Of a stretch of 64,000 nt of DNA, positions 1-64,000 are shown piece after piece; the stretch's first letter is position 1; every line of letters starts with the position of its first letter. The DNA comes from Neofamilia massiliensis (GTDB lineage Bacteria; Bacillota; Clostridia; Tissierellales; Peptoniphilaceae). A program made the position numbers and the translations under genes. The stretch lies in contig NZ_CYUJ01000003.1 in the NCBI RefSeq assembly GCF_001299475.1, forward strand, positions 500,409-564,408, read 5' to 3'. A model generated the notes under the pieces. The model did no database searches. It saw nothing but the letters and a program-made list of their open reading frames with translations, and was not told where the DNA came from.

Positions 1-123
1 CTTATATTTTCCGTAGTGGATAAGGTAGTCGTCGCTAATTCCAATTTGTTTTGCTACTTCAGAGATTGGTAGCATTTTTGCTTCTTGGGCTATTTGTACG
101 TCTGTTTTGAATTCTTGTGTCAT
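1..123 (-). CDS. fhs: Formate--tetrahydrofolate ligase, N-terminal fragment (cut by window edge)
   Basis: Only the first 41 codons are inside the window; the rest lies before position 1. The start [20 protein letters not shown] followed by a helix ending in HYGKYK is the characteristic N-terminus of formyltetrahydrofolate synthetase, which makes 10-formyl-THF from formate, ATP and THF, or runs in reverse to conserve ATP. It follows fchA by 15 bases on the same strand. Together with fchA and hutI it would channel the one-carbon unit of histidine from formimino-THF to methenyl-THF, formyl-THF and finally formate plus ATP. The ATG at 121-123 has a GGAGTAATT-type ribosome site just upstream. Identification rests on the short N-terminus only. 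Confidence 0.85.
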
Positions 124-138
124 AATTACTCCTTTGTC

Positions 139-702
139 TTAGTTTATTTTATAATCAGCTATTACACTGTTAAATTCGTCAATTTTTTCTTGGTCTTTTA
201 CTAGAGGAAGGTTGGCTTCTATGTTCATAATGCAGCCGTTGGTTCCAATTTTTGCTAGCTCTAAACCAATTTCTAAGTCTGATTGACAGTTTGGATTTGT
301 TTTGCCGTTTACTTCATTTGCTATTTCATAGACTCTGTGACAAAGTTTTGCGTTGTTCATTGGGCTTGTTGCTCCAACTATACCTGCGTGGGCAATGGCT
401 TTTTTTCTCGCTTCTTTTTCTTCGTCTGTTTCTTTTGGAAGTTTGTAGGCGTCTCTAATTACTCCATAGGCGTTGGCGTCTTCTACTACGCCTTTTAATA
501 GTTTGTCTCTTATTTCTTCTAGCTCTTTGGCATAGTCTAATTGTTTTTCTGCTGGTAGACCAAAGTCTTTTTTTGTTGATAGCTTACAAACCATGCCTAT
601 TAGGCCACAGGCTTTTGCTCCTGCTAGGGCTGATGCTGATCCGCCTCCTACTGTTACGTCGTCTGTGTCAAGTATTAGGTCTAATACGTGTTTAAAATCC
701 AT
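139..702 (-). CDS. fchA: Formimidoyltetrahydrofolate cyclodeaminase
   Basis: The 187-residue protein matches stand-alone formiminotransferase-cyclodeaminase C-terminal domains in length and in the glycine-rich start VTVGGGSASALAGA that forms the folate-binding helix-loop. The enzyme releases ammonia from 5-formimino-THF and forms 5,10-methenyl-THF. It is cytosolic and all-helical. The gene lies 19 bases behind hutI and 15 bases ahead of fhs on the same strand, so the three form one transcript. The formiminotransferase that would load THF from formiminoglutamate is not in the window and probably lies beyond position 1. A GGAG ribosome site precedes the ATG. Confidence 0.9.
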   Translation of the reverse strand: MDFKHVLDLILDTDDVTVGGGSASALAGAKACGLIGMVCKLSTKKDFGLPAEKQLDYAKELEEIRDKLLKGVVEDANAYGVIRDAYKLPKETDEEKEARKKAIAHAGIVGATSPMNNAKLCHRVYEIANEVNGKTNPNCQSDLEIGLELAKIGTNGCIMNIEANLPLVKDQEKIDEFNSVIADYKIN

Positions 703-721
703 TTTTTTCTCCTTAAAAATT

Positions 722-1972
722 TTAATAAACTAACTTTCTGTCTTTTACAACAACTTTTCCGTGTTTGATTACTGTTTCTACAAAGTTAGACCCGTGTCTA
801 TAAACTACGTTTCTGTAGTCGTCTGTGTCCCAAATTTGTAGGTCTGCGTATTTTCCTTCTTCTAAGGATCCGTAATCTCTATCTAATCTTAAAGCTTTTG
901 CGGCGTTTAAGGTTGCTGCCCTTAGGGCTTCTGCTGGAGTTAGGCCATGTCTTTTACAAACTAGGTCCATGCAGATGGTCATTGAAACTGTATAGTCTCC
1001 TGGGTTTATATTTGTTGCTATGGCTACGTCCATGCCTCTGTCAACTAGGTGTCTAGCGTCAGCAAGGTTGTCGTCATATTTTTTTACATAGTCAGTTGTT
1101 GGTAGGACAATTCCAACTGTTTTATTTTTTATCATGGTGTCAATGGCGTCTTCTGTAATGTAGTTTAAGTGAGCTACACAGTAGGCTCCTTCTTCTGCTG
1201 CCATTTTTGATGCGCCAATTGAGGATAGTTCGTCGCCGTGAATTGTTGCTGCTAGGCCTAGGTCCTTGGCTTTTTGTAAATATCTTCTGCCTTGGTCAAT
1301 GGAAAAGATTGAGTCTTCTACCCAAATATCAACCATTGATGCTAATTTTTCTTCTGCAACAACTGGCATTACTTCTTTGAGCATAAAGTCTAGATAGGCT
1401 TCCTTGCCCATTTCCTTGTCCCAGTCGTGGCCACCAAGATAAGTTGCAACTAGGGTTTGTGGAACCTTGTCCCTCAATGCTTTTATTACCCTAAGTTGAG
1501 TAAGTTCAACATCTTTATCTATGCCGTAGCCAGATTTTATTTCAATTGTTGTTGTTCCGTTGAGAAGAAGGGTCTTTAATTTTTCTTCTCCTTCTTTTAA
1601 AAGGCCGTCAAATCCTGCTTCTCTTGTTTGGACTATTGATGATTCTAGTCCTGTTAGACCAATCTTTACGTTTTTCTTAATTTCGTCTGGGTCTGTCATT
1701 GTAAGTTTTGCTACATATTCGTCTAGCCTGTCGCCACCAAATACTAAGTGGGTGTGAGGGTCTACAAAACCAGGAAGAACTGTTTTTCCTAAGCAGTCTA
1801 TAATTTCAGTTTCGTCGTCAATTTCGTTTTTTAGATTTTCAAATAAATCAATCTTCTTTATTTTTTCTCCTTCAATTAATAGACTATAGCCTTCTAAAGC
1901 CCCTGTTATGTCCTCATTTTTTTCTTTTAAGGTCAGTAGGGATTTACAATTCTTTAAAAGTATTTTGTTCAC
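722..1972 (-). CDS. hutI: Imidazolonepropionase
   Basis: At 416 residues this is full length for imidazolonepropionase, the third step of histidine breakdown (imidazolonepropionate to formiminoglutamate). The amidohydrolase metal motif is intact (LPGFVDPHTHLVFGGDR near residue 67). Downstream come the GHDWD and IHGDELSS segments with the other histidines and the conserved TTDYVKKYDDN and NINPGDY stretches. The start is GTG at 1970-1972, chosen because AAGGAGG sits at the right distance and the upstream sequence is a structured leader. First gene of the hutI-fchA-fhs operon, driven by the sigma-54 promoter at 2183-2199. Confidence 0.95.
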   Translation of the reverse strand: MNKILLKNCKSLLTLKEKNEDITGALEGYSLLIEGEKIKKIDLFENLKNEIDDETEIIDCLGKTVLPGFVDPHTHLVFGGDRLDEYVAKLTMTDPDEIKKNVKIGLTGLESSIVQTREAGFDGLLKEGEEKLKTLLLNGTTTIEIKSGYGIDKDVELTQLRVIKALRDKVPQTLVATYLGGHDWDKEMGKEAYLDFMLKEVMPVVAEEKLASMVDIWVEDSIFSIDQGRRYLQKAKDLGLAATIHGDELSSIGASKMAAEEGAYCVAHLNYITEDAIDTMIKNKTVGIVLPTTDYVKKYDDNLADARHLVDRGMDVAIATNINPGDYTVSMTICMDLVCKRHGLTPAEALRAATLNAAKALRLDRDYGSLEEGKYADLQIWDTDDYRNVVYRHGSNFVETVIKHGKVVVKDRKLVY

Positions 1973-2172
1973 AGTTTGTCCTCCTTAAGTTTTATCTATA
2001 TTTAAATTTACTTGTCTTTCGATTTCATCGCCCTGCTATGAGGGCGAAATAAACTTGAGCTTCATTCTAACATATCTAGCATCTTTAATTTTACCAGAAT
2101 TAAAGGTCTCTAGATCTCCAGGTCTTTAGGACCGACAATATCTTTCTTCCAAAATATTGGATTGCTAACACT
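1973..2172 (-). promoter_or_regulatory. Long structured 5' leader of the hut operon
   Basis: About 200 bases separate the expected sigma-54 start point (near 2172) from the hutI start codon. The transcript can form at least three hairpins: GGTC/GACC around 2121-2133; a perfect 8-bp stem CTTTAATT/AATTAAAG at 2083-2105; and a GC-rich stem GCCCT/AGGGC with an outer ATTTC/GAAAT at 2022-2050. None is followed by a U-run, so they are not simple terminators. The other sigma-54 leaders in this window are only about 13-36 bases long. No known riboswitch class was recognised. Confidence 0.4.
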
Positions 2173-2182
2173 TATATATAAC

Positions 2183-2199
2183 GCAAGAACCGTGCCAAA
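2183..2199 (-). promoter_or_regulatory. Sigma-54 promoter of the hut operon
   Basis: The minus strand reads TTGGCACGGTTCTTGCG, which matches the -24 (TGGCAC) and -12 (TTGC) elements with the required 5-base spacing. It lies between the sigma-54 activator gene and hutI and points at hutI. The T/G-rich stretch at 2228-2300 upstream contains repeated TTTAGTTTTT blocks and could carry the activator's enhancer sites. Confidence 0.85.
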
Positions 2200-2300
2200 T
2201 TTTTTCAATGGACTTGTGGGCCTTTGCCGATGATTTTTTTGTCTTTGTGTTTAGTTTTTGTGCCTAGTTTTTAAACGATTTTTGTGTTTTTGTTTAGTTT

Positions 2301-3770
2301 TTAGTCATTTTCTAGGCCTAGTCTCTTTATTTTGTAGAGGAGGCTGTTGCGATTAAGGTCTAAGACCCTGGCAGTCTTTGAATAATTCCAGGAGTTTTCT
2401 TCTAAGTATTTTCTTAAAAGTTCTCTTTCGAAATCGTCTACCATATCGTTGAAACTAAGTCTTTCGATTTCTTTTTTCTTTTCTGGTTTTATTTCTTCAC
2501 CTAAAAATCTTTCTTTGAGATAGGCTGGAATATTTTCTACTGTCAAATACCTCGAGTCGCCAGAGGAATTTACTAGCATATTTTCCACTAGGTTTTCTAA
2601 TTCTCTAATATTTCCTGGCCAAGGATAGGAGTCTAGAATTTTTTTCAGCCTTGAGTCGATGCCTATGTGAGGTTTGCCTAGAGGCTTGTTGTACCTTCTT
2701 ATAAAGTATTCGATTAGGATAATTATGTCCTTCTTCCTGTCTCTAAGGGGTGGAATATTTATTGTAAAGCCAGCGATTCTATAGTAAAGGTCTTCTCTGA
2801 GTTTTCCCTTTTGAATTAGGTCAAAGGGATCTTCGTTAGTTGCTGAAACTATTCTGCACTGAATTGGATAGGCCTGAGAGTCGCCAACTCGAGTAACTCG
2901 TTTTTCTTGGAGGGCCCTTAGAAGTTTTGCTTGGAGGCCCATAGGCATAGTGTTAATGTCGTCAAGAAAAAGAGTTCCGCCTTTGGCTTTTTCAAAAAGG
3001 CCTTTTGAATCAACTGCTCCTGTGTAAGCTCCCCTTACTGTTCCAAAGAGCATGGACTCTAATAGGTTTTCTGGAATGGCTGAACAGTTTATGCCAATAA
3101 ATGGTTCCTTGGACCTATCGCCAAAGTTGTGGATGGACTGAGATAGAACTTCTTTGCCTGTGCCTGTTTCTCCAATTATTAAAATTGAATTATCTAAGAA
3201 AGAAACGTTTTGGGCAATGTTAATTACGTTTTTAATTTCTTCTGAGTCTCCAACAATGTTTGAAAAAGTATATCTGGTTCCGTTTTCTGCATAGACTGGC
3301 AGGTCTTTTTCTAAACTTGCATTGTGCTTTCTCTTTTTTTCAATGGTGTCTACTAAAACCTGGTGGAGAGAGTCTTCGCTTCTACCAACTGTATAGACGG
3401 CAATGGTCTTTCCGTCTAGGATTATTGGATAGGTGGAATAGGAAATATATCTTTCAACTCCTCCTAGTTTTGAGTGGGCAGAGTACTTATTTAAAATTGG
3501 TTTTTGAGATTTTAAAACCTCATAGTGCTCTGAGTTTTCTGGTCCTGAATAGCCATAGGTCTCCCAGGTGTATTTGCCAAGCATATCTTTTCTGTCCCTA
3601 TTTTCTTGGATCTCCTTGGCCCTGTTGTAGATAATTATTTTGCCATTTGAGTCGGTTATTAAAATGCCATCTGCCAGGCTATCAAAAAAATCCATTAGGT
3701 CCTGGTGGAATTTTGGATTTTCTTCTAATTTTTCGCTGTTAAATATGTCTATAAATTTTATTTCTTTCAT
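2301..3770 (-). CDS. Sigma-54-dependent activator (PAS, AAA+, Fis-type HTH), probable hut regulator
   Basis: This 489-residue enhancer-binding protein has an N-terminal PAS domain (about 20-130, with LADGILITDSNGKIIIYN), a sigma-54 AAA+ domain (about 165-400) and a C-terminal Fis-like helix-turn-helix (YSKTARVLDLNRNSLLYKIK). The Walker A is GETGTGKE and the sigma-54 contact loop is GAYTGA. Walker B reads LFLDDI rather than the usual LFLDE(I/V), an Asp-for-Glu change. The layout resembles RocR-type regulators of amino acid catabolism. It lies just upstream of the hut sigma-54 promoter on the same strand, so it most likely activates hutI-fchA-fhs; the ligand is unknown. AGAGAGG precedes the ATG. 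Confidence 0.88.
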   Translation of the reverse strand: MKEIKFIDIFNSEKLEENPKFHQDLMDFFDSLADGILITDSNGKIIIYNRAKEIQENRDRKDMLGKYTWETYGYSGPENSEHYEVLKSQKPILNKYSAHSKLGGVERYISYSTYPIILDGKTIAVYTVGRSEDSLHQVLVDTIEKKRKHNASLEKDLPVYAENGTRYTFSNIVGDSEEIKNVINIAQNVSFLDNSILIIGETGTGKEVLSQSIHNFGDRSKEPFIGINCSAIPENLLESMLFGTVRGAYTGAVDSKGLFEKAKGGTLFLDDINTMPMGLQAKLLRALQEKRVTRVGDSQAYPIQCRIVSATNEDPFDLIQKGKLREDLYYRIAGFTINIPPLRDRKKDIIILIEYFIRRYNKPLGKPHIGIDSRLKKILDSYPWPGNIRELENLVENMLVNSSGDSRYLTVENIPAYLKERFLGEEIKPEKKKEIERLSFNDMVDDFERELLRKYLEENSWNYSKTARVLDLNRNSLLYKIKRLGLEND

Positions 3771-3871
3771 CTTATGCCTCTCTTATATTCTATCTTAAAT
3801 CAAGTCTTTTTTAAAGGTGGACAAGTATATAAATTAAGATTAAAGATTTTTAAGATTCTTTAGACTTTTTA

Positions 3872-3880
3872 TGGTATAAT
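3872..3880 (+). promoter_or_regulatory. Extended -10 promoter for murC
   Basis: TGG followed by TATAAT forms an extended -10 element 26 bases before the murC ATG. The -35 region is weak, as is common for extended -10 promoters. The start point should fall near 3887. Confidence 0.6.
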
Positions 3881-3906
3881 GGTTTTTGTAAAAAAGAGAG
3901 GTAAAG

Positions 3907-5289
3907 ATGTTTCGTTTTGATATAGATAAAAATAAGGGTAAAAAAATTCACTTCATCGGCATAGGTGGAGTTAGTATGAGCGCACTTGCTGAGTATATGT
4001 ACAGCAAGGGCTATAGAGTTTCTGGTTCTGATGCAAAAGTTTCAGAGCTAACAGAAAGACTAAGGGCAGATGGCATAGAAATTTTTTATGAACATAGGCC
4101 AGAAAATGTAAATGGAGCTGACCTTGTTGTCTACACTGATGCAATTTCTATGGACAATGAAGATTTAAAGGCTGCCATTAGAGAAAAAATTGATATTGTC
4201 GATAGGGCAGAGTTTCTAGGAAATCTTATGAGAGACTTTGATTTTTCTATTGCTGTTTCTGGAACTCACGGCAAGACTTCTACAACTTCTATGATTACTG
4301 AAGTTATTTTTGATTTGGAAGAAGATCCTACTATTATGCTTGGAGGTATGTTAGATAAAATCCACGGCAATATTAAACTTGGATCTAACAAGTTGTTTTT
4401 AACTGAAGCTTGTGAGTACAAGGCCAACATTAAAAAATATTTTCCAAGGCTGGCTATAATTTTAAATATTGACGAAGACCACTTGGACTATTTTGACAAT
4501 ATTGACCATATTATTAAAACCTTTGAAGACTACTGCCACAACCTAGGGCCAGATGATTATATTCTCGTCAACGCTGACGATAAAAATTCTCATACTTTAA
4601 GAGACCAATGTTCTTGTAAATATATAAGTTTTGGTGTGGACAAAATGGCAGACTATTCTGCTAAGAACATTGACTTTAGAGAATCTGGTTTCCCAAAGTT
4701 TGACGTCTTCTTTAAGCACAAAAAAATTGCCCACCTTGATTTAAGTGTTATGGGCAAACACAATATTTATAATGCCTTAGCTGCCTTTGCTGCCTGTCAC
4801 ATTTATGGCCTAGATCCAGCTATGATTGCTGAAAAAATATCTGCCTACACAGGAGTTCACAGAAGATTAGAATTTAAGGGGACCTTTGATGGTATAGACG
4901 TTCTTGACGACTATGCCCACCACCCTACTGAAATAAAGTCTGCCCTAGCTGCAATTAGAAACAGCTATGCCAACGACATTTATTGTATCTTCCAGCCTCA
5001 CACCTATACAAGGACCAAGCTACTATTAAATTCCTTTGCCCAGTCCTTTGACAATGCTGACAAAATTATTATTCCAGATATTTATGCTGCCAGAGAAAAA
5101 GATTATGGCGACATCCACTCAAAGATGCTAGTTAAATCAATTAATAATAATGGCAAGGACGCTATTTATTTAGGGTCCTTTGAAGAAGTTGAAGAATATT
5201 TGTTAGAGAATGCCAAGCCTGGCGACTGTATTGTAACTATGGGAGCAGGAGATGTTTATAAAATTGGGGAAAATCTTTTAAAGAAATAA
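3907..5289 (+). CDS. murC: UDP-N-acetylmuramate--L-alanine ligase
   Basis: The 460-residue protein carries the Mur ligase plan: an N-terminal UDP-binding Rossmann fold (IHFIGIGGVSMSALAEY), a central ATP-binding domain with the P-loop SGTHGKTSTTSM (about residues 118-129), and a C-terminal amino-acid domain with DDYAHHPTEI. It adds L-alanine to UDP-MurNAc in the cytoplasm, the first peptide step of peptidoglycan synthesis. The gene is monocistronic: its own promoter lies upstream and a strong terminator directly after the stop. AGAGAGG precedes the ATG. Length and motifs are normal. Confidence 0.97.
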   Translation: MFRFDIDKNKGKKIHFIGIGGVSMSALAEYMYSKGYRVSGSDAKVSELTERLRADGIEIFYEHRPENVNGADLVVYTDAISMDNEDLKAAIREKIDIVDRAEFLGNLMRDFDFSIAVSGTHGKTSTTSMITEVIFDLEEDPTIMLGGMLDKIHGNIKLGSNKLFLTEACEYKANIKKYFPRLAIILNIDEDHLDYFDNIDHIIKTFEDYCHNLGPDDYILVNADDKNSHTLRDQCSCKYISFGVDKMADYSAKNIDFRESGFPKFDVFFKHKKIAHLDLSVMGKHNIYNALAAFAACHIYGLDPAMIAEKISAYTGVHRRLEFKGTFDGIDVLDDYAHHPTEIKSALAAIRNSYANDIYCIFQPHTYTRTKLLLNSFAQSFDNADKIIIPDIYAAREKDYGDIHSKMLVKSINNNGKDAIYLGSFEEVEEYLLENAKPGDCIVTMGAGDVYKIGENLLKK

Positions 5290-5296
5290 ATTTAGG

Positions 5297-5323
5297 CTCG
5301 AAGTTTATGACTTCGAGTTTTTT
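5297..5323 (+). terminator. Rho-independent terminator after murC
   Basis: A perfect 7-bp stem CTCGAAG/CTTCGAG with a 7-base loop is followed by TTTTTT. It begins 7 bases after the murC stop codon. Confidence 0.92.
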
Positions 5324-5360
5324 GTTGGAGAAAAATTAAAAGCCTTGTAGCTGATTTTTA

Positions 5361-5369
5361 TGTTATAAT
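5361..5369 (+). promoter_or_regulatory. Extended -10 promoter for argS
   Basis: TGT followed by TATAAT gives an extended -10 box about 52 bases before the argS start. The interval from 5324 to 5420 is too short for a T-box leader and shows no T-box or specifier features. Confidence 0.5.
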
Positions 5370-5420
5370 TTAGAGAAGTATACGAAGACGAAAATTTTTT
5401 AACTTTAGGGAGGATAGATT

Positions 5421-7112
5421 TTGATAGATTTTAAAGGTGAAATAATAAAATTAATAGAGGGAAAAATTTCTGACATAGATGAAAGTGGACTTGAGAAGCT
5501 TATTGAAGTGCCACCAAATCCTGCCATGGGCGACTTTGCCCTACCAGCCTTTTCCTTTGCAAAGACAATGAAGAAGGCGCCAAATTTAATTGCTGGAGAA
5601 TTAGCTGAGACTTTAGAATCTCCTTACTTTGAAAAAATCGAAGCCAAGGGACCTTATTTAAACTTTTTTATTAACAAGGGACTTTTGGTTGAAGATGTTT
5701 TAAAGGATGTTTACGAAAATAAGGACAGGTTTGGTTCAAGTGACCTGGGACAAAATAGGAACTTAATTATAGATTTTTCTAGCCCAAATATTGCCAAGGC
5801 CTTTCACATTGGCCACTTGAGATCAACTGTTATTGGAAATTCCTTAAGAAATATTTTTGACTTTTTAGGCTTTAAGACTGTAGCTGTTAATCACCTAGGC
5901 GACTATGGAACTCAGTTCGGACTTTTAATTACTGCCTATAAACTTTGGGGCGACCAAGATGCCATTGACAAAAACCCAATTCCTGAGCTTTTAAAGCTTT
6001 ATGTTAGAGTCAACCAAGAGGCAGAAGAAGATCCAAGTCTTAGAGACCAGGCCAGAGATTGGTTTAGAAGGTTAGAAGCTGGCGAAGATGAGGCTGTTAG
6101 ACTTTGGACGTATTTTAGAGAGGTTTCTCTGTCTGAATTTAACAGAGTTTATAAGATGCTAGACATTGACTTTGATTCTTGGAACGGCGAGGCCTTTTAT
6201 TCAGACAAGATGGACCAAGTTGTTAAAGATCTAGAAGATAAAAATCTTTTAGTTCCATCTGAAAATGCAATTGTTGTAAACTTGGAAAAATATTCTATGC
6301 CGCCAATGTTAATTAAAAAGTCTGACGGCTCTACCCTTTATGCAACTAGGGACCTAGCCGCTGCCTATTATAGGCACAAGACCTATGATTTTTATAAGAA
6401 CATTTACGTTGTAGGCTCTCAACAAAACCTACACTTTAAACAGCTTTTTACTGTTCTAGGACTTTTAGGCAAGGACTGGGCCGAAGACTGTGTTCACGTT
6501 CCTTTCGGCATGGTTTCCCTTCCTGAAGGAACTATGTCAACTAGACGTGGCAATGTTGTTTACCTTGAAGATGTGCTACTGACTGCCATTGACAAGACAA
6601 AAAATATTATTGCCGACCGTGACATTGAAGACAAGGAAAAACTAGCTGCTGACATTGGTATTGGAGCAGTAATTTTCCAAGAGTTATTTAATGACAGAAA
6701 CAAGGATTATGTCTTTGATTGGGACAAGTTATTATCTTTTGAAGGAGAAACTGGTCCTTATGTTCAATACACTCACGCAAGAATTTCTTCTCTACTAGAA
6801 AAAGGAAACTTTAACCTTGGTGATGAGGTTGACTATTCCCTTTTATCTTTAGATGAAGAGTTTGAAATTTTGAAAAATATTTATGGCTTTAAGGACACTG
6901 TTATAGATGCTGGAGACAAGTACCAACCTTTCTTTATTTCCAGACACCTAGTGGCCCTTTGTCAAGCCTATAATTCCTACTATGCCAACACTTCAATTTT
7001 AGTTGATGACGAAGACTTAAAGAAGTCAAGGCTGGCCCTTTCTTTTGCAGTGAAAACTGTAATTAAAAATGGCCTAGGACTTTTGGGAATGAAGGCACCG
7101 GAAAAGATGTAA
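5421..7112 (+). CDS. argS: Arginine--tRNA ligase
   Basis: The 563-residue protein has the class I synthetase signature SPNIAKAFHIGHLRST (the HIGH motif), preceded by the ArgRS N-terminal Add1 domain that recognises tRNA. The catalytic domain continues with the HLGDYGTQFGLL segment and MVSLPEGTMSTRRGN at the KMSKS-like position. The C-terminal helical domain begins at the conserved YVQYTHARISSLL. It charges tRNA-Arg with arginine. The start is TTG at 5421, chosen because AGGGAGGAT sits 6-13 bases upstream and no ATG fits. Single gene with its own extended -10 promoter and a terminator at 7191. Confidence 0.97.
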   Translation: MIDFKGEIIKLIEGKISDIDESGLEKLIEVPPNPAMGDFALPAFSFAKTMKKAPNLIAGELAETLESPYFEKIEAKGPYLNFFINKGLLVEDVLKDVYENKDRFGSSDLGQNRNLIIDFSSPNIAKAFHIGHLRSTVIGNSLRNIFDFLGFKTVAVNHLGDYGTQFGLLITAYKLWGDQDAIDKNPIPELLKLYVRVNQEAEEDPSLRDQARDWFRRLEAGEDEAVRLWTYFREVSLSEFNRVYKMLDIDFDSWNGEAFYSDKMDQVVKDLEDKNLLVPSENAIVVNLEKYSMPPMLIKKSDGSTLYATRDLAAAYYRHKTYDFYKNIYVVGSQQNLHFKQLFTVLGLLGKDWAEDCVHVPFGMVSLPEGTMSTRRGNVVYLEDVLLTAIDKTKNIIADRDIEDKEKLAADIGIGAVIFQELFNDRNKDYVFDWDKLLSFEGETGPYVQYTHARISSLLEKGNFNLGDEVDYSLLSLDEEFEILKNIYGFKDTVIDAGDKYQPFFISRHLVALCQAYNSYYANTSILVDDEDLKKSRLALSFAVKTVIKNGLGLLGMKAPEKM

Positions 7113-7125
7113 GATGTGAGAAGAA

Positions 7126-7152
7126 GGGGACAGACCACAAGGGTCAGTCCCC
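7126..7152. repeat. Dispersed palindromic repeat, copy A
   Basis: A 27-base imperfect palindrome with arms GGGGACAGACC and GGGTCAGTCCCC. The same sequence recurs exactly at 10626-10652, and related copies lie at 8169, 10568, 12684, 42873 and 42962. All copies are between genes. Confidence 0.8.
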
Positions 7153-7190
7153 GATTTTATTTCTTTAACAAAAAACAAAATAAAAAAATT

Positions 7191-7217
7191 AGCTAGGATT
7201 TTACTCCTAGCTTTTTT
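7191..7217. terminator. Bidirectional terminator between argS and the zinc protease
   Basis: AGCTAGGA/TCCTAGCT form an 8-bp perfect stem. It is followed by a T-run on the plus strand, and on the minus strand by TAATTTTTTT. It can end both convergent transcripts. Confidence 0.88.
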
Positions 7218-7228
7218 CATACTTAATT

Positions 7229-8065
7229 TTATATGTCTCCACTAAAGGTGTCGCCGTGGTCTAAGTCGCCGTACTCGTAGCCGCGATTAAACCATTTCAT
7301 TCTCTGCTCACTTGTTCCGTGGGTGAATTTATCTGGAATTACTTGGCCCCAGGCTTTTTCTTGGATCCTATCGTCGCCTACTCCTGCTGCTGCATCCATG
7401 GCCTCTTGGAAGTCGCCTTTTTCAAGGTAGCCATTTTCTTGGGTGTAGTGGGCAAAGACTCCTGCGTAGTAGTCTGCTTGAAGTTCAAGTCTTACCATAT
7501 ACTTGTTAAAGTCTGCCTCTGACATTTGCTCTCTAAGTTTATAAACTTCTTGTAGAGTTCCCAATTGTTTTTGAACGTGGTGGCCAACTTCATGGGCCAA
7601 TACATAGGCCAAGGCAAAGTCGCCTTCTGCTCCGTATTCATTTTTTAAGTCATGATAAAAGGAAAGGTCTATATAAATCCTTTCGTCATTTGGACAATAA
7701 AAGGGACCGACGTTTGAACTTGCAAGTCCACAACCTGTGTTTATTGAATCTGAATAAATATTTAAAGATGGTTCCCTATAAGTTTGGCCGTACTGAGAGA
7801 ATATTTCCTTCCAATAGTCTTCTGTGTCTGCTAAAACTACTGATAAAAATTCATCTAGCTCTTTTTCTTCTGCAGTTTGGGTATATTCTTGGTTTTGTTG
7901 GCCTCCTTGGGTAGCTTGGTTAGGTAGGACATCTGCTGGAACTTTTCCAAATAGCAAATACATTATTAGGAGGATGATTACTCCCCCTCCACCAAGGGCT
8001 ACGCCGCCTCCTTTAGGGCCTCCTCTTTTTACATTAGAACTTTTTCTTCTGCCTTGCCATTTCAT
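7229..8065 (-). CDS. YpfJ-type putative neutral zinc metallopeptidase, membrane anchored
   Basis: This 278-residue protein begins MKWQGRRKSSNV, a near-invariant opening of the YpfJ/zinc_peptidase family. One transmembrane segment follows (about 25-42, VIILLIMYLLF). The catalytic region contains HEVGHHVQ (HExxH) around residue 160 and ends with the family's typical GTSEQRMKWFNRGYEYGD. The protease domain should face outside the membrane. The family is widespread but its substrates are unknown. The gene is convergent with argS and appears monocistronic; GGAGAAGC precedes the ATG. Confidence 0.88.
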   Translation of the reverse strand: MKWQGRRKSSNVKRGGPKGGGVALGGGGVIILLIMYLLFGKVPADVLPNQATQGGQQNQEYTQTAEEKELDEFLSVVLADTEDYWKEIFSQYGQTYREPSLNIYSDSINTGCGLASSNVGPFYCPNDERIYIDLSFYHDLKNEYGAEGDFALAYVLAHEVGHHVQKQLGTLQEVYKLREQMSEADFNKYMVRLELQADYYAGVFAHYTQENGYLEKGDFQEAMDAAAGVGDDRIQEKAWGQVIPDKFTHGTSEQRMKWFNRGYEYGDLDHGDTFSGDI

Positions 8066-8151
8066 AAGCTTCTCCTTTGTAAGTAATTATTTTTTCTTAT
8101 TTGTAATTTACCCTTTTTGGATTTGTTGACACAAAAATTGTTTGTGGTAAA

Positions 8152-8219
8152 GGGGACAGTTTGGTAAAGGGGACAGGCCTAAAGGACTGTCCCCACTCTT
8201 TCGGGCTTCGAATGTCCCC
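8152..8219. repeat. Dispersed palindromic repeat, composite copy B
   Basis: The core at 8169-8194 has arms GGGGACAG and CTGTCCCC around GCCTAAAGGA. A lone half-site GGGGACAG precedes it at 8152-8159. A trailing block GGGCTTCGAATGTCCCC at 8203-8219 recurs near copy D (10686-10700, GGGCTTCGAATGCCC). The rest of the 8066-8248 interval shows nothing else. Confidence 0.75.
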
Positions 8220-8248
8220 AAAATTTCATTGCCTTTCAACAAAACAAT

Positions 8249-9067
8249 TTATTTTCTCTTACTTTTAATATATTCTTCTTGCAAGTCCTTGTAGCCTTGG
8301 ACTAGATTTTTTATTAGGTCGTTGTTTTTGACGTCAAAGTCTATGGACTCAATGGATTTTATTGGTAGGATGCCAACTGTTGTGCCTGATAAAAAGGCTC
8401 CATCTACGTCTACTAGGTCTATGTCTCTTATTACTTTTTCTTCTAAGTCAACGCCAAGTCTTTTAAAGATTTTTTCTAGTCTGGACCTGGTTATGCCTCT
8501 AAGGACTCTATCAGCTGGGGCAGATATGACCTTGCCGTCTTTAGTGAAATAGAGATTTGTCCTTGAGCCTTCTAGAAGTTCTCCATCTTTTGTTCTTAAA
8601 AGGGCTTCAAAACTTTCTGTGTCTAGCATAAATTTTGCAACTTCTCTTTTAAATTCGTGGCGGAGGATTTTTAAATTTGGATCTTGTCTTTCGTAGTCAA
8701 AGATCGCTACCTTTATTCCCTCAGCCAAGTCTTCTTCGCTTACCTTTCTGTCATAAAATTCGTAGGCCAAATAGGAATCCTTGTAGACTATTAGTTTTAA
8801 TAGTGAGTCTGTTATCCCATTTTTTTCTATTACTGTGTACAAATCTTTTTCAATTTGGGAAGCAGTCCTTGAAAGTTCTATGCCAAGTTTTTTTGCTGTA
8901 GCTTCAAGTCTATTCATGTGGTCTTCAAAAAACATCACTACTGAGTCTTTGACTACAAAAACTTCGTATTGGGGCTCTTCTTTTATAGCTTCAAAGTAAG
9001 TCGAATCTTCAACTTCAGAAACATTTCCATTGTAGACTAAATATTTTCCTTGGGCTTCGTTTATCAT
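8249..9067 (-). CDS. PLP-dependent aminotransferase class IV
   Basis: The 272-residue protein has the fold-type IV pattern: an N-terminal arginine-rich EDHMNRLEATAKKLGI stretch, a basic segment ILRHEFKREVAKF that could hold the PLP lysine, then LEGSRTNLYFTKDGK and TPA-like SAPADRVLRGITRSRL for the phosphate grip. Family members are branched-chain or D-amino acid aminotransferases and 4-amino-4-deoxychorismate lyase; sequence alone does not separate these here. It lies 11 bases behind cls with its own AGGAGG site, so the two are probably cotranscribed, although no functional link is evident. Confidence 0.8.
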   Translation of the reverse strand: MINEAQGKYLVYNGNVSEVEDSTYFEAIKEEPQYEVFVVKDSVVMFFEDHMNRLEATAKKLGIELSRTASQIEKDLYTVIEKNGITDSLLKLIVYKDSYLAYEFYDRKVSEEDLAEGIKVAIFDYERQDPNLKILRHEFKREVAKFMLDTESFEALLRTKDGELLEGSRTNLYFTKDGKVISAPADRVLRGITRSRLEKIFKRLGVDLEEKVIRDIDLVDVDGAFLSGTTVGILPIKSIESIDFDVKNNDLIKNLVQGYKDLQEEYIKSKRK

Positions 9068-9078
9068 AAGCTAACCTC

Positions 9079-10539
9079 CTATAAAATTGGGGATAGGAGT
9101 CTGGATATTGACTCTGCCATCCTTGAATATATTTTTCTGTTGTTGTATTTTTCCATAGAATATTTTTCGCTTTTTTTCATATCCTCTTCAAATTGTTTGG
9201 CTAGGTCGTTGTTAATGCCGTAGTCGTACATAAAGGCGTTGACTTCAAAGTTTAGGGCAAAGGACCTAATATCAAAATTTGCTGTGCCAACTGTTGAGAC
9301 AAAGTTGTCTATTAGAATCATCTTTGAATGTAAAAATCCGTGGGTTTCGTAGTAGTAAACTTCTGCTCCGTATTTCATTAGCTCTGCCAGGTGGGACCTA
9401 GAGGCTGATTTTACAAAGGGGTGGTCTGGTTTTTTTGGAACCATTATTTTTACGTCAACTCCTGAATAGGCTGCCATTCTAAGGGACTTAAATAGGCCTT
9501 CGTCTGGAATAAAGTAGGGAGTTTGGATATAAATTCTCGATGTTGCCGACTCAATCATTTTGCTAAAGCCGTCTCTGATTTGTTCTAGCTCGTTGTCTGG
9601 TCCTGATGAGATTATATTCATGGCTACATTGTAGTCTGCTTCGCCGTCATAGATGTAGGATTGGTAGCAGCCGCAGTCGTCTCCTGTGGCAAACTTGTAG
9701 TCTAGATAAAATCTTGTTGTCAGATCGTTAACTGCTTCTCCTTGGACCTTTAAATGAGTGTCTCTCCACTGGCCAAATCTTTTTGACATGTCTATATATT
9801 CGTCGCCAATGTTAAAGCCACCGACATAGCCAACTTTTGAGTCTATAACTATAACCTTTCTGTGGTTCCTAAAGTTCATCCTAACATTTAAGTTTCCTAA
9901 AAATGGTGGGAAAAATATGCCTAACTTAACTCCATTTTCTCTTAACTCTATTCTATCTCTTAGCCTAAGATTTCTGCCTCCCATGCCGTCTACTAGGACT
10001 TTTACATCTAGGCCTGCCTTAGCTTTTTCAATTAGTACTTCTTTGATTTCGTCGAAAAAATCTCCTGACTTTATTATATAGGCCTGCATGTAAATTGAGT
10101 TTTTGGCCTTTTTTAGTTCTCTTAACATATCGTCTTTAAGGCTGACTCCGTCGTAAAAGACATCTACCTTGTTGTGTTCGTTGTATCTAGACAGAGAGTT
10201 ATTTGATAGTAATTTTATTAGACTTTGGTAGTCGTAGGACTTTATGTCGTGATAGTTGTAGGAGCCTGCATTAATGGCTTCTATTCTCTCTAGGTCTTGG
10301 GGATAAATTTTTCCAAAGGAAATGTCTTTTTCTCTAAAGGACCTAGACTTGGTCATGTCAATTCCTATCATTAGGTAGAAAATAACTCCTATAACTGGGA
10401 ACAAGAAAATAACCATGACCCAAAGGATGGTTGATGTTGCTGGTTTTTTCTCTTTAAAAATTACAATAAAGGCGAATATTAAGTCTATCCAAAATAATAC
10501 ACCAAAGGTGGATAGGTAAATTCTAATAAATTCAGTCAT
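9079..10539 (-). CDS. cls: Cardiolipin synthase
   Basis: This 486-residue protein has two N-terminal membrane segments (about 5-30 and 36-60). Two phospholipase D HKD motifs follow: HRKVIVIDSKVGYVGGFN near residue 225 and HSKMILIDNFVSTVGTANFD near residue 400. It condenses two phosphatidylglycerol molecules into cardiolipin at the membrane. Length and both catalytic motifs are typical. The ribosome-site region is odd: the 17 bases GTTATTCTCCCTGTGGT (plus strand) that hold it are repeated 64 bases further upstream, with a palindromic repeat in between. Confidence 0.94.
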   Translation of the reverse strand: MTEFIRIYLSTFGVLFWIDLIFAFIVIFKEKKPATSTILWVMVIFLFPVIGVIFYLMIGIDMTKSRSFREKDISFGKIYPQDLERIEAINAGSYNYHDIKSYDYQSLIKLLSNNSLSRYNEHNKVDVFYDGVSLKDDMLRELKKAKNSIYMQAYIIKSGDFFDEIKEVLIEKAKAGLDVKVLVDGMGGRNLRLRDRIELRENGVKLGIFFPPFLGNLNVRMNFRNHRKVIVIDSKVGYVGGFNIGDEYIDMSKRFGQWRDTHLKVQGEAVNDLTTRFYLDYKFATGDDCGCYQSYIYDGEADYNVAMNIISSGPDNELEQIRDGFSKMIESATSRIYIQTPYFIPDEGLFKSLRMAAYSGVDVKIMVPKKPDHPFVKSASRSHLAELMKYGAEVYYYETHGFLHSKMILIDNFVSTVGTANFDIRSFALNFEVNAFMYDYGINNDLAKQFEEDMKKSEKYSMEKYNNRKIYSRMAESISRLLSPIL

Positions 10540-10540
10540 T

Positions 10541-10621
10541 GTTATTCTCCCTGTGGTATGTGGTGACGGGGACAGACCTAAAGGAATGTCCCCACTGTGT
10601 TGTAGTTATTCTCCCTGTGGT
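10541..10621. repeat. 17-bp direct repeat flanking palindromic repeat copy C
   Basis: GTTATTCTCCCTGTGGT occurs at 10541-10557 and again at 10605-10621. Between them is palindromic copy C (10568-10593; arms GGGGACA and TGTCCCC). The left copy holds the cls ribosome binding site, read on the minus strand as ACAGGGAG. The arrangement suggests a duplication that accompanied arrival or spread of the palindrome. Confidence 0.75.
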
Positions 10622-10625
10622 TAAG

Positions 10626-10700
10626 GGGGACAGACCACAAGGGTCAGTCCCCACGTTGTGGCGGGCAATGGGAAGATTTGGACTAGGGCTTCGAATGCCC
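10626..10700. repeat. Dispersed palindromic repeat, copy D with trailing block
   Basis: The core at 10626-10652 is identical over 27 bases to copy A at 7126-7152. At 10686-10700 follows GGGCTTCGAATGCCC, nearly the same as the block behind copy B. The interval 10653-10742 holds nothing else recognisable. Confidence 0.75.
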
Positions 10701-10742
10701 AGCTTTTCTTTTTACCAAAACTAACCCAGCTTTACTCATCTA

Positions 10743-12566
10743 TTATTTTCTCTTTGCTGCCTTGTATCTTAAAGTTGAGTCTAGGATTTTCTTTCTGATT
10801 CTCATCTTGTGAGGGGTTACTTCTATTAGTTCATCATCTTCTATAAATTCTAAGGCATTTTCCAAAGACATTTGTCTAACTGGAGAAAGTTTTAAGGCTT
10901 CATCTGAGCCTGAGGCCCTGACGTTTGATTGCTTTTTCCTTTTTGTTACAGAAACTTCAACTTCAATGCCCTTGGGGCTCATTCCTACAACCATGCCTTC
11001 GTAGACTTCTTCGCCTGGCTCAATAAAAAGTTCTCCCCTGGATTGGGCGTTGTTAAGTCCATAGGCTGTTGCTTCTCCTGTGTCGAAGGAAACTAGAGAC
11101 GCCACTTGTCTAGTTGGAATTTCTCCCTTGTAGCTTTCATAGCCTTCGAAGTTTGTATTTAAAACTCCAGTTCCCTTGGTGTCAGTTAAAAACTCTTGGC
11201 GGTAACCTATTAGGCCTCTGGCTGGAATTTTAAATTCTGCCCTTGAAGTTCCTGGACTAGTTTCTTCTAGAGTTATCATCTCTCCCTTTCTCTTGCCAAG
11301 TTTTTCTATAACTGTGCCTAGGTATTCTGTGTTTACGTCAATGGTTGCCATTTCCATTGGCTCTAATTTTTTGCCATTTTCGTCTTCCTTATAAAGGACT
11401 TGAGGTTTTGAAACTTGAAACTCATAGCCTTCTCTTCTCATATTTTCAATTAAAATAGAAAGGTGAAGTTCTCCTCTACCTGAAACTTTAAAGGTGTCAG
11501 CTGAATCAGTTTCTTCAACTCTAAGGCCAACGTCTGATTGAAGTTCCTTAAATAATCTGGCCCTAATTTCTCTTGATGTTAAAAACTTTCCATCTCTGCC
11601 TGCAAATGGCGAATTGTTTACTGAAAAGTTCATGGCTATTGTTGGCTCAGAAATTTTTACAAAGTCTAAGGCTTCAGGTTGGCTAGGATCTGTTAAAGTG
11701 TCGCCAATGTTTATGTCTTCAATTCCTGCTATGGCAACAATTGATCCAACGCTGGCTTCCTTTACTTCAACTCTTTCAAGACCTTGGAATTCAAAAAGCT
11801 GAACTATTCTAACTTTTTCTTTTTGGCTAGGGTCTTGGGCGTTTAGTCTGTAAACATCTGAATTAATTTTTATAGTTCCTCTTTCAATTTTTCCTACGCC
11901 AATTTTTCCTAAATAGTCATTGTAGTCAATTGTAGAAATTAAAACTTGGACTGGAGCGTCCTTGTCTCCTTCTGGAGCTGGAATGTAGTCTACTATTGTA
12001 TCAAGTAGGGGCTCCATATTTCCTTCTCTAACATCTGGATCAAGACTTGCAAAGCCTGACCTTGCTGAGGCATAGACAAAGGGACATTCTAAGGCAGATT
12101 CATCTGCTCCTAATTCTATAAATAAATCTAGGACTTCATCTACAACTGCGTCTGGCCTAGCATCTGGCCTATCAATTTTGTTTATACAAACTACAACTGG
12201 CAGGTTTAGTTCAAAGGCCTTTCTAAGAACGAATTTTGTTTGAGGCATTGGGCCTTCAAAGGCATCGACAAGTAAGACAACTCCTGACACCATTTTTAAA
12301 ACACGTTCAACTTCTCCTCCGAAGTCGGCGTGGCCTGGAGTGTCAATTATATTTATCTTCTTGCCCTTGTAGTTTACTGCTGTATTTTTAGAAAGGATGG
12401 TTATTCCCCTTTCTCTTTCTATATCATCTGAATCCATAACCCTGTCTTGGACCTGTTGGTTTTCGTGGAAAATTCCAGACTGCCTAAGTAGCGAATCTAC
12501 TAGGGTGGTTTTTCCGTGGTCAACGTGGGCGATTATGGCGATGTTTCTTATATTTTCAATTTTCAT
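10743..12566 (-). CDS. typA: Ribosome-associated translational GTPase TypA/BipA
   Basis: The roughly 607-residue protein has an EF-Tu-like GTPase domain: G1 [11 protein letters not shown]2 region ERGITI, G3 DTPGHADF, G4 NKIDRPDA. Domain II, two alpha/beta domains like those of EF-G, and the TypA-specific C-terminal domain ([18 protein letters not shown]) follow. It acts on the ribosome in stress adaptation and assembly. I place the start at 12566 ([12 protein letters not shown]) because GGGAG abuts the ATG three codons earlier and spaces properly only to this one. Single gene. Confidence 0.95.
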
Positions 12567-12683
12567 AACAATCATCTCCCGAACATTTATTATATCACAA
12601 AGCTTTAAATACAGTTAAAAGTTTTTACTAAAGTTTAAATACTTTTACTTCTCTTAGTCTTGTATAGACAAAATTTTTAAAAA

Positions 12684-12708
12684 GGGGACGGACCTAAGAG
12701 TACATCCC
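12684..12708. repeat. Dispersed palindromic repeat, degenerate copy E
   Basis: GGGGACGGACCTAAGAG followed by TACATCCC is a diverged copy of the GGGGACAG...TGTCCCC element, again between genes. The rest of 12567-12750 shows no gene. Confidence 0.6.
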
Positions 12709-12750
12709 AAATTTTCCTTAAGTTTAAATTCTTTTACCCTCAAAGGACAA

Positions 12751-12798
12751 AAAATAAAACAGCCGAGAAAACATGTTAGATAAGTTTTATCTGGCTGT
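12751..12798 (-). terminator. Terminator after the small lipoprotein gene
   Basis: On the minus strand ACAGCC pairs with GGCTGT and the inner AGA.AAAAC with GTTTTCT. The stem is followed by TTTTATTTTTT and starts within about 6 bases of the lipoprotein gene's stop codon. Confidence 0.75.
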
Positions 12799-12803
12799 CT
12801 CTT

Positions 12804-13181
12804 TTAATTTTCTTTTATGGTCATTACTGTCCAAATACTTAAAGTTTCATTTGGTCCTTCAAGATCAACTTTTTCTAAGCTTAAATTGACCTTAAGGTCT
12901 TGGTCCTTGGCTTTAAAACTTAGGTCAGCTGTATCACTTGTGGACGCTGAGTCAACTAGGTCAAAGTCCTTGTCTGGATAAACTTTTTCCAAATATTCGT
13001 AGGCCAGGTCTTCTTTGTTAAAGTAAGATGTGTAATGGCCGTTTTCTAAGTCAACTAAAACTTGGTCGTCTATTTCCGGATAGAGAAAGACATAGTCAAC
13101 AACTTTCTCTTCTTCCTTTTTACAAGAAACTAGTAAGCCTAGGGTCATAAGGACAAGTAAAATTTTAAATCCCCTTTTCAT
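12804..13181 (-). CDS. Small putative lipoprotein of unknown function
   Basis: The 125-residue protein starts with a lipoprotein signal peptide: MKRGF, hydrophobic LLVLMTLGLL, then lipobox LVSC with Cys at about residue 20. The mature part is acidic, rich in Asp and Leu, and shows no motif that I recognise. It is expected to be anchored to the outer face of the membrane. It stands alone between the DJ-1 gene and typA with its own terminator. AGGAAG precedes the ATG. The function cannot be assigned from sequence. Confidence 0.75.
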   Translation of the reverse strand: MKRGFKILLVLMTLGLLVSCKKEEEKVVDYVFLYPEIDDQVLVDLENGHYTSYFNKEDLAYEYLEKVYPDKDFDLVDSASTSDTADLSFKAKDQDLKVNLSLEKVDLEGPNETLSIWTVMTIKEN

Positions 13182-13266
13182 ATAAACACTTCCTTGTATT
13201 TTCTTATTAATTTTAATTATAGACCTTAGAGAAAAAAAGTGTTTACTAAAAAGTTACAGTAAGTTT

Positions 13267-13821
13267 TTATAAAAGATTAAAAAGGGTTTGGGCCTTAATT
13301 TCCTCTGCCTTGTCTTTGCCTAAAAGTTCTTCAATTAGGGCAAAGGAAAGCTTAGCTGCAGCTGCTGGCCCCTTGCCTGTAAAAATATTTCCATCTTTAA
13401 CTACAAGGTCGTCTACAAAGGATCCTGAACTTATTTCATTTTCAAAACCTGGATAGCAGGTAAAGTTTTTGTCCTTTAAAAGTCCTCCTGCCTCTAAGAC
13501 TATTGGCCCTGCACAAATTGCTGCAAGAATTTTTCCTTGGTCTTTAGCTTCTTTTATTAATTCGATAACCTTTTCATTGTCTCTAATATTCGTTGCTCCT
13601 GGCAGACCTCCAGGTATATAAAAGGCGTCGTAGTCCTGACCTTGAACTTGGTCAAAGGTCTTGTCTGCTCCTGCGTAAACCTTGTGGGCTAGTCTTACTT
13701 TTTTTGAATCCTTAACTGCAACTAGGTCTACTTGGATCCCTGCCCTTCTAAAAAAATCTACTGGGGTGAAAACTTCTATTTCTTCTGTTCCGTCTGCTAT
13801 AAAAACTAATACTTTTTTCAT
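13267..13821 (-). CDS. DJ-1/PfpI family protein
   Basis: This protein of about 184 residues has the DJ-1/ThiJ fold: KVLVFIADGTEEIEVFTPVD at the start (with the active-site Glu) and the nucleophile elbow AAICAGPIVL with the catalytic cysteine near residue 104. Family members act as glyoxalase III, deglycase-like or oxidative-stress proteins; the exact activity is not readable. The start is taken as the ATG at 13821 because AGGAGG directly touches the ATG two codons earlier and is ideally spaced to this one. It lies 10 bases behind proC and is probably cotranscribed. Confidence 0.88.
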   Translation of the reverse strand: MKKVLVFIADGTEEIEVFTPVDFFRRAGIQVDLVAVKDSKKVRLAHKVYAGADKTFDQVQGQDYDAFYIPGGLPGATNIRDNEKVIELIKEAKDQGKILAAICAGPIVLEAGGLLKDKNFTCYPGFENEISSGSFVDDLVVKDGNIFTGKGPAAAAKLSFALIEELLGKDKAEEIKAQTLFNLL

Positions 13822-13831
13822 GGCCATCCTC

Positions 13832-14620
13832 CTATAATTTTATTTTCTTATTGCTAGCTGCGTCCACTGCCTTAATTAGAGCATTTCTAAAGCCAGCTTC
13901 TTCTAAGGCCAAGACTCCTTCAATTGTAGTTCCACCTGGCGAACAAACTTGGTCCTTGAGTTTGCTTGGGTGGTCCTTGGTTTCTAAAAGCATTTTTGCA
14001 GATCCTAGGATGGCTTGAGCCACATAGTCGTAGGCGTCTGCTCTTTTAATGCCGTTTTTTACTCCAGCATCAGCTGCTGCTTCAATGAACATAAAGGCAA
14101 AAGCAGGCATACAACCAGCAAGGCCTGCAAAGGCGTCGATTTTTTCTTCGTCTATTAAAGTTATTTTGCCAACTGCTTGGAAAAGGTCTTTGGCAAAATC
14201 AATTTCTCCTAAATATTTTTCCTCAGCTGATAGAGAAGTCATTGCCTCATTTACTAAAGCAGGTGTGTTTGGCATGGCCCTTAAAACTTTGTCGTGGTCA
14301 AAGTCATTTTTAATTTTTTCTACAGAAATTCCTGCTGCTATTGAAATTAAAAGTGTCTGACCTGGAATTTTTCCCTTTAAACTTTTTGCTAAATTTTTAA
14401 AAGACTGAGGCTTAACTGCGATTAATAAATTTTCTACTTGACCTACTAAATCTATTTCTGACTTTGCAAGACTTGCCCCTTGGTCAAGGAGGTCTTGAAT
14501 CTTATCTTTATTGTGGTCGTAGATTATAAGGTCGGTTCTACTTAGCACTCCTGCCTTTAAGGCTCCGCGAATTATGGCGCCGCCCATAGATCCACAACCG
14601 ATTATTCCTAATTTATACAT
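13832..14620 (-). CDS. proC: Pyrroline-5-carboxylate reductase
   Basis: The protein (262 residues from the chosen start) has the NAD(P)-binding motif MYKLGIIGCGSMGGAI, the central VKPQ segment, the MPNTPALV motif and the C-terminal SPGGTTIEGVLALEEAGFR that marks P5C reductases. It makes proline from pyrroline-5-carboxylate in the cytosol. A longer reading frame begins at 14656, but that start lies inside the terminator hairpin of the preceding aldolase gene; ATG at 14620 has AGGAGA at good spacing. The DJ-1 gene follows after 10 bases. Confidence 0.94.
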   Translation of the reverse strand: MYKLGIIGCGSMGGAIIRGALKAGVLSRTDLIIYDHNKDKIQDLLDQGASLAKSEIDLVGQVENLLIAVKPQSFKNLAKSLKGKIPGQTLLISIAAGISVEKIKNDFDHDKVLRAMPNTPALVNEAMTSLSAEEKYLGEIDFAKDLFQAVGKITLIDEEKIDAFAGLAGCMPAFAFMFIEAAADAGVKNGIKRADAYDYVAQAILGSAKMLLETKDHPSKLKDQVCSPGGTTIEGVLALEEAGFRNALIKAVDAASNKKIKL

Positions 14621-14633
14621 ATTTTCTCCTAGT

Positions 14634-14660
14634 AAAAAAGCGTGAGTCTTTCCCACGCTT
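14634..14660 (-). terminator. Terminator between the aldolase gene and proC
   Basis: On the minus strand AAGCGTG/CACGCTT form a 7-bp stem with a 9-base loop followed by TTTTTT. It lies in the 50-base interval after the aldolase stop and fixes the proC start downstream of it. Confidence 0.9.
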
Positions 14661-14670
14661 TAAATTTTTC

Positions 14671-15558
14671 TTAAATTATTGATGCTTGATAAATTGAATC
14701 TACTGATTTTTTCATTTCAGCTTCAAAGTCTTCGTCACTTTGGCTCGCTCTAACTTCTGAAACTAGGGCCCTGGAGAATGAAGCAATTAGGCCAGGATTT
14801 TTTTCTAGCTTTTTGTTGGCGTCATCTCTTGTGTAGCCACCTGATAGGGCAACAACTCTAATAACCCTGTCATGGTCAATTATTTCTCTAAAGAAGTCGT
14901 CTTCTGTTGGTATAGTAAGCTTTAGCATAACCTTAGTGTCTCCTTTAAGGGCGTCTAAGTGTTTTAGAATTTCTTCTTTCATTATAGCTTCAGCTTCTTT
15001 TTTTGTCTTAGAGTTAATAGAAACTTCTGGCTCAAGAATTGGCATTAGGCCGCCATCAAAAATTCTTTGGCCAATTTCAAATTGTTGGTCAATAATATCT
15101 TTGATGCCTTTTTCGTTGGCTTCTTGGATTACTGAACGCATTTTTGTTCCAAAGATGTGTCTGTCATTAGCTCTTTTAATAAGTTCGTCTAAGTTGTCAA
15201 TGTCCTTCATTAGTTGAACTCCATTAGAAACTTCTGCTAGACCCTTGTCTACTTTTAAGAAAGGAACAATGCCCTTTTCTTCCCAAAGGTAGTCGCCAGT
15301 ATACTTGTCATCGATTTTTCTGTCAATGGTTTGTTCAAATAAAATTGCTCCAATAATTTTTTCAGAATTAAAGGCTTGAGACTTAATTATTCTAGTTCTC
15401 ATCTCGTGAACTAGGTCAAACATTTCGTCTGTATCCTTGTAGGCATCTTCTGAAATTCCATAGGCAGCTAAGGCTTTTGGAGTTGATCCACCACTTTGGT
15501 CAAGGGCGGCAATAAAACCTTTTTTGTTCTTAATAATGTCTAATTGTTCTCTGTTCAT
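14671..15558 (-). CDS. fda: Fructose-bisphosphate aldolase, class I
   Basis: The 295-residue protein opens with [20 protein letters not shown] and continues [15 protein letters not shown], typical of bacterial class I aldolases of the Staphylococcus Fda type. The KVDKGL and [10 protein letters not shown] segments fit the Schiff-base barrel. It splits fructose-1,6-bisphosphate into triose phosphates without a metal. The gene is monocistronic: a TATAAT-like box lies in the divergent region 15559-15742 and a terminator follows. AGGAGGGAC precedes the ATG. In an amino-acid fermenter it may serve mainly gluconeogenesis (inference). Confidence 0.94.
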
Positions 15559-15713
15559 TTGTCCCTCCTAGGCTAAATTTAATTTTCATCTTCCTGTCTA
15601 TATTATAGTACATTTTCAAAAAATATTACAGACCAAACTCCAAGTCAATAAGCTTAAGATAATTTTTTTATAATTTGTCATAGCTTTTTCAAATAAGCCC
15701 GCCAATCTTATAG

Positions 15714-15719
15714 TATAAT
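15714..15719 (+). promoter_or_regulatory. -10 element for the ArAE-like gene
   Basis: TATAAT stands 24 bases before the ATG of the downstream gene; the -35 region is poor. It lies in the divergent interval shared with the aldolase gene. Confidence 0.45.
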
Positions 15720-15742
15720 TTTTATATTGGAGGAGAATTTTA

Positions 15743-16690
15743 ATGGCAAATGATGTTTCACAATTTTTTAAAAGATTTTTTGGCATAAGGACTTTAAAAA
15801 CAGCCTTGGCAACTGCCTTGGCCCTTTATATTTCCATGGCCTTTGACTTGCGTATGCCTGTTATGTCAGGCCTTGCTGCAATTGTAACAATTAAAACATC
15901 TATTTCCCACTCCTTTAGAGTTTCAATTGACAGGTTGGTTTCAACCTTTGTTGGAGTTGTAATTGGATCAATTTTTAACTATATAAATTTTTTAGGTTTC
16001 TTCCCGCTGATTTTGTCTATTATTATAGTAATAAATATTTGTAATTATTTTAAATGGGAAGACTCTACAACTTTAGCCGTTATGATATGTATGATGATTA
16101 TGGTCTACACCCCATCTGAACCTGATTTTATGCCCTACTGGCTTTATGGCATCCACAGGTTTTTTGATACCTTTGTCGGCCTTGTCATTGGATTTTTAGT
16201 AAATTATTTTTTACTAAGACCAGACCAAAGCGAATTTATTTTAAAGACCTACGAAAGGTCTCTAGTAGAGTGTGACCAGGCCCTAATAAATATTTTATCT
16301 GGCTCAGGCCTTGCCATTGATTGGTTTATAGAAGAAGTTCAGCTTTTAAACGAAGACCTAAAAAATATAAAAAACGACGGTAAGTACGGATCAAAGTATT
16401 ATTTAAAACTAAATAAACTTTCAAAAATTAATTCCAACTTCTTTACAGCCTTTGGATTTTTGTCCCAATTGTCAGAAGACGGCACAGTCCCAATCCTATC
16501 TGAAGGCAACAAGGAAAAACTAAAATCTCACTTTGAAAAAGACCTAGAAGTTGCATCTCAAATAACCCCGCCAGACTATGAAGAAAACTACAACTACTAT
16601 CTATCAGACCTTTTAAGTCTAATGGAAGACTTAGAAGAAGAAGTTAAAGAATTAAAAAAAGCTATAGAAAAAAATTCCCCTGAAAAATAA
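15743..16690 (+). CDS. Aromatic acid exporter (ArAE/FUSC-like) membrane protein
   Basis: The 315-residue protein has about six membrane helices in the first 165 residues, starting at RTLKTALATALALYIS and including PVMSGLAAIVTIKTS, a pattern of the ArAE_1/FUSC family (YgaE/YqjA-like). A soluble, charged, helical C-terminal half follows and ends in a Glu/Lys-rich coiled stretch. Related proteins form half-size exporters for aromatic acids; the substrate here is unknown. It is divergent from the aldolase gene, monocistronic, and has GGAGGAG before the ATG and a terminator overlapping its last codons. Confidence 0.8.
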   Translation: MANDVSQFFKRFFGIRTLKTALATALALYISMAFDLRMPVMSGLAAIVTIKTSISHSFRVSIDRLVSTFVGVVIGSIFNYINFLGFFPLILSIIIVINICNYFKWEDSTTLAVMICMMIMVYTPSEPDFMPYWLYGIHRFFDTFVGLVIGFLVNYFLLRPDQSEFILKTYERSLVECDQALINILSGSGLAIDWFIEEVQLLNEDLKNIKNDGKYGSKYYLKLNKLSKINSNFFTAFGFLSQLSEDGTVPILSEGNKEKLKSHFEKDLEVASQITPPDYEENYNYYLSDLLSLMEDLEEEVKELKKAIEKNSPEK

Positions 16691-16710
16691 ATTCAAGGGA
16701 ATTTTTTTAT
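16669..16710 (+). terminator. Terminator after the ArAE-like gene
   Basis: AAAAATTCCC pairs with GGGAATTTTT around a loop that contains the stop codon, followed by TTTATTT. The reverse complement also ends in a T-run, so it may act both ways. Confidence 0.75.
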
Positions 16711-16761
16711 TTAGATTTACGAATTGTTTTTCTTATATTATGCTAATTAAAAGTAGGAACT

Positions 16762-16890
16762 TTAACTAATAATTTTTTCATTAAACTCTAAGCTAACTAC
16801 AGTATACTCCATGGCTATATCAAGAAATTCCTCAAATAATATATAGTTATCTTGAAGTATAAGTTTTATGGTTTTTGAAAAATTAGTATA
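16762..16890 (-). pseudogene. Possible C-terminal remnant of a lost gene
   Basis: On the minus strand about 41 codons are open and end with TAA at 16762-16764. The last residues read FEEFLDIAMEYTVVSLEF followed by NEKIIS. There is no start codon with a ribosome site and an in-frame TGA lies just upstream, near the end of the transporter gene. It looks like the tail of a truncated gene at the left edge of the A/T-rich block, but chance openness in AT-rich DNA cannot be excluded. Confidence 0.25.
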
Positions 16891-16903
16891 TACTCATATA
16901 CTT
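16876..16903 (-). terminator. Probable terminator after the 16.9-kb transporter gene
   Basis: On the minus strand AGTATAT/ATATACT form a 7-bp stem with a 4-base loop, followed by AATTTTTC. It touches the stop codon of the transporter gene. The stem contains little GC, so confidence is moderate. Confidence 0.5.
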
Positions 16904-16904
16904 T

Positions 16905-18080
16905 TTACAATAGTGAGGCAAATATACCTGCAATTATTATTGAAATAGATGTAACAGATACAAAACCTGATATTACATAAGCTGGAGTTAATTTATTTAG
17001 GATATAGTTCTTTTCATCATCTGTTTCAGATACTGCTGTTGCAACTTCATTAATTATTAAAAAGGTCGCTGGGAATCCTAATAATTGTGACATCGCTACT
17101 CCAATAGCTAAATTTCTAGAGCCAACTATTTTCCATAATGGAAGTTTATATACAAATATATATGTGAATAATAAAACTGATCCAAATACTAAAACAGTTT
17201 GAATTCCTAATGATGCTAAATCACTTAAATTAATTTTTGCTAAGGCAGGGATTATAGAAGTGAATGTTAAAGTCATCCATAAACCAGAAGATTTTCCTAC
17301 ATCTAATATTTTGTTAGGAACTAGATTAAATGATCTTAAAGTAATTCCTAGTATTAAGCACCAAATGGACATAGCCAAAAATGTTACTTTACCTAAAATA
17401 CTAGCTATAAAAATAAAAAATGCAGCTATTCCTAATGTCATATAGTTTGTAAAGTATTTTTTATTTTTACTTGCAAAATTTTCTACTTCTAAAATATCTT
17501 CTTTTTCGTCTAAATTAGAAACATCAGGTCCGTTTAATCTATAATCTTCTATTAAAGATCTAGCTTCTGATAAAGCACTTCTTGATGCTGGTATAGTACC
17601 AACAAATTTTTGTATGGCAAATACAATTGCGCCTAATGCTGCTGCTAAATTAAAGCCTTTTTCTAATGCAGCTTCTGTCATAATATTCGTTGCAACAATT
17701 CCACCATTTACTATAGGTATACTTACTAAAGAAGCTTCTTTACCTAAAATAGGAGACATTACTAATAGAGCTACAATTGCTACGGCCATAGTTACAAGAG
17801 ACATTAATAATACCTTCCATTCTCTTATCATTTGTCTAATATCAATTGATGTTCCCATGTTAAACACTAAAAAACCTGTAGCTAACTTACTTACTTGAGT
17901 TAAGTTTGCCCTTTCAATAATATCTGGTGGTATAATTCCTAAGAGAAATCCTACTAAAAAAATCATTAAAGCAACAAATACTGATGAAAGTTTAGCCTTG
18001 GTAATAACTCCTAAAAAATCGCCAAAAGCGAATATCCCAAAAACCACTAAAACACAAAAATAAACATTATCAAATAACAT
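16905..18080 (-). CDS. Polytopic membrane transporter, family not recognised
   Basis: The 391-residue protein is hydrophobic throughout with roughly ten to eleven membrane helices. A charged cytoplasmic loop (about 185-215, SLIEDYRLNG then DEKEDILEVENF) splits it into two halves, and each half contains a glycine-rich or broken helix (IPIVNGGIVATNIM; SQLLGFPATFLIINE). This two-fold layout resembles anion or glutamate-type secondary carriers (GltS, KdgT and related families), but I cannot name the family. It lies 22 bases behind the DUF1275 gene, so both are read from the sigma-54 promoter at 18825. It may import a substrate for the gamma-glutamyltranspeptidase controlled by the same activator. 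Confidence 0.6.
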   Translation of the reverse strand: MLFDNVYFCVLVVFGIFAFGDFLGVITKAKLSSVFVALMIFLVGFLLGIIPPDIIERANLTQVSKLATGFLVFNMGTSIDIRQMIREWKVLLMSLVTMAVAIVALLVMSPILGKEASLVSIPIVNGGIVATNIMTEAALEKGFNLAAALGAIVFAIQKFVGTIPASRSALSEARSLIEDYRLNGPDVSNLDEKEDILEVENFASKNKKYFTNYMTLGIAAFFIFIASILGKVTFLAMSIWCLILGITLRSFNLVPNKILDVGKSSGLWMTLTFTSIIPALAKINLSDLASLGIQTVLVFGSVLLFTYIFVYKLPLWKIVGSRNLAIGVAMSQLLGFPATFLIINEVATAVSETDDEKNYILNKLTPAYVISGFVSVTSISIIIAGIFASLL

Positions 18081-18102
18081 ATTTTTACCTCCTCTTCATT
18101 TT

Positions 18103-18801
18103 TTAAACTTCTTTATTCTTTAAATAAAGTTTTATGAAACAAATTACTGAACATGCCCAAATAGATTTTTCAAAAATAACTCCACTTATCTTAATCGCAA
18201 TGAAAGCACCTAAAGGGAAAAAAAATAATACAATAAAATAAAGAAAAACAATTTTTAAATGGTTTAAAGTTTTATACTTTATAGCATTTGCTATCAAATC
18301 TCCTAATGTCCTAATATTTCCAGTACATATCGTACTATTAATCGTTAAATCTCTTAAATTCCTAAACGCCGTTAAATGAAATGCACTAATGAAGCTACAT
18401 GTAAGTTTTGAAATTTCATTTAAAATATAAGTAGTTTCTATAGGAACTAAACCAATTAATGTAAATATAACAATTTCAAAAATTATTATAAAATTGATCC
18501 ACTCTTTTTCATCATTGATCTTAATTTTAATCAGTGATGCTAAAATACTTCCTATTAAAAATGACAACATAGGCAATAATGCATTAATCATGTCTTGAAA
18601 ATTTTCAAGGGATAAATAAATTCCTACTTTTGTTATATTCGATGTTTGATTATTCGCCATAAAACCATTTCTTGTATAAAATGTATAAGCATTTATAAAC
18701 CCCCCAATAGACATTGATAGCATGTGAAATAAAATATCTTTTTGCTTTTCCATTTTTTTATTAATTAGCACAATAAATTTTTTCCTTTCTATAAAGTTCA
18801 T
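18103..18801 (-). CDS. YoaK/DUF1275 family membrane protein
   Basis: The 232-residue protein has about six membrane helices and the DUF1275 opening pattern SIGGFINAYTFYTRNGFMANNQTSNITKVG, comparable to the GYIDAxxF...TGN motif of that family, which has no firmly known function. The start is uncertain. ATG at 18801 lies only about 13 bases from the expected sigma-54 start point with a weak ribosome site; an in-frame GTG at 18771 follows an AGAAAGG, and ATG at 18753 is also possible. First gene of a two-gene operon with the transporter at 16905. Confidence 0.72.
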   Translation of the reverse strand: MNFIERKKFIVLINKKMEKQKDILFHMLSMSIGGFINAYTFYTRNGFMANNQTSNITKVGIYLSLENFQDMINALLPMLSFLIGSILASLIKIKINDEKEWINFIIIFEIVIFTLIGLVPIETTYILNEISKLTCSFISAFHLTAFRNLRDLTINSTICTGNIRTLGDLIANAIKYKTLNHLKIVFLYFIVLFFFPLGAFIAIKISGVIFEKSIWACSVICFIKLYLKNKEV

Positions 18802-18824
18802 AATTCATTTCTATTTTTATAAAA

Positions 18825-18841
18825 AGCAAATTTTGTGCCAA
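18825..18841 (-). promoter_or_regulatory. Sigma-54 promoter for the DUF1275-transporter operon
   Basis: The minus strand reads TTGGCACAAAATTTGCT, with correct TGGCAC and TTGC elements and spacing. It faces the DUF1275 gene and lies about 490 bases upstream (divergent) of a sigma-54 activator gene. Confidence 0.85.
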
Positions 18842-19285
18842 ATTTTTTATTTGACTAAAGTTGTATTAGTGGTTGCTTTATAAATTTCGTGTTACACTTT
18901 TTATAATTATTGCAAAGCAAGATATAAATAGAACAAAATTTATAATTTTCGTCTTAATTAGTACAATTTAAAGTCCAATATAACAAAACTTACAAAAATT
19001 AAATTATATTATAATTCAATCTTGTTAGTTATAGAGCTATGTCAGTTGTTATATAGATAAAATTAAATAGTTGCAAAAATCTATTAATTAAGTGAAATTA
19101 AAAATCATGTAGAAAAATTGTTAATTATTTGTACTAAATCACAATATCAAAAACACTTGAAATTATTTTCAATGTTTTCTGACTTTTTATTTTTCTTACT
19201 ATATTTTAAGATGCTATTTTTTAAGCTTGTAATCTAGTTTATTTATATTTTATTGGGATGTAATGGGATTTTATGGGGTGATTTT
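18842..19285. other. Long AT-rich divergent regulatory interval without genes
   Basis: No open frame with a ribosome site is present. The stretch should carry the enhancer sites for the promoter at 18825. Near the activator gene, TGGGATGTAATGGGATTTTATGGGGTG-like spacing (three TGGG(A/G) blocks about 10 bases apart, 19253-19280) is a visible repeat and a candidate binding site. Confidence 0.4.
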
Positions 19286-19314
19286 TTGAATATATTCCCT
19301 TGTGATGATATAAT
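19286..19314 (+). promoter_or_regulatory. Sigma-A promoter of the sigma-54 activator gene
   Basis: TTGAAT (19286-19291), a 17-base spacer and TATAAT (19309-19314). The start point would fall near 19321, leaving a very short leader that carries only GGTGA before the ATG at 19330. Confidence 0.7.
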
Positions 19315-19329
19315 GTATATGGTGATTCA

Positions 19330-21333
19330 ATGAAAAAGTTATTATTATTTACTATCAGAGAAAAAATTAAAACTGTATATCTTAACCCATTAATTAAACT
19401 TTTTAGCGATTATCTCGAAATCAACTCTTTAAGTATTGAAAAGAAAATTACTGATGAGGATTTAAAACTTATTTCAACTTGTGATATTTTATTGATAAGC
19501 CATAACACACTTTTAGATATGTATGGTAGTTATTTAAATCCTAAATGTAAAGTTATTTACTTAGAGTTTACTTATAGTTTAGAATCAATAGAGAAACTTA
19601 AACTCTTAAAACAAAGTAGGTTCTTTTTATGCTTTGACCACCTAAGTACGAGTGAATATAATAAAAAGCTACTATATAATATGGGAATTCAAAATACCTC
19701 CTTAGAGATATTTACTGGTAAAGATGATGAAAGCAACAATGACTCTTATGATTATATAATTGTAGATAATACATCTACTATATTACCTTTAAATTTTAAT
19801 AATATATTTAACTTAGGAGAAAGATTCTTTACATACTCAACAATTTTAAATATAATAAACTCATCTGACATTATGAGTGATCCGCTTTTTTTTAAAGTTG
19901 ATGAATACGTTAAAAATATTGCTGTCCCTAATAGTTTTTTAAATGAAATGTATCTATATTACAACCCATTTCAATATCAATTAAGAAATATAATCGATAA
20001 TATAGACTATGGAGTTCTTATTATTGACAGCGAGTACAATATAATAAACTATAATTACGCAGCAATTAAAATCTTTAATTTGAAATTTAATATTATAGAT
20101 AAGAATATTAATGATTTTATGTCTTTAGATTGTTTAATTGTTCACTTAAAATCCAATAAAAATATAGAGGATGTACATCTAGACATAAACAACTTAAATT
20201 TGATGATAACCATTAAATACATTAAAAGCAATTATTTCAATCACGATATCATTGTAATTTTAATAAAGGATATAACAAAAATAATAAAAATTGAAAATAG
20301 CCTTACTAGGAAGATACAATCTCATGGATTTTTAGCAAAATATAATTTTTCAGATATAGATGGAATAAGTAAAGAAATAGTTGATTGTAAAGAAAAAGGT
20401 GTAAAAATGGCAGACGTGAATTTTCCAGTTTTGATTCTTGGAGAATCTGGAACTGGAAAAGAATTATTTGCTCAATCAATACACAATGCTTCAAGTAGAA
20501 AAAATTTTCCTTTTGTTAGCATAAATATAGCTGCACTGCCGATAAATTTATTAGAATCAGAGTTGTTTGGATATGAAGAAGGATCTTTTACAGGAAGTAA
20601 GAGGGGTGGAAAAGAAGGCCTTTTTCAAAAAGCTAATCATGGAACCTTATTCTTAGATGAAGTGGGAGACTTACCTATTGATACTCAAGTGAAACTATTA
20701 AGAGTTTTAGAGGAAAGACAAATTATTAAAATTGGTAGTGAAAAAGTTATTGATGTAGATATAAGAATAATAGCAGCAACTAATCGAAATATTGAAGAAC
20801 TAATAAAAAATGGAAAATTTAGATTAGACCTGTATTACCGTTTAAATACAATGGTACTTGAAATACCTCCGCTTAGATTTAGAAAAGATGATATTGTATT
20901 TTTTATTAAAAAGTTTGTTAAGCAAGCAAACTCGACTATAACATTCTCAAATAAAGCATTAGAATTCCTTGAAAATTACCCTTGGAACGGGAATATTCGA
21001 GAACTAAAAAATTGTATAAATTATTTAACAGAAATGTATACAGGGTTTGTAGATATTGTGGATTTACCTTCTTATATGATAAGAACGTATTCCACTTATA
21101 ATAGCTATCGTGACGATAATTATGACATAAAAAGGGAAATACTATATTTGATTGATTCTGGTTTTAGAGGTAGACGTTCCATTTTAAAAGAACTGTCTAA
21201 AAATAATATTATCGTCACTGAATATAGTTTAAGAAAATTAATTAATGAGCTTCATGATGAGAATTTATTATTTATTCAACTTGGTAGAAATGGATTGAAT
21301 TTAACACCAGAGGGAAAATCTTATATTTCTTAA
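19330..21333 (+). CDS. Sigma-54-dependent activator with non-Fis C-terminal winged-helix-like domain
   Basis: This 667-residue protein has an N-terminal alpha/beta sensor domain (about 1-195, with CDILLISHNTLLDMYGSYL) reminiscent of the PrpR N-terminal type, a PAS domain (about 215-315) and a sigma-54 AAA+ domain (about 340-560: Walker A GESGTGKE at about 369, Walker B LFLDEV at about 440). The sigma-54 loop is GSFTGS instead of GAFTGA. The C-terminus is not a Fis helix-turn-helix: about residues 598-667 read like a winged helix (RRSILKELSKNNIIVTEYSL, then LTPEGKSYIS). Sigma-54 promoters flank the gene on both sides, suggesting that it controls the transporter operon and ggt. Ligand unknown. 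Confidence 0.87.
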   Translation: MKKLLLFTIREKIKTVYLNPLIKLFSDYLEINSLSIEKKITDEDLKLISTCDILLISHNTLLDMYGSYLNPKCKVIYLEFTYSLESIEKLKLLKQSRFFLCFDHLSTSEYNKKLLYNMGIQNTSLEIFTGKDDESNNDSYDYIIVDNTSTILPLNFNNIFNLGERFFTYSTILNIINSSDIMSDPLFFKVDEYVKNIAVPNSFLNEMYLYYNPFQYQLRNIIDNIDYGVLIIDSEYNIINYNYAAIKIFNLKFNIIDKNINDFMSLDCLIVHLKSNKNIEDVHLDINNLNLMITIKYIKSNYFNHDIIVILIKDITKIIKIENSLTRKIQSHGFLAKYNFSDIDGISKEIVDCKEKGVKMADVNFPVLILGESGTGKELFAQSIHNASSRKNFPFVSINIAALPINLLESELFGYEEGSFTGSKRGGKEGLFQKANHGTLFLDEVGDLPIDTQVKLLRVLEERQIIKIGSEKVIDVDIRIIAATNRNIEELIKNGKFRLDLYYRLNTMVLEIPPLRFRKDDIVFFIKKFVKQANSTITFSNKALEFLENYPWNGNIRELKNCINYLTEMYTGFVDIVDLPSYMIRTYSTYNSYRDDNYDIKREILYLIDSGFRGRRSILKELSKNNIIVTEYSLRKLINELHDENLLFIQLGRNGLNLTPEGKSYIS

Positions 21334-21337
21334 TATT

Positions 21338-21354
21338 TTGGCACGAATTTTGCT
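21338..21354 (+). promoter_or_regulatory. Sigma-54 promoter for gamma-glutamyltranspeptidase
   Basis: TTGGCACGAATTTTGCT begins four bases after the activator's stop codon, with correct -24 and -12 elements and spacing. The start point would be near 21366, 36 bases before the ggt ATG. Any upstream enhancer must lie inside the 3' end of the activator gene. Confidence 0.87.
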
Positions 21355-21401
21355 TGTTATATATATGTAAATATTTATAAATAGAATTTAAGGAGGAATT
21401 T

Positions 21402-23018
21402 ATGAAATTTAATTTTGATTCGCTTTCCTATTCTTACCCATCTAGAAGAAACGTTGTTTTTTCTAAAAATGGTATGGTAGCAACAGGAAATCCATTGGCA
21501 GCACAAGCAGGTTTAGAAATTTTAAAAAAAGGTGGAAACGCTATTGACGCAGCAATAGCAACAGCAAGTACATTAAGCGTTGTTGAGCCTACTGGAAACG
21601 GAGTAGGTGGAGACGCTTTTGCCATTATATGGTATAAAGGAAAATTATATGGAATGAATAGTTCGGGACGATCTCCTAAAAATTTAAATCCTCAAGATTT
21701 AATTGATAAAGGATATACTAAAGTTCCATCTTATGGAGTAATACCAATTACTGTACCCGGTATTCCGTCAGCATGGTCATCTCTTGTTGATAAATTTGGA
21801 AAACTTGAATTAAAAGATGTTTTAAAGCCAGCTATTAATTATGCGAGAGATGGTTTTACTCTGCAACCTAATGTATCAAAGTTATGGAAAGCAGCGTATG
21901 ACAAATATAAAATAGAATTAGAAAAGGACAATATTTTTAAATATTGGTATGATACATTTGCTCCAAATGGAGCATGCCCAAAAGCTGGAGACTTATTTAA
22001 AAATCCGTTTTTAGCAGACTCTTTAGAAGAAATTGCCGAAACAAATTCTGATAGTTTTTACCGAGGAAATCTGGCAAAGAAAATTGTTACGTTTTTACAA
22101 GAAAATGGTAGTGCCATGGAGTTATCTGATTTTAATAATTTTGAAACTGAGTATGTCGAACCAATATCTACAAATTTTGAAGGTTATGATGTATTTGAAC
22201 TTCCTCCAAATGGTCATGGTATTAGCGTATTAATGGCACTAAACATTCTAAAACATTTAGATATTAAAAATATAAATTCTTTTGAAAGCATACACAAACA
22301 AATCGAAGCTATGAAACTAGCATTTGTAGATGCTCAAAAATATGTAACTGATCCAAATTATATGAGTGTGTCTATTTCAGATCTTCTATCAGATGATTAC
22401 TCAAAACAAAGAGCATCTTTAATAACAGATACTGCTTTGACACCAGAACCTTCTGATATTATTAAAGGAGGCACCGTTTATATGGCAGCGGCAGACAACG
22501 AAGGAAATATGGTTTCATATATTCAATCTAATTATATGGGATTTGGCTCTGGGGTTGTCGTTCCCGAAACTGGAATCAGTTTACACAATAGAGGAGCTAA
22601 CTTCAGTTTAGATCCTAATCACGATAATTTCATTCAAGGTGGAAAAAAACCTTATCACACTATAATTCCAGGCTTTTTAATGAAAGATAAAAAACCTGTC
22701 GGTCCATTCGGAATTATGGGGGGATTTATGCAGCCTCAAGCTCATTTACAAGTTTTATTGAGTACTATAATTAATAATTGTAATCCTCAAGATGCATTAG
22801 ATAAACCTAGATGGCAATGGACAGGTGGTAAAACTATAGAAGTCGAGCCAGGATTTGATAATAATATAGCTCAACAACTAATGAGAGCTGGACACGACGT
22901 AATAACAAATACACAATCTACCAATTTTGGTAGAGGAGAAATAATTTGGAGAAATGATGAAGATGTTTTATGTGGTGCGACTGAACCAAGAACAGATGGT
23001 TGTGTTGCCGCTTGGTAA
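21402..23018 (+). CDS. ggt: Gamma-glutamyltransferase (Ntn-hydrolase family)
   Basis: The 538-residue protein aligns with the GGT family: NPLAAQAGLEILKKGGNAID, VVEPTGNGVGGDAF and the SSGRSP segment in the large-subunit part. The autoprocessing site GGTVYMAAADNEGNM has the predicted nucleophile Thr358. It continues with the GSGVVVPETGISLHNRG oxyanion region and ends near residue 538. It removes or transfers gamma-glutamyl groups, for example from glutathione. No signal peptide is visible, so it is predicted to be cytosolic, unlike secreted GGTs; it therefore needs an importer, possibly the transporter at 16905. AAGGAGG precedes the ATG. Confidence 0.9.
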   Translation: MKFNFDSLSYSYPSRRNVVFSKNGMVATGNPLAAQAGLEILKKGGNAIDAAIATASTLSVVEPTGNGVGGDAFAIIWYKGKLYGMNSSGRSPKNLNPQDLIDKGYTKVPSYGVIPITVPGIPSAWSSLVDKFGKLELKDVLKPAINYARDGFTLQPNVSKLWKAAYDKYKIELEKDNIFKYWYDTFAPNGACPKAGDLFKNPFLADSLEEIAETNSDSFYRGNLAKKIVTFLQENGSAMELSDFNNFETEYVEPISTNFEGYDVFELPPNGHGISVLMALNILKHLDIKNINSFESIHKQIEAMKLAFVDAQKYVTDPNYMSVSISDLLSDDYSKQRASLITDTALTPEPSDIIKGGTVYMAAADNEGNMVSYIQSNYMGFGSGVVVPETGISLHNRGANFSLDPNHDNFIQGGKKPYHTIIPGFLMKDKKPVGPFGIMGGFMQPQAHLQVLLSTIINNCNPQDALDKPRWQWTGGKTIEVEPGFDNNIAQQLMRAGHDVITNTQSTNFGRGEIIWRNDEDVLCGATEPRTDGCVAAW

Positions 23019-23141
23019 TAATAAAACTACAAACCGAGTTATAAACTCACTATAAAAAATGTTCGATTAATTAAAATTATTATATTTTGATTTTACTCAC
23101 CAGAATTTTTTTACTTTAATTTAACACCGTTTATATAAAAA

Positions 23142-23223
23142 TTGGGCTTAACTTAATTACTAAATTTTAGGTTTATATTAACTTTTTTAGGAAAAGTTTT
23201 TAGTTATGCCCAGCCTTTTTTAT
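23142..23223 (+). terminator. Long-loop terminator after ggt
   Basis: TGGGCTTAACT (23143-23153) pairs with AGTTATGCCCA with one mismatch across a loop of about 50 AT-rich bases, followed by GCCTTTTTT. The loop is unusually long for a simple terminator. The rest of 23019-23398 shows no gene. Confidence 0.55.
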
Positions 23224-23398
23224 ATAAATTGTAGATATTTTTAACAAATATTTATTATTAGTGAATGTCTGACAATAATCTTCAATTTTTTAAAGAAATC
23301 ATTATTTTTTTAATCGAATCTATAGACTTTTATTTATGTTATACCATTATGTGAAGTTAATAATTACTTACATCTAACGAATTTACGAGGAGGAAATT

Positions 23399-24571
23399 AT
23401 GTCATTAAGAGAAGATGCTTTAAAATTACACAAGGATAACCATGGGAAAATCTCTGTTGAGTCAAAGGTAGAGGTAAAAGATGCAGCGGCCCTTTCACTT
23501 GCCTATTCACCAGGAGTAGCAGAACCTTGTAAGGAAATTGCCAAAGACAAGGACCTAGCTTTTGAATATACAAACAAGGGCAATATGGTAGCTGTTGTAA
23601 CAGACGGCTCAGCAGTTTTAGGCCTTGGAAACATTGGTGGTATAGCAGGACTTCCAGTTATGGAAGGAAAGGCTGTATTATTTAAAGAATTTGCTGGCGT
23701 AGATGCCTTCCCAATTTGCTTAGACACCCAAGACCCAGAAGAAATTATTCAAACAGTTAAGCATATTGCACCAACTTTCGGTGGAATTAACCTAGAAGAC
23801 ATTAATGCACCAAAATGCTTTGAAATAGAAGCAAGACTTAAAAAAGAATTAGACATTCCAGTTTTCCACGACGACCAACATGGTACAGCAATAGTAACTC
23901 TAGCAGGAATTATTAACGCCCTTAAAGTTGTTGGAAAGAAAATCGAAGACTGTACAGCAGCAATTTCTGGAGCAGGAGCTGCGGGAATTGCCATAGCAAA
24001 ACTTTTAGTTTCAGCTGGTATTAAAGACGTAATCGTTTGTAACTCAAGGGGAATCCTAGAACCAAATGACGAAAAACTTGACCCAATTAGAAAAGAAGTA
24101 GCTGAGACTACAAACAAGACTAAGAAGACAGGAACTCTAGCAGACGCTATGAAGGAAGCAGACATCTTTATTGGAGTATCAGTTTCAGATGTAGTTTCTA
24201 AGGAAATGGTTGAATCAATGAACGACAACGCTATAGCCTTTGCAATGGCCAATCCAGTTCCAGAAGTAACTCCAGAAATAGCCAAGGCTGGTGGCATTAG
24301 AATTATGGGAACAGGAAGATCAGACTTCCCTAACCAAATTAACAACGTCTTAGCCTTCCCTGGAATCTTCAAGGGAGCTCTAGCAGTTCGTGCTAAAGAA
24401 ATTAACGAAGAAATGAAAATTGCAGCAGCTCATGCAATTGCAAACTTAATTGATGAAAAAGACTTAAACGAAGACTATGTAATTCCATCACCATTTGATG
24501 AAAGAGTTGCAGATGCAGTAGCCAATGCTGTAAAAGAAACAGCCATTAAAACTGGCGTAAGTAGAAAATAG
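23399..24571 (+). CDS. Malic enzyme (oxaloacetate-decarboxylating malate dehydrogenase)
   Basis: The 390-residue protein is a short bacterial malic enzyme. It has the start [17 protein letters not shown], the YSPGVAEPC motif, the [14 protein letters not shown] loop, [12 protein letters not shown] with the metal-binding aspartates, and the NAD(P) fold [26 protein letters not shown] follows. It interconverts malate with pyruvate and CO2, linking the C4-acid and pyruvate pools. Cofactor preference cannot be read reliably. It stands alone between two A/T-rich blocks, and its own codon use resembles the housekeeping genes. GAGGAGG precedes the ATG. Confidence 0.94.
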
Positions 24572-24659
24572 TATAAATTAATAAAAAATCTTTTCTATTT
24601 ATTTTTTTAATTTTAATTAATAATAAATATAGATTTTTTAGAATAAAGTAACTTTTAAT

Positions 24660-24689
24660 GGCTCTTTGTCAAATAGTTTTGATGAAGAG
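24660..24689 (+). mobile_element. ISL3-family-type terminal inverted repeat (remnant)
   Basis: The sequence GGCTCTTTGTCAAATAG followed by TTTTGATGAAGAG matches the terminal repeat style of ISL3-family insertion sequences, whose ends begin GGCTCTTTGTCAA. No transposase frame follows and no convincing second end was found within the next kilobase, so this is a relic. It marks the start of a gene-free stretch between malic enzyme and the six-gene cysteine operon. Confidence 0.5.
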
Positions 24690-24704
24690 AAAAGTAACTA
24701 ACAA

Positions 24705-24736
24705 GTGGCTCAGACAGTAATGTCTTGGCCATTTTT
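24705..24736 (+). terminator. Hairpin with T-run just inside the ISL3-type end
   Basis: GTGGC and AGACA pair with TGTCT and GCCAT around GTAA, followed by TTTT. Such hairpins near IS ends can block read-through into the element. It could equally serve as a late terminator for malic enzyme. Confidence 0.5.
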
Positions 24737-25349
24737 CATTATACTGAAGCTTTTTATATACGAAGACTTTTGTTTTATTTTAGTTATAGAAACTTTTATA
24801 ACTAAACGTATCACTCTTAATAAGCTCAATCTTTTTGATATTTTCTTTAAAAACAATTCTTATATCATACTTGTAATTATTTATAGTAAATCCTCTAAGT
24901 CTCAATTACTAAATTAATATAGTTAGAGACTATAATCAAATTTCGTATCAAGCATAGAATAAAATATATCTTTAAATGTCAAACATTAGAAATCCTAATA
25001 GAGGCTAAGATAGGCCAAACAAACCTGTAATACTCTTTAACCTATTATCATCAAGAAATGGAAAAGTATCAATAATAGTAACAATGAGCTTGGATTTCAA
25101 TAAGTTGGAAAAATTATTTAAAGATTCAATACTAACGAAAGCCATAATAAATATACTAGCCTTATTACCCTGATAATAGATACATTTATAGAAATAAGCT
25201 ATAAAATTAAAAATACTATATCATGGTCTAAAGAAATATTACGAAAATATGGACCAGCTTTCAATCATAAGGGTTAGCGTTTATCGTTGATATTTATATT
25301 AGATTTATTATGGAAGGAAATTTAAACTATATCTATTATTTACAATAAA
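24737..25349. other. Gene-poor, AT-rich stretch with apparently decayed coding sequence
   Basis: No frame here has both a ribosome site and recognisable protein content. Short open pieces exist on the plus strand, such as one near 25055-25165 (reading SRNGKVSIIVTMSLDFNKLE) and one near 25228-25276 (WSKEILRKYGPAFNHKG then stop). They are broken by stops and frame changes and look like decayed coding DNA. I cannot name the source gene. Confidence 0.35.
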
Positions 25350-25392
25350 GCAAAAATAGTGTTAACAGACTTTTGTCCATCAACACTATTTT
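25350..25392 (-). terminator. Terminator of the six-gene cysteine-derivative operon
   Basis: AAAATAGTGTT and AACACTATTTT form a perfect 11-bp stem around an 18-base loop. On the minus strand it is followed by TTGCTTTATT. It lies about 80 bases after the last gene of the operon. Confidence 0.75.
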
Positions 25393-25474
25393 GTATGAAG
25401 TCTTTTATAATTAATTTATTAATACTAAAATTAGTAAAATTCTTCTAAAAATAACAACTTTAATATGTTTTTTA

Positions 25475-26644
25475 TTATAAACATTTTTGATACTCTAAAA
25501 CATAATTTACAAAGTATAAAACTCCTAGTTTTAAAACTCTTTCATCTATATCCATTTCAGGAGAGTGTAACGGATGACGATCTTCCATTTCCTCTTTACC
25601 TCCTCCTAAGAAAGCAATTGCCTTTTTGCAATTATATTTTGCAAAATCTTCTCCACCCATTTGTCTTTGAAAGTCTTTGATAATAAATTTATCTTCTAAT
25701 ACATTAGACAGTCCTCTAATTCCAATTTCAACAACTTCTTTATCATTTATCATTACAGGCGGTCCTTGGTAATAATTTAGACTTATTTTAGTGTTTGTCA
25801 AAGATTTTATACTTTCTACTATTTGCTTTATATCTTCCTCAAATTTTTCTGAGATTTTTGGATTAAACGATCTTGTAGTTCCTTTTATAACTGCAGTTTC
25901 TGGAGTTATATTATATGTTTGTCCTGATTGAAACGCTGTTATTGATATAACAGCAGATTCTTGTGAATCATATTTTAAAGACATAGTATTTATCAAAGTA
26001 TTTACTATATAATTCCCAGCAACAATTGGATTTATGTTTTCATGAATTATGGCTCCATGGCCACCCTTGCCTTGAATGGAGATGTCAAAAGTATCCGCAG
26101 AAGCCATAACTGGCCCTTCTCTTAAAGCTATATATCCAGCTGGTATTGAAGGCCAAATATGAATCGCTATCAAATTATCACATTCTAATATTTCTTCTTC
26201 TTCTTTTAAATATTTAGCTCCAGAATCACTTATAAATTCTTCAGCAGGTTGAAAGATAAAAACAATATTTACTTTTAGTTCATCTTTTATTTGAGCTAAA
26301 ATTTTGCAAGTTCCTAATAGCATTGCTGTATGGGAATCATGTCCACAAGAATGCATAATACCAGCATTTTTTGATTTAAATGGTAAGTCTGTATTTTCTT
26401 CCATTTCTAGAGCATCAATATCTGCCCTAATTCCTATTGTTCTATAGTCTTCATTTATTTTAATCCAGCCTATCACTCCAGTATTTTTTACTTTTCTATA
26501 AGAAATACCGTAATTTTCAAGACATTCTATTATCTTTTTTTGTGTATTAAACTCATCCCAGGATTTTTCAGGATACATGTGGAAGTATCTTCTTAATTCT
26601 ATAACTTCTTTTTCTATATCTAAAATCATATTTTGAATGTCCAT
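25475..26644 (-). CDS. M20D-type metal-dependent amidohydrolase
   Basis: The 389-residue protein has the full M20D pattern: RRYFHMYPEKSWDE, GIRADIDALEM, the metal cluster HSCGHDSHTAM, QPAEE with the catalytic Glu, IHIWPSIPAGYIA, a dimerisation domain in the middle, and HPLHSPEM near the end. The family cleaves acyl, acetyl or related groups from amino acids (hippurate, IAA-amino acids, N-acetylcysteine derivatives). It is cytosolic. As last gene of the sigma-54 operon with an ATC-hydrolase family gene and cysteine desulfidase, it could free cysteine from an N-acyl or N-carbamoyl precursor (inference). The iron-sulfur gene ends 3 bases upstream. Confidence 0.88.
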   Translation of the reverse strand: MDIQNMILDIEKEVIELRRYFHMYPEKSWDEFNTQKKIIECLENYGISYRKVKNTGVIGWIKINEDYRTIGIRADIDALEMEENTDLPFKSKNAGIMHSCGHDSHTAMLLGTCKILAQIKDELKVNIVFIFQPAEEFISDSGAKYLKEEEEILECDNLIAIHIWPSIPAGYIALREGPVMASADTFDISIQGKGGHGAIIHENINPIVAGNYIVNTLINTMSLKYDSQESAVISITAFQSGQTYNITPETAVIKGTTRSFNPKISEKFEEDIKQIVESIKSLTNTKISLNYYQGPPVMINDKEVVEIGIRGLSNVLEDKFIIKDFQRQMGGEDFAKYNCKKAIAFLGGGKEEMEDRHPLHSPEMDIDERVLKLGVLYFVNYVLEYQKCL

Positions 26645-26647
26645 ATA

Positions 26648-26959
26648 TCATAAACTCCTACAAACTAAATCTTTAATACAAGTATTATTAAGTGGTGATA
26701 AATGAATATCTTCATCTTTTTCAATTTTTGTTATACAGGAAACAATATTTTTATTGTTTAGTTTCATTATGCATCTCATACAAATTCCATGATTACACTT
26801 GCTATGAGAATAAAAACTTAAAGTAGGGTCAATTTCACTTGAGATATAAACTAATAAATCCATTATTGTTTTTCCCCTAACTTTATCATAATCAACTTTA
26901 TATTCTTCAACCCATTGTTTCTTTTCTCTAGGATTGTATCTATCAACTTTTATTCTCAT
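26648..26959 (-). CDS. Minimal [2Fe-2S] protein of the SdhB/FrdB N-terminal type
   Basis: Only 103 residues long, it corresponds to the plant-ferredoxin-like half of succinate dehydrogenase/fumarate reductase iron-sulfur subunits. The motif HSKCNHGICMRC gives C55, C60 and C63, with C75 downstream. It ends with a SPLNNTCIKDLVC segment like the PL...IKDL linker of SdhB. The second domain with [4Fe-4S] and [3Fe-4S] clusters is missing altogether. It lies one base after the flavoprotein stop codon, so it should hand electrons to or from that flavoprotein. No membrane anchor gene is present. Confidence 0.75.
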   Translation of the reverse strand: MRIKVDRYNPREKKQWVEEYKVDYDKVRGKTIMDLLVYISSEIDPTLSFYSHSKCNHGICMRCIMKLNNKNIVSCITKIEKDEDIHLSPLNNTCIKDLVCRSL

Positions 26960-26960
26960 A

Positions 26961-28760
26961 TTACCTCCTATAATTTAAACTTGGGTCCATAAAATATTCA
27001 ACAACCGATTCTGATTTTCCTTGCTTTAAATCTATCTTTGTTACTCTTGGTTTCCTTTTTGTTATAATAAAATTATTGTTTTCATCTAAAGAAACCACAT
27101 TTTTTACAGTATAGTTATCAAAATCTACTTCTGGAAAATCTTTTCTTATATGACATCCTCTACTTTCTTTTCTTTCTAGTCCAGAAATGATAGAAGCTTT
27201 TACGCATTGTAGTAAATTTTCGCTTGATATAGCATTAATAAGTTCAACATTATAAATTAAAGATTTTTCTTTAGTTCTTATACTCTTTTGTTGATCAATT
27301 AAACAATTAATTGTATTTAGTGCCTTTCCCATTCCTTCTTCATCTCGCAGATAAGAAAATCCTTCATCGCAAGCTTTTTCAATTGATTTATAAATTTGAA
27401 TAGCATTCATACCATCTTCATCGTCTAAATATTTCATAACTTTATCTATAGATTTTTCAATTAATTCATCTTCAACTTCAAGTCTATTTATATTTTTTAT
27501 ATATTCATATGCGCTCAATCCAGCTCTCATACCTTGTGCTAACATTTCGACTATTCCATCACCAACTCTACAAGCACCAAATACACCACTAGTAACTTCT
27601 CCTGCTGCATACAATCCTTCTACTGAAGTTTCCATTTTGTCATTTACTTCTATGCCACCCATACAGTACTCAAACCCCATACCAACTTCAAGAGGCTTTT
27701 TATCGTATATAATTTTTTCAACTTCAGCTAAGCTTTCTCCCTTATAATATCCATGTTTGTGCCAATTATCAAAACGGTTATATAAAGTCTCAAAGCTTTT
27801 ATCAATTGTCTCAACTGAATTTTGTGAATAGTCATAAAACCAACCATCGTGTGATCCAAGTAAGTTTTCATCCTTACATTTACCAAAATAATATGTTGTT
27901 ATTAATTTAGATAGCTTGCCACCACGCGAAACTCGTATAACATCTTCAGGAATATTTACTACTTCTCCATTTTTGTCAATGATATCGTATTTTAAGTCTC
28001 TCATATTATATTCAAATATAAATGGGTAAATTGATCCTTTCATGTGCTCAGGGTAAACTGCAGTTGGAAAAGCTAAAATAAATTCCATGTCTGATAAACT
28101 TGCTCCAGCTCTTAGAGCCATAGCTTGCCCATCACCAGTCATGTCAGTAACAGTATTATTTTCTGAAAATGGTTGGTATCCACCAGTCCCAATTATAGTT
28201 GCTTTAGATTCAAAAAATATAAACTCTCCGTTTATAATATCTATACCTAAGGCTCCACAAACTTTTTCTTTATCTTTTATAAGTTCAAAAATTATTACAT
28301 CCTCAAAAACCTCTACTTCAGGATGTTGTTTTAGCCCATATCTTAAGGACTTTCCTATAGATAGGCCTGACATAATCCAATTAGCTGGTTTAAAAAACAA
28401 AAATTTTTGCTTTGATGCGTCTTTCCATTCCAAAAGTTTATTAACAGCAATTGGACCTTCTTTTACATATTGTTCAACCATGTCTTGATCGGATAAATAG
28501 AACGATTCTTTAACAATACAATCAAACATGCGGTCTCTTGTAAATGACTCATCCGCATCTTTAATCCCTAGTTCAGAGGCACTTTGTCCATCTATACCAA
28601 AGCCACCTCCTGCCATTATGGCATTCCCTGAAAATCCTACTTTACCCTTAGATACTAATGTTACTTTAACATCACTCTTGCTTGCATAAACACTAGCCAT
28701 AACTCCGGCTCCTGATCCACCAATGACAAGTAAATCCGTTACAACTTTTTTATATCTCAT
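26961..28760 (-). CDS. FAD-dependent fumarate reductase/AprA-type flavoprotein
   Basis: The 599-residue protein begins with an FAD dinucleotide motif (DLLVIGGSGAGVMASVYAS). It has the HS-like TDMTGDGQAMALRAGA covalent-FAD neighbourhood found in fumarate reductase/SdhA and APS reductase A. A second FAD motif near the end reads VEGLYAAGEVTSGVFG and GDGIVEML, followed by a helical C-terminal domain ending in RGCHIRKDFPE. It should oxidise or reduce a small substrate with the partner [2Fe-2S] protein. There is no signal peptide. The substrate is not fumarate by any evidence here; operon context suggests an organic sulfur or amino acid derivative. Confidence 0.8.
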   Translation of the reverse strand: MRYKKVVTDLLVIGGSGAGVMASVYASKSDVKVTLVSKGKVGFSGNAIMAGGGFGIDGQSASELGIKDADESFTRDRMFDCIVKESFYLSDQDMVEQYVKEGPIAVNKLLEWKDASKQKFLFFKPANWIMSGLSIGKSLRYGLKQHPEVEVFEDVIIFELIKDKEKVCGALGIDIINGEFIFFESKATIIGTGGYQPFSENNTVTDMTGDGQAMALRAGASLSDMEFILAFPTAVYPEHMKGSIYPFIFEYNMRDLKYDIIDKNGEVVNIPEDVIRVSRGGKLSKLITTYYFGKCKDENLLGSHDGWFYDYSQNSVETIDKSFETLYNRFDNWHKHGYYKGESLAEVEKIIYDKKPLEVGMGFEYCMGGIEVNDKMETSVEGLYAAGEVTSGVFGACRVGDGIVEMLAQGMRAGLSAYEYIKNINRLEVEDELIEKSIDKVMKYLDDEDGMNAIQIYKSIEKACDEGFSYLRDEEGMGKALNTINCLIDQQKSIRTKEKSLIYNVELINAISSENLLQCVKASIISGLERKESRGCHIRKDFPEVDFDNYTVKNVVSLDENNNFIITKRKPRVTKIDLKQGKSESVVEYFMDPSLNYRR

Positions 28761-28793
28761 AGTACCTCCAGTAAGTAAATAACTATATTTTAA

Positions 28794-30053
28794 CTATTTT
28801 ATAAATTTTAATACATAATTTATAACTGCATATCCATTAAGAATTACAGCTAAACAAGAAAAAATTGTTAGAATTATTCCGTTTCTATACTTTCCTGCGA
28901 ATTCTTTATTTCTTAAATCCTTTGTCAATAGGAAAATAATTATAAATCCTCCCAAGTTAAGCAACCCAATAAAGCTAACAAGAACCTTCATTATAGATCC
29001 CTTTATCACAAGTCCGCCTGCTATTGAGATTAATATCCCTAGCCAAACAACTCTATTACTTGTATTTTCTGTGTTAGAAGAACTATTTATAGTTTTAATC
29101 TGGTTTATTCCTTCAGAAAATAAGTTGCTCATTCCTCCTACAGTTGTAAATAAAGCACCAAAGAATCCTAAAGCAAATATCCATTTAGCCATTGATCCTA
29201 CTAGAGGTTCTAGAGAAATTGCTGCATCTAAGGTACTTGATGGTATTATTCCCATTGGATTCAAAACTGCTGCTGCTGAAAGAAATGCACCGGCAGAAAA
29301 TACTATAAATACAAATGAAAAGTATATTTGATCCCAAGCTATAAATCTTAAATTATCAGGATGGGTGTATCCAGATTTTTTTACTGAAATAGAATACCAC
29401 GCCGCTGAAGTTCCAGGTGCAGATCCACCTATAATTCCTGTGATAACAGCAGCTTGAGCTAATGGTGGAATTCTAGGAATTAAACCTTTTCCTACTTCAA
29501 CCATATCTGGTTTTACAACAAAAACGTTAATTAATAATAGTAGGGAAACTATTGTTACCATATAAGATGCTAGTTTATTAACAGTCACATTTCCTGATGT
29601 AAAAAAATATCCCGCAACTAATTCAACAATTATAAATGCAATAATAGCTATTGTTCCAGGTGCTCCTACAAAAAACTCAACAATTTGTAGCATAGCTGCA
29701 CCTTGTGACAATATAACTAAAGCCCATGTTGTTAATACTAAGCAAAGCAAAACAGTCGTGAAAACTTTTCCATATTTATCAGCAAAATATTCATAAACAC
29801 TTTTCCCTGTAATACAAGCAATTTTTCCTCCTACATATGAAACCACACCATTCATGATTCCACCTAAAATAATTACCCATAGTAAAGAATATCCAAAATT
29901 GCTTCCAGCTGAAATTGATGCAGCCAATGTTCCAGGCCCCATTACCGCCGACATTAAAACTGATCCGGCTCCAATAAATCCAAATATATATTTTAGCTTT
30001 TTAAACAAATTGCCTTCCGGCATATTAAATTCTCTTATTTTATTATTTTCCAT
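28794..30053 (-). CDS. Nramp-fold transporter lacking the metal-binding motifs
   Basis: The 419-residue protein has about eleven membrane helices and the general look of Nramp/NRMT carriers (APC fold). In helix 1 the canonical DPGN is replaced by MGPGT (residues 38-42, followed by LAASISAGSNFGYSLLW). In helix 6 the MPH motif is replaced by GSAPGTSAAW. Divalent-metal binding by the usual residues is therefore unlikely, and an organic substrate is more plausible (inference). It sits between the ATC-hydrolase family gene (16 bases upstream) and the flavoprotein gene in the sigma-54 operon and probably imports the operon's substrate. Confidence 0.68.
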   Translation of the reverse strand: MENNKIREFNMPEGNLFKKLKYIFGFIGAGSVLMSAVMGPGTLAASISAGSNFGYSLLWVIILGGIMNGVVSYVGGKIACITGKSVYEYFADKYGKVFTTVLLCLVLTTWALVILSQGAAMLQIVEFFVGAPGTIAIIAFIIVELVAGYFFTSGNVTVNKLASYMVTIVSLLLLINVFVVKPDMVEVGKGLIPRIPPLAQAAVITGIIGGSAPGTSAAWYSISVKKSGYTHPDNLRFIAWDQIYFSFVFIVFSAGAFLSAAAVLNPMGIIPSSTLDAAISLEPLVGSMAKWIFALGFFGALFTTVGGMSNLFSEGINQIKTINSSSNTENTSNRVVWLGILISIAGGLVIKGSIMKVLVSFIGLLNLGGFIIIFLLTKDLRNKEFAGKYRNGIILTIFSCLAVILNGYAVINYVLKFIK

Positions 30054-30069
30054 GATTTTACCCTTTCTT

Positions 30070-30786
30070 TTAAAATATTATATTAAAATTTTCCTGTCTA
30101 TATGAGATTAACCTATCTCCCGCTTCCATACCATAATCATCTATAAAGTCTTTTAGCACTTTATCAGATATTAATTTTCCCTCATATTTAAAAATTGAAG
30201 TTATAACCTCTTTGAAACTCCAATACAAGTGAGCACAATGATAAACAAATGGTTTAATGTTTGCCTTATCTTTATCAATAGGCTTGTAGTTTACCATATT
30301 GGCATTATGAATTCTGTGTATACAAGAATTGTCTGTATGCAAAAATTTTTCAACATCATAAATTAAAGACGGATTAAACCCCCTACATATGGACGAATCC
30401 AAGTATTTACAGTAAACCATACCTGCCTTTTCACAATTCATTTCATTAAATTGTAAATGCCAAGGACAAGTGTTAATTTCAATTACAAAGTCTTTGTCAT
30501 TTTCAATAATATGATTATCATTAGCTTGTCTTAGATTTTTTGTATATTCTGTGCTTATCCACTCCCCATAATTCATATAAGTTTCAAAATTTAATTCTTT
30601 CCCATCTCTTATTGCCCTCTGAGCCATTCTTCTTCCCCTTTGTGTAGCATAATAAATTGTTGCATTGATAAATGCTTGTTCCCCCCTTTCTCCAAATGCT
30701 TCTACTAAGTAGTTATAGTATTTAGCTACCAAATAAGCTTGTGTCTTTTCATTAAAGATACTATTTTCTTCTAGCTTTTTACTCAT
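30070..30786 (-). CDS. L-2-amino-thiazoline-4-carboxylic acid hydrolase family protein
   Basis: The 238-residue protein matches the ATC hydrolase family in size and conserved features: an N-terminal helical part with ATQRGRRMAQRAIRDG, the CPWHLQF motif, YCKYLDSSICRGFNPSL, and a late CIHRIHNAN. In Pseudomonas the characterised member opens the thiazoline ring of 2-aminothiazoline-4-carboxylate to give N-carbamoyl-L-cysteine. Many homologues have no tested activity, so the substrate here is open. It lies 17 bases after the L-cysteine desulfidase gene and shares its transcript, supporting a cysteine-yielding role. AAGGAGG precedes the ATG. Confidence 0.75.
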   Translation of the reverse strand: MSKKLEENSIFNEKTQAYLVAKYYNYLVEAFGERGEQAFINATIYYATQRGRRMAQRAIRDGKELNFETYMNYGEWISTEYTKNLRQANDNHIIENDKDFVIEINTCPWHLQFNEMNCEKAGMVYCKYLDSSICRGFNPSLIYDVEKFLHTDNSCIHRIHNANMVNYKPIDKDKANIKPFVYHCAHLYWSFKEVITSIFKYEGKLISDKVLKDFIDDYGMEAGDRLISYRQENFNIIF

Positions 30787-30803
30787 ATATACCTCCTTGT
30801 TTT

Positions 30804-32099
30804 TTATCTATCTATTATATCAATTACTACCTCGTCTACTTGGGTAAAGGCTTCTTTAGAAAGCTTACCTACATTTAAAATTGTCTCTTCAATTGATCCG
30901 CCTACTACTCCAACGTTGTCATCTGTTATCATGCCGTTTAGGGCTAGGTAGGCTGCTACTACTGATTCTTCGGCACAGGTTGATAGTTTCATGGAACAAG
31001 ATTCTTTGGCTCCGTCGCAGATCATTCCTGTTAGGTTGCCGTAAAGGTTTGAACAGGCTCCTGCTATTTGTTTTTCGTCACCTCCTAACATATAGACTAT
31101 GCCTGCTGCAGCTCCAACTCCTGCTCCAATTGCACAGCCACAAATACCTGAAAGTTTTCCTGAATATTCTTTTACGTATTTGTTTAAAACGTGGGCAAAG
31201 AACAGAGCCTTGGCTAAATTTTCATCTGAAATTTTTTCGTGTTTACCCACAACTGAAATCGGAAGAATAACTCCTATGCCTTGGTTGCCTGAGCCACCTG
31301 ATGTAAAAACTTCACATTGGCCACCGCCCATTCTCATGTCAGCTGCTGCAGCTGTTAGAATTCTCGTTTTAGTTAGGACATTGTCTTCAATAATTTTTTT
31401 ATCTCTAAGACCTTGAAGGGTTTTGCCAAGTTTTGAGCCGTAGCCCTTAAGTCCTTCTTGGGCTGCTTTCTTGTTGACTTCAATTCCCTCTAAAGTAAAC
31501 ATCAGGTCCTTAGGGTCAGCTTGGTCAACTATGGCTTTTAATTTTTCTAGGGACAAGTCTCTAAAGTTAAAGTCATCAACTTTCTCTTCAGTTTCCTTTT
31601 CTTCATCTGCTGAGAAGACAAGTTTTCCATCTACTAAAACTTCTTTTAATTTTGTGTGTCCGTTTTCAACTATGGCTTCTACATTTGAATTTTCTGTCTC
31701 AACTTTGATACTGATGTAGATATTAGGAGTATTTTCTAAGTATTTTACCTCCACTAGGCCGTCATCAACTAACTTTAGACTTTTGTCTAAAATTTCTTCA
31801 GTTAGACTTTCGAAAATCAATGTTGGAGCTATGTCTAAGTCTTTGGAATAAAGACCAATGGCTCCTGCTAGGTCTATGCCATGTCTGCCCTTTGTATTTG
31901 GTATCTTTACTGACTTGGCGTTTTTGTAAATGCTTTTTGATGTGCTTATTGTAAGCTTTTTAATTTTATCATCTTTTATTCTTCTGCCTGCTTCATAGGC
32001 CGTGTAGGCAATTGCAACTGGCTCTGTACAGCCTAGGGCTCTAGTTGAATCTTCCTTTACACTTGAAATTAGTTTATTTAAAATTTTTTTGTCGTCCAT
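30804..32099 (-). CDS. cyuA: L-cysteine desulfidase, CyuA/YhaM (UPF0597) family
   Basis: The 431-residue protein belongs to the iron-sulfur serine-dehydratase-like family: TRALGCTEPVAIAYTAYEAG at the start, GGGQCEVFTSGGSGNQGI in the middle, and the cysteine-rich SGICGCAIGAG and ICDGAKESCSMKLSTC segments that would hold a [4Fe-4S] cluster. It converts L-cysteine to pyruvate, ammonia and sulfide. First gene of a six-gene operon under the sigma-54 promoter at 32124, which leaves a leader of only about 14 bases. Its G/C content and codon use look like the housekeeping genes, whereas the genes behind it are A/T-richer. Confidence 0.87.
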   Translation of the reverse strand: MDDKKILNKLISSVKEDSTRALGCTEPVAIAYTAYEAGRRIKDDKIKKLTISTSKSIYKNAKSVKIPNTKGRHGIDLAGAIGLYSKDLDIAPTLIFESLTEEILDKSLKLVDDGLVEVKYLENTPNIYISIKVETENSNVEAIVENGHTKLKEVLVDGKLVFSADEEKETEEKVDDFNFRDLSLEKLKAIVDQADPKDLMFTLEGIEVNKKAAQEGLKGYGSKLGKTLQGLRDKKIIEDNVLTKTRILTAAAADMRMGGGQCEVFTSGGSGNQGIGVILPISVVGKHEKISDENLAKALFFAHVLNKYVKEYSGKLSGICGCAIGAGVGAAAGIVYMLGGDEKQIAGACSNLYGNLTGMICDGAKESCSMKLSTCAEESVVAAYLALNGMITDDNVGVVGGSIEETILNVGKLSKEAFTQVDEVVIDIIDR

Positions 32100-32123
32100 T
32101 TATTTCACCTCGCCTATATATGT

Positions 32124-32140
32124 TGCAATTTTCGTGCCAA
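32124..32140 (-). promoter_or_regulatory. Sigma-54 promoter of the cyuA operon
   Basis: The minus strand reads TTGGCACGAAAATTGCA, a full match to the TGGCAC-N5-TTGCA consensus, 25 bases before the cyuA start codon. The activator gene ends about 100 bases upstream; the T-rich interval 32141-32200 with repeated TAGCTTTTATTAGCTTAT is the likely enhancer region. Confidence 0.9.
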
Positions 32141-32202
32141 GATTATATTTCTTAAAGCAAGTTGAGTTTTTCTAGCTTTTATTAGCTTATTTGCTTTTAG
32201 AA

Positions 32203-32251
32203 AATAAAAAAAGTATCAAGATTGAGATTTTTAGTCTCAAGATTGATACTT
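32203..32251 (-). terminator. Terminator overlapping the end of the cyu activator gene
   Basis: AAGTATCAATC... and ...GATTGATACTT arms give 15 of 17 pairs, followed on the minus strand by TTTTTTTATTTT. The upstream arm includes the last codons of the activator gene, which separates the regulator transcript from the cyuA operon. Confidence 0.8.
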
Positions 32252-33991
32252 CATCTTTCTATATAGGGTCGCCCGAGAAATTTTAAGCTCCTTGGCAACT
32301 TGTTCCTTGCCTGCTTCGTCTGATCCATATTTGTTTAAAAGGTCTTGGATTAGTTTTTCTTCGTAAATTTTTACCCTTTCGTTTAAAGACAAGGTGTTTG
32401 AATCTGAAATATTTATTCTTGTCCTAACATGGTCTACTTCAATGTAGCCAGAGGAAATAAAGTTTGAGATGTATTCAATTACATTTTCTAATTCACGGAT
32501 ATTTCCTGGCCAGGAATAGGCTTCTAAAAGATCCATGGCCTCTTTGGTAAAGCCTTTAATGTCTTTATGAAATCTCTGGTTGTTTAAGTTTACAAAATAA
32601 TTGGCAATTAATTCTATGTCAGACTTTCTGTCCTTTAAGGCTGGAATTTTTATTGGGATGACGTTTAGCCTGTAGTAAAGGTCTTCTCTAAAGGACCCGT
32701 CCTTGACCATTTGTTCTAGGTCTTTATTTGTAGCTGCAATTATTCTTAGGTCTAACTTTATTGGATTTAGGCCGCCGACTCTGGTTATTTTCATGTCTTG
32801 AAGGACCCTAAGCATTTTTGATTGGAGGTAGAGGTTCATGTCTGCAATTTCGTCTAAGAAAAAAGTTCCCTTGTTGGCAATTTCCATTTTGCCAATTTTT
32901 CCTCCCTGTCTGGCTCCAGTAAAGGCTCCACCTTCATAACCAAAAAGTTCGCTTTCGAGAAGGGCTTCTGGAATTGCTGAACAGTTTATTGATACAAAGG
33001 GACTTAACCTTCTTGGCGAGTGTTCGTGAATGGCTCTGGCGAAAAGTTCTTTTCCTGTTCCACTTTCTCCTGTTATTAAAATATTTGAGTCAAAGGTCGC
33101 TGCAATTTCTGCCTTTTCTTTTACTTCTACATAGTTTTTCGCCTGGCCTAGGAGGTTGTCAAAGGATGTATCAGATGAGGACTCTCTAATTTTTGCCGCC
33201 GTCTTTTGAATGGAGTCAGAGTCAGTAAAGGTTCCAACTATTGAAGATAGTTTTCCCCCTTCGTAAATTTTTATTATATGACTAGAGACTAGTCTTTCTT
33301 TTCCTTTAAGTTTTATAACTTCTTGGTCTTTAATTTCTAGGCGAGTATTTTCTTCTTTTGATGCCTTTTCTAAAAGAGATCCTGGCCAAAGGCTTTTTAT
33401 TTTTATATTTTTTTCTACAGATTTTTTCCCTAGCATTTTTAAGGCTGGGTCGTTTATGTGTTTGACACTTCCGTCTTCTGCTATACAAATTACTCCGTTG
33501 TTAATATTATTTATTAGAACATTTAATTCCTTGTTTTTTAATTCTATACGGTTTTTTATGTCCACTTCCATCATGTGACTGGCTAGAAGTGAGGCCATTT
33601 TTTCAATGTACTTTATAAAGGAATCTTCTTTTTCCATGAGAAAGTCTCTTTTTTCATCTGTTGTTGCAATTAGGCCTAGGACTCCAATAACTTGGTCTTC
33701 AAAAATTATTGGACTGCAAATTTCAAATTTCTCCTGGCAAAGACCTCTCTTATCGCAGTAGAGACATTCATTGTCTGCTTTGGGATTTCTAACTATAATA
33801 GTTTTTTTCTTTTCTCTGGCAGACTTAAAGGCAGAAAATTCTGGAATCTTTTTGCCAATGGTCTTTTTAAAATCTCCAGTTCCTGCTATTCTAATATTTT
33901 CTGTATTTGAAATTGTTACATGGCAGCCAGTTGTTTCAAATATTGCATCTGAAATTCCCTGGGCAAAGTCGTAAAGTCTTTTGTCTATCAT
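32237..33991 (-). CDS. Sigma-54-dependent activator with cysteine-motif sensor domain, probable cyu operon regulator
   Basis: The 584-residue protein has an N-terminal GAF-like sensor (about 1-145) containing C76, C79, C85 and C92 in the pattern C-x2-C-x5-C-x6-C (ECLYCDKRGLC...EIC), then a PAS domain (about 160-260), a sigma-54 AAA+ domain (GESGTGKE, GAFTGA, FFLDEI) and a Fis-type helix-turn-helix (GKEQVAKELKISRATLYRKM). The four cysteines could bind a metal or cluster, or react with thiols. It lies directly upstream of the cyuA sigma-54 promoter, so cysteine or sulfide sensing is a reasonable inference. Confidence 0.87.
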   Translation of the reverse strand: MIDKRLYDFAQGISDAIFETTGCHVTISNTENIRIAGTGDFKKTIGKKIPEFSAFKSAREKKKTIIVRNPKADNECLYCDKRGLCQEKFEICSPIIFEDQVIGVLGLIATTDEKRDFLMEKEDSFIKYIEKMASLLASHMMEVDIKNRIELKNKELNVLINNINNGVICIAEDGSVKHINDPALKMLGKKSVEKNIKIKSLWPGSLLEKASKEENTRLEIKDQEVIKLKGKERLVSSHIIKIYEGGKLSSIVGTFTDSDSIQKTAAKIRESSSDTSFDNLLGQAKNYVEVKEKAEIAATFDSNILITGESGTGKELFARAIHEHSPRRLSPFVSINCSAIPEALLESELFGYEGGAFTGARQGGKIGKMEIANKGTFFLDEIADMNLYLQSKMLRVLQDMKITRVGGLNPIKLDLRIIAATNKDLEQMVKDGSFREDLYYRLNVIPIKIPALKDRKSDIELIANYFVNLNNQRFHKDIKGFTKEAMDLLEAYSWPGNIRELENVIEYISNFISSGYIEVDHVRTRINISDSNTLSLNERVKIYEEKLIQDLLNKYGSDEAGKEQVAKELKISRATLYRKMKYQS

Positions 33992-34064
33992 AATAGGCCC
34001 TTTCTTTAATCTTTTCTCCTTCTAAAATCATTATATAATAAGGGTCCTTTTTCTCCAAATAAAA

Positions 34065-34126
34065 TTTCCCCTAGCATAAAGTTAACTTTTATAAATAAAA
34101 AGCTAAGAGCTAGGGGATTTTTTAAT
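34065..34126. terminator. Long-stem terminator between the cyu activator and racemase genes
   Basis: TCCCCTAGC (34067-34077) pairs with GCTAGGGGA (34113-34122) around a long AT-rich loop that contains smaller stems. A T-run follows on the plus strand, and ATTTTATTT on the minus strand, where it ends the racemase transcript. Confidence 0.6.
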
Positions 34127-34834
34127 TTAGTGAATTATTTTTTTGTATTTTAACTTATAACCTGACCTTAGAATGCACTCTCTAGTTAATACTGATAAGG
34201 CATCAACTACTTTGTCTTCTATATCTTTTTCTAAATTTATAGTTGAAAGTTCTGTACAGGCTATAAGAGGAACTGAACCCTTGTCTAAATAGTACCTGCA
34301 AATTTCATTAAAGTCTTTAAAATTTGTATCATTAGTTGCCTTTATATGATAAATAGTATCCATTAACTTTTTTGCAATTTGATCATCAACCTTTAGCTGG
34401 TCTAGGCCATATTTTTTTATATACTTGTCGTAGATGCCAGTTTGTAAGGTCCCTGTAGTTCCAAGAACTGTAACTTTATTTCCCAGTTTTTTTGCATCAA
34501 AACTTGCAAGGTCAATCATATTTATAAAGGAAATGCTTGTAAGTTTTTCTACTTCTTCTAGAAAGTAGTGAAAGGTATTACAGGCTACAGCAATATTTTC
34601 TACTCCATAAGATTCAAAGGCTCTTATATCCTTTCTCACTGGATCTATAATTTCACTATGATCTCTATTTTCTAAAATCACCTTGGTCCTATCTGGTATA
34701 CTTGCGTGAGATAAAAGCATTATGTCAATGTGGTCATTATCACTAGCTGCCAAGGTGTTGTTAGTTATTCTTTCATAAAAAACTTTACTTGCTAGAGGTC
34801 CCATGCCTCCTAGTATTCCTAATTTCTTTTTCAT
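34127..34834 (-). CDS. Aspartate/glutamate racemase family protein
   Basis: The 235-residue protein starts MKKKLGILGGMGPLASKVFY, the signature of the Asp/Glu/hydantoin racemase family (RacD/YgeA). It has the two catalytic cysteines in VACNTFHYF and IACTELS. It interconverts L- and D-forms of an acidic or related amino acid without PLP. It follows the dicarboxylate/amino acid symporter by 27 bases and is probably cotranscribed, which suggests uptake and racemisation of aspartate or glutamate. Broad-specificity YgeA-like activity is an alternative. Confidence 0.87.
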   Translation of the reverse strand: MKKKLGILGGMGPLASKVFYERITNNTLAASDNDHIDIMLLSHASIPDRTKVILENRDHSEIIDPVRKDIRAFESYGVENIAVACNTFHYFLEEVEKLTSISFINMIDLASFDAKKLGNKVTVLGTTGTLQTGIYDKYIKKYGLDQLKVDDQIAKKLMDTIYHIKATNDTNFKDFNEICRYYLDKGSVPLIACTELSTINLEKDIEDKVVDALSVLTRECILRSGYKLKYKKIIH

Positions 34835-34861
34835 CTTGGTCTATAATCATGCTAGATGTTA

Positions 34862-36109
34862 TTATTTACTTAACTTTTGTCTTCTATAAACTTCTTCGTC
34901 AAACTTGCCTTCTGATTTAGCAACTATCACTGAACAGGAAATATCTCCTAGGACATTAATTGATGTTCTAATCATATCAAAAATCCTATCGATTCCTGCT
35001 ACTAAGGCTATACCTTCAACTGGAATTCCAACTCCTTGTAGAACCATTGCAAGCATAATCATTCCTGCACCTGGAACACCTGCTGTTCCTACTGATGCTA
35101 AGACAGTTGTAAGTACAATAGTAAGTTGTTGGCCCAAGTTCATATCAATTCCATAAACTTTTGCAATAAAGAGAGCACAAACTCCTTGATAAATTGCTGT
35201 TCCATCCATGTTAATAGTTGCACCAAGTGGAAGAACAAAGGATGCAATTGGTTTAGAAACTCCTAGTTCATTTTCACAAGTGTCTAGAGATATAGGTAGA
35301 GTTCCTGCTGATGATGATGTAGTAAAGGCTACTGCCCATGGAGTGAAAGCTTTTCTAAAGAAAGTTCCAGCTGGAAGTTTTGCTATTAACTTTATTGATC
35401 CTCCGTATATTAAAAACGCATGCAAGATACAACCTAGATAAACTATAGCTACTACCTTTATAAGAGGTAATAATACTTGAGGTCCATTTGCTGCTATAAC
35501 TGGAGCAATAAGTCCAAAGACACCAATAGGAGCAAATTTCATTATTCCATTTGTTATGTGAATCATAGCATCTTGTAAACCGTCAAAGAAATTAAATACT
35601 GCTGTGCCCTTGTCTCCTGAATAAAGCAAACCAGCTCCAAGAATAAGAGCAAAGACAATTATTTGAAGCATTTGGCCTTCAACTAGAGACTTAAGCGGAT
35701 TAGATGGAACTATGTTAATAAGTGTATCTATAAAGCTAGGGGCTTCTTTTGCTTCAAACTCTAATTGTTCTGCAGGTAAAACAAAGCCTGATGATACGTC
35801 TAATAAGTTCGCAAGAAGTAAACCAATTATTATTGCAAAAGTTGTAGTTACAAAGAAGTAGACAAAGGTTTTCATTCCAATTTTGCCTATTTGCTTTGCA
35901 TCTTTTAAGTCTGCAACTCCTACTACTAGAGACGCAAATACCAATGGTACAATTACAAGTTTAATAAGGTTTAAAAATAATGTACCAAGTGGTTTAATAA
36001 AGCTATTTGCTATCTCTGCATTATTTTGTAATAAAATACCTACCACTATACCTGCCAACAGTCCTATTAATATTTGAATAGGAAGGGACATCTTTTTCTT
36101 TTCTTTCAT
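34862..36109 (-). CDS. Dicarboxylate/amino acid:cation symporter (DAACS, GltP/GltT-like)
   Basis: The 415-residue protein carries the family hallmarks: eight main membrane helices, the re-entrant loop AFTTSSSAGTLPISL, the NMDGTAIYQG motif that binds sodium and substrate, and the second hairpin VPGAGMIML. These proteins take up glutamate, aspartate or C4-dicarboxylates with Na+ or H+. First gene of a two-gene unit with the racemase. The 36110-36227 interval holds its promoter region, where no clear consensus was fixed. AAGGAGG precedes the ATG. Confidence 0.93.
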   Translation of the reverse strand: MKEKKKMSLPIQILIGLLAGIVVGILLQNNAEIANSFIKPLGTLFLNLIKLVIVPLVFASLVVGVADLKDAKQIGKIGMKTFVYFFVTTTFAIIIGLLLANLLDVSSGFVLPAEQLEFEAKEAPSFIDTLINIVPSNPLKSLVEGQMLQIIVFALILGAGLLYSGDKGTAVFNFFDGLQDAMIHITNGIMKFAPIGVFGLIAPVIAANGPQVLLPLIKVVAIVYLGCILHAFLIYGGSIKLIAKLPAGTFFRKAFTPWAVAFTTSSSAGTLPISLDTCENELGVSKPIASFVLPLGATINMDGTAIYQGVCALFIAKVYGIDMNLGQQLTIVLTTVLASVGTAGVPGAGMIMLAMVLQGVGIPVEGIALVAGIDRIFDMIRTSINVLGDISCSVIVAKSEGKFDEEVYRRQKLSK

Positions 36110-36227
36110 TTCGCTACCTCCTTATATTATGTTAGCTATATTGTATCACGAATTTGATTTTTTTAGAATTAATTAATATATTAACGTTTTCCTTAATTAT
36201 TATTACAGTTAATTATAATTTGAGCAA

Positions 36228-36264
36228 AGAAAAACCCCTCCATCTTTATAAGACTTTGGGGTTA
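36228..36264 (-). terminator. Terminator of the DUF5058-glutaminase-M20 operon
   Basis: On the minus strand AACCCC pairs with GGGGTT around an AT-rich loop with further pairing (AAAGTCTTA/ATAAAGAT region), followed by TTTTC. It separates this operon from the symporter gene. Confidence 0.65.
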
Positions 36265-36283
36265 TATAAATAACTTTTTCTTT

Positions 36284-37462
36284 TTATAGGTTTGTATCTT
36301 TTAATAAGGCGATAAAGGCTCTTATGCCTTCTTTAATTATCTCTTCGTCTATTAGAAGATTTTTATTGTGGATGGTTGTCCTGCCCTTGTTAAAGTCTGA
36401 TTCCATGCCTAGCCACATAAAAAGACTTGGAACTTTTTTGCCATAGGCTGAAAAGTCTTCGCCGCCTGTGTTAGGATTTTTTGGAACTAGGACCTTGTCA
36501 GAACCAAATTCTTCGCCTAATTTTTCCTTGGCCATTAGGAAAAGTTCGTGGTCGTTTTTGGTCATGGCATAACCATCTACATAGTTGACAATGGCCTCAC
36601 AGCCAAAACCTGCCGCTACATTTGTTGCAACTTGTTCAATTAATGGCTTGGTGTTTTTTATAACTTCATCTGAAAGTAGTCTTATTGTTCCTTCAATTTG
36701 AACTTCGTCACAGATTACATTGTATTTCTTTCCACCTGAAATTGTGCCTAGGGTTATTACTGCACTTTCAAGAGGATCAGTATTTCTAGAAATTACTGTT
36801 TGTAAGGCAGAAATTACTGCAGCTGCTGCAACAATTGCGTCGTTTCCCTTGTGAGGTTGGGCAGCGTGAGAAGATTTGCCCTTAATGGTAATAGAAAGTC
36901 TATCAGATTGGGCCATCATGGCGCCGTCTCTTATAGCAACTGTACCTAGTGGATTGTTCCAAACGTGAAGGGCATAGGCCCTAGAAACTTTTGGATTTTC
37001 TAAAACTCCATCGTCAATCATCATTTGGGCCCCACCTGTTGGTGCAATTTCTTCTGCAGGTTGGAAGCAAAACTTAATGTTGCCTTTAATTTTATCCTTG
37101 TGCTTGGCTAAAATTTTTGCAAGGCCTAGGACAATTGTTGTGTGAATATCGTGGCCACAGCCATGCATAAGTCCACTTTCTTTTGAACAATAAGGCAGGT
37201 CGTTATCTTCTTTAATAGGAAGGGCGTCAATGTCTGCCCTAATTAAAATCGTCTCTCCTTCTCCTGCTTCGCCATAAAGGGTGGCTAGAACTCCTGTCTT
37301 TCCATAGTCTCTTGAAACTTCTAGGCCAGTTTTTTCTAGTTCAGAATAAATTTTTCCTTGGGTCCTGTACTCTTCGTAGCCAAGTTCAGGGTGCATGTGC
37401 AAGTCTCTTCTAAATTCTACTAGTTCATCGAATATATCGTCTATTTCTTTTATATAATCCAT
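36284..37462 (-). CDS. M20D-family amidohydrolase (N-acyl-amino acid or hippurate type)
   Basis: The 392-residue protein shows RRDLHMHPELGYEEYRT, IRADIDALPI, MHGCGHDIHTT (metal site), QPAEE (catalytic Glu), ALHVWN, and NPNTGGEDFS in the usual order of hippurate/IAA-amino acid/N-acetyl-diaminopimelate deacylases. It is a second M20 enzyme, distinct from the one at 25475 and with housekeeping-like base composition. It lies 12 bases behind glsA in a four-gene operon with two membrane proteins. Cleaving an imported N-acylglutamine, whose glutamine is then deaminated by GlsA, would make the operon coherent (inference). Confidence 0.9.
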   Translation of the reverse strand: MDYIKEIDDIFDELVEFRRDLHMHPELGYEEYRTQGKIYSELEKTGLEVSRDYGKTGVLATLYGEAGEGETILIRADIDALPIKEDNDLPYCSKESGLMHGCGHDIHTTIVLGLAKILAKHKDKIKGNIKFCFQPAEEIAPTGGAQMMIDDGVLENPKVSRAYALHVWNNPLGTVAIRDGAMMAQSDRLSITIKGKSSHAAQPHKGNDAIVAAAAVISALQTVISRNTDPLESAVITLGTISGGKKYNVICDEVQIEGTIRLLSDEVIKNTKPLIEQVATNVAAGFGCEAIVNYVDGYAMTKNDHELFLMAKEKLGEEFGSDKVLVPKNPNTGGEDFSAYGKKVPSLFMWLGMESDFNKGRTTIHNKNLLIDEEIIKEGIRAFIALLKDTNL

Positions 37463-37474
37463 AAATTTCCTTCC

Positions 37475-38398
37475 TTAATAAATACTTAAGTTTAATTTTT
37501 CTGAAATATATTTTAGCATTTCAATACCGACAACAGAATTTCCTCTAGAGTCAAGCTTTGGTCCATAAGTTGCTAGACCTAGACCAGCCTTTGTCGATGT
37601 CATTATTCCGCCACCAACTCCTGATTTTGCTCCTAGGCCAACGTCAACTGCAAAATCTCCAGAATAATCATAAGTTCCACAAGTGGCCATTAGGGTTCTA
37701 GAAATTCTTGCGTGGTCTGGATCAATAAGTTGAACTCCATTTCTATTTTTTCCATCATTAGATAGGACAAAGGATAATTTTGCTAAATCTCTTGTGCTTA
37801 CTCTTATACAGCAGGCCCTGTTATAAACACTTAGGACATCAAAGACGTCAACGTCTTTTGAAATTGGCCCCTTATTTTGTAGGGAAAAAATCATGGCCTT
37901 GTTGGCATAGCCTGCGTGTTCACTTGTTATTACCACTTCTTCGTCTATGTCAATTTCTTCATTTTCTGCTAAGGTTCTAATTTTTTCTAAGACCTTGTCA
38001 ATGGCCTTAGCCCCATATTTTTTATAAAGCAAATAGCTAACTGTTAGGGCTCCAGCATTTACATAAGGGTTTACTGGAATATTGTCTTCAAGTTGAAGAT
38101 CTAAAAGTGAATTAAAGGCCTTAGATGATGGCTTTAGACCAACGTATTTTCTAAGTTCTTCAAGACCATAGGTTTCTAAGGCTAGGATATATAAAAATAC
38201 CTTGGTAATTGACATTATTGTATATCTTGTATCAATTGCCCCTGCCTCATAAAAATTTCCATCCTCGTCAATAAGGGCTAGGCCATAGGCTTTTGGATCT
38301 ACGTCTTTAAGGCCTGGAATATAGTCTACAATATTTCCTTGGTCTAAATATTTTTCTCCATAGGCGTAAGTCTCTTGAACAATTTTTTCTAAATCCAT
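37475..38398 (-). CDS. glsA: Glutaminase
   Basis: The 307-residue protein is a complete serine-dependent glutaminase: the N-terminal GNIVDYIPGLKDVDP, the SITK (SxxK) catalytic motif near residue 64, the NPYVNAGAL segment, SVYNRACCIRVS and the C-terminal GAKSGVGGGIM. It hydrolyses L-glutamine to glutamate and ammonia in the cytosol. In this operon it sits between two membrane proteins upstream and an M20 amidohydrolase downstream. It would give glutamate for fermentation. Confidence 0.95.
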   Translation of the reverse strand: MDLEKIVQETYAYGEKYLDQGNIVDYIPGLKDVDPKAYGLALIDEDGNFYEAGAIDTRYTIMSITKVFLYILALETYGLEELRKYVGLKPSSKAFNSLLDLQLEDNIPVNPYVNAGALTVSYLLYKKYGAKAIDKVLEKIRTLAENEEIDIDEEVVITSEHAGYANKAMIFSLQNKGPISKDVDVFDVLSVYNRACCIRVSTRDLAKLSFVLSNDGKNRNGVQLIDPDHARISRTLMATCGTYDYSGDFAVDVGLGAKSGVGGGIMTSTKAGLGLATYGPKLDSRGNSVVGIEMLKYISEKLNLSIY

Positions 38399-38413
38399 AT
38401 TAGCCTCAACTTT

Positions 38414-39112
38414 CTATTTTTCTGTTTTATGCATTTTTATTATATTAGTCTTGTATAAAATTAGGGATAGTACAATTGAAAATACTAGCATAATAATCAT
38501 AGCTATACCTGTATTTTTTATTGGTCCAACTAGCATAATAAAGGCAAAAACTAAAATTAAATTTATTACAGCAACTAGTGGTTTTCTTGGTACAGAATAA
38601 GATCCTGCACTTCTACCTATAAAGGCTGAAATACCCATTGAGCCATAAAGGGCTGGTAGGATATAAGATGTTGCTGTATTAACTGTATCTGATGTTAAAA
38701 GTGGTTCTAGGGGAACTAAAAGTAAAACTCCTAGGGCAATTACAACCATAGTTACCATACCTGAAATTGTAATTGCTATCATCCCCATAACGTCTGCAAG
38801 TTCTGTTCCTGGTTGGGCTTCTGCTGTTTCTAAAGCTGATAGGTAACAAGGAAACTTAATGTTCATAACATTACCAGTTATAGAATTTAAATAAGCAGTT
38901 GTTCCAGTAATTGGAATAAGTGATAATTGTTCAGAAACTGCAATTGGTACATATAAAGCTAGAAGCGATCCTGCAACTTTAAATACGCTATTAATATCTG
39001 GCCAAATGCCAAAGTAGGTACAAATTACTGCTGGAATACCAAGCATAACTAACATAGCAATTATGGTTGCTATAGTTCCGTACCTATAAGAATTCTTCAT
39101 ATATTTACTCAT
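38414..39112 (-). CDS. Integral membrane protein, partner of the DUF5058 protein
   Basis: The 232-residue protein has about six membrane helices (for example IATIIAMLVMLGIPAVICTY and VMGMIAITISGMVTMVVIAL) and no recognised motif. It follows the DUF5058 gene by 19 bases and precedes glsA by 15, and its size equals that of its neighbour, so the two may form a two-component transporter (inference). Its amphipathic loop contains SIPITGTTAYLNSITGN-like polar residues. The family name is not known to me. Confidence 0.6.
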   Translation of the reverse strand: MSKYMKNSYRYGTIATIIAMLVMLGIPAVICTYFGIWPDINSVFKVAGSLLALYVPIAVSEQLSLIPITGTTAYLNSITGNVMNIKFPCYLSALETAEAQPGTELADVMGMIAITISGMVTMVVIALGVLLLVPLEPLLTSDTVNTATSYILPALYGSMGISAFIGRSAGSYSVPRKPLVAVINLILVFAFIMLVGPIKNTGIAMIIMLVFSIVLSLILYKTNIIKMHKTEK

Positions 39113-39131
39113 AATTATAATCCTCCTAGTC

Positions 39132-39848
39132 TTACATTATGCCTGTTAAAAATACAGCTGAAGCCATACCTATAACAAGGGCAAAACTCATAACATAATC
39201 TCCCAACCACTTCATGCCATCTTTCTTAGAAAGTTTAGTTAACAAATAAGTGATTGCTGCACTAATTAATAATACAATAGCTGAAATTTTTGATTGCATA
39301 AAGTATGTTGGAACGAATACTGACATCATACCAATAATTAAAACTGATAGGGCTAAATCAACTGCTGGGGTATCTTTAGTTCCAGCCTTCATAACTCCTG
39401 TGTGTAGTGGCTTTAAGAAGAAGATGTTGAAAATCATTCCACCCATAATTGCAATACTCATAACAAATAAAACTGCTCCTAGGGCATTTACATCTGTAGA
39501 AGCTGCAAAGTCTGCTAGGTTTTCATAGCCTGCTGATTCAGATGAAAGGTCTGCTGCAACAAGTTCATAAGGTAGAGAACCTACAACAGATAGTCTAAAC
39601 CATGGCCAAGGTGTTCCTAAAAGTGGAGTTAGTGAAATAAGTCCAATAATAATTGATATAGAAGGAATTATAGAAAATACAATTGACCCTCTAATGACAG
39701 AATTAATTTTTTCTTTAGAAACTCCCATTTCAATAGCTCTTTTTCTTGCTCTTAAAAAGAAAAATAAGGCTATTGCAAAAATAACTACTAGTCCAATAAT
39801 TACACAAATATAAAAAATAGGACTGTTTAAAATTTCTTTCAAACTCAT
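39132..39848 (-). CDS. DUF5058 family membrane protein
   Basis: The protein (238 residues from the chosen start) has about six membrane helices and the conserved stretch LTPLLGTPWPWFRLSVVGSL typical of the DUF5058 family, whose function is unknown. I take ATG at 39848 (MSLKEILNSP) because AGAGGAG lies seven bases upstream; a longer frame from 39881 would run through that ribosome site. First gene of the operon with a second membrane protein, glutaminase and M20 amidohydrolase. A CTGAAA-17-TATAAC promoter-like pair lies upstream. Confidence 0.75.
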   Translation of the reverse strand: MSLKEILNSPIFYICVIIGLVVIFAIALFFFLRARKRAIEMGVSKEKINSVIRGSIVFSIIPSISIIIGLISLTPLLGTPWPWFRLSVVGSLPYELVAADLSSESAGYENLADFAASTDVNALGAVLFVMSIAIMGGMIFNIFFLKPLHTGVMKAGTKDTPAVDLALSVLIIGMMSVFVPTYFMQSKISAIVLLISAAITYLLTKLSKKDGMKWLGDYVMSFALVIGMASAVFLTGIM

Positions 39849-39934
39849 AATAATTCTCCTCTCTCTTTTTATGTTATACATTTACCCTTTTTTTCTTTCA
39901 GTAAATTTTTTATTATCTCATCAAGGCAAATTTT

Positions 39935-39973
39935 ACAAAAATAAAACCAGCTAGAAAAAATCTAACTAGTTTA
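39935..39973 (-). terminator. Terminator of the substrate-binding lipoprotein gene
   Basis: On the minus strand AACTAGTTAGA pairs with TCTAGCTGGTT (11 pairs, two of them G-U), followed by TTATTTTT. Confidence 0.8.
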
Positions 39974-39979
39974 AATCAT

Positions 39980-41596
39980 TTATTTGGTCTTTATTGATGA
40001 AAAGTCTAAATAAGGATATGGATAGACTATTGGTTCTGTAAATCCTTCTGCCATTTTATAGGACTTGCCTGGGTCAATTATAAAAGTTTCTGGACAAGTT
40101 TCATTTATTAGGTCTATCATTTGTGGAATGTTTTTTACTCCGCCCTTAGTAAGTTCATTGAAGTCAGTGTTGTAGTAGTTGGAAATATTTCTCGCAGCCC
40201 TAGTTGTAAACCTGTCGAAGATTTTTATAGGGTCAATATCTCCACTATATCTAAAAATTGCAAGTTGGTAGGCCTTGTCTGGTTGGCTAGTTGTCCTATC
40301 CATAAAGTCCTTGTAGGCTACTGGCTCAAGCTCAACTGTAAAGCCGTATAAACTTATATAATTTTTAAGAGTTTCTCCAAGGGCATTGGCTAAAAAGTCT
40401 TCTTGAACATAGGAAATTGTAAGAGGATTTTCTAAAAGCTCAGGCCTTTTTGCTAAAATTTCCTTGGTGACTTCTGGGTTAAAGGACTTTTGCAAATTTA
40501 AATTTTCAATTTTTCCTGCAAGATTTGGAGTTAGTGGACTTTCGACCACTCCTCCTGCTTGGCCAAAAAATTGATTTTTAATGTCTTCTTTGTTTATAAG
40601 AGAGTTTATTGCCACTCTCAAGTCAGGGTCTTTTAGGACTTCATCATTAACATTGTAAACTAGAGAATAAATATCTCCAGATAAATTGTTAAAGCCTTCT
40701 TCTTTGCCTTGGGCTGGATAGGAGTCTACCATGTCTAAGTCGCCATTTGCAAAAAGTTCTCCCCTATTAAGTTTGTCTGCTGATTTTATTAGGGAGATTT
40801 CTTTAACAGCTGGCTGGTCGCCATAATATCCATCAAAAGAAGCAAGTTTAATTGTTCCATCTGATTCAAGACCTTCAAACTTATAAGGTCCTGCGCCAAT
40901 AGGATTTGTAACTTGGTCACTTTCGCTATAGGCTTTAGGGACTATAAAAGTATTTGCTATTAGAGACGAAGTTGTATCTTCCCCATAAAAACTATCTACA
41001 AATAAAATTATTCTATTTGTTCCTAGAATTTCAACCCTACCTTTTTTATAGGCAGATCCTGGAGCTCCATCTAAGAGGTTGACCCAGTATTTAAAGTTTT
41101 CAAGCCTTGTGTTGTCAACTTCTGGAACTAAACCTGCATATCTAAAGAAAGAATATTGAACATCTTCTGGTTTAATTTCTTCGCCGTTGTGAAATTTTAT
41201 ATTATCTTTAAGAACAATGTCATACATTAAATAGCCTTCAACTTCTGTAACTTCAATTGAATCAGCAAGTCCCAGATTAAAGTTTCCTTGGGCATCAATT
41301 TTGTAAAGACCTTCATTTATATTTCTAAGAATAGATGCTGTTTCGTAGTTAGAAAGTCTATTAGGAGTAAAGTCTTCAATTGGCAAAGTGTAAAAGGATT
41401 TAAAAATTTCCTTGTTATCTTCCTTGACTGTTTCCTTTTCCTTTTCATCATCTTCTTCTTTTTCTTTAGATGCAGATTCTTCCTTTATTTCTTCTTGCTT
41501 GGTTTCTTCAGGCTTTTCTTTTTGACCTAAATTAAAATTTTCGCAGCCAACTAGAATTAGGCCCAAGCAGAGAATTAGCAAAATTTTTCTTTTCAT
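39980..41596 (-). CDS. ABC transporter substrate-binding lipoprotein, family 5 (peptide type)
   Basis: The 538-residue protein has a lipoprotein signal (MKRKILLILCLGLILVGC, Cys 18), an acidic Glu/Lys-rich linker (about 24-60), and then the SBP_bac_5 fold: SNYETASILRNINEGLYKID, VLKDNIKFHNGEEIKPEDVQYSF and the later PIGAGPYKFEG. It would capture oligopeptides outside the membrane. No permease or ATPase genes lie next to it, so it works with components encoded elsewhere. It is monocistronic with its own TATAAT box just upstream and a terminator. Confidence 0.88.
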   Translation of the reverse strand: MKRKILLILCLGLILVGCENFNLGQKEKPEETKQEEIKEESASKEKEEDDEKEKETVKEDNKEIFKSFYTLPIEDFTPNRLSNYETASILRNINEGLYKIDAQGNFNLGLADSIEVTEVEGYLMYDIVLKDNIKFHNGEEIKPEDVQYSFFRYAGLVPEVDNTRLENFKYWVNLLDGAPGSAYKKGRVEILGTNRIILFVDSFYGEDTTSSLIANTFIVPKAYSESDQVTNPIGAGPYKFEGLESDGTIKLASFDGYYGDQPAVKEISLIKSADKLNRGELFANGDLDMVDSYPAQGKEEGFNNLSGDIYSLVYNVNDEVLKDPDLRVAINSLINKEDIKNQFFGQAGGVVESPLTPNLAGKIENLNLQKSFNPEVTKEILAKRPELLENPLTISYVQEDFLANALGETLKNYISLYGFTVELEPVAYKDFMDRTTSQPDKAYQLAIFRYSGDIDPIKIFDRFTTRAARNISNYYNTDFNELTKGGVKNIPQMIDLINETCPETFIIDPGKSYKMAEGFTEPIVYPYPYLDFSSIKTK

Positions 41597-41640
41597 CTTA
41601 ACCTCCGTTTTCTATCTATCTTATATTATAATACTAGCTA

Positions 41641-41687
41641 TAAAAAAAGCTACCATCACTGCACATGGCTAGTGATAATAGCTTTTT
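41641..41687 (-). terminator. Terminator of the tRNA-Leu gene
   Basis: On the minus strand AAGCTA.TATCACT pairs with AGTGATGGTAGCTT, followed by TTTTT. It starts right after the encoded CCA of the tRNA. Confidence 0.85.
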
Positions 41688-41688
41688 A

Positions 41689-41772
41689 TGGTGCGGGAAA
41701 GAGGACTTGAACCCCCACGTCATAGACACTAGATCCTAAGTCTAGCGCGTCTGCCAATTCCGCCACTCCCGC
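41689..41772 (-). tRNA. tRNA-Leu (anticodon UAG), CCA encoded
   Basis: On the minus strand the acceptor arm GCGGGAG pairs with TTCCCGC (one G-U), followed by discriminator A and an encoded CCA. The anticodon stem CTAGA/TCTAG encloses the loop CTTAGGA, giving anticodon TAG, which reads CUN leucine codons. A long variable arm (about TGTCTATGACG) marks it as type II, and the T-arm GGGGGTTCAAGTCCTC is normal. Confidence 0.95.
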
Positions 41773-41785
41773 AAGGAACTTATTT

Positions 41786-41814
41786 ATAATAACAAGCTTT
41801 TTAATCTTTGTCAA
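41786..41814 (-). promoter_or_regulatory. Strong sigma-A promoter of tRNA-Leu
   Basis: The minus strand has TTGACA (41809-41814), a 17-base spacer and TATTAT (41786-41791), with the start point about 7 bases before the tRNA 5' end. It is the best sigma-A consensus that I noticed in the window. Confidence 0.85.
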
Positions 41815-41888
41815 TAGAAATTTACAAAAATTTTACTTTTTTGTTTTTAATCTGATGACAAAGAGGTCTTAACATAGATTTATAAATC

Positions 41889-42776
41889 TTATCTGGCTAT
41901 TAGCATATTAGGTCTGTCTAAAATTTCTGCTGGCGTTGTTTTAAGGGCTTCCTTATAGACCTCAATTATTTGATCTTTCTTGTCTAAGCTAGCTTGGATT
42001 TGAACTTGGTTGACCATGTGATAGGAATTATAAAGAGTTTTTTCTGGATGGTCTGGTTTTAAATTTTCTAAAAGTACAATTTGTTCTTCTAGGATTTCTC
42101 TCATAGTTGCCTCTTTAAAAAGTCCCTTGTCTCTTATGTCATAAAGTTTTGATCCTGGTATTACAGATGTAGTCATCATTCCAAGAGCCTTAGGCATATA
42201 GGTGTTTAAAAGTTTGGCTGTGGCTTTGGCGTTTTCTTCCCCCTGGCCACTTCCTCCTATGCCTAGCATTAAAATTGCTATATAGTCTATGCCAGCTTCT
42301 TTTAGTTTTTTTAATTGATCAAATGATTCTTCTAGGTTTATGTTTTTGTTAATAAAGTTTAGGGACTTAGCATAACCAGTTTCAATTCCTATATAAATTT
42401 CATTGTAGCCTGCTTCTTTTAGCTTTTTTAAATCTTCAACTGACTTGTTTTTTAAATTATAAAGAGAGGCATAACAAGTTATGGTCTTAACCTGGTCTAG
42501 CTGGGAATGAATCATTTGAGAGATGTCTAAAAGTTTGTTGGGACTTAAGACAAAGGGATCTCCTCCTGTTAAATAAATTCTCTCTACTGGATAGCTATAA
42601 TTTTCCTTAATTTCTAAAATGTCTGCTTGAATATTTTCTCTCTTAGCTGTGCCAAAGGGAGTGTCCTTGTACATGGTACAGTAGACACAGCCATTGTGGG
42701 AACAGCCGTAAGTCACTTCTAAAAGTGGGGTCCAAGCCTCTGATGGTGGCCTGTAAATTTGTCCTGTATAGTGCAT
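41889..42776 (-). CDS. Radical SAM protein
   Basis: The 295-residue protein has the cluster motif TYGCSHNGCVYCTMYK near residue 27 (Cys spacing C-x4-C-x2-C), a variant seen in a clostridial radical SAM group that starts with PPSEAWxxLLEVTYGCSHN. A TIM-barrel follows, with LTGGDPF, EIYIGIETG and a later MLGIGGSGQGEENAKAT. It is of the Elp3/oxidoreductase-like type without other domains; the reaction is unknown. It is monocistronic as far as seen. No clear ribosome-site conflict. Confidence 0.85.
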   Translation of the reverse strand: MHYTGQIYRPPSEAWTPLLEVTYGCSHNGCVYCTMYKDTPFGTAKRENIQADILEIKENYSYPVERIYLTGGDPFVLSPNKLLDISQMIHSQLDQVKTITCYASLYNLKNKSVEDLKKLKEAGYNEIYIGIETGYAKSLNFINKNINLEESFDQLKKLKEAGIDYIAILMLGIGGSGQGEENAKATAKLLNTYMPKALGMMTTSVIPGSKLYDIRDKGLFKEATMREILEEQIVLLENLKPDHPEKTLYNSYHMVNQVQIQASLDKKDQIIEVYKEALKTTPAEILDRPNMLIAR

Positions 42777-42856
42777 TTTTACCTTCTTTCTATTTTTCTT
42801 TTGTCTTATATCCTTACCCTTTTCACCTTACTTTTAAAGGTTAACTTGCGAATAAA

Positions 42857-42898
42857 GAGGACAGACTTGTAAGGGGACACAGCTAAAGCAATGTCCCC
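42857..42898. repeat. Dispersed palindromic repeat, copy F with extra half-site
   Basis: The core at 42873-42898 has arms GGGGACA and TGTCCCC around CAGCTAAAGCA. A half-site GAGGACAGACTTGTAA precedes it at 42857-42872. It lies between the radical SAM and DUF2207-like genes. Confidence 0.7.
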
Positions 42899-42961
42899 AC
42901 ATTTTTAAGGACTGTCAGCACGTTTTTTGCTTAGCTTTTAAATGCCTCAACAACTAATGAA

Positions 42962-42987
42962 GAGGACGTTCCTTCAGGTTCATCCCC
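42962..42987. repeat. Dispersed palindromic repeat, degenerate copy G
   Basis: GAGGACGTTCCTTCAGG followed by TTCATCCCC is a diverged relative of the other copies. The rest of 42777-43067 holds no gene. Confidence 0.55.
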
Positions 42988-43041
42988 GTTTTACTCAACA
43001 AAATATTTTACTTAGAAAGAATACTTATTCTCTCCAATCTT

Positions 43042-43050
43042 TGTTATAAT
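43042..43050 (+). promoter_or_regulatory. Extended -10 promoter for the DUF2207-like gene
   Basis: TGT followed by TATAAT, 18 bases before the ATG. Confidence 0.5.
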
Positions 43051-43067
43051 AATTTTAGAGGTGACTT

Positions 43068-44003
43068 ATGCTTATTAGAATTTTAAATATACTGGCCTTT
43101 GTCCTTGGAGTTTTTATTATTATTGCAAATTCTAAGAGAATTAAAAAAGGCCAAGTTACAAAAATAGAAGAAAATTTATTGCCTGTAGAGAAAAATTATC
43201 TTTACAAGGACATGACCTATCTCAACCGAGGAATTTTAGTTAGTCTTTTAGACCTTTATAGACGAGGAAAAATTTCTATTGAAGAATACAAAAGAGATTC
43301 TAGAAATAAAAAAAGGGCCGACTTTGTTATTGAATACAAATTTAGACTTTTAGATGAGACGGACTTAAAATCGCACGAAGAAATTTTTTTGAAAAATATT
43401 TTCGGAGACAAGGACCAAGTAACAACTGACGACCTGACCCAAAGGGCCATTAATGGCGATAATTTTTTAAAGGACCAAGGAAGATGGGCCCTGGCTGTTG
43501 AAAATGACCTTAAGGCCAAGAAGATTTTAGCCATTGGCGACAAAAAAGCTGCCAGGCCAATGAAGGCCTTAGGCCTTGTAATTTTTCTTTTAGGCATGGT
43601 CTCAATTTTTAAACATGAAATAACTGGAATTATTTCTCTTATTTTTTCAATATTCATTTTATTAATTGGCATTAATATGGGCATGGAAAAATCCAAATAC
43701 GGCCAAGACCTAATTGTAAATATGGCCCAAGTTGAAAGAGCTGCCAAGGAAGGAAAATTAATTGGAGTTTCTGAAGACATGCTTTTAGAACTTTTAGCCC
43801 TAGCTTTGCCTATGGAATATTTTCTCCCTGTCTATAAGACCTGCAAGCCGTCAAAGACTATTGACCTTGTGGCCAAGTCCCTTAACGACCAAGGAGGTTC
43901 TTATTTTGACGATGGAGTTCTTAGAGCCTTTATGGGCTACTCTGTTCCAACGAGAGCCGACTCTCTTGATACCAATAGAATTGATATAAGATTATTTAAA
44001 TAA
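43068..44003 (+). CDS. DUF2207-like membrane protein of unknown function
   Basis: The 311-residue protein has a hydrophobic N-terminus (IRILNILAFVLGVFIIIA) and a pair of membrane helices around residues 167-207 (ALGLVIFLLGMVSIF and ITGIISLIFSIFILLIGI). Between them is a winged-helix-like soluble part (TYLNRGILVSLLDLYRRGKISIEEY) of the kind found in the C-terminal half of DUF2207 proteins. The large N-terminal extracellular domain of those proteins is absent. The function is unknown. It has its own extended -10 promoter and a shared terminator downstream. Confidence 0.6.
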   Translation: MLIRILNILAFVLGVFIIIANSKRIKKGQVTKIEENLLPVEKNYLYKDMTYLNRGILVSLLDLYRRGKISIEEYKRDSRNKKRADFVIEYKFRLLDETDLKSHEEIFLKNIFGDKDQVTTDDLTQRAINGDNFLKDQGRWALAVENDLKAKKILAIGDKKAARPMKALGLVIFLLGMVSIFKHEITGIISLIFSIFILLIGINMGMEKSKYGQDLIVNMAQVERAAKEGKLIGVSEDMLLELLALALPMEYFLPVYKTCKPSKTIDLVAKSLNDQGGSYFDDGVLRAFMGYSVPTRADSLDTNRIDIRLFK

Positions 44004-44014
44004 GCTTAGAAAAA

Positions 44015-44055
44015 AAGTCCTGGACCAAGATGATTTTGGTCTAGGACTTATTTTA
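44015..44055. terminator. Bidirectional terminator between the DUF2207-like and amidohydrolase genes
   Basis: AAGTCCT.GGACCAA pairs with TTGGTC.AGGACTT (about 14 pairs). T-runs follow on both strands (TTATTTT plus; TTTTTTT minus), which fits two convergent transcripts. Confidence 0.88.
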
Positions 44056-44056
44056 T

Positions 44057-45181
44057 TTAAAAGGCGAGCTTGCCATTTACTATAACATTTTTAGGACTTG
44101 AATAAAGGTCAAGGGGATCTCCGTCCCAAATTATTAAATCAGCATCTTTGCCAACTTCTATACTTCCAATTTTGTGATCTAGGCCAAGAGCCTTGGCTGC
44201 ATTTATTGTCAAAGTCTTTAAAAGTTCTATGCCGTCTAACTTTTTCCTATACATCATAAGGGCGTTAACCATGGTCAGGTCAATGGAAGTTTCAGGATGG
44301 TTGGTAGATGCTGCAAAGGAAATTCCTGCATCTGCTAAAATTTTTCCACCAACTGCTTCTCTTTTTAAGACCTCGTTGTTTCTCTTGCCGCCATAAACTG
44401 GGCCATAAACTAATCTTACCTGGTGATTTTTTATAAAGTCAGGAATTAAATAGGCCTCATCTGCCCTGTCTACAGTGTAATTGAGAGAAAATTCTTCTCC
44501 AATCCTTACAGCAGTAACAATGTCTTGGACTTGTCTGGCTTCAAACTTTACTAGCATGCCATCAAAGACTCGGCTAAGGGCTTCTAGGTTCATGTCAAAA
44601 TCTTTTTTCTCAGAGTCCTTGTAGTCATTAGCTTGGATTAGGGCCTGTCTAATTAAGGCTGCTGACCCCATTCTAGTTACTGGAGATTTTCCTTTTGATC
44701 CAAAGGCAGATTTTGGTCCCATGCCTAGAGAAAACTTGTAGGCAAGTTCATCTTTAATAAGTCTTGAGTCTAAGTCCTTGCCAAAGGTCTTTAAGGCTGC
44801 ACAAGTTCCGCCTATTAAATTTTTTGCACCTGGACCTGTAAGAACAGTTGTTACTCCAGTTTTAAGAGCATCTTCAAAGGCCTGGTCGTCTGTACTAATT
44901 CCATCTAAGGCCCTTAGTTTTGGATTAATTGGATCTACTCCTTCGTCCATGTCGTTGCCGTCTGGATAAATTGCCTCTCTTAGACCAAGAGAAGATGATG
45001 GTTCAATTAGGCCTGGTGTAACAATTTTTCCATCAGCATCAATGACTTCACAGTCTCCATCAATTTTTTCGTCTTTATCTTTTATGGCAGAAATTTTTCC
45101 ATCTTCAATGAGTATATTTTTTTCACTTCCAAAATTTTCTACCATGTCATATACTTTAGCATTTTTTATAATCAAAGTCAT
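44057..45181 (-). CDS. Amidohydrolase-fold protein without metal ligands (probable pseudoenzyme)
   Basis: The protein (374 residues from the chosen start) is a paralogue of its upstream neighbour at 45156 and aligns along its whole length. The metal-binding positions are changed: the HCH of the first strand is SSS (GLIEPSSSLGL), the HAH position is EAR (VKFEARQVQD), the IEHTT position is VDRAD, and the late TTDH is STNH. It is therefore unlikely to be a hydrolase in the usual way, yet the frame is intact. ATG at 45181 is chosen because AAGGAGGA lies upstream; it overlaps the end of the paralogue by 26 bases. A regulatory or heteromer-subunit role is possible (inference). Confidence 0.82.
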   Translation of the reverse strand: MTLIIKNAKVYDMVENFGSEKNILIEDGKISAIKDKDEKIDGDCEVIDADGKIVTPGLIEPSSSLGLREAIYPDGNDMDEGVDPINPKLRALDGISTDDQAFEDALKTGVTTVLTGPGAKNLIGGTCAALKTFGKDLDSRLIKDELAYKFSLGMGPKSAFGSKGKSPVTRMGSAALIRQALIQANDYKDSEKKDFDMNLEALSRVFDGMLVKFEARQVQDIVTAVRIGEEFSLNYTVDRADEAYLIPDFIKNHQVRLVYGPVYGGKRNNEVLKREAVGGKILADAGISFAASTNHPETSIDLTMVNALMMYRKKLDGIELLKTLTINAAKALGLDHKIGSIEVGKDADLIIWDGDPLDLYSSPKNVIVNGKLAF

Positions 45182-46349
45182 AGCCTTCCTCCTTGTGGTC
45201 GTAGGCAAGTTTGCCGTTTATAAAAACTTTTCCTGCTTGGTAAAGGGTGTCAAAGGGTGGGACATCCCAAATTACTAGGTCGGCGTCTTTGCCAACTTCA
45301 AGAGATCCAACTCTTTCATCAATGTCAGTAATTTTTGCTGCATTTATTGTCAGCGCCTGTAAAACTTTCTTTTTAGATGCGCCTTTTTTAATGTAAAAAA
45401 TCGCCTGACTTAACATGGCTTCAATTGGAATAACTGGATGGTCAGTTGTTATTGCAAAGTCCATGCCCCTTTCTTCCATTAGGCCGCCAATTTCTGCTCC
45501 CTTGTGTTTCAGTTCGTATTTAGTTTTAAAACCTAGTGACGGACCGACAATGCAGTCCACCTGGTGGTCTTTTAAATAATCTAGAATCATCTTGCCTGAT
45601 GTTGTGTGTTCAATTGAATAGTTGAGAGAAAATTCTTCTGCAATTCTTATGGCAGTTATAATATCATCTGCTTCGTGGGCGTGGATTTTTACTCTCATGC
45701 CGTCAAAAGCCCTAGCAAGAGAGGCTAAATGAATGTCATACTTTGGTTTGTCTGATGGGTCCTTGGTCTCTTCATATTTTTTTAATTTTTCGTAGTAGGC
45801 CTTGGCCTTGAAAAATTCTTCTCTCATTAAGGCAGATGATCCCATTCTCGTTACTGGAGATTTGCCTTTAGAGCCGTAAACTCTTTTTGGATTTTCTCCT
45901 AGGGCCATTTTCAGAGCTGCTTCTTCTTTTATAATTCTTTGGTCAAGATCTTCATCAGATGTTTTTAGGGCAATAAAAGTCCCACCCATAAGGTTGGCAG
46001 AACCTGGGCCTGTAACTATTGTTGTCACTCCATGTTTTCTAGCTGCATAAAAACCTGAGTCAAAGGGATTAATTGCATCTAGGCCTCTTAGTCCTGGTAA
46101 AAGTGGATCAGATGTTTCGTTGCCATCTATCCCCGACTCTGCTCCAGTGTCATAGACTCCCATGTGACAGTGGGATTCAATTAGGCCTGGAGTTACTAAT
46201 TTCATCTGAGCATCTACAATATCATAATCGTCTTTTGCTTTAATTTCTTCAGCAATCTCCACAATTTTCTTTCCATCAATTAAAATGTCTCTCTTTTCCT
46301 TATAGACCTTATTCATGTCTATAAGCTTACAATTTTTTATAAGTAACAT
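45156..46349 (-). CDS. Metal-dependent amidohydrolase (imidazolonepropionase-like)
   Basis: The 397-residue protein has the amidohydrolase-superfamily ligands: PGLIESHCHMG in the first strand, KIHAHEADD and SIEHTTSG for later histidines, and the aspartate in AITTDHPVIP. The small flanking beta domain carries VGKDADLVIWD. The closest known types are dihydroorotase/imidazolonepropionase-like enzymes that hydrolyse cyclic or linear amides; the substrate is unknown. It lies behind an AbgT transporter gene, separated by a terminator hairpin, and is followed by a ligand-less paralogue. Confidence 0.85.
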   Translation of the reverse strand: MLLIKNCKLIDMNKVYKEKRDILIDGKKIVEIAEEIKAKDDYDIVDAQMKLVTPGLIESHCHMGVYDTGAESGIDGNETSDPLLPGLRGLDAINPFDSGFYAARKHGVTTIVTGPGSANLMGGTFIALKTSDEDLDQRIIKEEAALKMALGENPKRVYGSKGKSPVTRMGSSALMREEFFKAKAYYEKLKKYEETKDPSDKPKYDIHLASLARAFDGMRVKIHAHEADDIITAIRIAEEFSLNYSIEHTTSGKMILDYLKDHQVDCIVGPSLGFKTKYELKHKGAEIGGLMEERGMDFAITTDHPVIPIEAMLSQAIFYIKKGASKKKVLQALTINAAKITDIDERVGSLEVGKDADLVIWDVPPFDTLYQAGKVFINGKLAYDHKEEGYDFDYKKC

Positions 46350-46362
46350 AAGTCCTCCATTT

Positions 46363-46390
46363 TAAAAAAAGCTCCCTAGAAGGGAGCCTT
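46363..46390 (-). terminator. Strong terminator between the AbgT gene and the amidohydrolases
   Basis: On the minus strand GGCTCCCT pairs with AGGGAGC(T) around TCT, followed by TTTTTTT. It fills most of the 49-base gap between two genes that appear to belong to one pathway, so it may reduce rather than stop expression of the downstream pair. Confidence 0.9.
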
Positions 46391-46398
46391 TAAAGATT

Positions 46399-47955
46399 CT
46401 ACAAATAAATTCCTGCTCCTGGTCCTAGTGGTAAACCTAATAAGATCCAAATTACTAGTAGGACTGACAGTGATAATAAGATAGCTATTGAATATGGTAG
46501 GGTGTAGGATATTACTGTTCCTATTCCTATTTCCTCATCACCATCTTTGCTATAGTTTTGCATAATACCTAAAACAACAGCTAGGGTTGAGTTAATTGGA
46601 GAAATAATATTTGTTGAAGAGTCTCCAATTCTATAAGCAACTTGGGCAGCTGCTGGTGATAGGCCTAAAAATGCTAACATTGGAACAAATACTGGAGCTA
46701 GAATTAGCCACTTTGATGAACCTGATGTCATCAAAATATTTACTAGAGTAACAAGGAAAATAAATACTAGTAAAAGTGGAATTGTTCCTAGGTCTAAACC
46801 ACCTAAAAAGTTTGCTCCCTTTACAGCTAAAACAGTTGTAATTTTACTTCTATTAAATAGACTGATAAATTGAGATGCTGGTAGGGCAATTACTAAGAAA
46901 GTAAGAGCACTAGAGATCCCTTGTCTAAATAAAGCGAAAACATCTTTCTCGCTTTTAATTGTTCCAACAGTTTTTCCATATACATAACCTATTAGTACAA
47001 ACATGAAGAATAGGATTGGAACAATTGATGAAATAAGTGGAGACTTTGGTAGGATAGCTCCATCTTCTGCTCTAAATAGAGAATTTTGAGGTACAGTTAA
47101 AACTACAATTAATACTATATAAGCAAGTAAGGCAAAGCCTGATCTTCTTAGCCCCTTCTTTTCTAAATCTGTAACTTTGTGAGCTTCTAGGTCAATTTCG
47201 CCAACTCTTTCATAGTCGTGTTTTGGTAGCAAGTATTTTTCAGCTACTAAAGTTATAGCAATGGTAATAAAGAAAGTTGCAGTTGCCATAAAGTAATAGT
47301 TCATAAGTGGGTGAGTTACTGCATCAATTCCCATACCTTCTGTAACTGATTGGGTAATTCCTGATAGCAAGGCGTCTGTTCCTGCTACAAATAAGTTAGC
47401 AGTAAATCCACCTGATGCAGCTGCAAATCCAAGGGTTGCTCCAACTGCAGGGCTTCGTCCTAGCGAGTGGAAAAGTGAAGCTGCAATTGATGCTGAGAAA
47501 ATTGGACCAGCGTCAGAAGCAATGTTTGAATTAACTCCAACAAAGGCTATAAGTAAAGTAACCATATATTGAGGGGCTCCCATTAAAGTCTTCCTCATGG
47601 CTGCATTAACTAAACCAGTATGTTCGATAAATGATATACCCATCATCATTACTAAGACTAGGCCTAATGGTGGGAAATCAATAAAGGTAGGAACAAAGTT
47701 AGTTAGTGTCTTGGCTATTTCTTCTTTACTTAATAGGTTGACAACTGAAACAAATTCCGTTTCCATTTCTGCTCCATCTCTTGCCGCTGATGTAAATTCA
47801 ACACCAACTCCTAATTTAGATAGGACAAAAGATAGGACTAAAATAATAAGGCACAAATAAATAAAAAGCACAAATGGCGATGGCAGAGCATTACCTGCTT
47901 TTTCAACTCCGTCAATAAATCGGTCAAAACCCGATTTCTTTTCTTTCTTCGTCAT
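46399..47955 (-). CDS. AbgT family transporter
   Basis: The 518-residue protein has about eleven membrane helices and strong AbgT features: the start GFDRFIDGVEKAGNALPSPFVLFI, FPPLGLVLVMMMGISFIEHTGLVNA, FVGVNSNIASDAGP and the late DSSTNIISPINS. AbgT carriers import p-aminobenzoyl-glutamate, and some export sulfonamides. Next to amidohydrolases, the import of an amide-linked compound such as p-aminobenzoyl-glutamate or another acyl-amino acid is reasonable (inference). A GTGAAA-17-TATAAT promoter lies about 150 bases upstream; AGGAGG precedes the ATG. Confidence 0.92.
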   Translation of the reverse strand: MTKKEKKSGFDRFIDGVEKAGNALPSPFVLFIYLCLIILVLSFVLSKLGVGVEFTSAARDGAEMETEFVSVVNLLSKEEIAKTLTNFVPTFIDFPPLGLVLVMMMGISFIEHTGLVNAAMRKTLMGAPQYMVTLLIAFVGVNSNIASDAGPIFSASIAASLFHSLGRSPAVGATLGFAAASGGFTANLFVAGTDALLSGITQSVTEGMGIDAVTHPLMNYYFMATATFFITIAITLVAEKYLLPKHDYERVGEIDLEAHKVTDLEKKGLRRSGFALLAYIVLIVVLTVPQNSLFRAEDGAILPKSPLISSIVPILFFMFVLIGYVYGKTVGTIKSEKDVFALFRQGISSALTFLVIALPASQFISLFNRSKITTVLAVKGANFLGGLDLGTIPLLLVFIFLVTLVNILMTSGSSKWLILAPVFVPMLAFLGLSPAAAQVAYRIGDSSTNIISPINSTLAVVLGIMQNYSKDGDEEIGIGTVISYTLPYSIAILLSLSVLLVIWILLGLPLGPGAGIYL

Positions 47956-48300
47956 AAGATCCTCCTGTTTTTTATTTACCTATGAAAACTCCTTCTAAAA
48001 TTACTTGGGGTTTTATCCCTTTTGGCTTTCAAGTTTATAGTCAATGGTTTTCTTTATAGGTTGTTTTTAAAATAACTCCTTGTTACATATTTGACTATCG
48101 AAAGTATTATAACATAGGCCCTCTTTATTTTCACTAAGAAAAATAGAAATAAAAAATAATTTTCATTATTAATTAAAGTACTTTTTAAATCTTTTTATAA
48201 ACTTAAGCGAGACTTAAAAACCAATTTTTTACCAAAGAATTTATTTAAAATAAAAATTTAAAATTCCAAAAGACAAATTATATTTTTCCATTTTAAAATT
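47956..48300 (-). promoter_or_regulatory. Upstream region of the AbgT operon
   Basis: On the minus strand GTGAAA (48129-48134), a 17-base spacer and TATAAT (48106-48111) form a plausible sigma-A promoter, giving a leader of about 145 bases. The rest of the interval is AT-rich and shows no gene. Confidence 0.5.
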
Positions 48301-48306
48301 TGCAAA

Positions 48307-48351
48307 TAAAAAAGAAGCCACTTACAAAAATTGCAAGCTAGCTTCTTAATT
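48307..48351 (-). terminator. Terminator at the end of the cobalamin operon
   Basis: On the minus strand AAGAAGC...CTTGCAA pairs with TTGTAAG...GCTTCTT (an imperfect stem of about 14 pairs), followed by TTTTATTTG, directly after the cobC stop. Confidence 0.8.
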
Positions 48352-48352
48352 T

Positions 48353-48928
48353 TTAAATTCGATTTACGTAAGAGATCCTTTGGTAGTCTCCATTTTTTAT
48401 TAGGCTAAAGGACCCGTTGGCGACATCAAAGCGAGTGTAGGCATTAATGTCTCCTATAACTGCTGCTAACATTAAGGCTATAAAGCCTCCATGGCTGACA
48501 AGAAGAATATTGCCACTATAGGACTTGGCTTCTTTTAAAACCCTTTGGGCCCTGGCGTAGGCTTCTTCTATACTTTCTCCATGAGGAAGGGGATTTTTAA
48601 AAGGATCTTTAAGATAGGCATTTACCTGATCTGGATAAAGTCTTTGGCCTTCATCGAAGCTCAGCCCCCTTAGGTCTCCTGCATTTATTTCTTGGATATT
48701 GTCTTTAATTTCAAAGGGATAGTCGTGATACTTGTAAATTATTCCAAAGGTCTCTATAGTCCTAGCTAGAGGAGAAACCCAGGCCCTGTCTATAATCATT
48801 TTTTGCAACTTGTCTGCTGCTCTTTCAATTTGGTAGATTCCCTTATCTGAAAGTGGACAGTCGTCTGTTGAATATTTGCCTTGGGTGTTGTGAATTGTCT
48901 CCCCATGTCTAAGTAATATTAAATCCAT
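48353..48928 (-). CDS. cobC: Histidine phosphatase, probable alpha-ribazole phosphatase
   Basis: The protein (191 residues from the chosen start) begins MDLILLRHGETIHN with the catalytic RHG motif. It has DCPLSDKG, VSPLARTIET and a late LLVSHGGFIALM with the second histidine. In this operon it would remove the phosphate from alpha-ribazole-5'-phosphate or from adenosylcobalamin-5'-phosphate, the last loop-assembly step. ATG at 48928 is chosen because the GGGGG ribosome site lies just upstream; a longer TTG frame from 48940 would include that site. It overlaps cobS by ten bases. Confidence 0.85.
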   Translation of the reverse strand: MDLILLRHGETIHNTQGKYSTDDCPLSDKGIYQIERAADKLQKMIIDRAWVSPLARTIETFGIIYKYHDYPFEIKDNIQEINAGDLRGLSFDEGQRLYPDQVNAYLKDPFKNPLPHGESIEEAYARAQRVLKEAKSYSGNILLVSHGGFIALMLAAVIGDINAYTRFDVANGSFSLIKNGDYQRISYVNRI

Positions 48929-49653
48929 AATAACCCCCAATATACTAATAAGGCTACAAGTTCGTTAATCTCTATTGTAGCTCCATAAAGGTCTCCTGTT
49001 AGGCCCCCGATTTTTTTGCTGGCCATTCTAATAATAAGTTCGCAAAGAATTAAGCTAATAAAGGCCGCTGGCAAAATTCTCCAGTCAAAGTATGCCAAAA
49101 CTGCTAAGAGGATTAAGTTAAATAAAAAGGCCTTGTAGTCACTTAAGGCTTCTTTCATAACTGATCCAAAACCTCCTGGTCTAGCTAGGCCGCCTTTTTT
49201 TATTACATAAAGGGCTGACAGTCTAGATACAAAAGAAACTTGAGCCAGGGTAAAAATAAAATTTTCTGTAAAGGATGTATAAAAGGCAAACTTAAAAAGA
49301 CAGTAAAGAATTAAAGTCAAAGAGCCAAAAGATCCAATTAGTGAATCTTTCATTATATCTAAAATCTTTTTCGGATCTGCATTTGACAAAAATCCATCTG
49401 CTGTATCTGCAAGGCCATCTAAGTGAAGTCCGCCAGTTAAAATTATATAAAGGGTCAAGGCCAAGGCTCCTCCAACTAATGGAGCCTTTGGATTTGCCCA
49501 TTGTAAAAGCAGGCCAAGAAGGCTGCCAATTAAAAGTCCAAGGATTGGCAAAAAGCCTAAGGCGATTTTTAAATTTTTATTAGAAAAGTCCACTGGTTTT
49601 TTTAAGGGGATCCTAGAAAAAACCTGGAAGGATAAAATTATTCCATCTATCAT
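48919..49653 (-). CDS. cobS: Adenosylcobinamide-GDP ribazoletransferase
   Basis: The protein (about 244 residues) has several membrane helices and the CobS motifs FSRIPL, LGLLLQW and especially GGLHLDGLADTADGFLS with the conserved HLDGxADtaDg that binds metal and substrate. A late MASKKIGGLTGDLYGATIEI is also typical. It joins adenosylcobinamide-GDP to alpha-ribazole at the membrane. ATG at 49653 overlaps the cobU stop in an ATGA arrangement, which supports this start over a longer frame from 49677. Confidence 0.94.
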   Translation of the reverse strand: MIDGIILSFQVFSRIPLKKPVDFSNKNLKIALGFLPILGLLIGSLLGLLLQWANPKAPLVGGALALTLYIILTGGLHLDGLADTADGFLSNADPKKILDIMKDSLIGSFGSLTLILYCLFKFAFYTSFTENFIFTLAQVSFVSRLSALYVIKKGGLARPGGFGSVMKEALSDYKAFLFNLILLAVLAYFDWRILPAAFISLILCELIIRMASKKIGGLTGDLYGATIEINELVALLVYWGLLWI

Positions 49654-50186
49654 TTTAACTTCATCTCTATTCCGCAAACTACTAAATAAACCTCATCACA
49701 AAGCTTAGCAACCCTTTGAGAAATTCTACCTAGACAGTCTGTATAAACTCTACTTATGTGGTCCATTGGTGTTAGACTTAGGCCAACTTCGTTGGTAATT
49801 ATAGTTAGGTCCTTGTCTCTTCCTCTTACATAAGTGATTAGTTCTTTGACATTTTTATAAACTTCGTCTTCAATTTCTTTTGCAAGTTCTGGAGCTATTC
49901 TCTCTAGGTCCTTGGTTTTTTCGTACATAATATTTGAGGTCATTGTCCCCAGACACTCTAGGAGCAAATAATCTTCATCTCCTATATGAGAGAGAAAGTC
50001 CTTGTAGCATTCATAAGTTGACCAAGTTTCTGGTCTGGTCTCCTTGTGCCTCTTTACTCTCTCTTCCATTTCTTCGCCGTCAACATTTGCCGTTGCTATA
50101 TAGGCTACATTTTCTTTGTCTTTTAATAATCCTTCTGCAAAGGAGGACTTGCCTGAGCGCTGGCCTCCTGTAACTAATCTTATCAT
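49650..50186 (-). CDS. cobU: Adenosylcobinamide kinase/guanylyltransferase
   Basis: The 178-residue protein begins MIRLVTGGQRSGKSSFAEGLL with the CobU P-loop and has VAYIATANVDGEEMEERVKRHK, which contains the conserved histidine guanylylated during catalysis, and TNEVGLSLTP. It phosphorylates adenosylcobinamide and transfers GMP to it. It starts directly after cobT and is coupled to cobS by ATGA. Length and motifs are normal. Confidence 0.95.
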   Translation of the reverse strand: MIRLVTGGQRSGKSSFAEGLLKDKENVAYIATANVDGEEMEERVKRHKETRPETWSTYECYKDFLSHIGDEDYLLLECLGTMTSNIMYEKTKDLERIAPELAKEIEDEVYKNVKELITYVRGRDKDLTIITNEVGLSLTPMDHISRVYTDCLGRISQRVAKLCDEVYLVVCGIEMKLK

Positions 50187-51263
50187 TTATTTTTTGTCCC
50201 TAATGTTTACTAGGCAGTTAATAATATCTGTTTGGTCAAACTTAACCATGTTGTTCATACAATATAGGGAGTCGTCTAAGAGTCTAAATAAAAGTGGACA
50301 ACCTGATCCTTCTCCTAGTCTCATTTCAAGATCAAAGTAGCCCCTTAGGCCCATTTGGTCCAAGGCGATTTTCGATCCAGTTTCCTTGGCTATATGAGAT
50401 GCAAAGAGATAGTCTTTTACATTTTTGTTGAGCTTATAGGCAAGAAGGGCCCCTGCTGAAGAAATTAGGCCGTCAATTACTCCTGCAACCTTGTGTTTGC
50501 CACAGGCCAAATAAACTCCTGCCATGGCTCCAATGTCATAGCCGCCAACTTTTTGTAAAACTCCTAGGGGATCTTTTGGATCAATATTTCTAAAATCAAG
50601 GCAGTCTCTTACAACCCTTAGTTTGTTTGCAAGTTGTTCATCTGTAACTCCAGACCCAAGACCAACAACTTTCTCTTCTGAAATTCCTGTTAGTCCTCTA
50701 ATTACTGCTGCTGAAGTTGTTGTGTTGCCCATACCTAGCTCGCCAGTTCCTAAAACCTTGTAGCCCTTTTCTATATAGTCGCATGCAAGGTCGTAGCCAA
50801 TGGAAATTGCCTCTAAGGCCTCTTCCCTAGTCATGGCATCTTCCTTCATAAAGTTTTTTGTGCCGTTGGAAATTCTCCTATTTAAAACTTTTTCGTTTCC
50901 CTTAAAGTCTTCAATTCCCAAGTCTACAACAAGAACGTCTGCTCCTGCATTTTCTGCTAGGGCAACAACTCCTGTTTTGTTCTCACCCATTTGTACAGCT
51001 AAAAGGTCAGTTAAAATTCTTGGCGAAGAAGAAATATTTTCTTCGTAAATGCCGTTGTCATTACAAAAAACTAAAACTGCTTTTTTAGAAACCTTTGCTG
51101 GAAGTTCTCCTAGTATTCCACAAAGCTTTATGCCAACTTCTTCTAATTGACCTAGAGATCCTGTTGGATGAACTAGGCTGTCCCAGTAGTCTCTGTATTT
51201 TTTAAAATCTTCTGGCTTAATGCCTTCGATGCCAGCTGTTAACTCTTCGATTTTATAAGTCAT
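50187..51263 (-). CDS. cobT: Nicotinate-nucleotide--dimethylbenzimidazole phosphoribosyltransferase
   Basis: The 358-residue protein shows the CobT features HPTGSLGQLE at the N-terminus, FCNDNGIYEENIS, the GTGELGMGNTTTSAAV phosphate-binding loop, VGLGSGVTDEQL and the C-terminal RLGEGSGCPLLF with the catalytic glutamate. It makes alpha-ribazole phosphate or another lower ligand from NaMN and a base. It overlaps the cysteine-rich small gene by 11 bases. The base used by this organism is unknown. Confidence 0.95.
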   Translation of the reverse strand: MTYKIEELTAGIEGIKPEDFKKYRDYWDSLVHPTGSLGQLEEVGIKLCGILGELPAKVSKKAVLVFCNDNGIYEENISSSPRILTDLLAVQMGENKTGVVALAENAGADVLVVDLGIEDFKGNEKVLNRRISNGTKNFMKEDAMTREEALEAISIGYDLACDYIEKGYKVLGTGELGMGNTTTSAAVIRGLTGISEEKVVGLGSGVTDEQLANKLRVVRDCLDFRNIDPKDPLGVLQKVGGYDIGAMAGVYLACGKHKVAGVIDGLISSAGALLAYKLNKNVKDYLFASHIAKETGSKIALDQMGLRGYFDLEMRLGEGSGCPLLFRLLDDSLYCMNNMVKFDQTDIINCLVNIRDKK

Positions 51264-51528
51264 TTTCTAGCCTCTTTATAGTCATTTCTGCTATATATTC
51301 TCCAAGCTTTTGGTTTATGTAGTCATAACCTCTTGGCTTGTGGGGAATCATACAATTTGTACAATCTTTAACTCCGTCTTTGATTTCAAAATTTCCTCCA
51401 CATTTTTCCTCTAACATATAGAGAGGGCAATAGCAAAATAGGCAGTTGAAGTTTTCTACATCATCTGTCTTGTGGCAGGGTAAGTACTTACAGTCGTGGT
51501 TGGTGTAAAACCTATAAGAAAATTCCAT
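51253..51528 (-). CDS. Cysteine-rich small domain protein of cobalamin operons
   Basis: The 91-residue protein has nine cysteines, in CKYLPCH, FNCLFCYCPLYMLEEKCGG and VKDCTNCMIPH, with a C-terminal helix (GYDYINQKL). This matches the cysteine-rich small domain family (PF04071), which often occurs beside cobD or cobU. It probably binds a metal or iron-sulfur cluster; its role is unknown. It begins one base after the cobD stop and overlaps cobT, so it is translated as part of the pathway operon. Confidence 0.85.
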   Translation of the reverse strand: MEFSYRFYTNHDCKYLPCHKTDDVENFNCLFCYCPLYMLEEKCGGNFEIKDGVKDCTNCMIPHKPRGYDYINQKLGEYIAEMTIKRLENDL

Positions 51529-51529
51529 T

Positions 51530-52573
51530 TTATTCCTCCATAATTTCCTTAATTGCTTGTAAAAATTTATTGTTGTCTTTTTTAGTCTTAATAGCTATTC
51601 GAATAAAGGTCCCTTCTAAGAAATTATAGTTAGAACACCTTCTCACTAAAATATTCTTCTCTAAAAGTCTAGAAAAAATTTCTTCTTCACTTTTTCCTTT
51701 AAACTCTAGTAAAAAATAATTTGAGTTTGACTTATAGGGTTTTAAGTTTTTTACTTCTTTTAAAAGGCCGTAAAATCTTTCCCTCTCTTTAAAGATAAAG
51801 GCCCTGGACTTAGAAATAAATTCTTCATCGAATATACATCCACCTGCTATATTTGCAAATGAATTTATAGACCAAGGAAGCTCAGCTTCCTTTAATAATC
51901 TTATCATATCTAGGTCAAATACTCCATAACCTAGGCGGATTCCTGGCAGGCCAAAAAATTTTGTCGCCGCCCTAATTATTCCAATGTTTGCAAAACCAAG
52001 TGGTCTAAAGAGATCAAGAGTGTCATAGTCTAGGTCGGCAAATTCAAAAAATGCCTCATCTAAAAGTAAATATGCATTTTTTTCCACAATGTCAAGATAA
52101 AGATCTAGAAGTTCATCTGAACTTAGGGTCCTGCCTGTTGGGTTGTTAGGGTTAGTTAATAAAACTAGGTCTCCTTCGCGAATACTTTTCTTTAAGGCTG
52201 CCATAGGAATTTTAAAATCTTCTCCTAGGGGCAGAGATAAAACTTCTAACTTGTGAACCTTGGCCCTAAGTCTGTATTCAGAAAAACAAGGCTCAACAAG
52301 GACCATTCTCTTAAAGTTAGAAATTACCATATCTAAAATTTCGACTGACCCATTGCCTAAAAAGACATAAGCTGGGTCAACTTTTAAATAAGATCCAACT
52401 GAATTTTTTAAGTCCTTGTAGTCTATGTCTGGATAAACTAAAAGGTCCGAGAAGTTTTTCGAAATTTTTTCTTCTAGGATTTTTGGATAGCCTAGGGGAT
52501 TGATATTTGATGAAAAATCTAAAATCCCCTTGGGATATTCATAAATATTGCCTCCGTGCTTTGGAATTGTCAT
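51530..52573 (-). CDS. cobD: Threonine-phosphate decarboxylase-type PLP enzyme
   Basis: The 347-residue protein starts with HGGNIYEYPKGILDFSSNINPLGYP, the hallmark of CobD. It has NPNNPTGRTLSS and a fold-type I active site near IIRAATKFFGLPGIRLGYG with the PLP lysine. It decarboxylates threonine phosphate to (R)-1-amino-2-propanol phosphate for the nucleotide loop. Histidinol-phosphate aminotransferases are related, but the start motif and neighbours favour CobD. First gene of the cob operon proper; the upstream ABC gene ends only 23 bases before it, so read-through is possible. Confidence 0.93.
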   Translation of the reverse strand: MTIPKHGGNIYEYPKGILDFSSNINPLGYPKILEEKISKNFSDLLVYPDIDYKDLKNSVGSYLKVDPAYVFLGNGSVEILDMVISNFKRMVLVEPCFSEYRLRAKVHKLEVLSLPLGEDFKIPMAALKKSIREGDLVLLTNPNNPTGRTLSSDELLDLYLDIVEKNAYLLLDEAFFEFADLDYDTLDLFRPLGFANIGIIRAATKFFGLPGIRLGYGVFDLDMIRLLKEAELPWSINSFANIAGGCIFDEEFISKSRAFIFKERERFYGLLKEVKNLKPYKSNSNYFLLEFKGKSEEEIFSRLLEKNILVRRCSNYNFLEGTFIRIAIKTKKDNNKFLQAIKEIMEE

Positions 52574-52596
52574 AGCGTCTCCTTTGTTAATAAAAT

Positions 52597-54378
52597 TTAA
52601 AACTGGCTGCTGTAAAGGTCCTTGTAAAAACCATTTTGATCAAGCAGGTCTTGGTGCCTGCCTTTTTCTATAATTTTTCCGTCTTTTAAAACTAAAATCA
52701 TGTCTGCCTTTATTATAGTTGAAAGTCTGTGGGCAATTATAAAGGACGTTCTTCCAAGAACAAGTTGGTCCATGGCCTTTTGGATCAGCTTTTCTGTTCT
52801 CGTATCTATTGATGAAGTTGCCTCGTCTAAAATTAAAATTCTTGGATTTTTTAAAAGGGCCCTGGCTATGGTTATTAATTGCTTTTGGCCTTCAGAAATA
52901 TTAGATCCATTTTCTTCTAAAATTGTATCATAGCCTTGAGGAAGTTTAGAAATAAAGTCGTGGGCATAGGCAGACTTTGCCGCTTTTATTACATCTTCCC
53001 TGCTGGCTCCCTTAGTTCCGTAGGAAATATTTTCTAAAACAGAGCCTTGGAAAAGCCAGGTGTCTTGTAGGACCATGGAAATATTTTCTCTAAGGTCTGA
53101 TCGTTTTATATTTTCAATGTTAACTCCGTCTAGGAGTATTTCTCCAGAATCTACATCATAAAATCTCATTAATAGGTTTACTAAAGTTGTCTTTCCTGAT
53201 CCAGTTGGACCGACAATGGCAATTTTCGATCCAGCTTGGGCAGAAAAACTTATGCCCTTAATAACTTCCTTGTCTCCGTAAGAAAATCTCACGTCCTTAA
53301 AGTCTAGTTTTGCTTTTAATTCATTTACATTAACATTAGCTAGGTCTTTTTGGACTTCCTCTTCTCCATCTAAAAGTTCAAAGACCCTTTCTGCTGCAGC
53401 TATTCCAGATTGAAGGATGCTTAGCATTTCTGTAATTAGCTGAATAGGTCTATTAAACTTCCTAGAGTATTGGTAGAAGGATTGGAAGCTACCAATGTCT
53501 AAGTTTCCCTTTATAATTTCAAAGGCACCAACCATGGCAGTTACAACTAGGCCAAGATTGTTTATAAAAAATGAAATTGGCATAGTTATTCCTGATAGAA
53601 ATTCGCTTTTTGCAGCGGAGTCTCTCAGCCTTTCGTTTTTTTCTTCAAAATCTTTTAGGGCCTGGTCTTGGTAGTTGTAAGCCTTGACTAACTTGTTGGA
53701 AGAAAAAATTTCTTCTATGTGGGTATTTAAATCTCCTAGGTCCTTGTACTGGATGGAATAAAGTTTTTGAGCCTTTTTTATTATAGAAACTGAGGCCAAA
53801 ACTGTAGCAGGAATTATTAAAACTGTAATTAAAGTTAAGAGCGGACTAATTCTCAGCATTATAATTAGAATTCCAAGGACTACAACTAGGGAGTTAAAAA
53901 CCTGGTTCAAAACTTGGTTAAGGGAGTCGCCTATTGTTTGAATGTCATTGGTCATCCTAGATAAGAGGTCTCCTAGGGGATTTTTGTCGTAAAAGGCCAC
54001 TGGCAGGTCCTTTAATTTTTTGGAAACATCTGCTCGCATCCTATAAATTATAGAAACCTTGACCTTGTTGGCAATTCTAAGGCGCAAAAATTCTGCCAGA
54101 GCTGAAAGGCCGTAAAGGATTATTAGGATATAAATTATTTTTATAAAGTTTTCCCAGATGAAATTTTTTTCTTTAAAGCCTGCCACAATTATATTGGTCG
54201 CTCTTCCCATTAATAGGGGCCCAAGAATTTCAAAAACTGTACCTAAAAGGCCAAAGACTATTATAAAAAATATGCCTAGTTTAAAGGGACTAAGGTAGGT
54301 AAAAAGTCTCTTTAGAATTTTAAAAGATTCCCTGTCTAGTTTTCTTTGGTCCCTAGGATTTACTTTTCTTTTAGCCAT
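52597..54378 (-). CDS. ABC exporter half-transporter with canonical ATP site
   Basis: The 593-residue protein has six N-terminal membrane helices (ABC type I exporter fold, about 35-330) and a C-terminal ATPase domain: Walker A GPTGSGKTTLVNLL, signature NISEGQKQ (LSGGQ variant), Walker B ILILDEATSSID and H-loop IIAHRLST. It overlaps the upstream half-transporter gene by eight bases, and the two form a heterodimer. This subunit has the intact catalytic Glu. Homologous pairs export drugs, lipids or peptides; the substrate is unknown. Confidence 0.9.
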   Translation of the reverse strand: MAKRKVNPRDQRKLDRESFKILKRLFTYLSPFKLGIFFIIVFGLLGTVFEILGPLLMGRATNIIVAGFKEKNFIWENFIKIIYILIILYGLSALAEFLRLRIANKVKVSIIYRMRADVSKKLKDLPVAFYDKNPLGDLLSRMTNDIQTIGDSLNQVLNQVFNSLVVVLGILIIMLRISPLLTLITVLIIPATVLASVSIIKKAQKLYSIQYKDLGDLNTHIEEIFSSNKLVKAYNYQDQALKDFEEKNERLRDSAAKSEFLSGITMPISFFINNLGLVVTAMVGAFEIIKGNLDIGSFQSFYQYSRKFNRPIQLITEMLSILQSGIAAAERVFELLDGEEEVQKDLANVNVNELKAKLDFKDVRFSYGDKEVIKGISFSAQAGSKIAIVGPTGSGKTTLVNLLMRFYDVDSGEILLDGVNIENIKRSDLRENISMVLQDTWLFQGSVLENISYGTKGASREDVIKAAKSAYAHDFISKLPQGYDTILEENGSNISEGQKQLITIARALLKNPRILILDEATSSIDTRTEKLIQKAMDQLVLGRTSFIIAHRLSTIIKADMILVLKDGKIIEKGRHQDLLDQNGFYKDLYSSQF

Positions 54379-56092
54379 TTAAATCACCTGCCTTAAAGTC
54401 TTGAGATTCTAAGATTTCTCTGTATTCAGGACTGGTCCTTTTTAATTCATCATGACTGCCAGCTGCTAGCATTTTGCCATTGTCTAAAAGAACAATTAAG
54501 TCGGCATCAAAAACCACGCTGGCCCTTTGGGTTATTAAAACCATAAGGGAGTCTTTAGAATTTTCGTAAAGGTCCTTTCTCAAGGCCTTGTCTGTTTTAT
54601 AGTCTAAGGCTGAAAAGGAGTCGTCAATTAAATATAAATCTGGCTTTTTATAAACTGCTCGGGCTATTGAAATTCTCTGCTGTTGGCCACCAGAAAAGTT
54701 TCTGCCTCTTTGGGCAACTTCAGAACAAATTCCATCTTCTCTCTTTATAACAAAGTCAGCTTGAGCTATTTCTAAGGCTGAAATTATATCTTCTTTAAAA
54801 TCTAAGTCATCGCCCATTAGTATATTGTCAGCAACTGTGCCTGCTATTAGGCTAGGTTTTTGTTCTGTGTAGGAAATTTTATCTCTTAGAGATTTGATTT
54901 CGTAGTCTTTAATGTTTCTGCCATTTATTAAAATTTCTCCAGAGTCTGGGTCGTAAAAGCGCACTAAAAGGTTGGCAAGAGTTGTCTTGCCTGAACCTGT
55001 TGAGCCAATTATTCCCAATCTCATGCCCTTTTCTATTTTAAAGGAAATATTTTGCAAAGACGGAAGTCTTGCCCCTGGATAGGTAAAGGTTAGATTTTTA
55101 AATTCTAGACTTTCAATTGAGTCTAAAATCTCTCTTCCTGATCTTAACCTATCAGCTTCAAGGTCTAAGACTTCATTAATTCTCTCTAAGGATGCTTGGG
55201 CCCTTGGCAGTTGGGAAATTATCATTGAGAAAAATAAAAAAGACATCATAATGCTAGTTGCATATTGGATAAAGCCAACTAGGTCTCCAACTTGCATAGC
55301 CTCGGCTAAAATTAATTTTGATGCAAAGTAGACAATGGCAACTAAGGTCAAGTTCATAATTAGGCCAATCATCGGTCCGAAAACAGCTGTATAATCTCCA
55401 GCTCTTTTAAAAAGATCTGTGTAAGAAGTATTAATCTTACTAAAGTTTTCTTCTTCATAGCCTTCCATGTTAAAGGCCTTAATGACTCTAATGCCAGCAA
55501 GTCTTTGGCGCAAGGCCTGGGTGATTTTGTCTAAGGCAAGTCTTAGATCCTTAGAAATTGGTAGCATCTTTTTAGCAAAGATTATAATTACTAACATAGT
55601 CAAGGGCAAAGTTAAAATGAAAACTGTTGACAGTTTTAAATTTGTTGATAGGGCCATAAAAATTGCACCAATAAACATTAGTGGCGACCTTAATAAAACC
55701 CTAAGGCCAATTCTAACAAAGCCTTGCAGTTGGTTAATATCATCTGTTGCCCTAACTATTAAAGATGAAGATGAAAAACTTTCAAATTGGTTTATCGATA
55801 GGTCCTGGACTTTTTTAAAAAGCTCTAGCCTTAAGTCGGCCGCAAAAGATGTTGCAACTTTGGTGGCAAATTTTACAGATATAATCATAAAAATAGAAGC
55901 CATAAGAGAAATTAAAACCATTGTCAGACCCTGGCTCTTAATATAGGCAAGGTTTCCTCCTAAGACTCCAATATTAATTATATTTACTGTCATTCTAGGA
56001 ATTAAAAGAGTTCCTAGGACATTTAAAAATAAGGTTAGTGTTACAATAAGAATATCCTTCCAATAGGGAAGAAGTTTTTTAAATATTTTCAT
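54371..56092 (-). CDS. ABC exporter half-transporter with degenerate ATP site
   Basis: The 573-residue protein has six membrane helices and an ATPase domain: Walker A GSTGSGKTTLANLL and signature NFSGGQQQR. Its Walker B reads LYLIDDSFSALD, with Asp in place of the catalytic Glu, and the H-loop histidine is Gln (LITQRAS). Such a weak site is normal in one half of heterodimeric exporters such as BmrCD or TM287/288. First of the pair, divergent from a second ABC pair at 56208. Confidence 0.9.
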   Translation of the reverse strand: MKIFKKLLPYWKDILIVTLTLFLNVLGTLLIPRMTVNIINIGVLGGNLAYIKSQGLTMVLISLMASIFMIISVKFATKVATSFAADLRLELFKKVQDLSINQFESFSSSSLIVRATDDINQLQGFVRIGLRVLLRSPLMFIGAIFMALSTNLKLSTVFILTLPLTMLVIIIFAKKMLPISKDLRLALDKITQALRQRLAGIRVIKAFNMEGYEEENFSKINTSYTDLFKRAGDYTAVFGPMIGLIMNLTLVAIVYFASKLILAEAMQVGDLVGFIQYATSIMMSFLFFSMIISQLPRAQASLERINEVLDLEADRLRSGREILDSIESLEFKNLTFTYPGARLPSLQNISFKIEKGMRLGIIGSTGSGKTTLANLLVRFYDPDSGEILINGRNIKDYEIKSLRDKISYTEQKPSLIAGTVADNILMGDDLDFKEDIISALEIAQADFVIKREDGICSEVAQRGRNFSGGQQQRISIARAVYKKPDLYLIDDSFSALDYKTDKALRKDLYENSKDSLMVLITQRASVVFDADLIVLLDNGKMLAAGSHDELKRTSPEYREILESQDFKAGDLNG

Positions 56093-56184
56093 AAATATCT
56101 CTCCAATAAATAACTTATTCCCTATTATAAGAAAAATTAATCAACTTGTAATAAATTTATCTGCTTAAAAAATAAGTTTTTGAG

Positions 56185-56190
56185 TATAAT
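56185..56190 (+). promoter_or_regulatory. -10 element for the plus-strand ABC pair
   Basis: TATAAT, 18 bases before the ATG at 56208, in the short 115-base divergent region between two ABC exporter operons. A TATAAT on the other strand (near 56130-56140) with ATTACA 17 bases away likely serves the minus-strand pair. Confidence 0.45.
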
Positions 56191-56207
56191 CATTAGGGGA
56201 GGAATGT

Positions 56208-57950
56208 ATGTTTAGTTCACTTTATAAACTAAGAAATTTTTTAAAAAAATATAAGAAGAACCAATTTTTAGCAATTTTTTTCTTGCTTATTTCATATTTT
56301 GTCACCTTTACTAAGCCCTATTTAATTGGAAAAGTTGCAGATGCAATTGTTTCTGCCTCTTATACTAAGGAAGAGCTTTTAACTTGGTTGGGAATTTTTG
56401 CATTTTTAGTTGTGTCAAATTATTTTATAAATGTTGGCTGGTCTTTTAACCTTTTTAAAAACATTTATTTAATTTCTAGAGACACGAGAAATGAGTTGAT
56501 GAAAAAATACCTAGGCCAGTTTCCTAGATTTTTCGAAAAGAATTCAACTGGATCGCTAATGGGAAAGGCCACAAACGACATTGAGTCAATGGCAGAAGTT
56601 GTTGGCTACGGGATTATGTGTATTTTTGATGCTATTCTTTATCCTATAGCCCTCATACTTTTTATGGTAAATATTTCCTGGCAGCTGACTCTTTTTTGCA
56701 TTTTAGTTTTTATTCCCTTTATGTTTTTGCTTTTAAAAATAAATATACAACTAGAAGATAAGTTTACTAAACTCCAAGAGTCCTTTGACCAAATGAACGA
56801 ATTTACCCTAGAGTCTATTTCATCTATAAAGGTCATTAGGGCCTTTAATGTTGAAGATGTCTTTATGAAAAATTTCTCCAAGGAAATTCACAATAACATG
56901 GACAAGGACATGGACAAAAATAAAATTTTGCAACTTTATATGCCTCTATCTAGTGGCTTTAATACAATTTTAATGACTGCTTCAATTTTTGGTGGAGTTG
57001 CCTTAATTAATAAAGGTGCCATGACTATAGGGTCACTAATTACCTTTACCCTTTATGTTTCTAATCTTTCTTGGCCAGCCTTTGCCCTATCAGACTTTTT
57101 GTCTTTGGGTCAAGAAGGCAAGGCATCTATTAATAGGATCGAAGAAGTTTTAGCCTACAAGGAAGACATTGTAGATAGAGATGACGCCATCGCCTTAAGA
57201 AGTCCTGAAAGTTTTTCTTTTAAGCACTTAGACTTTAAGTATCCTTCTGCTGACCGCTTGGTCTTAGAAGATATTAACTTAGACTTTAAAGCTGGGTCCA
57301 CTGTAATTTTAGTTGGAAAAACTGGGTCTGGAAAGACTACTTTATTAAAACAGTTTTTAAGACTTTATGACATTACTGACGGCGACCTTTATATAAATGA
57401 TCAGGCCATTGAATCCTACAAGCGCAAGTCACTAATTGATAAAATCGCCTACGTGCCTCAAGAAAATTACCTCTTCTCTAGGTCTATTAAAGACAACATC
57501 GACCTTTACAGAAATTTTTCTATAGAAGAAATTCAAGCAGCTGTAGACCTTGCTGACTTTCAAAAGGACTTAGACAATTTCCCTAAGGGCTTAGACACTT
57601 TAACTGGCGAAAAGGGTGTTGCCCTTTCTGGCGGCCAAAGACAGAGAATAGCCCTAGCAAGAGCCTTAATTAAAGATTCGGAAATTTTAATTTTAGATGA
57701 CGTCTTTTCTGCAGTTGATACAAAAACTGAAGTCAACATCATCAAAAATTTAGAAAATCTAAGGTCTGGCAGGACAAATATTTTTGCCAGCCACAGACTT
57801 TCTGTTATAAAACCTGACGACTATGTTGTAGTCCTTGACGATGGAAAAATCGAAGCCCAAGGTTCTCACCTTGAGGTTTATGAAAAATCTTCTTGGTACA
57901 GGGACCAATATGACAAGCAAATGATGGAGGGTGAAAATGACCAAGAATAA
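56208..57950 (+). CDS. ABC exporter half-transporter with degenerate ATP site
   Basis: The 580-residue protein has six membrane helices (about 15-310) and an ATPase domain: Walker A GKTGSGKTTLLKQFL, signature ALSGGQRQRIALARAL, Walker B ILILDDVFSAVD (Asp replaces the catalytic Glu) and H-loop ASHRLS. It pairs with the next gene, which overlaps its end. It is of the YheI/YheH or BmrCD heterodimer type; substrate unknown. GGGGAGG precedes the ATG. Confidence 0.9.
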   Translation: MFSSLYKLRNFLKKYKKNQFLAIFFLLISYFVTFTKPYLIGKVADAIVSASYTKEELLTWLGIFAFLVVSNYFINVGWSFNLFKNIYLISRDTRNELMKKYLGQFPRFFEKNSTGSLMGKATNDIESMAEVVGYGIMCIFDAILYPIALILFMVNISWQLTLFCILVFIPFMFLLLKINIQLEDKFTKLQESFDQMNEFTLESISSIKVIRAFNVEDVFMKNFSKEIHNNMDKDMDKNKILQLYMPLSSGFNTILMTASIFGGVALINKGAMTIGSLITFTLYVSNLSWPAFALSDFLSLGQEGKASINRIEEVLAYKEDIVDRDDAIALRSPESFSFKHLDFKYPSADRLVLEDINLDFKAGSTVILVGKTGSGKTTLLKQFLRLYDITDGDLYINDQAIESYKRKSLIDKIAYVPQENYLFSRSIKDNIDLYRNFSIEEIQAAVDLADFQKDLDNFPKGLDTLTGEKGVALSGGQRQRIALARALIKDSEILILDDVFSAVDTKTEVNIIKNLENLRSGRTNIFASHRLSVIKPDDYVVVLDDGKIEAQGSHLEVYEKSSWYRDQYDKQMMEGENDQE

Positions 57951-59682
57951 AAAATCAAAAGAAGTTTATTCCAGGCTTTTTGCCTATGGAAAAAGGGTTA
58001 AGAAAGAACTTACCATAGCCTTTATAATTTTATTTATCCTAACTGGCCTACAAATTATTATGCCTATGCTAATTGGAAATATAATTGACGACAAACTTGG
58101 CCAGGACCATTTAATAGAACTTAGATCAATTGGCTTTTTACTTGTAGGTTATTTAGTAGTTGGTCTAATCCAGGCTGTAATTAGGTACCTATCAAGTATG
58201 TCCTTTATGAAAACTGCCAACTTAGTTGCCATAGAAATTCGCAGGGACCTTTTCGACCACATTCAAAGGCTGCCACAAAAATATTTTGACAATATTTCTG
58301 CTGGCAAGGTCGTATCTAGAATTACCAACGACACCAACGCCTTAAAGTCCCTTTTCCAAACCCTACTTGGCCAAATGGTAACTTCAGCAGTTTATATTAT
58401 TGCAATTTTCTTTGTTCTATTATTTAAAGGCAGCTGGGCCGTTCTCTTTGTCCTTGTGCCTATGCCAATAATGTATTTTCTAATAAAGTTTTATAACAAG
58501 TACTCAAGCCAGTACAACCACGACTTTAGAAGATCTTTGTCTCAAATAAACTCTGATATAAACGAAAACATTAAGGGTATGGAAGTTATTAAAACTACTA
58601 ATACAGAGGATGGAGTTTATCAGGCCTTTGAAAAAGTTAGCGAAGAAAATTTTCAAACTGGCCTGAAAATTGAGTGGCTAGACTCTTTTGTCTCCTTTAA
58701 CGCTACCCAAACATTGTCAAATATAAATGTTTTAGTAGTTCTTTTGGTCTTTGGTCTAATGAATTTAAAGGGCAATCCCAACTTTTCTGTTGGCCTTATG
58801 TATATACTTTTAGACTACACCCAAAGGATTTACTCTGCCCTCCAACAAGTTTTAAATAGGCTGAGAGAAATTCAAAGATCTCTTGCTGCAGCTGACCATA
58901 TTTTTGAAATTTTCTCTATGGAAGCTGAAGAAGAAAAAGAAGTAAAGGGATTAAAGCTAGAGGGAAATGTTAGCTTTAAAGATGTTTCATTTTATTACAA
59001 AGACGAAGACTATGTTCTTAAAAATATTTCTTTTGAAGTTCCAGCTGGCAAAACCCTGGCCTTAGTTGGCCAAACAGGATCTGGCAAGTCATCTATTATT
59101 AACTTGCTCTTTAGATTTTATAGGGAACAAAAGGGTCAAGTCCTCTTTGACGGCGTAGACGCAAATGCCTACAGCCTTTCTGATTTAAGGTCTAACATGG
59201 CCATAGTTTTACAAGAGCCCTTTATCTATCAAGGGACCTTAAGAGAAAATATAACTTTAGGCAGGGATTATGCTGATGAAGATGTTATCGCCGCCTTAGA
59301 AGCAGTTGGCGGAAAAAATCTCTTTGACAACCTAGGCAGAAACTTAGACACAGTTTTTTCTGAAGCTGGATCAGGTCTTTCTCAAGGAGAAAAGCAAATT
59401 ATAACCTTTGCTCGAGCTATAATTAGAGATCCAAAAATCCTAGTCCTAGACGAGGCAACTTCTTCAATAGATTCTGAAACTGAAAGCTTTATCCAAGTTG
59501 GCTTGGAGAAATTAAAAGAAGGCAGGACGACTTTTGTAATTGCCCATAGACTTTCTACTATAAAAGACGCAGATGAAATTCTAGTTCTTTCCTATGGCAA
59601 TATTGTAGAAAGAGGATCCCACCAAGACCTAGTTGACCTAGGCGGCCTTTACTATGACATGCTAATGAAAGAAAGCAAATAA
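57937..59682 (+). CDS. ABC exporter half-transporter with canonical ATP site
   Basis: The protein (581 residues from the chosen start) has six membrane helices and an ATPase domain: Walker A GQTGSGKSSIINLL, signature variant GLSQGEKQ, Walker B ILVLDEATSSID and H-loop IAHRLST. ATG at 57937 is chosen because GGAGG directly touches the GTG at 57931 and is well spaced to this ATG. It overlaps the upstream partner by 14 bases, giving translational coupling. Together they form an asymmetric heterodimeric exporter. Confidence 0.9.
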   Translation: MTKNKKSKEVYSRLFAYGKRVKKELTIAFIILFILTGLQIIMPMLIGNIIDDKLGQDHLIELRSIGFLLVGYLVVGLIQAVIRYLSSMSFMKTANLVAIEIRRDLFDHIQRLPQKYFDNISAGKVVSRITNDTNALKSLFQTLLGQMVTSAVYIIAIFFVLLFKGSWAVLFVLVPMPIMYFLIKFYNKYSSQYNHDFRRSLSQINSDINENIKGMEVIKTTNTEDGVYQAFEKVSEENFQTGLKIEWLDSFVSFNATQTLSNINVLVVLLVFGLMNLKGNPNFSVGLMYILLDYTQRIYSALQQVLNRLREIQRSLAAADHIFEIFSMEAEEEKEVKGLKLEGNVSFKDVSFYYKDEDYVLKNISFEVPAGKTLALVGQTGSGKSSIINLLFRFYREQKGQVLFDGVDANAYSLSDLRSNMAIVLQEPFIYQGTLRENITLGRDYADEDVIAALEAVGGKNLFDNLGRNLDTVFSEAGSGLSQGEKQIITFARAIIRDPKILVLDEATSSIDSETESFIQVGLEKLKEGRTTFVIAHRLSTIKDADEILVLSYGNIVERGSHQDLVDLGGLYYDMLMKESK

Positions 59683-59687
59683 AAAAT

Positions 59688-59729
59688 GACTGGAGGAAAT
59701 TTATTTTTCCATCCAGTCTTTTTATTTTT
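59688..59729. terminator. Bidirectional terminator after the plus-strand ABC pair
   Basis: GACTGGA/TCCAGTC stem around an AT-rich loop, with TTTTTATTTTT on the plus strand and ATTTTTTATTT on the minus strand. Confidence 0.87.
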
Positions 59730-60522
59730 ACTTACTTATACCAAGGTAACCGTTGACCTTGTCAATTTCAATTAAATCTCTTCCTTCTCCTACAACTTCG
59801 TCAATAGGATCGTCAGAGAAAAAGTCTACCATATTTTTTCCAAAGATAAAGCAGGCTCCGTTGACCTTAGAAACTTTTATTCTGCTGTCAAGATCTTCCA
59901 TCTTTAAGGACACCTCTCCATTGACCTTGTCAATACTTATATCAAATGATTCGTCTGCTTTAACTTGTAGGGACCCGTTGACCTTGTTTACATCTAAGGA
60001 CTTAAGGCTATTATTTATTTTTGTTGCCCCATTAAGCTTGTCCATTTTAAAAGATATTTGTTCAGGCTTTGAGCTATACACTCTTACTACCCTAGAGTCG
60101 TTAAACTTATTTCCAAAATTATTGTCATTTGAAGAGTTTAAGGAGTCAATTATTGTAAGCACGCCATTGGAATATTTATAGGAAATATCTTCTCGGGCAT
60201 TTTCACTTATTTCGATGGCCTCCCTGTCTGATTTTTCTAAGACCAAGTAGCCATTTAATTTTTCTATTTCAATGGCCTTTATTGGTTCAGCCAAGCCTTC
60301 TTCTGGATCAAAGTCAAGGTCTGAATCAAAGTCGTCTTTGTCTATAAAGTTTTCGCCATTTATTTTAAAATCAAAGTCGTCTGAATCAATAACTCTTTTT
60401 GCTAGGTCTCTAGGACCAATCACTACACCTGCCGACCTATCTTCAAGAAAGTAATAGGAAAATCCAGTTCCAACAAGGGCTAAAATCCCAACTACAAAAA
60501 CTATAATTATAAACTTTTTCAT
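59728..60522 (-). CDS. Membrane-anchored DUF4097-like repeat protein
   Basis: The protein (264 residues from the chosen start) has one N-terminal membrane helix (KKFIIIVFVVGILALVGTGF), an acidic Asp-rich linker (about 50-80), and a beta-rich part in which (E/D)K(V/L)NG recurs six times (for example IEKLNGYL, DKLNGATK, NKVNGSLQ, DKVNGEVS, SKVNGACF, DKVNGYLG). That matches the beta-solenoid-like DUF4097/putative adhesin fold found with PadR and DUF1700 genes. ATG at 60522 forms an ATGA overlap with the preceding gene. The likely role is in envelope-stress sensing, by association. Confidence 0.8.
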   Translation of the reverse strand: MKKFIIIVFVVGILALVGTGFSYYFLEDRSAGVVIGPRDLAKRVIDSDDFDFKINGENFIDKDDFDSDLDFDPEEGLAEPIKAIEIEKLNGYLVLEKSDREAIEISENAREDISYKYSNGVLTIIDSLNSSNDNNFGNKFNDSRVVRVYSSKPEQISFKMDKLNGATKINNSLKSLDVNKVNGSLQVKADESFDISIDKVNGEVSLKMEDLDSRIKVSKVNGACFIFGKNMVDFFSDDPIDEVVGEGRDLIEIDKVNGYLGISK

Positions 60523-61136
60523 TGTCTCACCCATTTCCATTTAATAGTTATCCAAGCTTTTTTAAGAAGCTTCCACATTAGTTGAACAAATTTTACTCCT
60601 AGGTAAAGTAAAACTATGCCTAAACAAGTTAAAGCTAGCCCAACAAATATCTTTGTTATAGGATGGCTTATTGATAGAGAAACTATGTGTCCAAGACCTG
60701 GAATAAATGATACAAAAATCGCAAGCCCTCCTCCTAAAAGACCTATGCCCGCCCCAAAAAGTCCTGCTAGTACAGAAACAATTATAGCAAAGACAGAAGC
60801 TACTAAAGATAAAATCAGTGGCGACAAGACTATAAGTAAAATTATCCAGCCGATTTTAGATTTTTTATACTTGTCTTCTTCTAAGTCGTCGTCTAGGTCT
60901 TCAAGATCTTCTTCATAGCTAGGTCTTTCTGGCCTTTTATTAAAGTCGCCTTTTAAGTATTCCTTGGCTACATCATCTGGATAGCCTAATTCTTTTGCTA
61001 TTTCTTCTTCAGTTTTTCCCTTGGCTAGGCCTATGTTAAAGTGCTCTTCGTAGTCGTAGACAATATCTTCTACAACTAAGTCAGGCAAGTCCCTAAGATA
61101 ATACCTAAGCAGGTCTAAGTAATCTTTTTTATTCAT
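60519..61136 (-). CDS. DUF1700 (HAAS) family membrane protein
   Basis: The protein (205 residues) starts with the HAAS domain MNKKDYLDLLRYYLRDLP and DYEEHFNIGLAKGKTEEEIA, which includes the KELGYPDDVAKEYL signature. A charged linker and four membrane helices follow. HAAS proteins accompany PadR repressors and are thought to modulate them or act in envelope stress. ATG at 61136 is preferred because GGGAGG directly touches the ATG two codons earlier. It overlaps both neighbours by a few bases, so the three genes are tightly coupled. Confidence 0.85.
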   Translation of the reverse strand: MNKKDYLDLLRYYLRDLPDLVVEDIVYDYEEHFNIGLAKGKTEEEIAKELGYPDDVAKEYLKGDFNKRPERPSYEEDLEDLDDDLEEDKYKKSKIGWIILLIVLSPLILSLVASVFAIIVSVLAGLFGAGIGLLGGGLAIFVSFIPGLGHIVSLSISHPITKIFVGLALTCLGIVLLYLGVKFVQLMWKLLKKAWITIKWKWVRQ

Positions 61137-61449
61137 CTTCATCCTCCCTTAAAAGGCTGTTAACTCCATTTACAAATTCATACCACTGGTCAATTTGGTC
61201 TTCGTATTGGCTGTAGCCTCTTTCTGTTAACTTGTAGTATTTTCGCGGCGGTCCTGACTGAGACTCTTCTAAGTAGGTGGACACATAACCTTCCTTGCTT
61301 AGTCTTCTCAGCAAGGGATAAATGGTCCCTTCTGAAATATTTATATGGCCTGAAATTTTTTCTACCATTTCATAACCATAGTGGTCTCTGTCTTTTAAGA
61401 GGGAAAACACTAGAAGTTCTAAAACTCCTTTTTTAAATTGTATGTTCAT
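61129..61449 (-). CDS. PadR family transcriptional regulator
   Basis: The 106-residue protein has the PadR winged helix: KKGVLELLVFSLLKDRDHYGYEMVEKIS, EGTIYPLLRRLSKEGYVSTYL and PRKYYKLTERGYSQYE, with a short C-terminal dimerisation helix. It is predicted to repress its own operon with the DUF1700 and DUF4097-like genes. The promoter upstream carries an inverted repeat AATACC...GGTATT that spans the -35 to -10 region and is a candidate operator. Confidence 0.92.
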   Translation of the reverse strand: MNIQFKKGVLELLVFSLLKDRDHYGYEMVEKISGHINISEGTIYPLLRRLSKEGYVSTYLEESQSGPPRKYYKLTERGYSQYEDQIDQWYEFVNGVNSLLREDEDE

Positions 61450-61476
61450 AAGTCTACCTCTTTTCTTCTTGACTAT

Positions 61477-61511
61477 ATAATACCACCAGCTACTAAATAA
61501 TGCAAGGTATT
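61477..61511 (-). promoter_or_regulatory. PadR operon promoter with possible operator
   Basis: On the minus strand TTGCAT (61500-61505), a 17-base spacer and TATTAT (61477-61482). The inverted repeat AATACC (61479-61484) / GGTATT (61506-61511) brackets the promoter, a good position for autorepression. Confidence 0.65.
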
Positions 61512-61754
61512 GTTTGAAATAAAATTGATTTATTTCAATTTTGTTTTTAATTTTTCTAATTTATCTGTGATTTAAGTTTGATTTTTTAAATTTTATTTTA
61601 AGTTAGTTTCTTGTTGGTCTTATTTTTATTGGCTTATGACCTTGATTTGTTTTCTTTTAAATAGATTTTCTTTTTAATTTATCTTGGTCGATCATTTATT
61701 TTAATTTGGACTAATTTGTTCTATCTTTCTTGCAATTTCAAAATTTAATTTTTG
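61512..61754. other. AT-rich interval without recognisable features
   Basis: No open frame with a ribosome site, no repeat family member and no structured RNA was recognised between the PadR promoter and the asparaginase terminator. Confidence 0.5.
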
Positions 61755-61794
61755 AAAAATAAATAAACCACCATAAGCTTAGCTTACAGTGGTT
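61755..61794 (-). terminator. Terminator after the asparaginase gene
   Basis: On the minus strand AACCACTGTAAGC pairs with GCTTATGGTGGTT (two G-U type pairs), followed by TATTTATTTTT. Confidence 0.8.
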
Positions 61795-61804
61795 CAATAG
61801 TTTT

Positions 61805-62836
61805 TTACTTTTCTAGTTTTTCAAAAAATATATTTGTATTTAAATAATCTAATAATTCTTGGTCCTCAAACTTAGACATGCCCAGGAGAACTTTTGCGTG
61901 AAGATTTTCCATGGCTGTGTCGTAAATATAGTGGACATTAGCTAATTTTTCTAAGGATGTTGCAGACTCGTAAAGGTCAAAGTCTGATTCAACTTCAGAA
62001 ATAAAAACTGGAATGTTTTTTTCTAATGCCTTTTCAAAAATTGTATTTACACAAGTTTCTCTTTCATTAACATCTGTATTTAAGGTTCCTGAATGGTAGA
62101 CTCCTAAAATTATTCCATCAATTTCATCTAGGCTAATTAGGTCATATCTAAGTCCAACATAGGGAATTAACATTAAAATGTTTTTCTTGGCCAAGGACAA
62201 GTCGTCGTATAGAGGTTTTCTCTCATTTAATTCTTCAACTGGATGGGCCTGGTCTGAAAGGACAAATTTTCCATCTACAATTTGGCCAAACTCCCTGTTT
62301 TTATATCTCTTATAGCCATCAAGAGATTGGTCCATTTGTTTTACTCTTGAGCCAAGATGAACTTGGATTTCTCCTCTTTCGTCCTTATAAACTACAAAGA
62401 CTCCTTGAACATCACAGGTGTAAATAAAGTCAATTGCTGAAACAAAGTTTATTGTCCCATTTGAAATTTCCATATCAATTGGATGGTTAGCTGAAACTAA
62501 AACTAAAGGCAAGCCCTTGGTTGCAAATAACATTGAAAGTACATTTGCTGAATAGGCCATGGTGTCTGTTCCGTGAGTTATTATTACTCCCTTGTAGCCG
62601 TCAAGATTCATTGTCCTTATTGACTCTATTAAGACATTTAGTTTTTTTATAGTCATGTTCTCACTTAGGGTATAAATTGGTCTAATAATGTCAAAGTCAA
62701 AGCCGTAGAGTTCTTTTTTCTCTAAGACTTCTTTTTTTCTATAAATATCTGCATCGCCAATTGAAAGGGACCTAATGCCATCTACACTTTTTGTTGCAAA
62801 GGTTCCACCAGTTTCAATTACTAATATTTTGTCCAT
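61805..62836 (-). CDS. ansA: L-asparaginase, type I (cytosolic)
   Basis: The 343-residue protein has the two catalytic threonine motifs of the asparaginase family: VIETGGTFATK at the N-terminus and GVIITHGTDTMAYSA near residue 85. It lacks a signal peptide, so it is a cytosolic AnsA-type enzyme making aspartate and ammonia from asparagine. The ApbE-type lipoprotein gene ends 14 bases upstream on the same strand, so the two may be cotranscribed without an obvious link. AAGGAGG precedes the ATG. Confidence 0.9.
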   Translation of the reverse strand: MDKILVIETGGTFATKSVDGIRSLSIGDADIYRKKEVLEKKELYGFDFDIIRPIYTLSENMTIKKLNVLIESIRTMNLDGYKGVIITHGTDTMAYSANVLSMLFATKGLPLVLVSANHPIDMEISNGTINFVSAIDFIYTCDVQGVFVVYKDERGEIQVHLGSRVKQMDQSLDGYKRYKNREFGQIVDGKFVLSDQAHPVEELNERKPLYDDLSLAKKNILMLIPYVGLRYDLISLDEIDGIILGVYHSGTLNTDVNERETCVNTIFEKALEKNIPVFISEVESDFDLYESATSLEKLANVHYIYDTAMENLHAKVLLGMSKFEDQELLDYLNTNIFFEKLEK

Positions 62837-62850
62837 AAGGCCTCCTTAAA

Positions 62851-64000
62851 TTAATTAACTGGACTTGCGCCCATTGATTCCATATAAGCTTCCATGCCTG
62901 GAGTGTGAACAGTTGTTCCGTCTTTTAAAATCCAAAAACCTTCTACTCCGTCTATTGAATTTATTAAATCAAAGCCGTCACTTACGTCCATACAAAATAC
63001 TGCTGTTGACAAAAAGTCTGCCAGGGCTGAACTATCTGTTACTATTGTTAAAGACCTAAAGTGGTCTGCTGGATAAAGAGTGTCTACATCTATTATATGG
63101 TGGTAGTTTCTTCCGTCAACTGTAAAATATCTTTCATAGTCTCCTGAGGTTACTACACTTTTTCCATTTACGTAGAGAATTTCTTTTATTGAATCAACTG
63201 AGTCATTTCCGTGAGCTTCTGGATTTTGAACGCCTACTGCCCAATTATCTCTTTTGCCATCTGATGGACCGCCTATGGCCCTAACATTTCCTCCTGCAGA
63301 AATTAATACAGACTTGGCCCCCATTTCTTCAAGTTCTTTCGCCACTAGTTCAACTGCATAGCCTTTAGCAACTGAGCCTAAATCTAGTTTTGTCTTTGGA
63401 TCAGAAATAAAAACTGTTTTGTTTTCCTTGTCTAAGACTATGCTGTCTATGTTTGTAAAGGAGTCAGCTGCCTTTAGTTCTTCAAGGCTTGGTAGGGCTT
63501 TGTTGTCACTGTGGTCGTGACCTTCTTCTCCATAAATATCCATGGCCCTTCTCCAAATTTCTGTAACTCTGCCAAAGGATATGTCGTTTTTGTGAGAATA
63601 GTTTTTATAGTCTGCTAAAGCTGATTCTATAAGGTCAAAAAGTTCATCTGAAACTTGAACTGGATTTTTTCCTGCTTGGTCGTTGATAGTATAAACATTG
63701 TTTACTCCTTCATAGGCATCGAAGGAAGAAAATTCCTTGTGGAGGTCAGCCATCCTATCTTTTATATAGTTGCTGTACTTGTAGCCTTCCTCATCACTTT
63801 CTGCAAAAACTGCAGTTTGGGTAACTGTATCAAAGCTATCAAAAAAATAATTGCTGTATTTATTTAGGCCATCAGTTGCTTCAACTTTAATTGTATCTTC
63901 TGATTCTACTTCTTGGCCTTCAACTTGTGTTTGACTTTCTTCTGTTTTTTCTCCAGAAGTTTTTTCCTGGCAGCCAGCTAGACTTAATAAGGCTAGGCCT
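62851..64000 (-). CDS. apbE: ApbE-type FAD:protein FMN transferase lipoprotein (5' end beyond window)
   Basis: The frame stays open to the window edge at 64000, so the start codon lies outside. Just inside the edge the residues LLSLAGC form a lipobox, followed by a Glu/Thr/Gln-rich linker, then YFFDSFDTVTQTAVFAES, the usual ApbE opening. Later come DLGSVAKGYAVE, SAGGNVRAIGG and YHHIIDVDTLYPA, which bind FAD and metal. It would attach FMN to threonine of exported flavoproteins such as Rnf or Nqr subunits. A shorter frame starting at the internal ATG at 63753 would lack the N-terminal strand and lipobox and is rejected. Confidence 0.9.
   Translation of the reverse strand, partial: GLALLSLAGCQEKTSGEKTEESQTQVEGQEVESEDTIKVEATDGLNKYSNYFFDSFDTVTQTAVFAESDEEGYKYSNYIKDRMADLHKEFSSFDAYEGVNNVYTINDQAGKNPVQVSDELFDLIESALADYKNYSHKNDISFGRVTEIWRRAMDIYGEEGHDHSDNKALPSLEELKAADSFTNIDSIVLDKENKTVFISDPKTKLDLGSVAKGYAVELVAKELEEMGAKSVLISAGGNVRAIGGPSDGKRDNWAVGVQNPEAHGNDSVDSIKEILYVNGKSVVTSGDYERYFTVDGRNYHHIIDVDTLYPADHFRSLTIVTDSSALADFLSTAVFCMDVSDGFDLINSIDGVEGFWILKDGTTVHTPGMEAYMESMGASPVN

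Follow-up and report, generated by a model that had tools for sequence, protein, structure and literature searches.

The window analysed here, a 64,000-nt stretch of contig NZ_CYUJ01000003.1 of the anaerobic, gut-type bacterium Neofamilia massiliensis, contains six open reading frames on the minus strand that are separated by gaps of 17, 16, 33, 1 and 3 bases and are each preceded by a purine-rich ribosome-binding stretch. From this spacing, we infer that the six genes form a single transcript. In the order of transcription, they encode a CyuA/CdsB-type [4Fe-4S] cysteine desulfidase (30804..32099; SDH_alpha, PF03313, 182 bits), a protein of the ATC_hydrolase family (30070..30786; PF14196), an Nramp-fold carrier (28794..30053; Nramp, 121 bits), a soluble flavoprotein of the succinate dehydrogenase/fumarate reductase (SDH/FRD) superfamily with an altered active site (26961..28760; FAD_binding_2 and Succ_DH_flav_C), a small [2Fe-2S] protein consisting of the SdhB N-terminal domain only (26648..26959; Fer2_3, 72.5 bits) and an M20 metallo-amidohydrolase of the N-acyl-amino-acid type (25475..26644; Peptidase_M20, 126 bits; TIGR01891, 319 bits, cut-off 153.75). 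A first-pass annotation of this DNA had already described a six-gene, same-strand operon, and its reading frames, positions, gaps and family calls were all confirmed.

The full-consensus sigma-54 promoter that it had placed ahead of these genes is equally borne out: the site TTGGCACGAAAATTGCA (32124..32140, minus strand) reads TTGGCACG-AAAA-TTGCA and shows zero mismatches to TTGGCACG-N4-TTGCW. Sites with up to two mismatches number 6 in the window as compared to 1.5 by chance, and the other perfect site lies ahead of a different operon. Sigma-54 itself is encoded in the host genome, and the promoter is kept in a genome of the same genus, G121, as well as in Clostridium bovifaecis (TTTGGCACAGCAATTGCT).

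Directly upstream of the operon lies the gene of a CdsR-like, sigma-54-dependent activator (32237..33991, minus strand; Pfam Sigma54_activat, 229 bits; HTH_8), which is assigned as the operon's regulator and is composed of a SpoVT_C/GAF-like sensor, PAS and AAA+ domains and a Fis-type HTH. Two near-palindromic TCAAGATTGA boxes that are 21 bp apart (32212..32251; direct repeat D1 and inverted repeat I1) and ~100–140 bp upstream of the predicted start are the probable binding sites of this activator and may serve as a terminator of the activator gene, too. Boxes resembling this pair stand upstream of CyuA in G121, and the cdsB gene of Clostridioides difficile is preceded by paired repeats at the same distance of 21 bp (PMC5767170). 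Both the activator gene and the boxes were absent from the first-pass annotation and are added here.

The activator–CyuA unit and the genes behind it

CyuA and the activator look like an older, separate unit resembling the CdsR-CdsB pair of C. difficile (PMC5767170, PMC6615313), in which a CyuA/CdsB-type enzyme is likewise encoded behind TTGGCACG-N4-TTGC and next to a sigma-54 activator, the likeness of the two activators being drawn from this arrangement. However, cdsB is the only gene in the reconstructed CdsR regulons, whereas five more genes follow downstream here. In G121, an activator gene 82% identical to that of the window stands in front of CyuA, and the two are kept alone, i.e. without the other five genes, which therefore look like an added accessory cassette. 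CyuA itself retains cysteines 24, 320, 361 and 368, which are invariant in 12 operon homologues, and is predicted to convert L-cysteine to pyruvate, NH3 and H2S. The CyuAs of such operons do not share a single origin, as well-supported tree branches force at least four changes; on this phylogeny, CyuA has been recruited into these operons more than once.

With regard to base composition, third-position GC is 0.17–0.19 in the M20, flavoprotein and carrier genes as compared to 0.30–0.32 in the CyuA and activator genes. Yet, other genes of the window are equally low, and codon usage lies within the window's spread for all operon genes except the ATC gene, meaning that horizontal acquisition is not proven by composition alone. 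The synteny break in G121 does better as an argument that the cassette may have been acquired.

Conservation of the gene set

A single-sequence search of genome contigs with the flavoprotein found nothing; an alignment-based search, in contrast, gave 31 orthologues (38–57% identity) ranging from Clostridia to Treponema, a number from which four weak matches (L078–L081; 20–24% identity) are excluded. When the neighbours within 9 kb of each of these genes were surveyed, the [2Fe-2S] protein was present at 30 of the 31 loci, the ATC_hydrolase family at 28 and M20 at 21, with a CyuA-type gene at 12 (once on the opposite strand) and none near the other 19. The core that varies least is made up of the flavoprotein, the [2Fe-2S] protein and the ATC-family protein, with CyuA being more variable. 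Rough gene densities, derived from approximate genome sizes and counts, would place only ~0.1 ATC-family and ~0.2 CyuA neighbours at the 31 loci by chance. All six families are found together in Kallipyga gabonensis, Flavonifractor sp., Agathobaculum massiliense, Clostridiaceae bacterium strain 9 and C. bovifaecis, the last of which has the gene order of the window (activator–CyuA–ATC–Nramp–(SDR)–Fp–Fer2–M20). Co-occurrence of the six families in relatives, which the first-pass annotation had suggested looking for, is thus observed, and the neighbourhood is conserved. The same annotation had regarded the flavoprotein/[2Fe-2S] pair as adding a redox step; the pair is indeed present, but as part of the constant core rather than as an optional add-on. 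Within the order Tissierellales, 73 of 249 genomes carry an ATC_hydrolase-family gene.

In the acetogens C. carboxidivorans, C. drakei, C. ragsdalei and C. muellerianum, the set is limited to a small upstream gene, Fer2, the ATC family and the flavoprotein. Because of this reduced set and the missing CyuA near 19 of the 31 loci, other rings may be the substrates of the core. Along these lines, the whole cassette (ATC-family protein, carrier, flavoprotein, [2Fe-2S] protein and M20) could degrade a non-cysteine compound and have only its promoter in common with a pre-existing desulfidase. Such an arrangement would agree with the lone activator–CyuA unit of G121, with the many loci that are devoid of CyuA and with those in which M24, M28 or Amidohydro_1 hydrolases and peptide ABC transporters take the place of M20 and Nramp. 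We nonetheless consider it unlikely, given that CyuA-type genes from different clades accompany the flavoprotein at 12 loci, far above chance.

Active sites of the cassette proteins

Alignment of the carrier to MntH structures reveals GPGT rather than DPGN in TM1 and APGT rather than Met-Pro-His in TM6, both of which are invariant in five operon carriers. Because the Nramp metal motifs are missing, we reject a role in metal transport, and the carrier is predicted to move an organic substrate instead.

The flavoprotein model matches SDH/FRD folds (TM 0.78), and E364, Y365, R398, K285 and N46 are invariant in the 31 orthologues. Glu364 replaces the fumarate/succinate-binding His of SDH/FRD (His355 in FrdA), the equivalent of FrdA His232 is a non-His residue and one substrate arginine (R398) is retained, with FrdA Arg287 and the Thr244-Glu245 region being left unaligned in this comparison. 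Since two fumarate-reductase substrate residues are missing from the active site, we reject fumarate respiration. Soluble fumarate reductase/succinate dehydrogenase flavoproteins have the fold (TM ~0.78), the overall sequence and a [2Fe-2S] domain partner in common with the protein described here, which differs by its replaced substrate histidines, by Asn46 at the position of the covalent-FAD His and by the lack of a [3Fe-4S]/[4Fe-4S] domain and a membrane anchor. The flavoprotein is predicted to be the dehydrogenase of the ring, with the [2Fe-2S] protein, whose four cysteines are invariant in 30 operon homologues, as its predicted electron partner.

The pair might also run in the opposite direction, i.e. 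as a reductase for which the imported compound or its product is the terminal electron acceptor, the hydrolases and CyuA then degrading the reduced product. This reading is modelled on the soluble fumarate-reductase-like flavoproteins of anaerobes and fits a soluble pair from mostly anaerobic hosts whose nearest relatives in sequence and fold are SDH/fumarate reductases. However, the replacement of two fumarate/succinate-binding residues, one of them by an invariant Glu, makes it improbable, as does the gene content: the neighbouring genes include no cytochrome, NADH module or other electron donor, and additional FMN or NADH domains are missing from the flavoprotein. The redox steps offered in the first-pass annotation, namely reduction or aromatisation of a ring or use of the substrate as an electron acceptor, gain no specific support; more of the parts are accounted for if a thiazolidine is dehydrogenated.

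The M20 protein keeps its metal ligands (C100, H102, E136, H162 and H360; invariant in 13 homologues) and is predicted to release cysteine from N-acyl-cysteine. It gave no match to the carbamoylase model TIGR01879 at 0.001, and none of the operon M20 homologues compared with it reaches the cut-off of 204 for this model (best 36.6 bits). As these enzymes are of the TIGR01891 N-acyl type, the N-carbamoyl branch put forward in the first-pass annotation is disfavoured.

In the ATC-family protein, C107, Y125, C126, D130 and C155 are invariant (21 homologues). Sequence profiles of the family found no relative of known structure; with a structure model (pLDDT 89.7), Foldseek returned TRAPPC3 and MopR as the best matches, at probabilities of 0.97–0.99 but E values of 0.04–0.1 and TM scores of 0.35–0.48. 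A V4R/Bet3-like fold is thus tentatively predicted for the protein. Three of its invariant residues are cysteines, while MopR-type sensors build their zinc site from three Cys and one Glu. We predict the protein to be a thiazoline hydrolase.

PF14196 is named after the ATC hydrolase of Pseudomonas, and the window protein scores above the family cut-off (54 bits, cut-off 28.1). Accordingly, 2-amino-thiazoline-4-carboxylate (ATC) or a similar ring might be opened to N-carbamoyl-cysteine, which M20 would cleave for degradation by CyuA, leaving the flavoprotein as an accessory. There is precedent in Pseudomonas, where ATC is turned into N- or S-carbamoyl-cysteine, then cysteine and finally pyruvate, sulfide and ammonia (PMC10821248). 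This pathway, which consists of ATC hydrolase and a carbamoyl-cysteine amidohydrolase, and the present operon have the ATC_hydrolase family, an amidohydrolase and the product cysteine in common, but the latter also encodes the flavoprotein, the [2Fe-2S] protein, the carrier and CyuA. That its M20 is not a carbamoylase by family model, and that ATC needs no redox step even though the flavoprotein pair is constant beside the ATC-family gene at these loci, render this version very unlikely.

A candidate route from thiazolidines to sulfide

We propose that the conserved accessory cassette would convert a cysteine-derived ring to free cysteine and feed it into the older sigma-54/CdsR-CdsB-type desulfidase unit, by a route whose reactions, substrate and redox direction we infer. 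The Nramp-fold carrier would import thiazolidine-4-carboxylate, formed from cysteine and formaldehyde or another aldehyde, and the flavoprotein would dehydrogenate the ring to 2-thiazoline-4-carboxylate while passing electrons to the [2Fe-2S] protein. Hydrolysis by the ATC-family protein would then yield N-formyl- or N-acyl-L-cysteine, from which M20 would release L-cysteine and formate or another carboxylate, and CyuA would degrade the cysteine to pyruvate, ammonia and sulfide. It is probable that these parts together make up a cysteine-releasing route; the scheme as a whole is offered as the best explanation, if with a little less than even confidence, and its thiazolidine version is still more tentative. 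The first-pass annotation is thus supported in part: a route that yields cysteine is the best reading of the co-occurring families, but with the N-carbamoyl branch and redox details adjusted.

Thiazolidine-4-carboxylate is known to be converted to N-formylcysteine in bacteria and mitochondria (PMC9814826) and to be oxidised by bacterial proline dehydrogenase (PMC7939384), and thioproline is contained in mouse gut contents (PMC5874438). Thioproline oxidation to N-formylcysteine by proline dehydrogenase or ProC (PMC9814826, PMC7939384, PMC12899673) and the proposed route have dehydrogenation, ring opening and cysteine release in common; here, however, an SDH-superfamily dehydrogenase with a [2Fe-2S] partner is proposed, and the ring hydrolase and the deacylase are encoded together. 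Arguing against the route, the known thiazolidine oxidase, proline dehydrogenase, is of an unrelated fold, and the fold predicted for the ATC-family protein resembles ligand-binding/sensor domains, not known hydrolases. Moreover, none of the operon's genes encodes an acceptor for the electrons of the [2Fe-2S] protein.

Among the open-access papers searched, none was found to describe an operon or route of this kind. It is a doubtful but conceivable extension that the genes stand for a pathway, so far undescribed but widespread among anaerobes, that acts on adducts of cysteine and aldehydes (thiazolidine carboxylates). In it, a thiazolidine dehydrogenase of the SDH type and a thiazoline hydrolase of the V4R fold would turn aldehyde adducts of dietary and host origin into gut hydrogen sulfide. 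If the route exists, cyclic derivatives of cysteine would supply gut and environmental anaerobes with cysteine, carbon and sulfide, and would be a sulfide source that is overlooked by gene surveys for cysteine desulfhydrases alone. The ATC_hydrolase family and the flavoprotein/[2Fe-2S] pair, which are now named by similarity only, would thereby be given functions.

Promoter region and neighbouring sigma-54 units

Recomputed ORF positions and spacing place the six genes of the operon at 25475-32140 (minus strand, promoter included) on one strand with the gaps that the first-pass annotation had described, and profile matches assign them to SDH_alpha (CyuA-type cysteine desulfidase), ATC_hydrolase (PF14196), Nramp, SDH-type flavoprotein, Fer2_3 ([2Fe-2S] protein) and M20. 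The full-consensus sigma-54 promoter claimed for them is likewise present, as TTGGCACGAAAATTGCA at 32124-32140 (minus strand) with 0 mismatches. N. massiliensis has one sigma-54 gene; a sigma-54 activator gene (32237-33991) lies directly upstream of the operon, and twin boxes TCAAGATTGA, 21 bp apart, precede the predicted start by about 100-140 bp. The first-pass annotation had mentioned neither the activator nor the boxes. Promoter type, adjoining activator and paired upstream repeats are all shared with CdsR-CdsB of C. difficile. There, cdsB has the promoter TTGGCACG-N4-TTGC, the activator CdsR adjoins it, and two inverted repeats (-179/-190 and -200/-211) fall within the region required for cysteine induction (PMC5767170); a published sigma-54 regulon reconstruction lists cdsB as the sole CdsR target (PMC6615313).

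A second sigma-54 unit (19330-23018, plus strand) comprises an activator gene (PAS + AAA+), the perfect promoter TTGGCACGAATTTTGCT at 21338-21354 and a gamma-glutamyltranspeptidase gene, whose product could cleave glutathione to cysteinyl-glycine and so supply the cysteine pool shared with the operon. Since two further one-mismatch sites were found on the minus strand (2182-2198 and 18825-18841, the latter 24 bases before a DUF1275 gene at 18103-18801), the window can be called rich in sigma-54-type promoters.

The core and its partners in other genomes

Among 249 genomes searched within the order, one from the same family, Kallipyga gabonensis, carries a second full six-family set. With an alignment of four flavoprotein orthologues as query, 31 clear orthologues (38-57% identity) were then recovered, both from MAGs and from named genomes. 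On the same strand and within 9 kb of the flavoprotein lay Fer2 (30/31), the ATC family (28/31), M20 (21/31) and CyuA (11/31), counts that describe flavoprotein neighbourhoods rather than all ATC-family genes, many of which are located elsewhere. The sole Fer2-less locus is a 3.7-kb fragment, and a twelfth CyuA lies on the divergent strand. From rough gene densities in relatives (~0.7 CyuA-type and ~0.4 ATC-family genes per genome), chance would place ~0.2 CyuA and ~0.1 ATC-family neighbours near the 31 loci. The co-occurrence of all six families, which the first-pass annotation had proposed as a check, was found in five genomes besides N. massiliensis; C. bovifaecis even repeats the gene order, with one additional SDR gene and an activator 47% identical. 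Five further loci (L052, L061, L063, L064, L077) retain Fer2, ATC family, M20 and CyuA with the carrier replaced, where identified, by TctABC-like, Na+/H+-antiporter-type or MFS transporters. The operon is a conserved unit. A 43-protein CyuA tree does not unite the operon members, and its well-supported branches force at least four association changes; the recurrence of one core (flavoprotein, Fer2 and ATC-family gene) beside CyuAs from different branches argues for a functional link.

Several loci vary this theme. In acetogenic Clostridium (L057-L059, L073), a 145-aa regulator-like gene precedes a bare core of Fer2, a short ATC-family protein and the flavoprotein, with no M20 or CyuA at these loci. 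Amidohydrolase-type genes adjoin the ATC-family gene in L054 (PF01979 tested), L060 and L015, and M20 was not found in L054 and L060; the three loci suggest related substrates with other protecting groups. L054 also carries an oligopeptide-type ABC transporter. In several gut Clostridia operons (L049, 15425-16270; L050; L056), a nitroreductase-family gene (PF00881) adjoins M20, and its product might take electrons or act on a by-product. In a deltaproteobacterial MAG (L067, 3240-4508), the [2Fe-2S] protein is fused with glyoxalase-type domains, which may hint at the substrate.

Origin of the locus

In the same-genus genome G121, activator (82%) and CyuA (73%) stand side by side with the same promoter type and boxes, directly followed by the counterpart of window gene 15743-16690. 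As CyuA is the only gene that the activator serves there, the activator probably responds to cysteine. Absent from this locus are the equivalents of ~16,700 to 30,800 (the five operon genes behind CyuA, the second sigma-54 operon and malic enzyme), so that the second sigma-54 unit lies inside the same missing 14-kb stretch, and of 33,992-36,281. Searches of G121, whose genome is only 73% complete, found no ATC-family gene and no orthologue of the flavoprotein. The simplest reading of this gene arrangement would be that a five-gene accessory cassette was placed behind a CdsR-CdsB-type unit; ancestral presence followed by loss in G121 is possible.

The window also carries an Asp/Glu/hydantoin-type racemase and a glutamate/aspartate-type symporter (34127-36109, minus strand), flanked by the activator and a second M20 gene and both missing at the corresponding place in G121. 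The racemase's closest model is the cysteate racemase CuyB, with a score below cut-off; it would suit a racemic ring substrate, but a conserved link with the cassette was not seen.

Predicted chemistry

The carrier has an Nramp fold without either metal-binding motif, DPGN being GPGT and Met-Pro-His being APGT, both invariant in 5/5 operon carriers. The flavoprotein model shares the SDH/fumarate reductase fold (TM ~0.78) and the substrate arginine (R398, 31/31). However, the FrdA HYTMGG histidine is an invariant glutamate (E364) in the 31 orthologues, the HPTG histidine is lost and the covalent-FAD histidine is asparagine, changes that make fumarate or succinate unlikely substrates; the site would suit a monocarboxylate whose ring nitrogen sits close to E364. 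Its [2Fe-2S] partner corresponds to the SdhB N-terminal domain only, with four invariant cysteines. The model of the ATC-family protein is of good confidence (pLDDT 89.7); among solved folds it comes closest, at weak significance, to TRAPPC3/Bet3 and to two V4R phenol sensors, MopR and PoxR. As V4R sensors hold zinc by three Cys and one Glu (PMC10715001) and three Cys are invariant in ATC-family homologues, a zinc site, either catalytic or structural, is plausible.

The family's namesake opens an amino-thiazoline, and the first-pass annotation had considered, among cyclic and N-carbamoyl/acyl cysteine derivatives, 2-amino-thiazoline-4-carboxylate, opened to N-carbamoyl-cysteine. This substrate would require no redox step, and family models place M20 among N-acyl amidohydrolases with intact metal ligands, outside the carbamoylase family, which does not fit N-carbamoyl-cysteine. 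Thiazolidine chemistry is tentatively favoured because it gives each part a role: the flavoprotein/[2Fe-2S] pair would dehydrogenate the ring of thiazolidine-4-carboxylate, the ATC-family protein would hydrolyse the thiazoline, M20 would deacylate the product and CyuA would desulfidate the cysteine. Bacterial proline dehydrogenase oxidises thiazolidine-4-carboxylate (PMC7939384), which is converted to N-formylcysteine in bacteria and mitochondria (PMC9814826). The main weakness of this thiazolidine route is the loci without CyuA, notably the acetogens with a bare core; these suggest that the core accepts a broader range of rings. A further weakness is that the operon encodes no electron acceptor. 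The chemistry is a reasoned prediction, in which the operon would join a CdsR-CdsB-type desulfidase unit to an ATC-like ring-opening route and an unusual redox pair.
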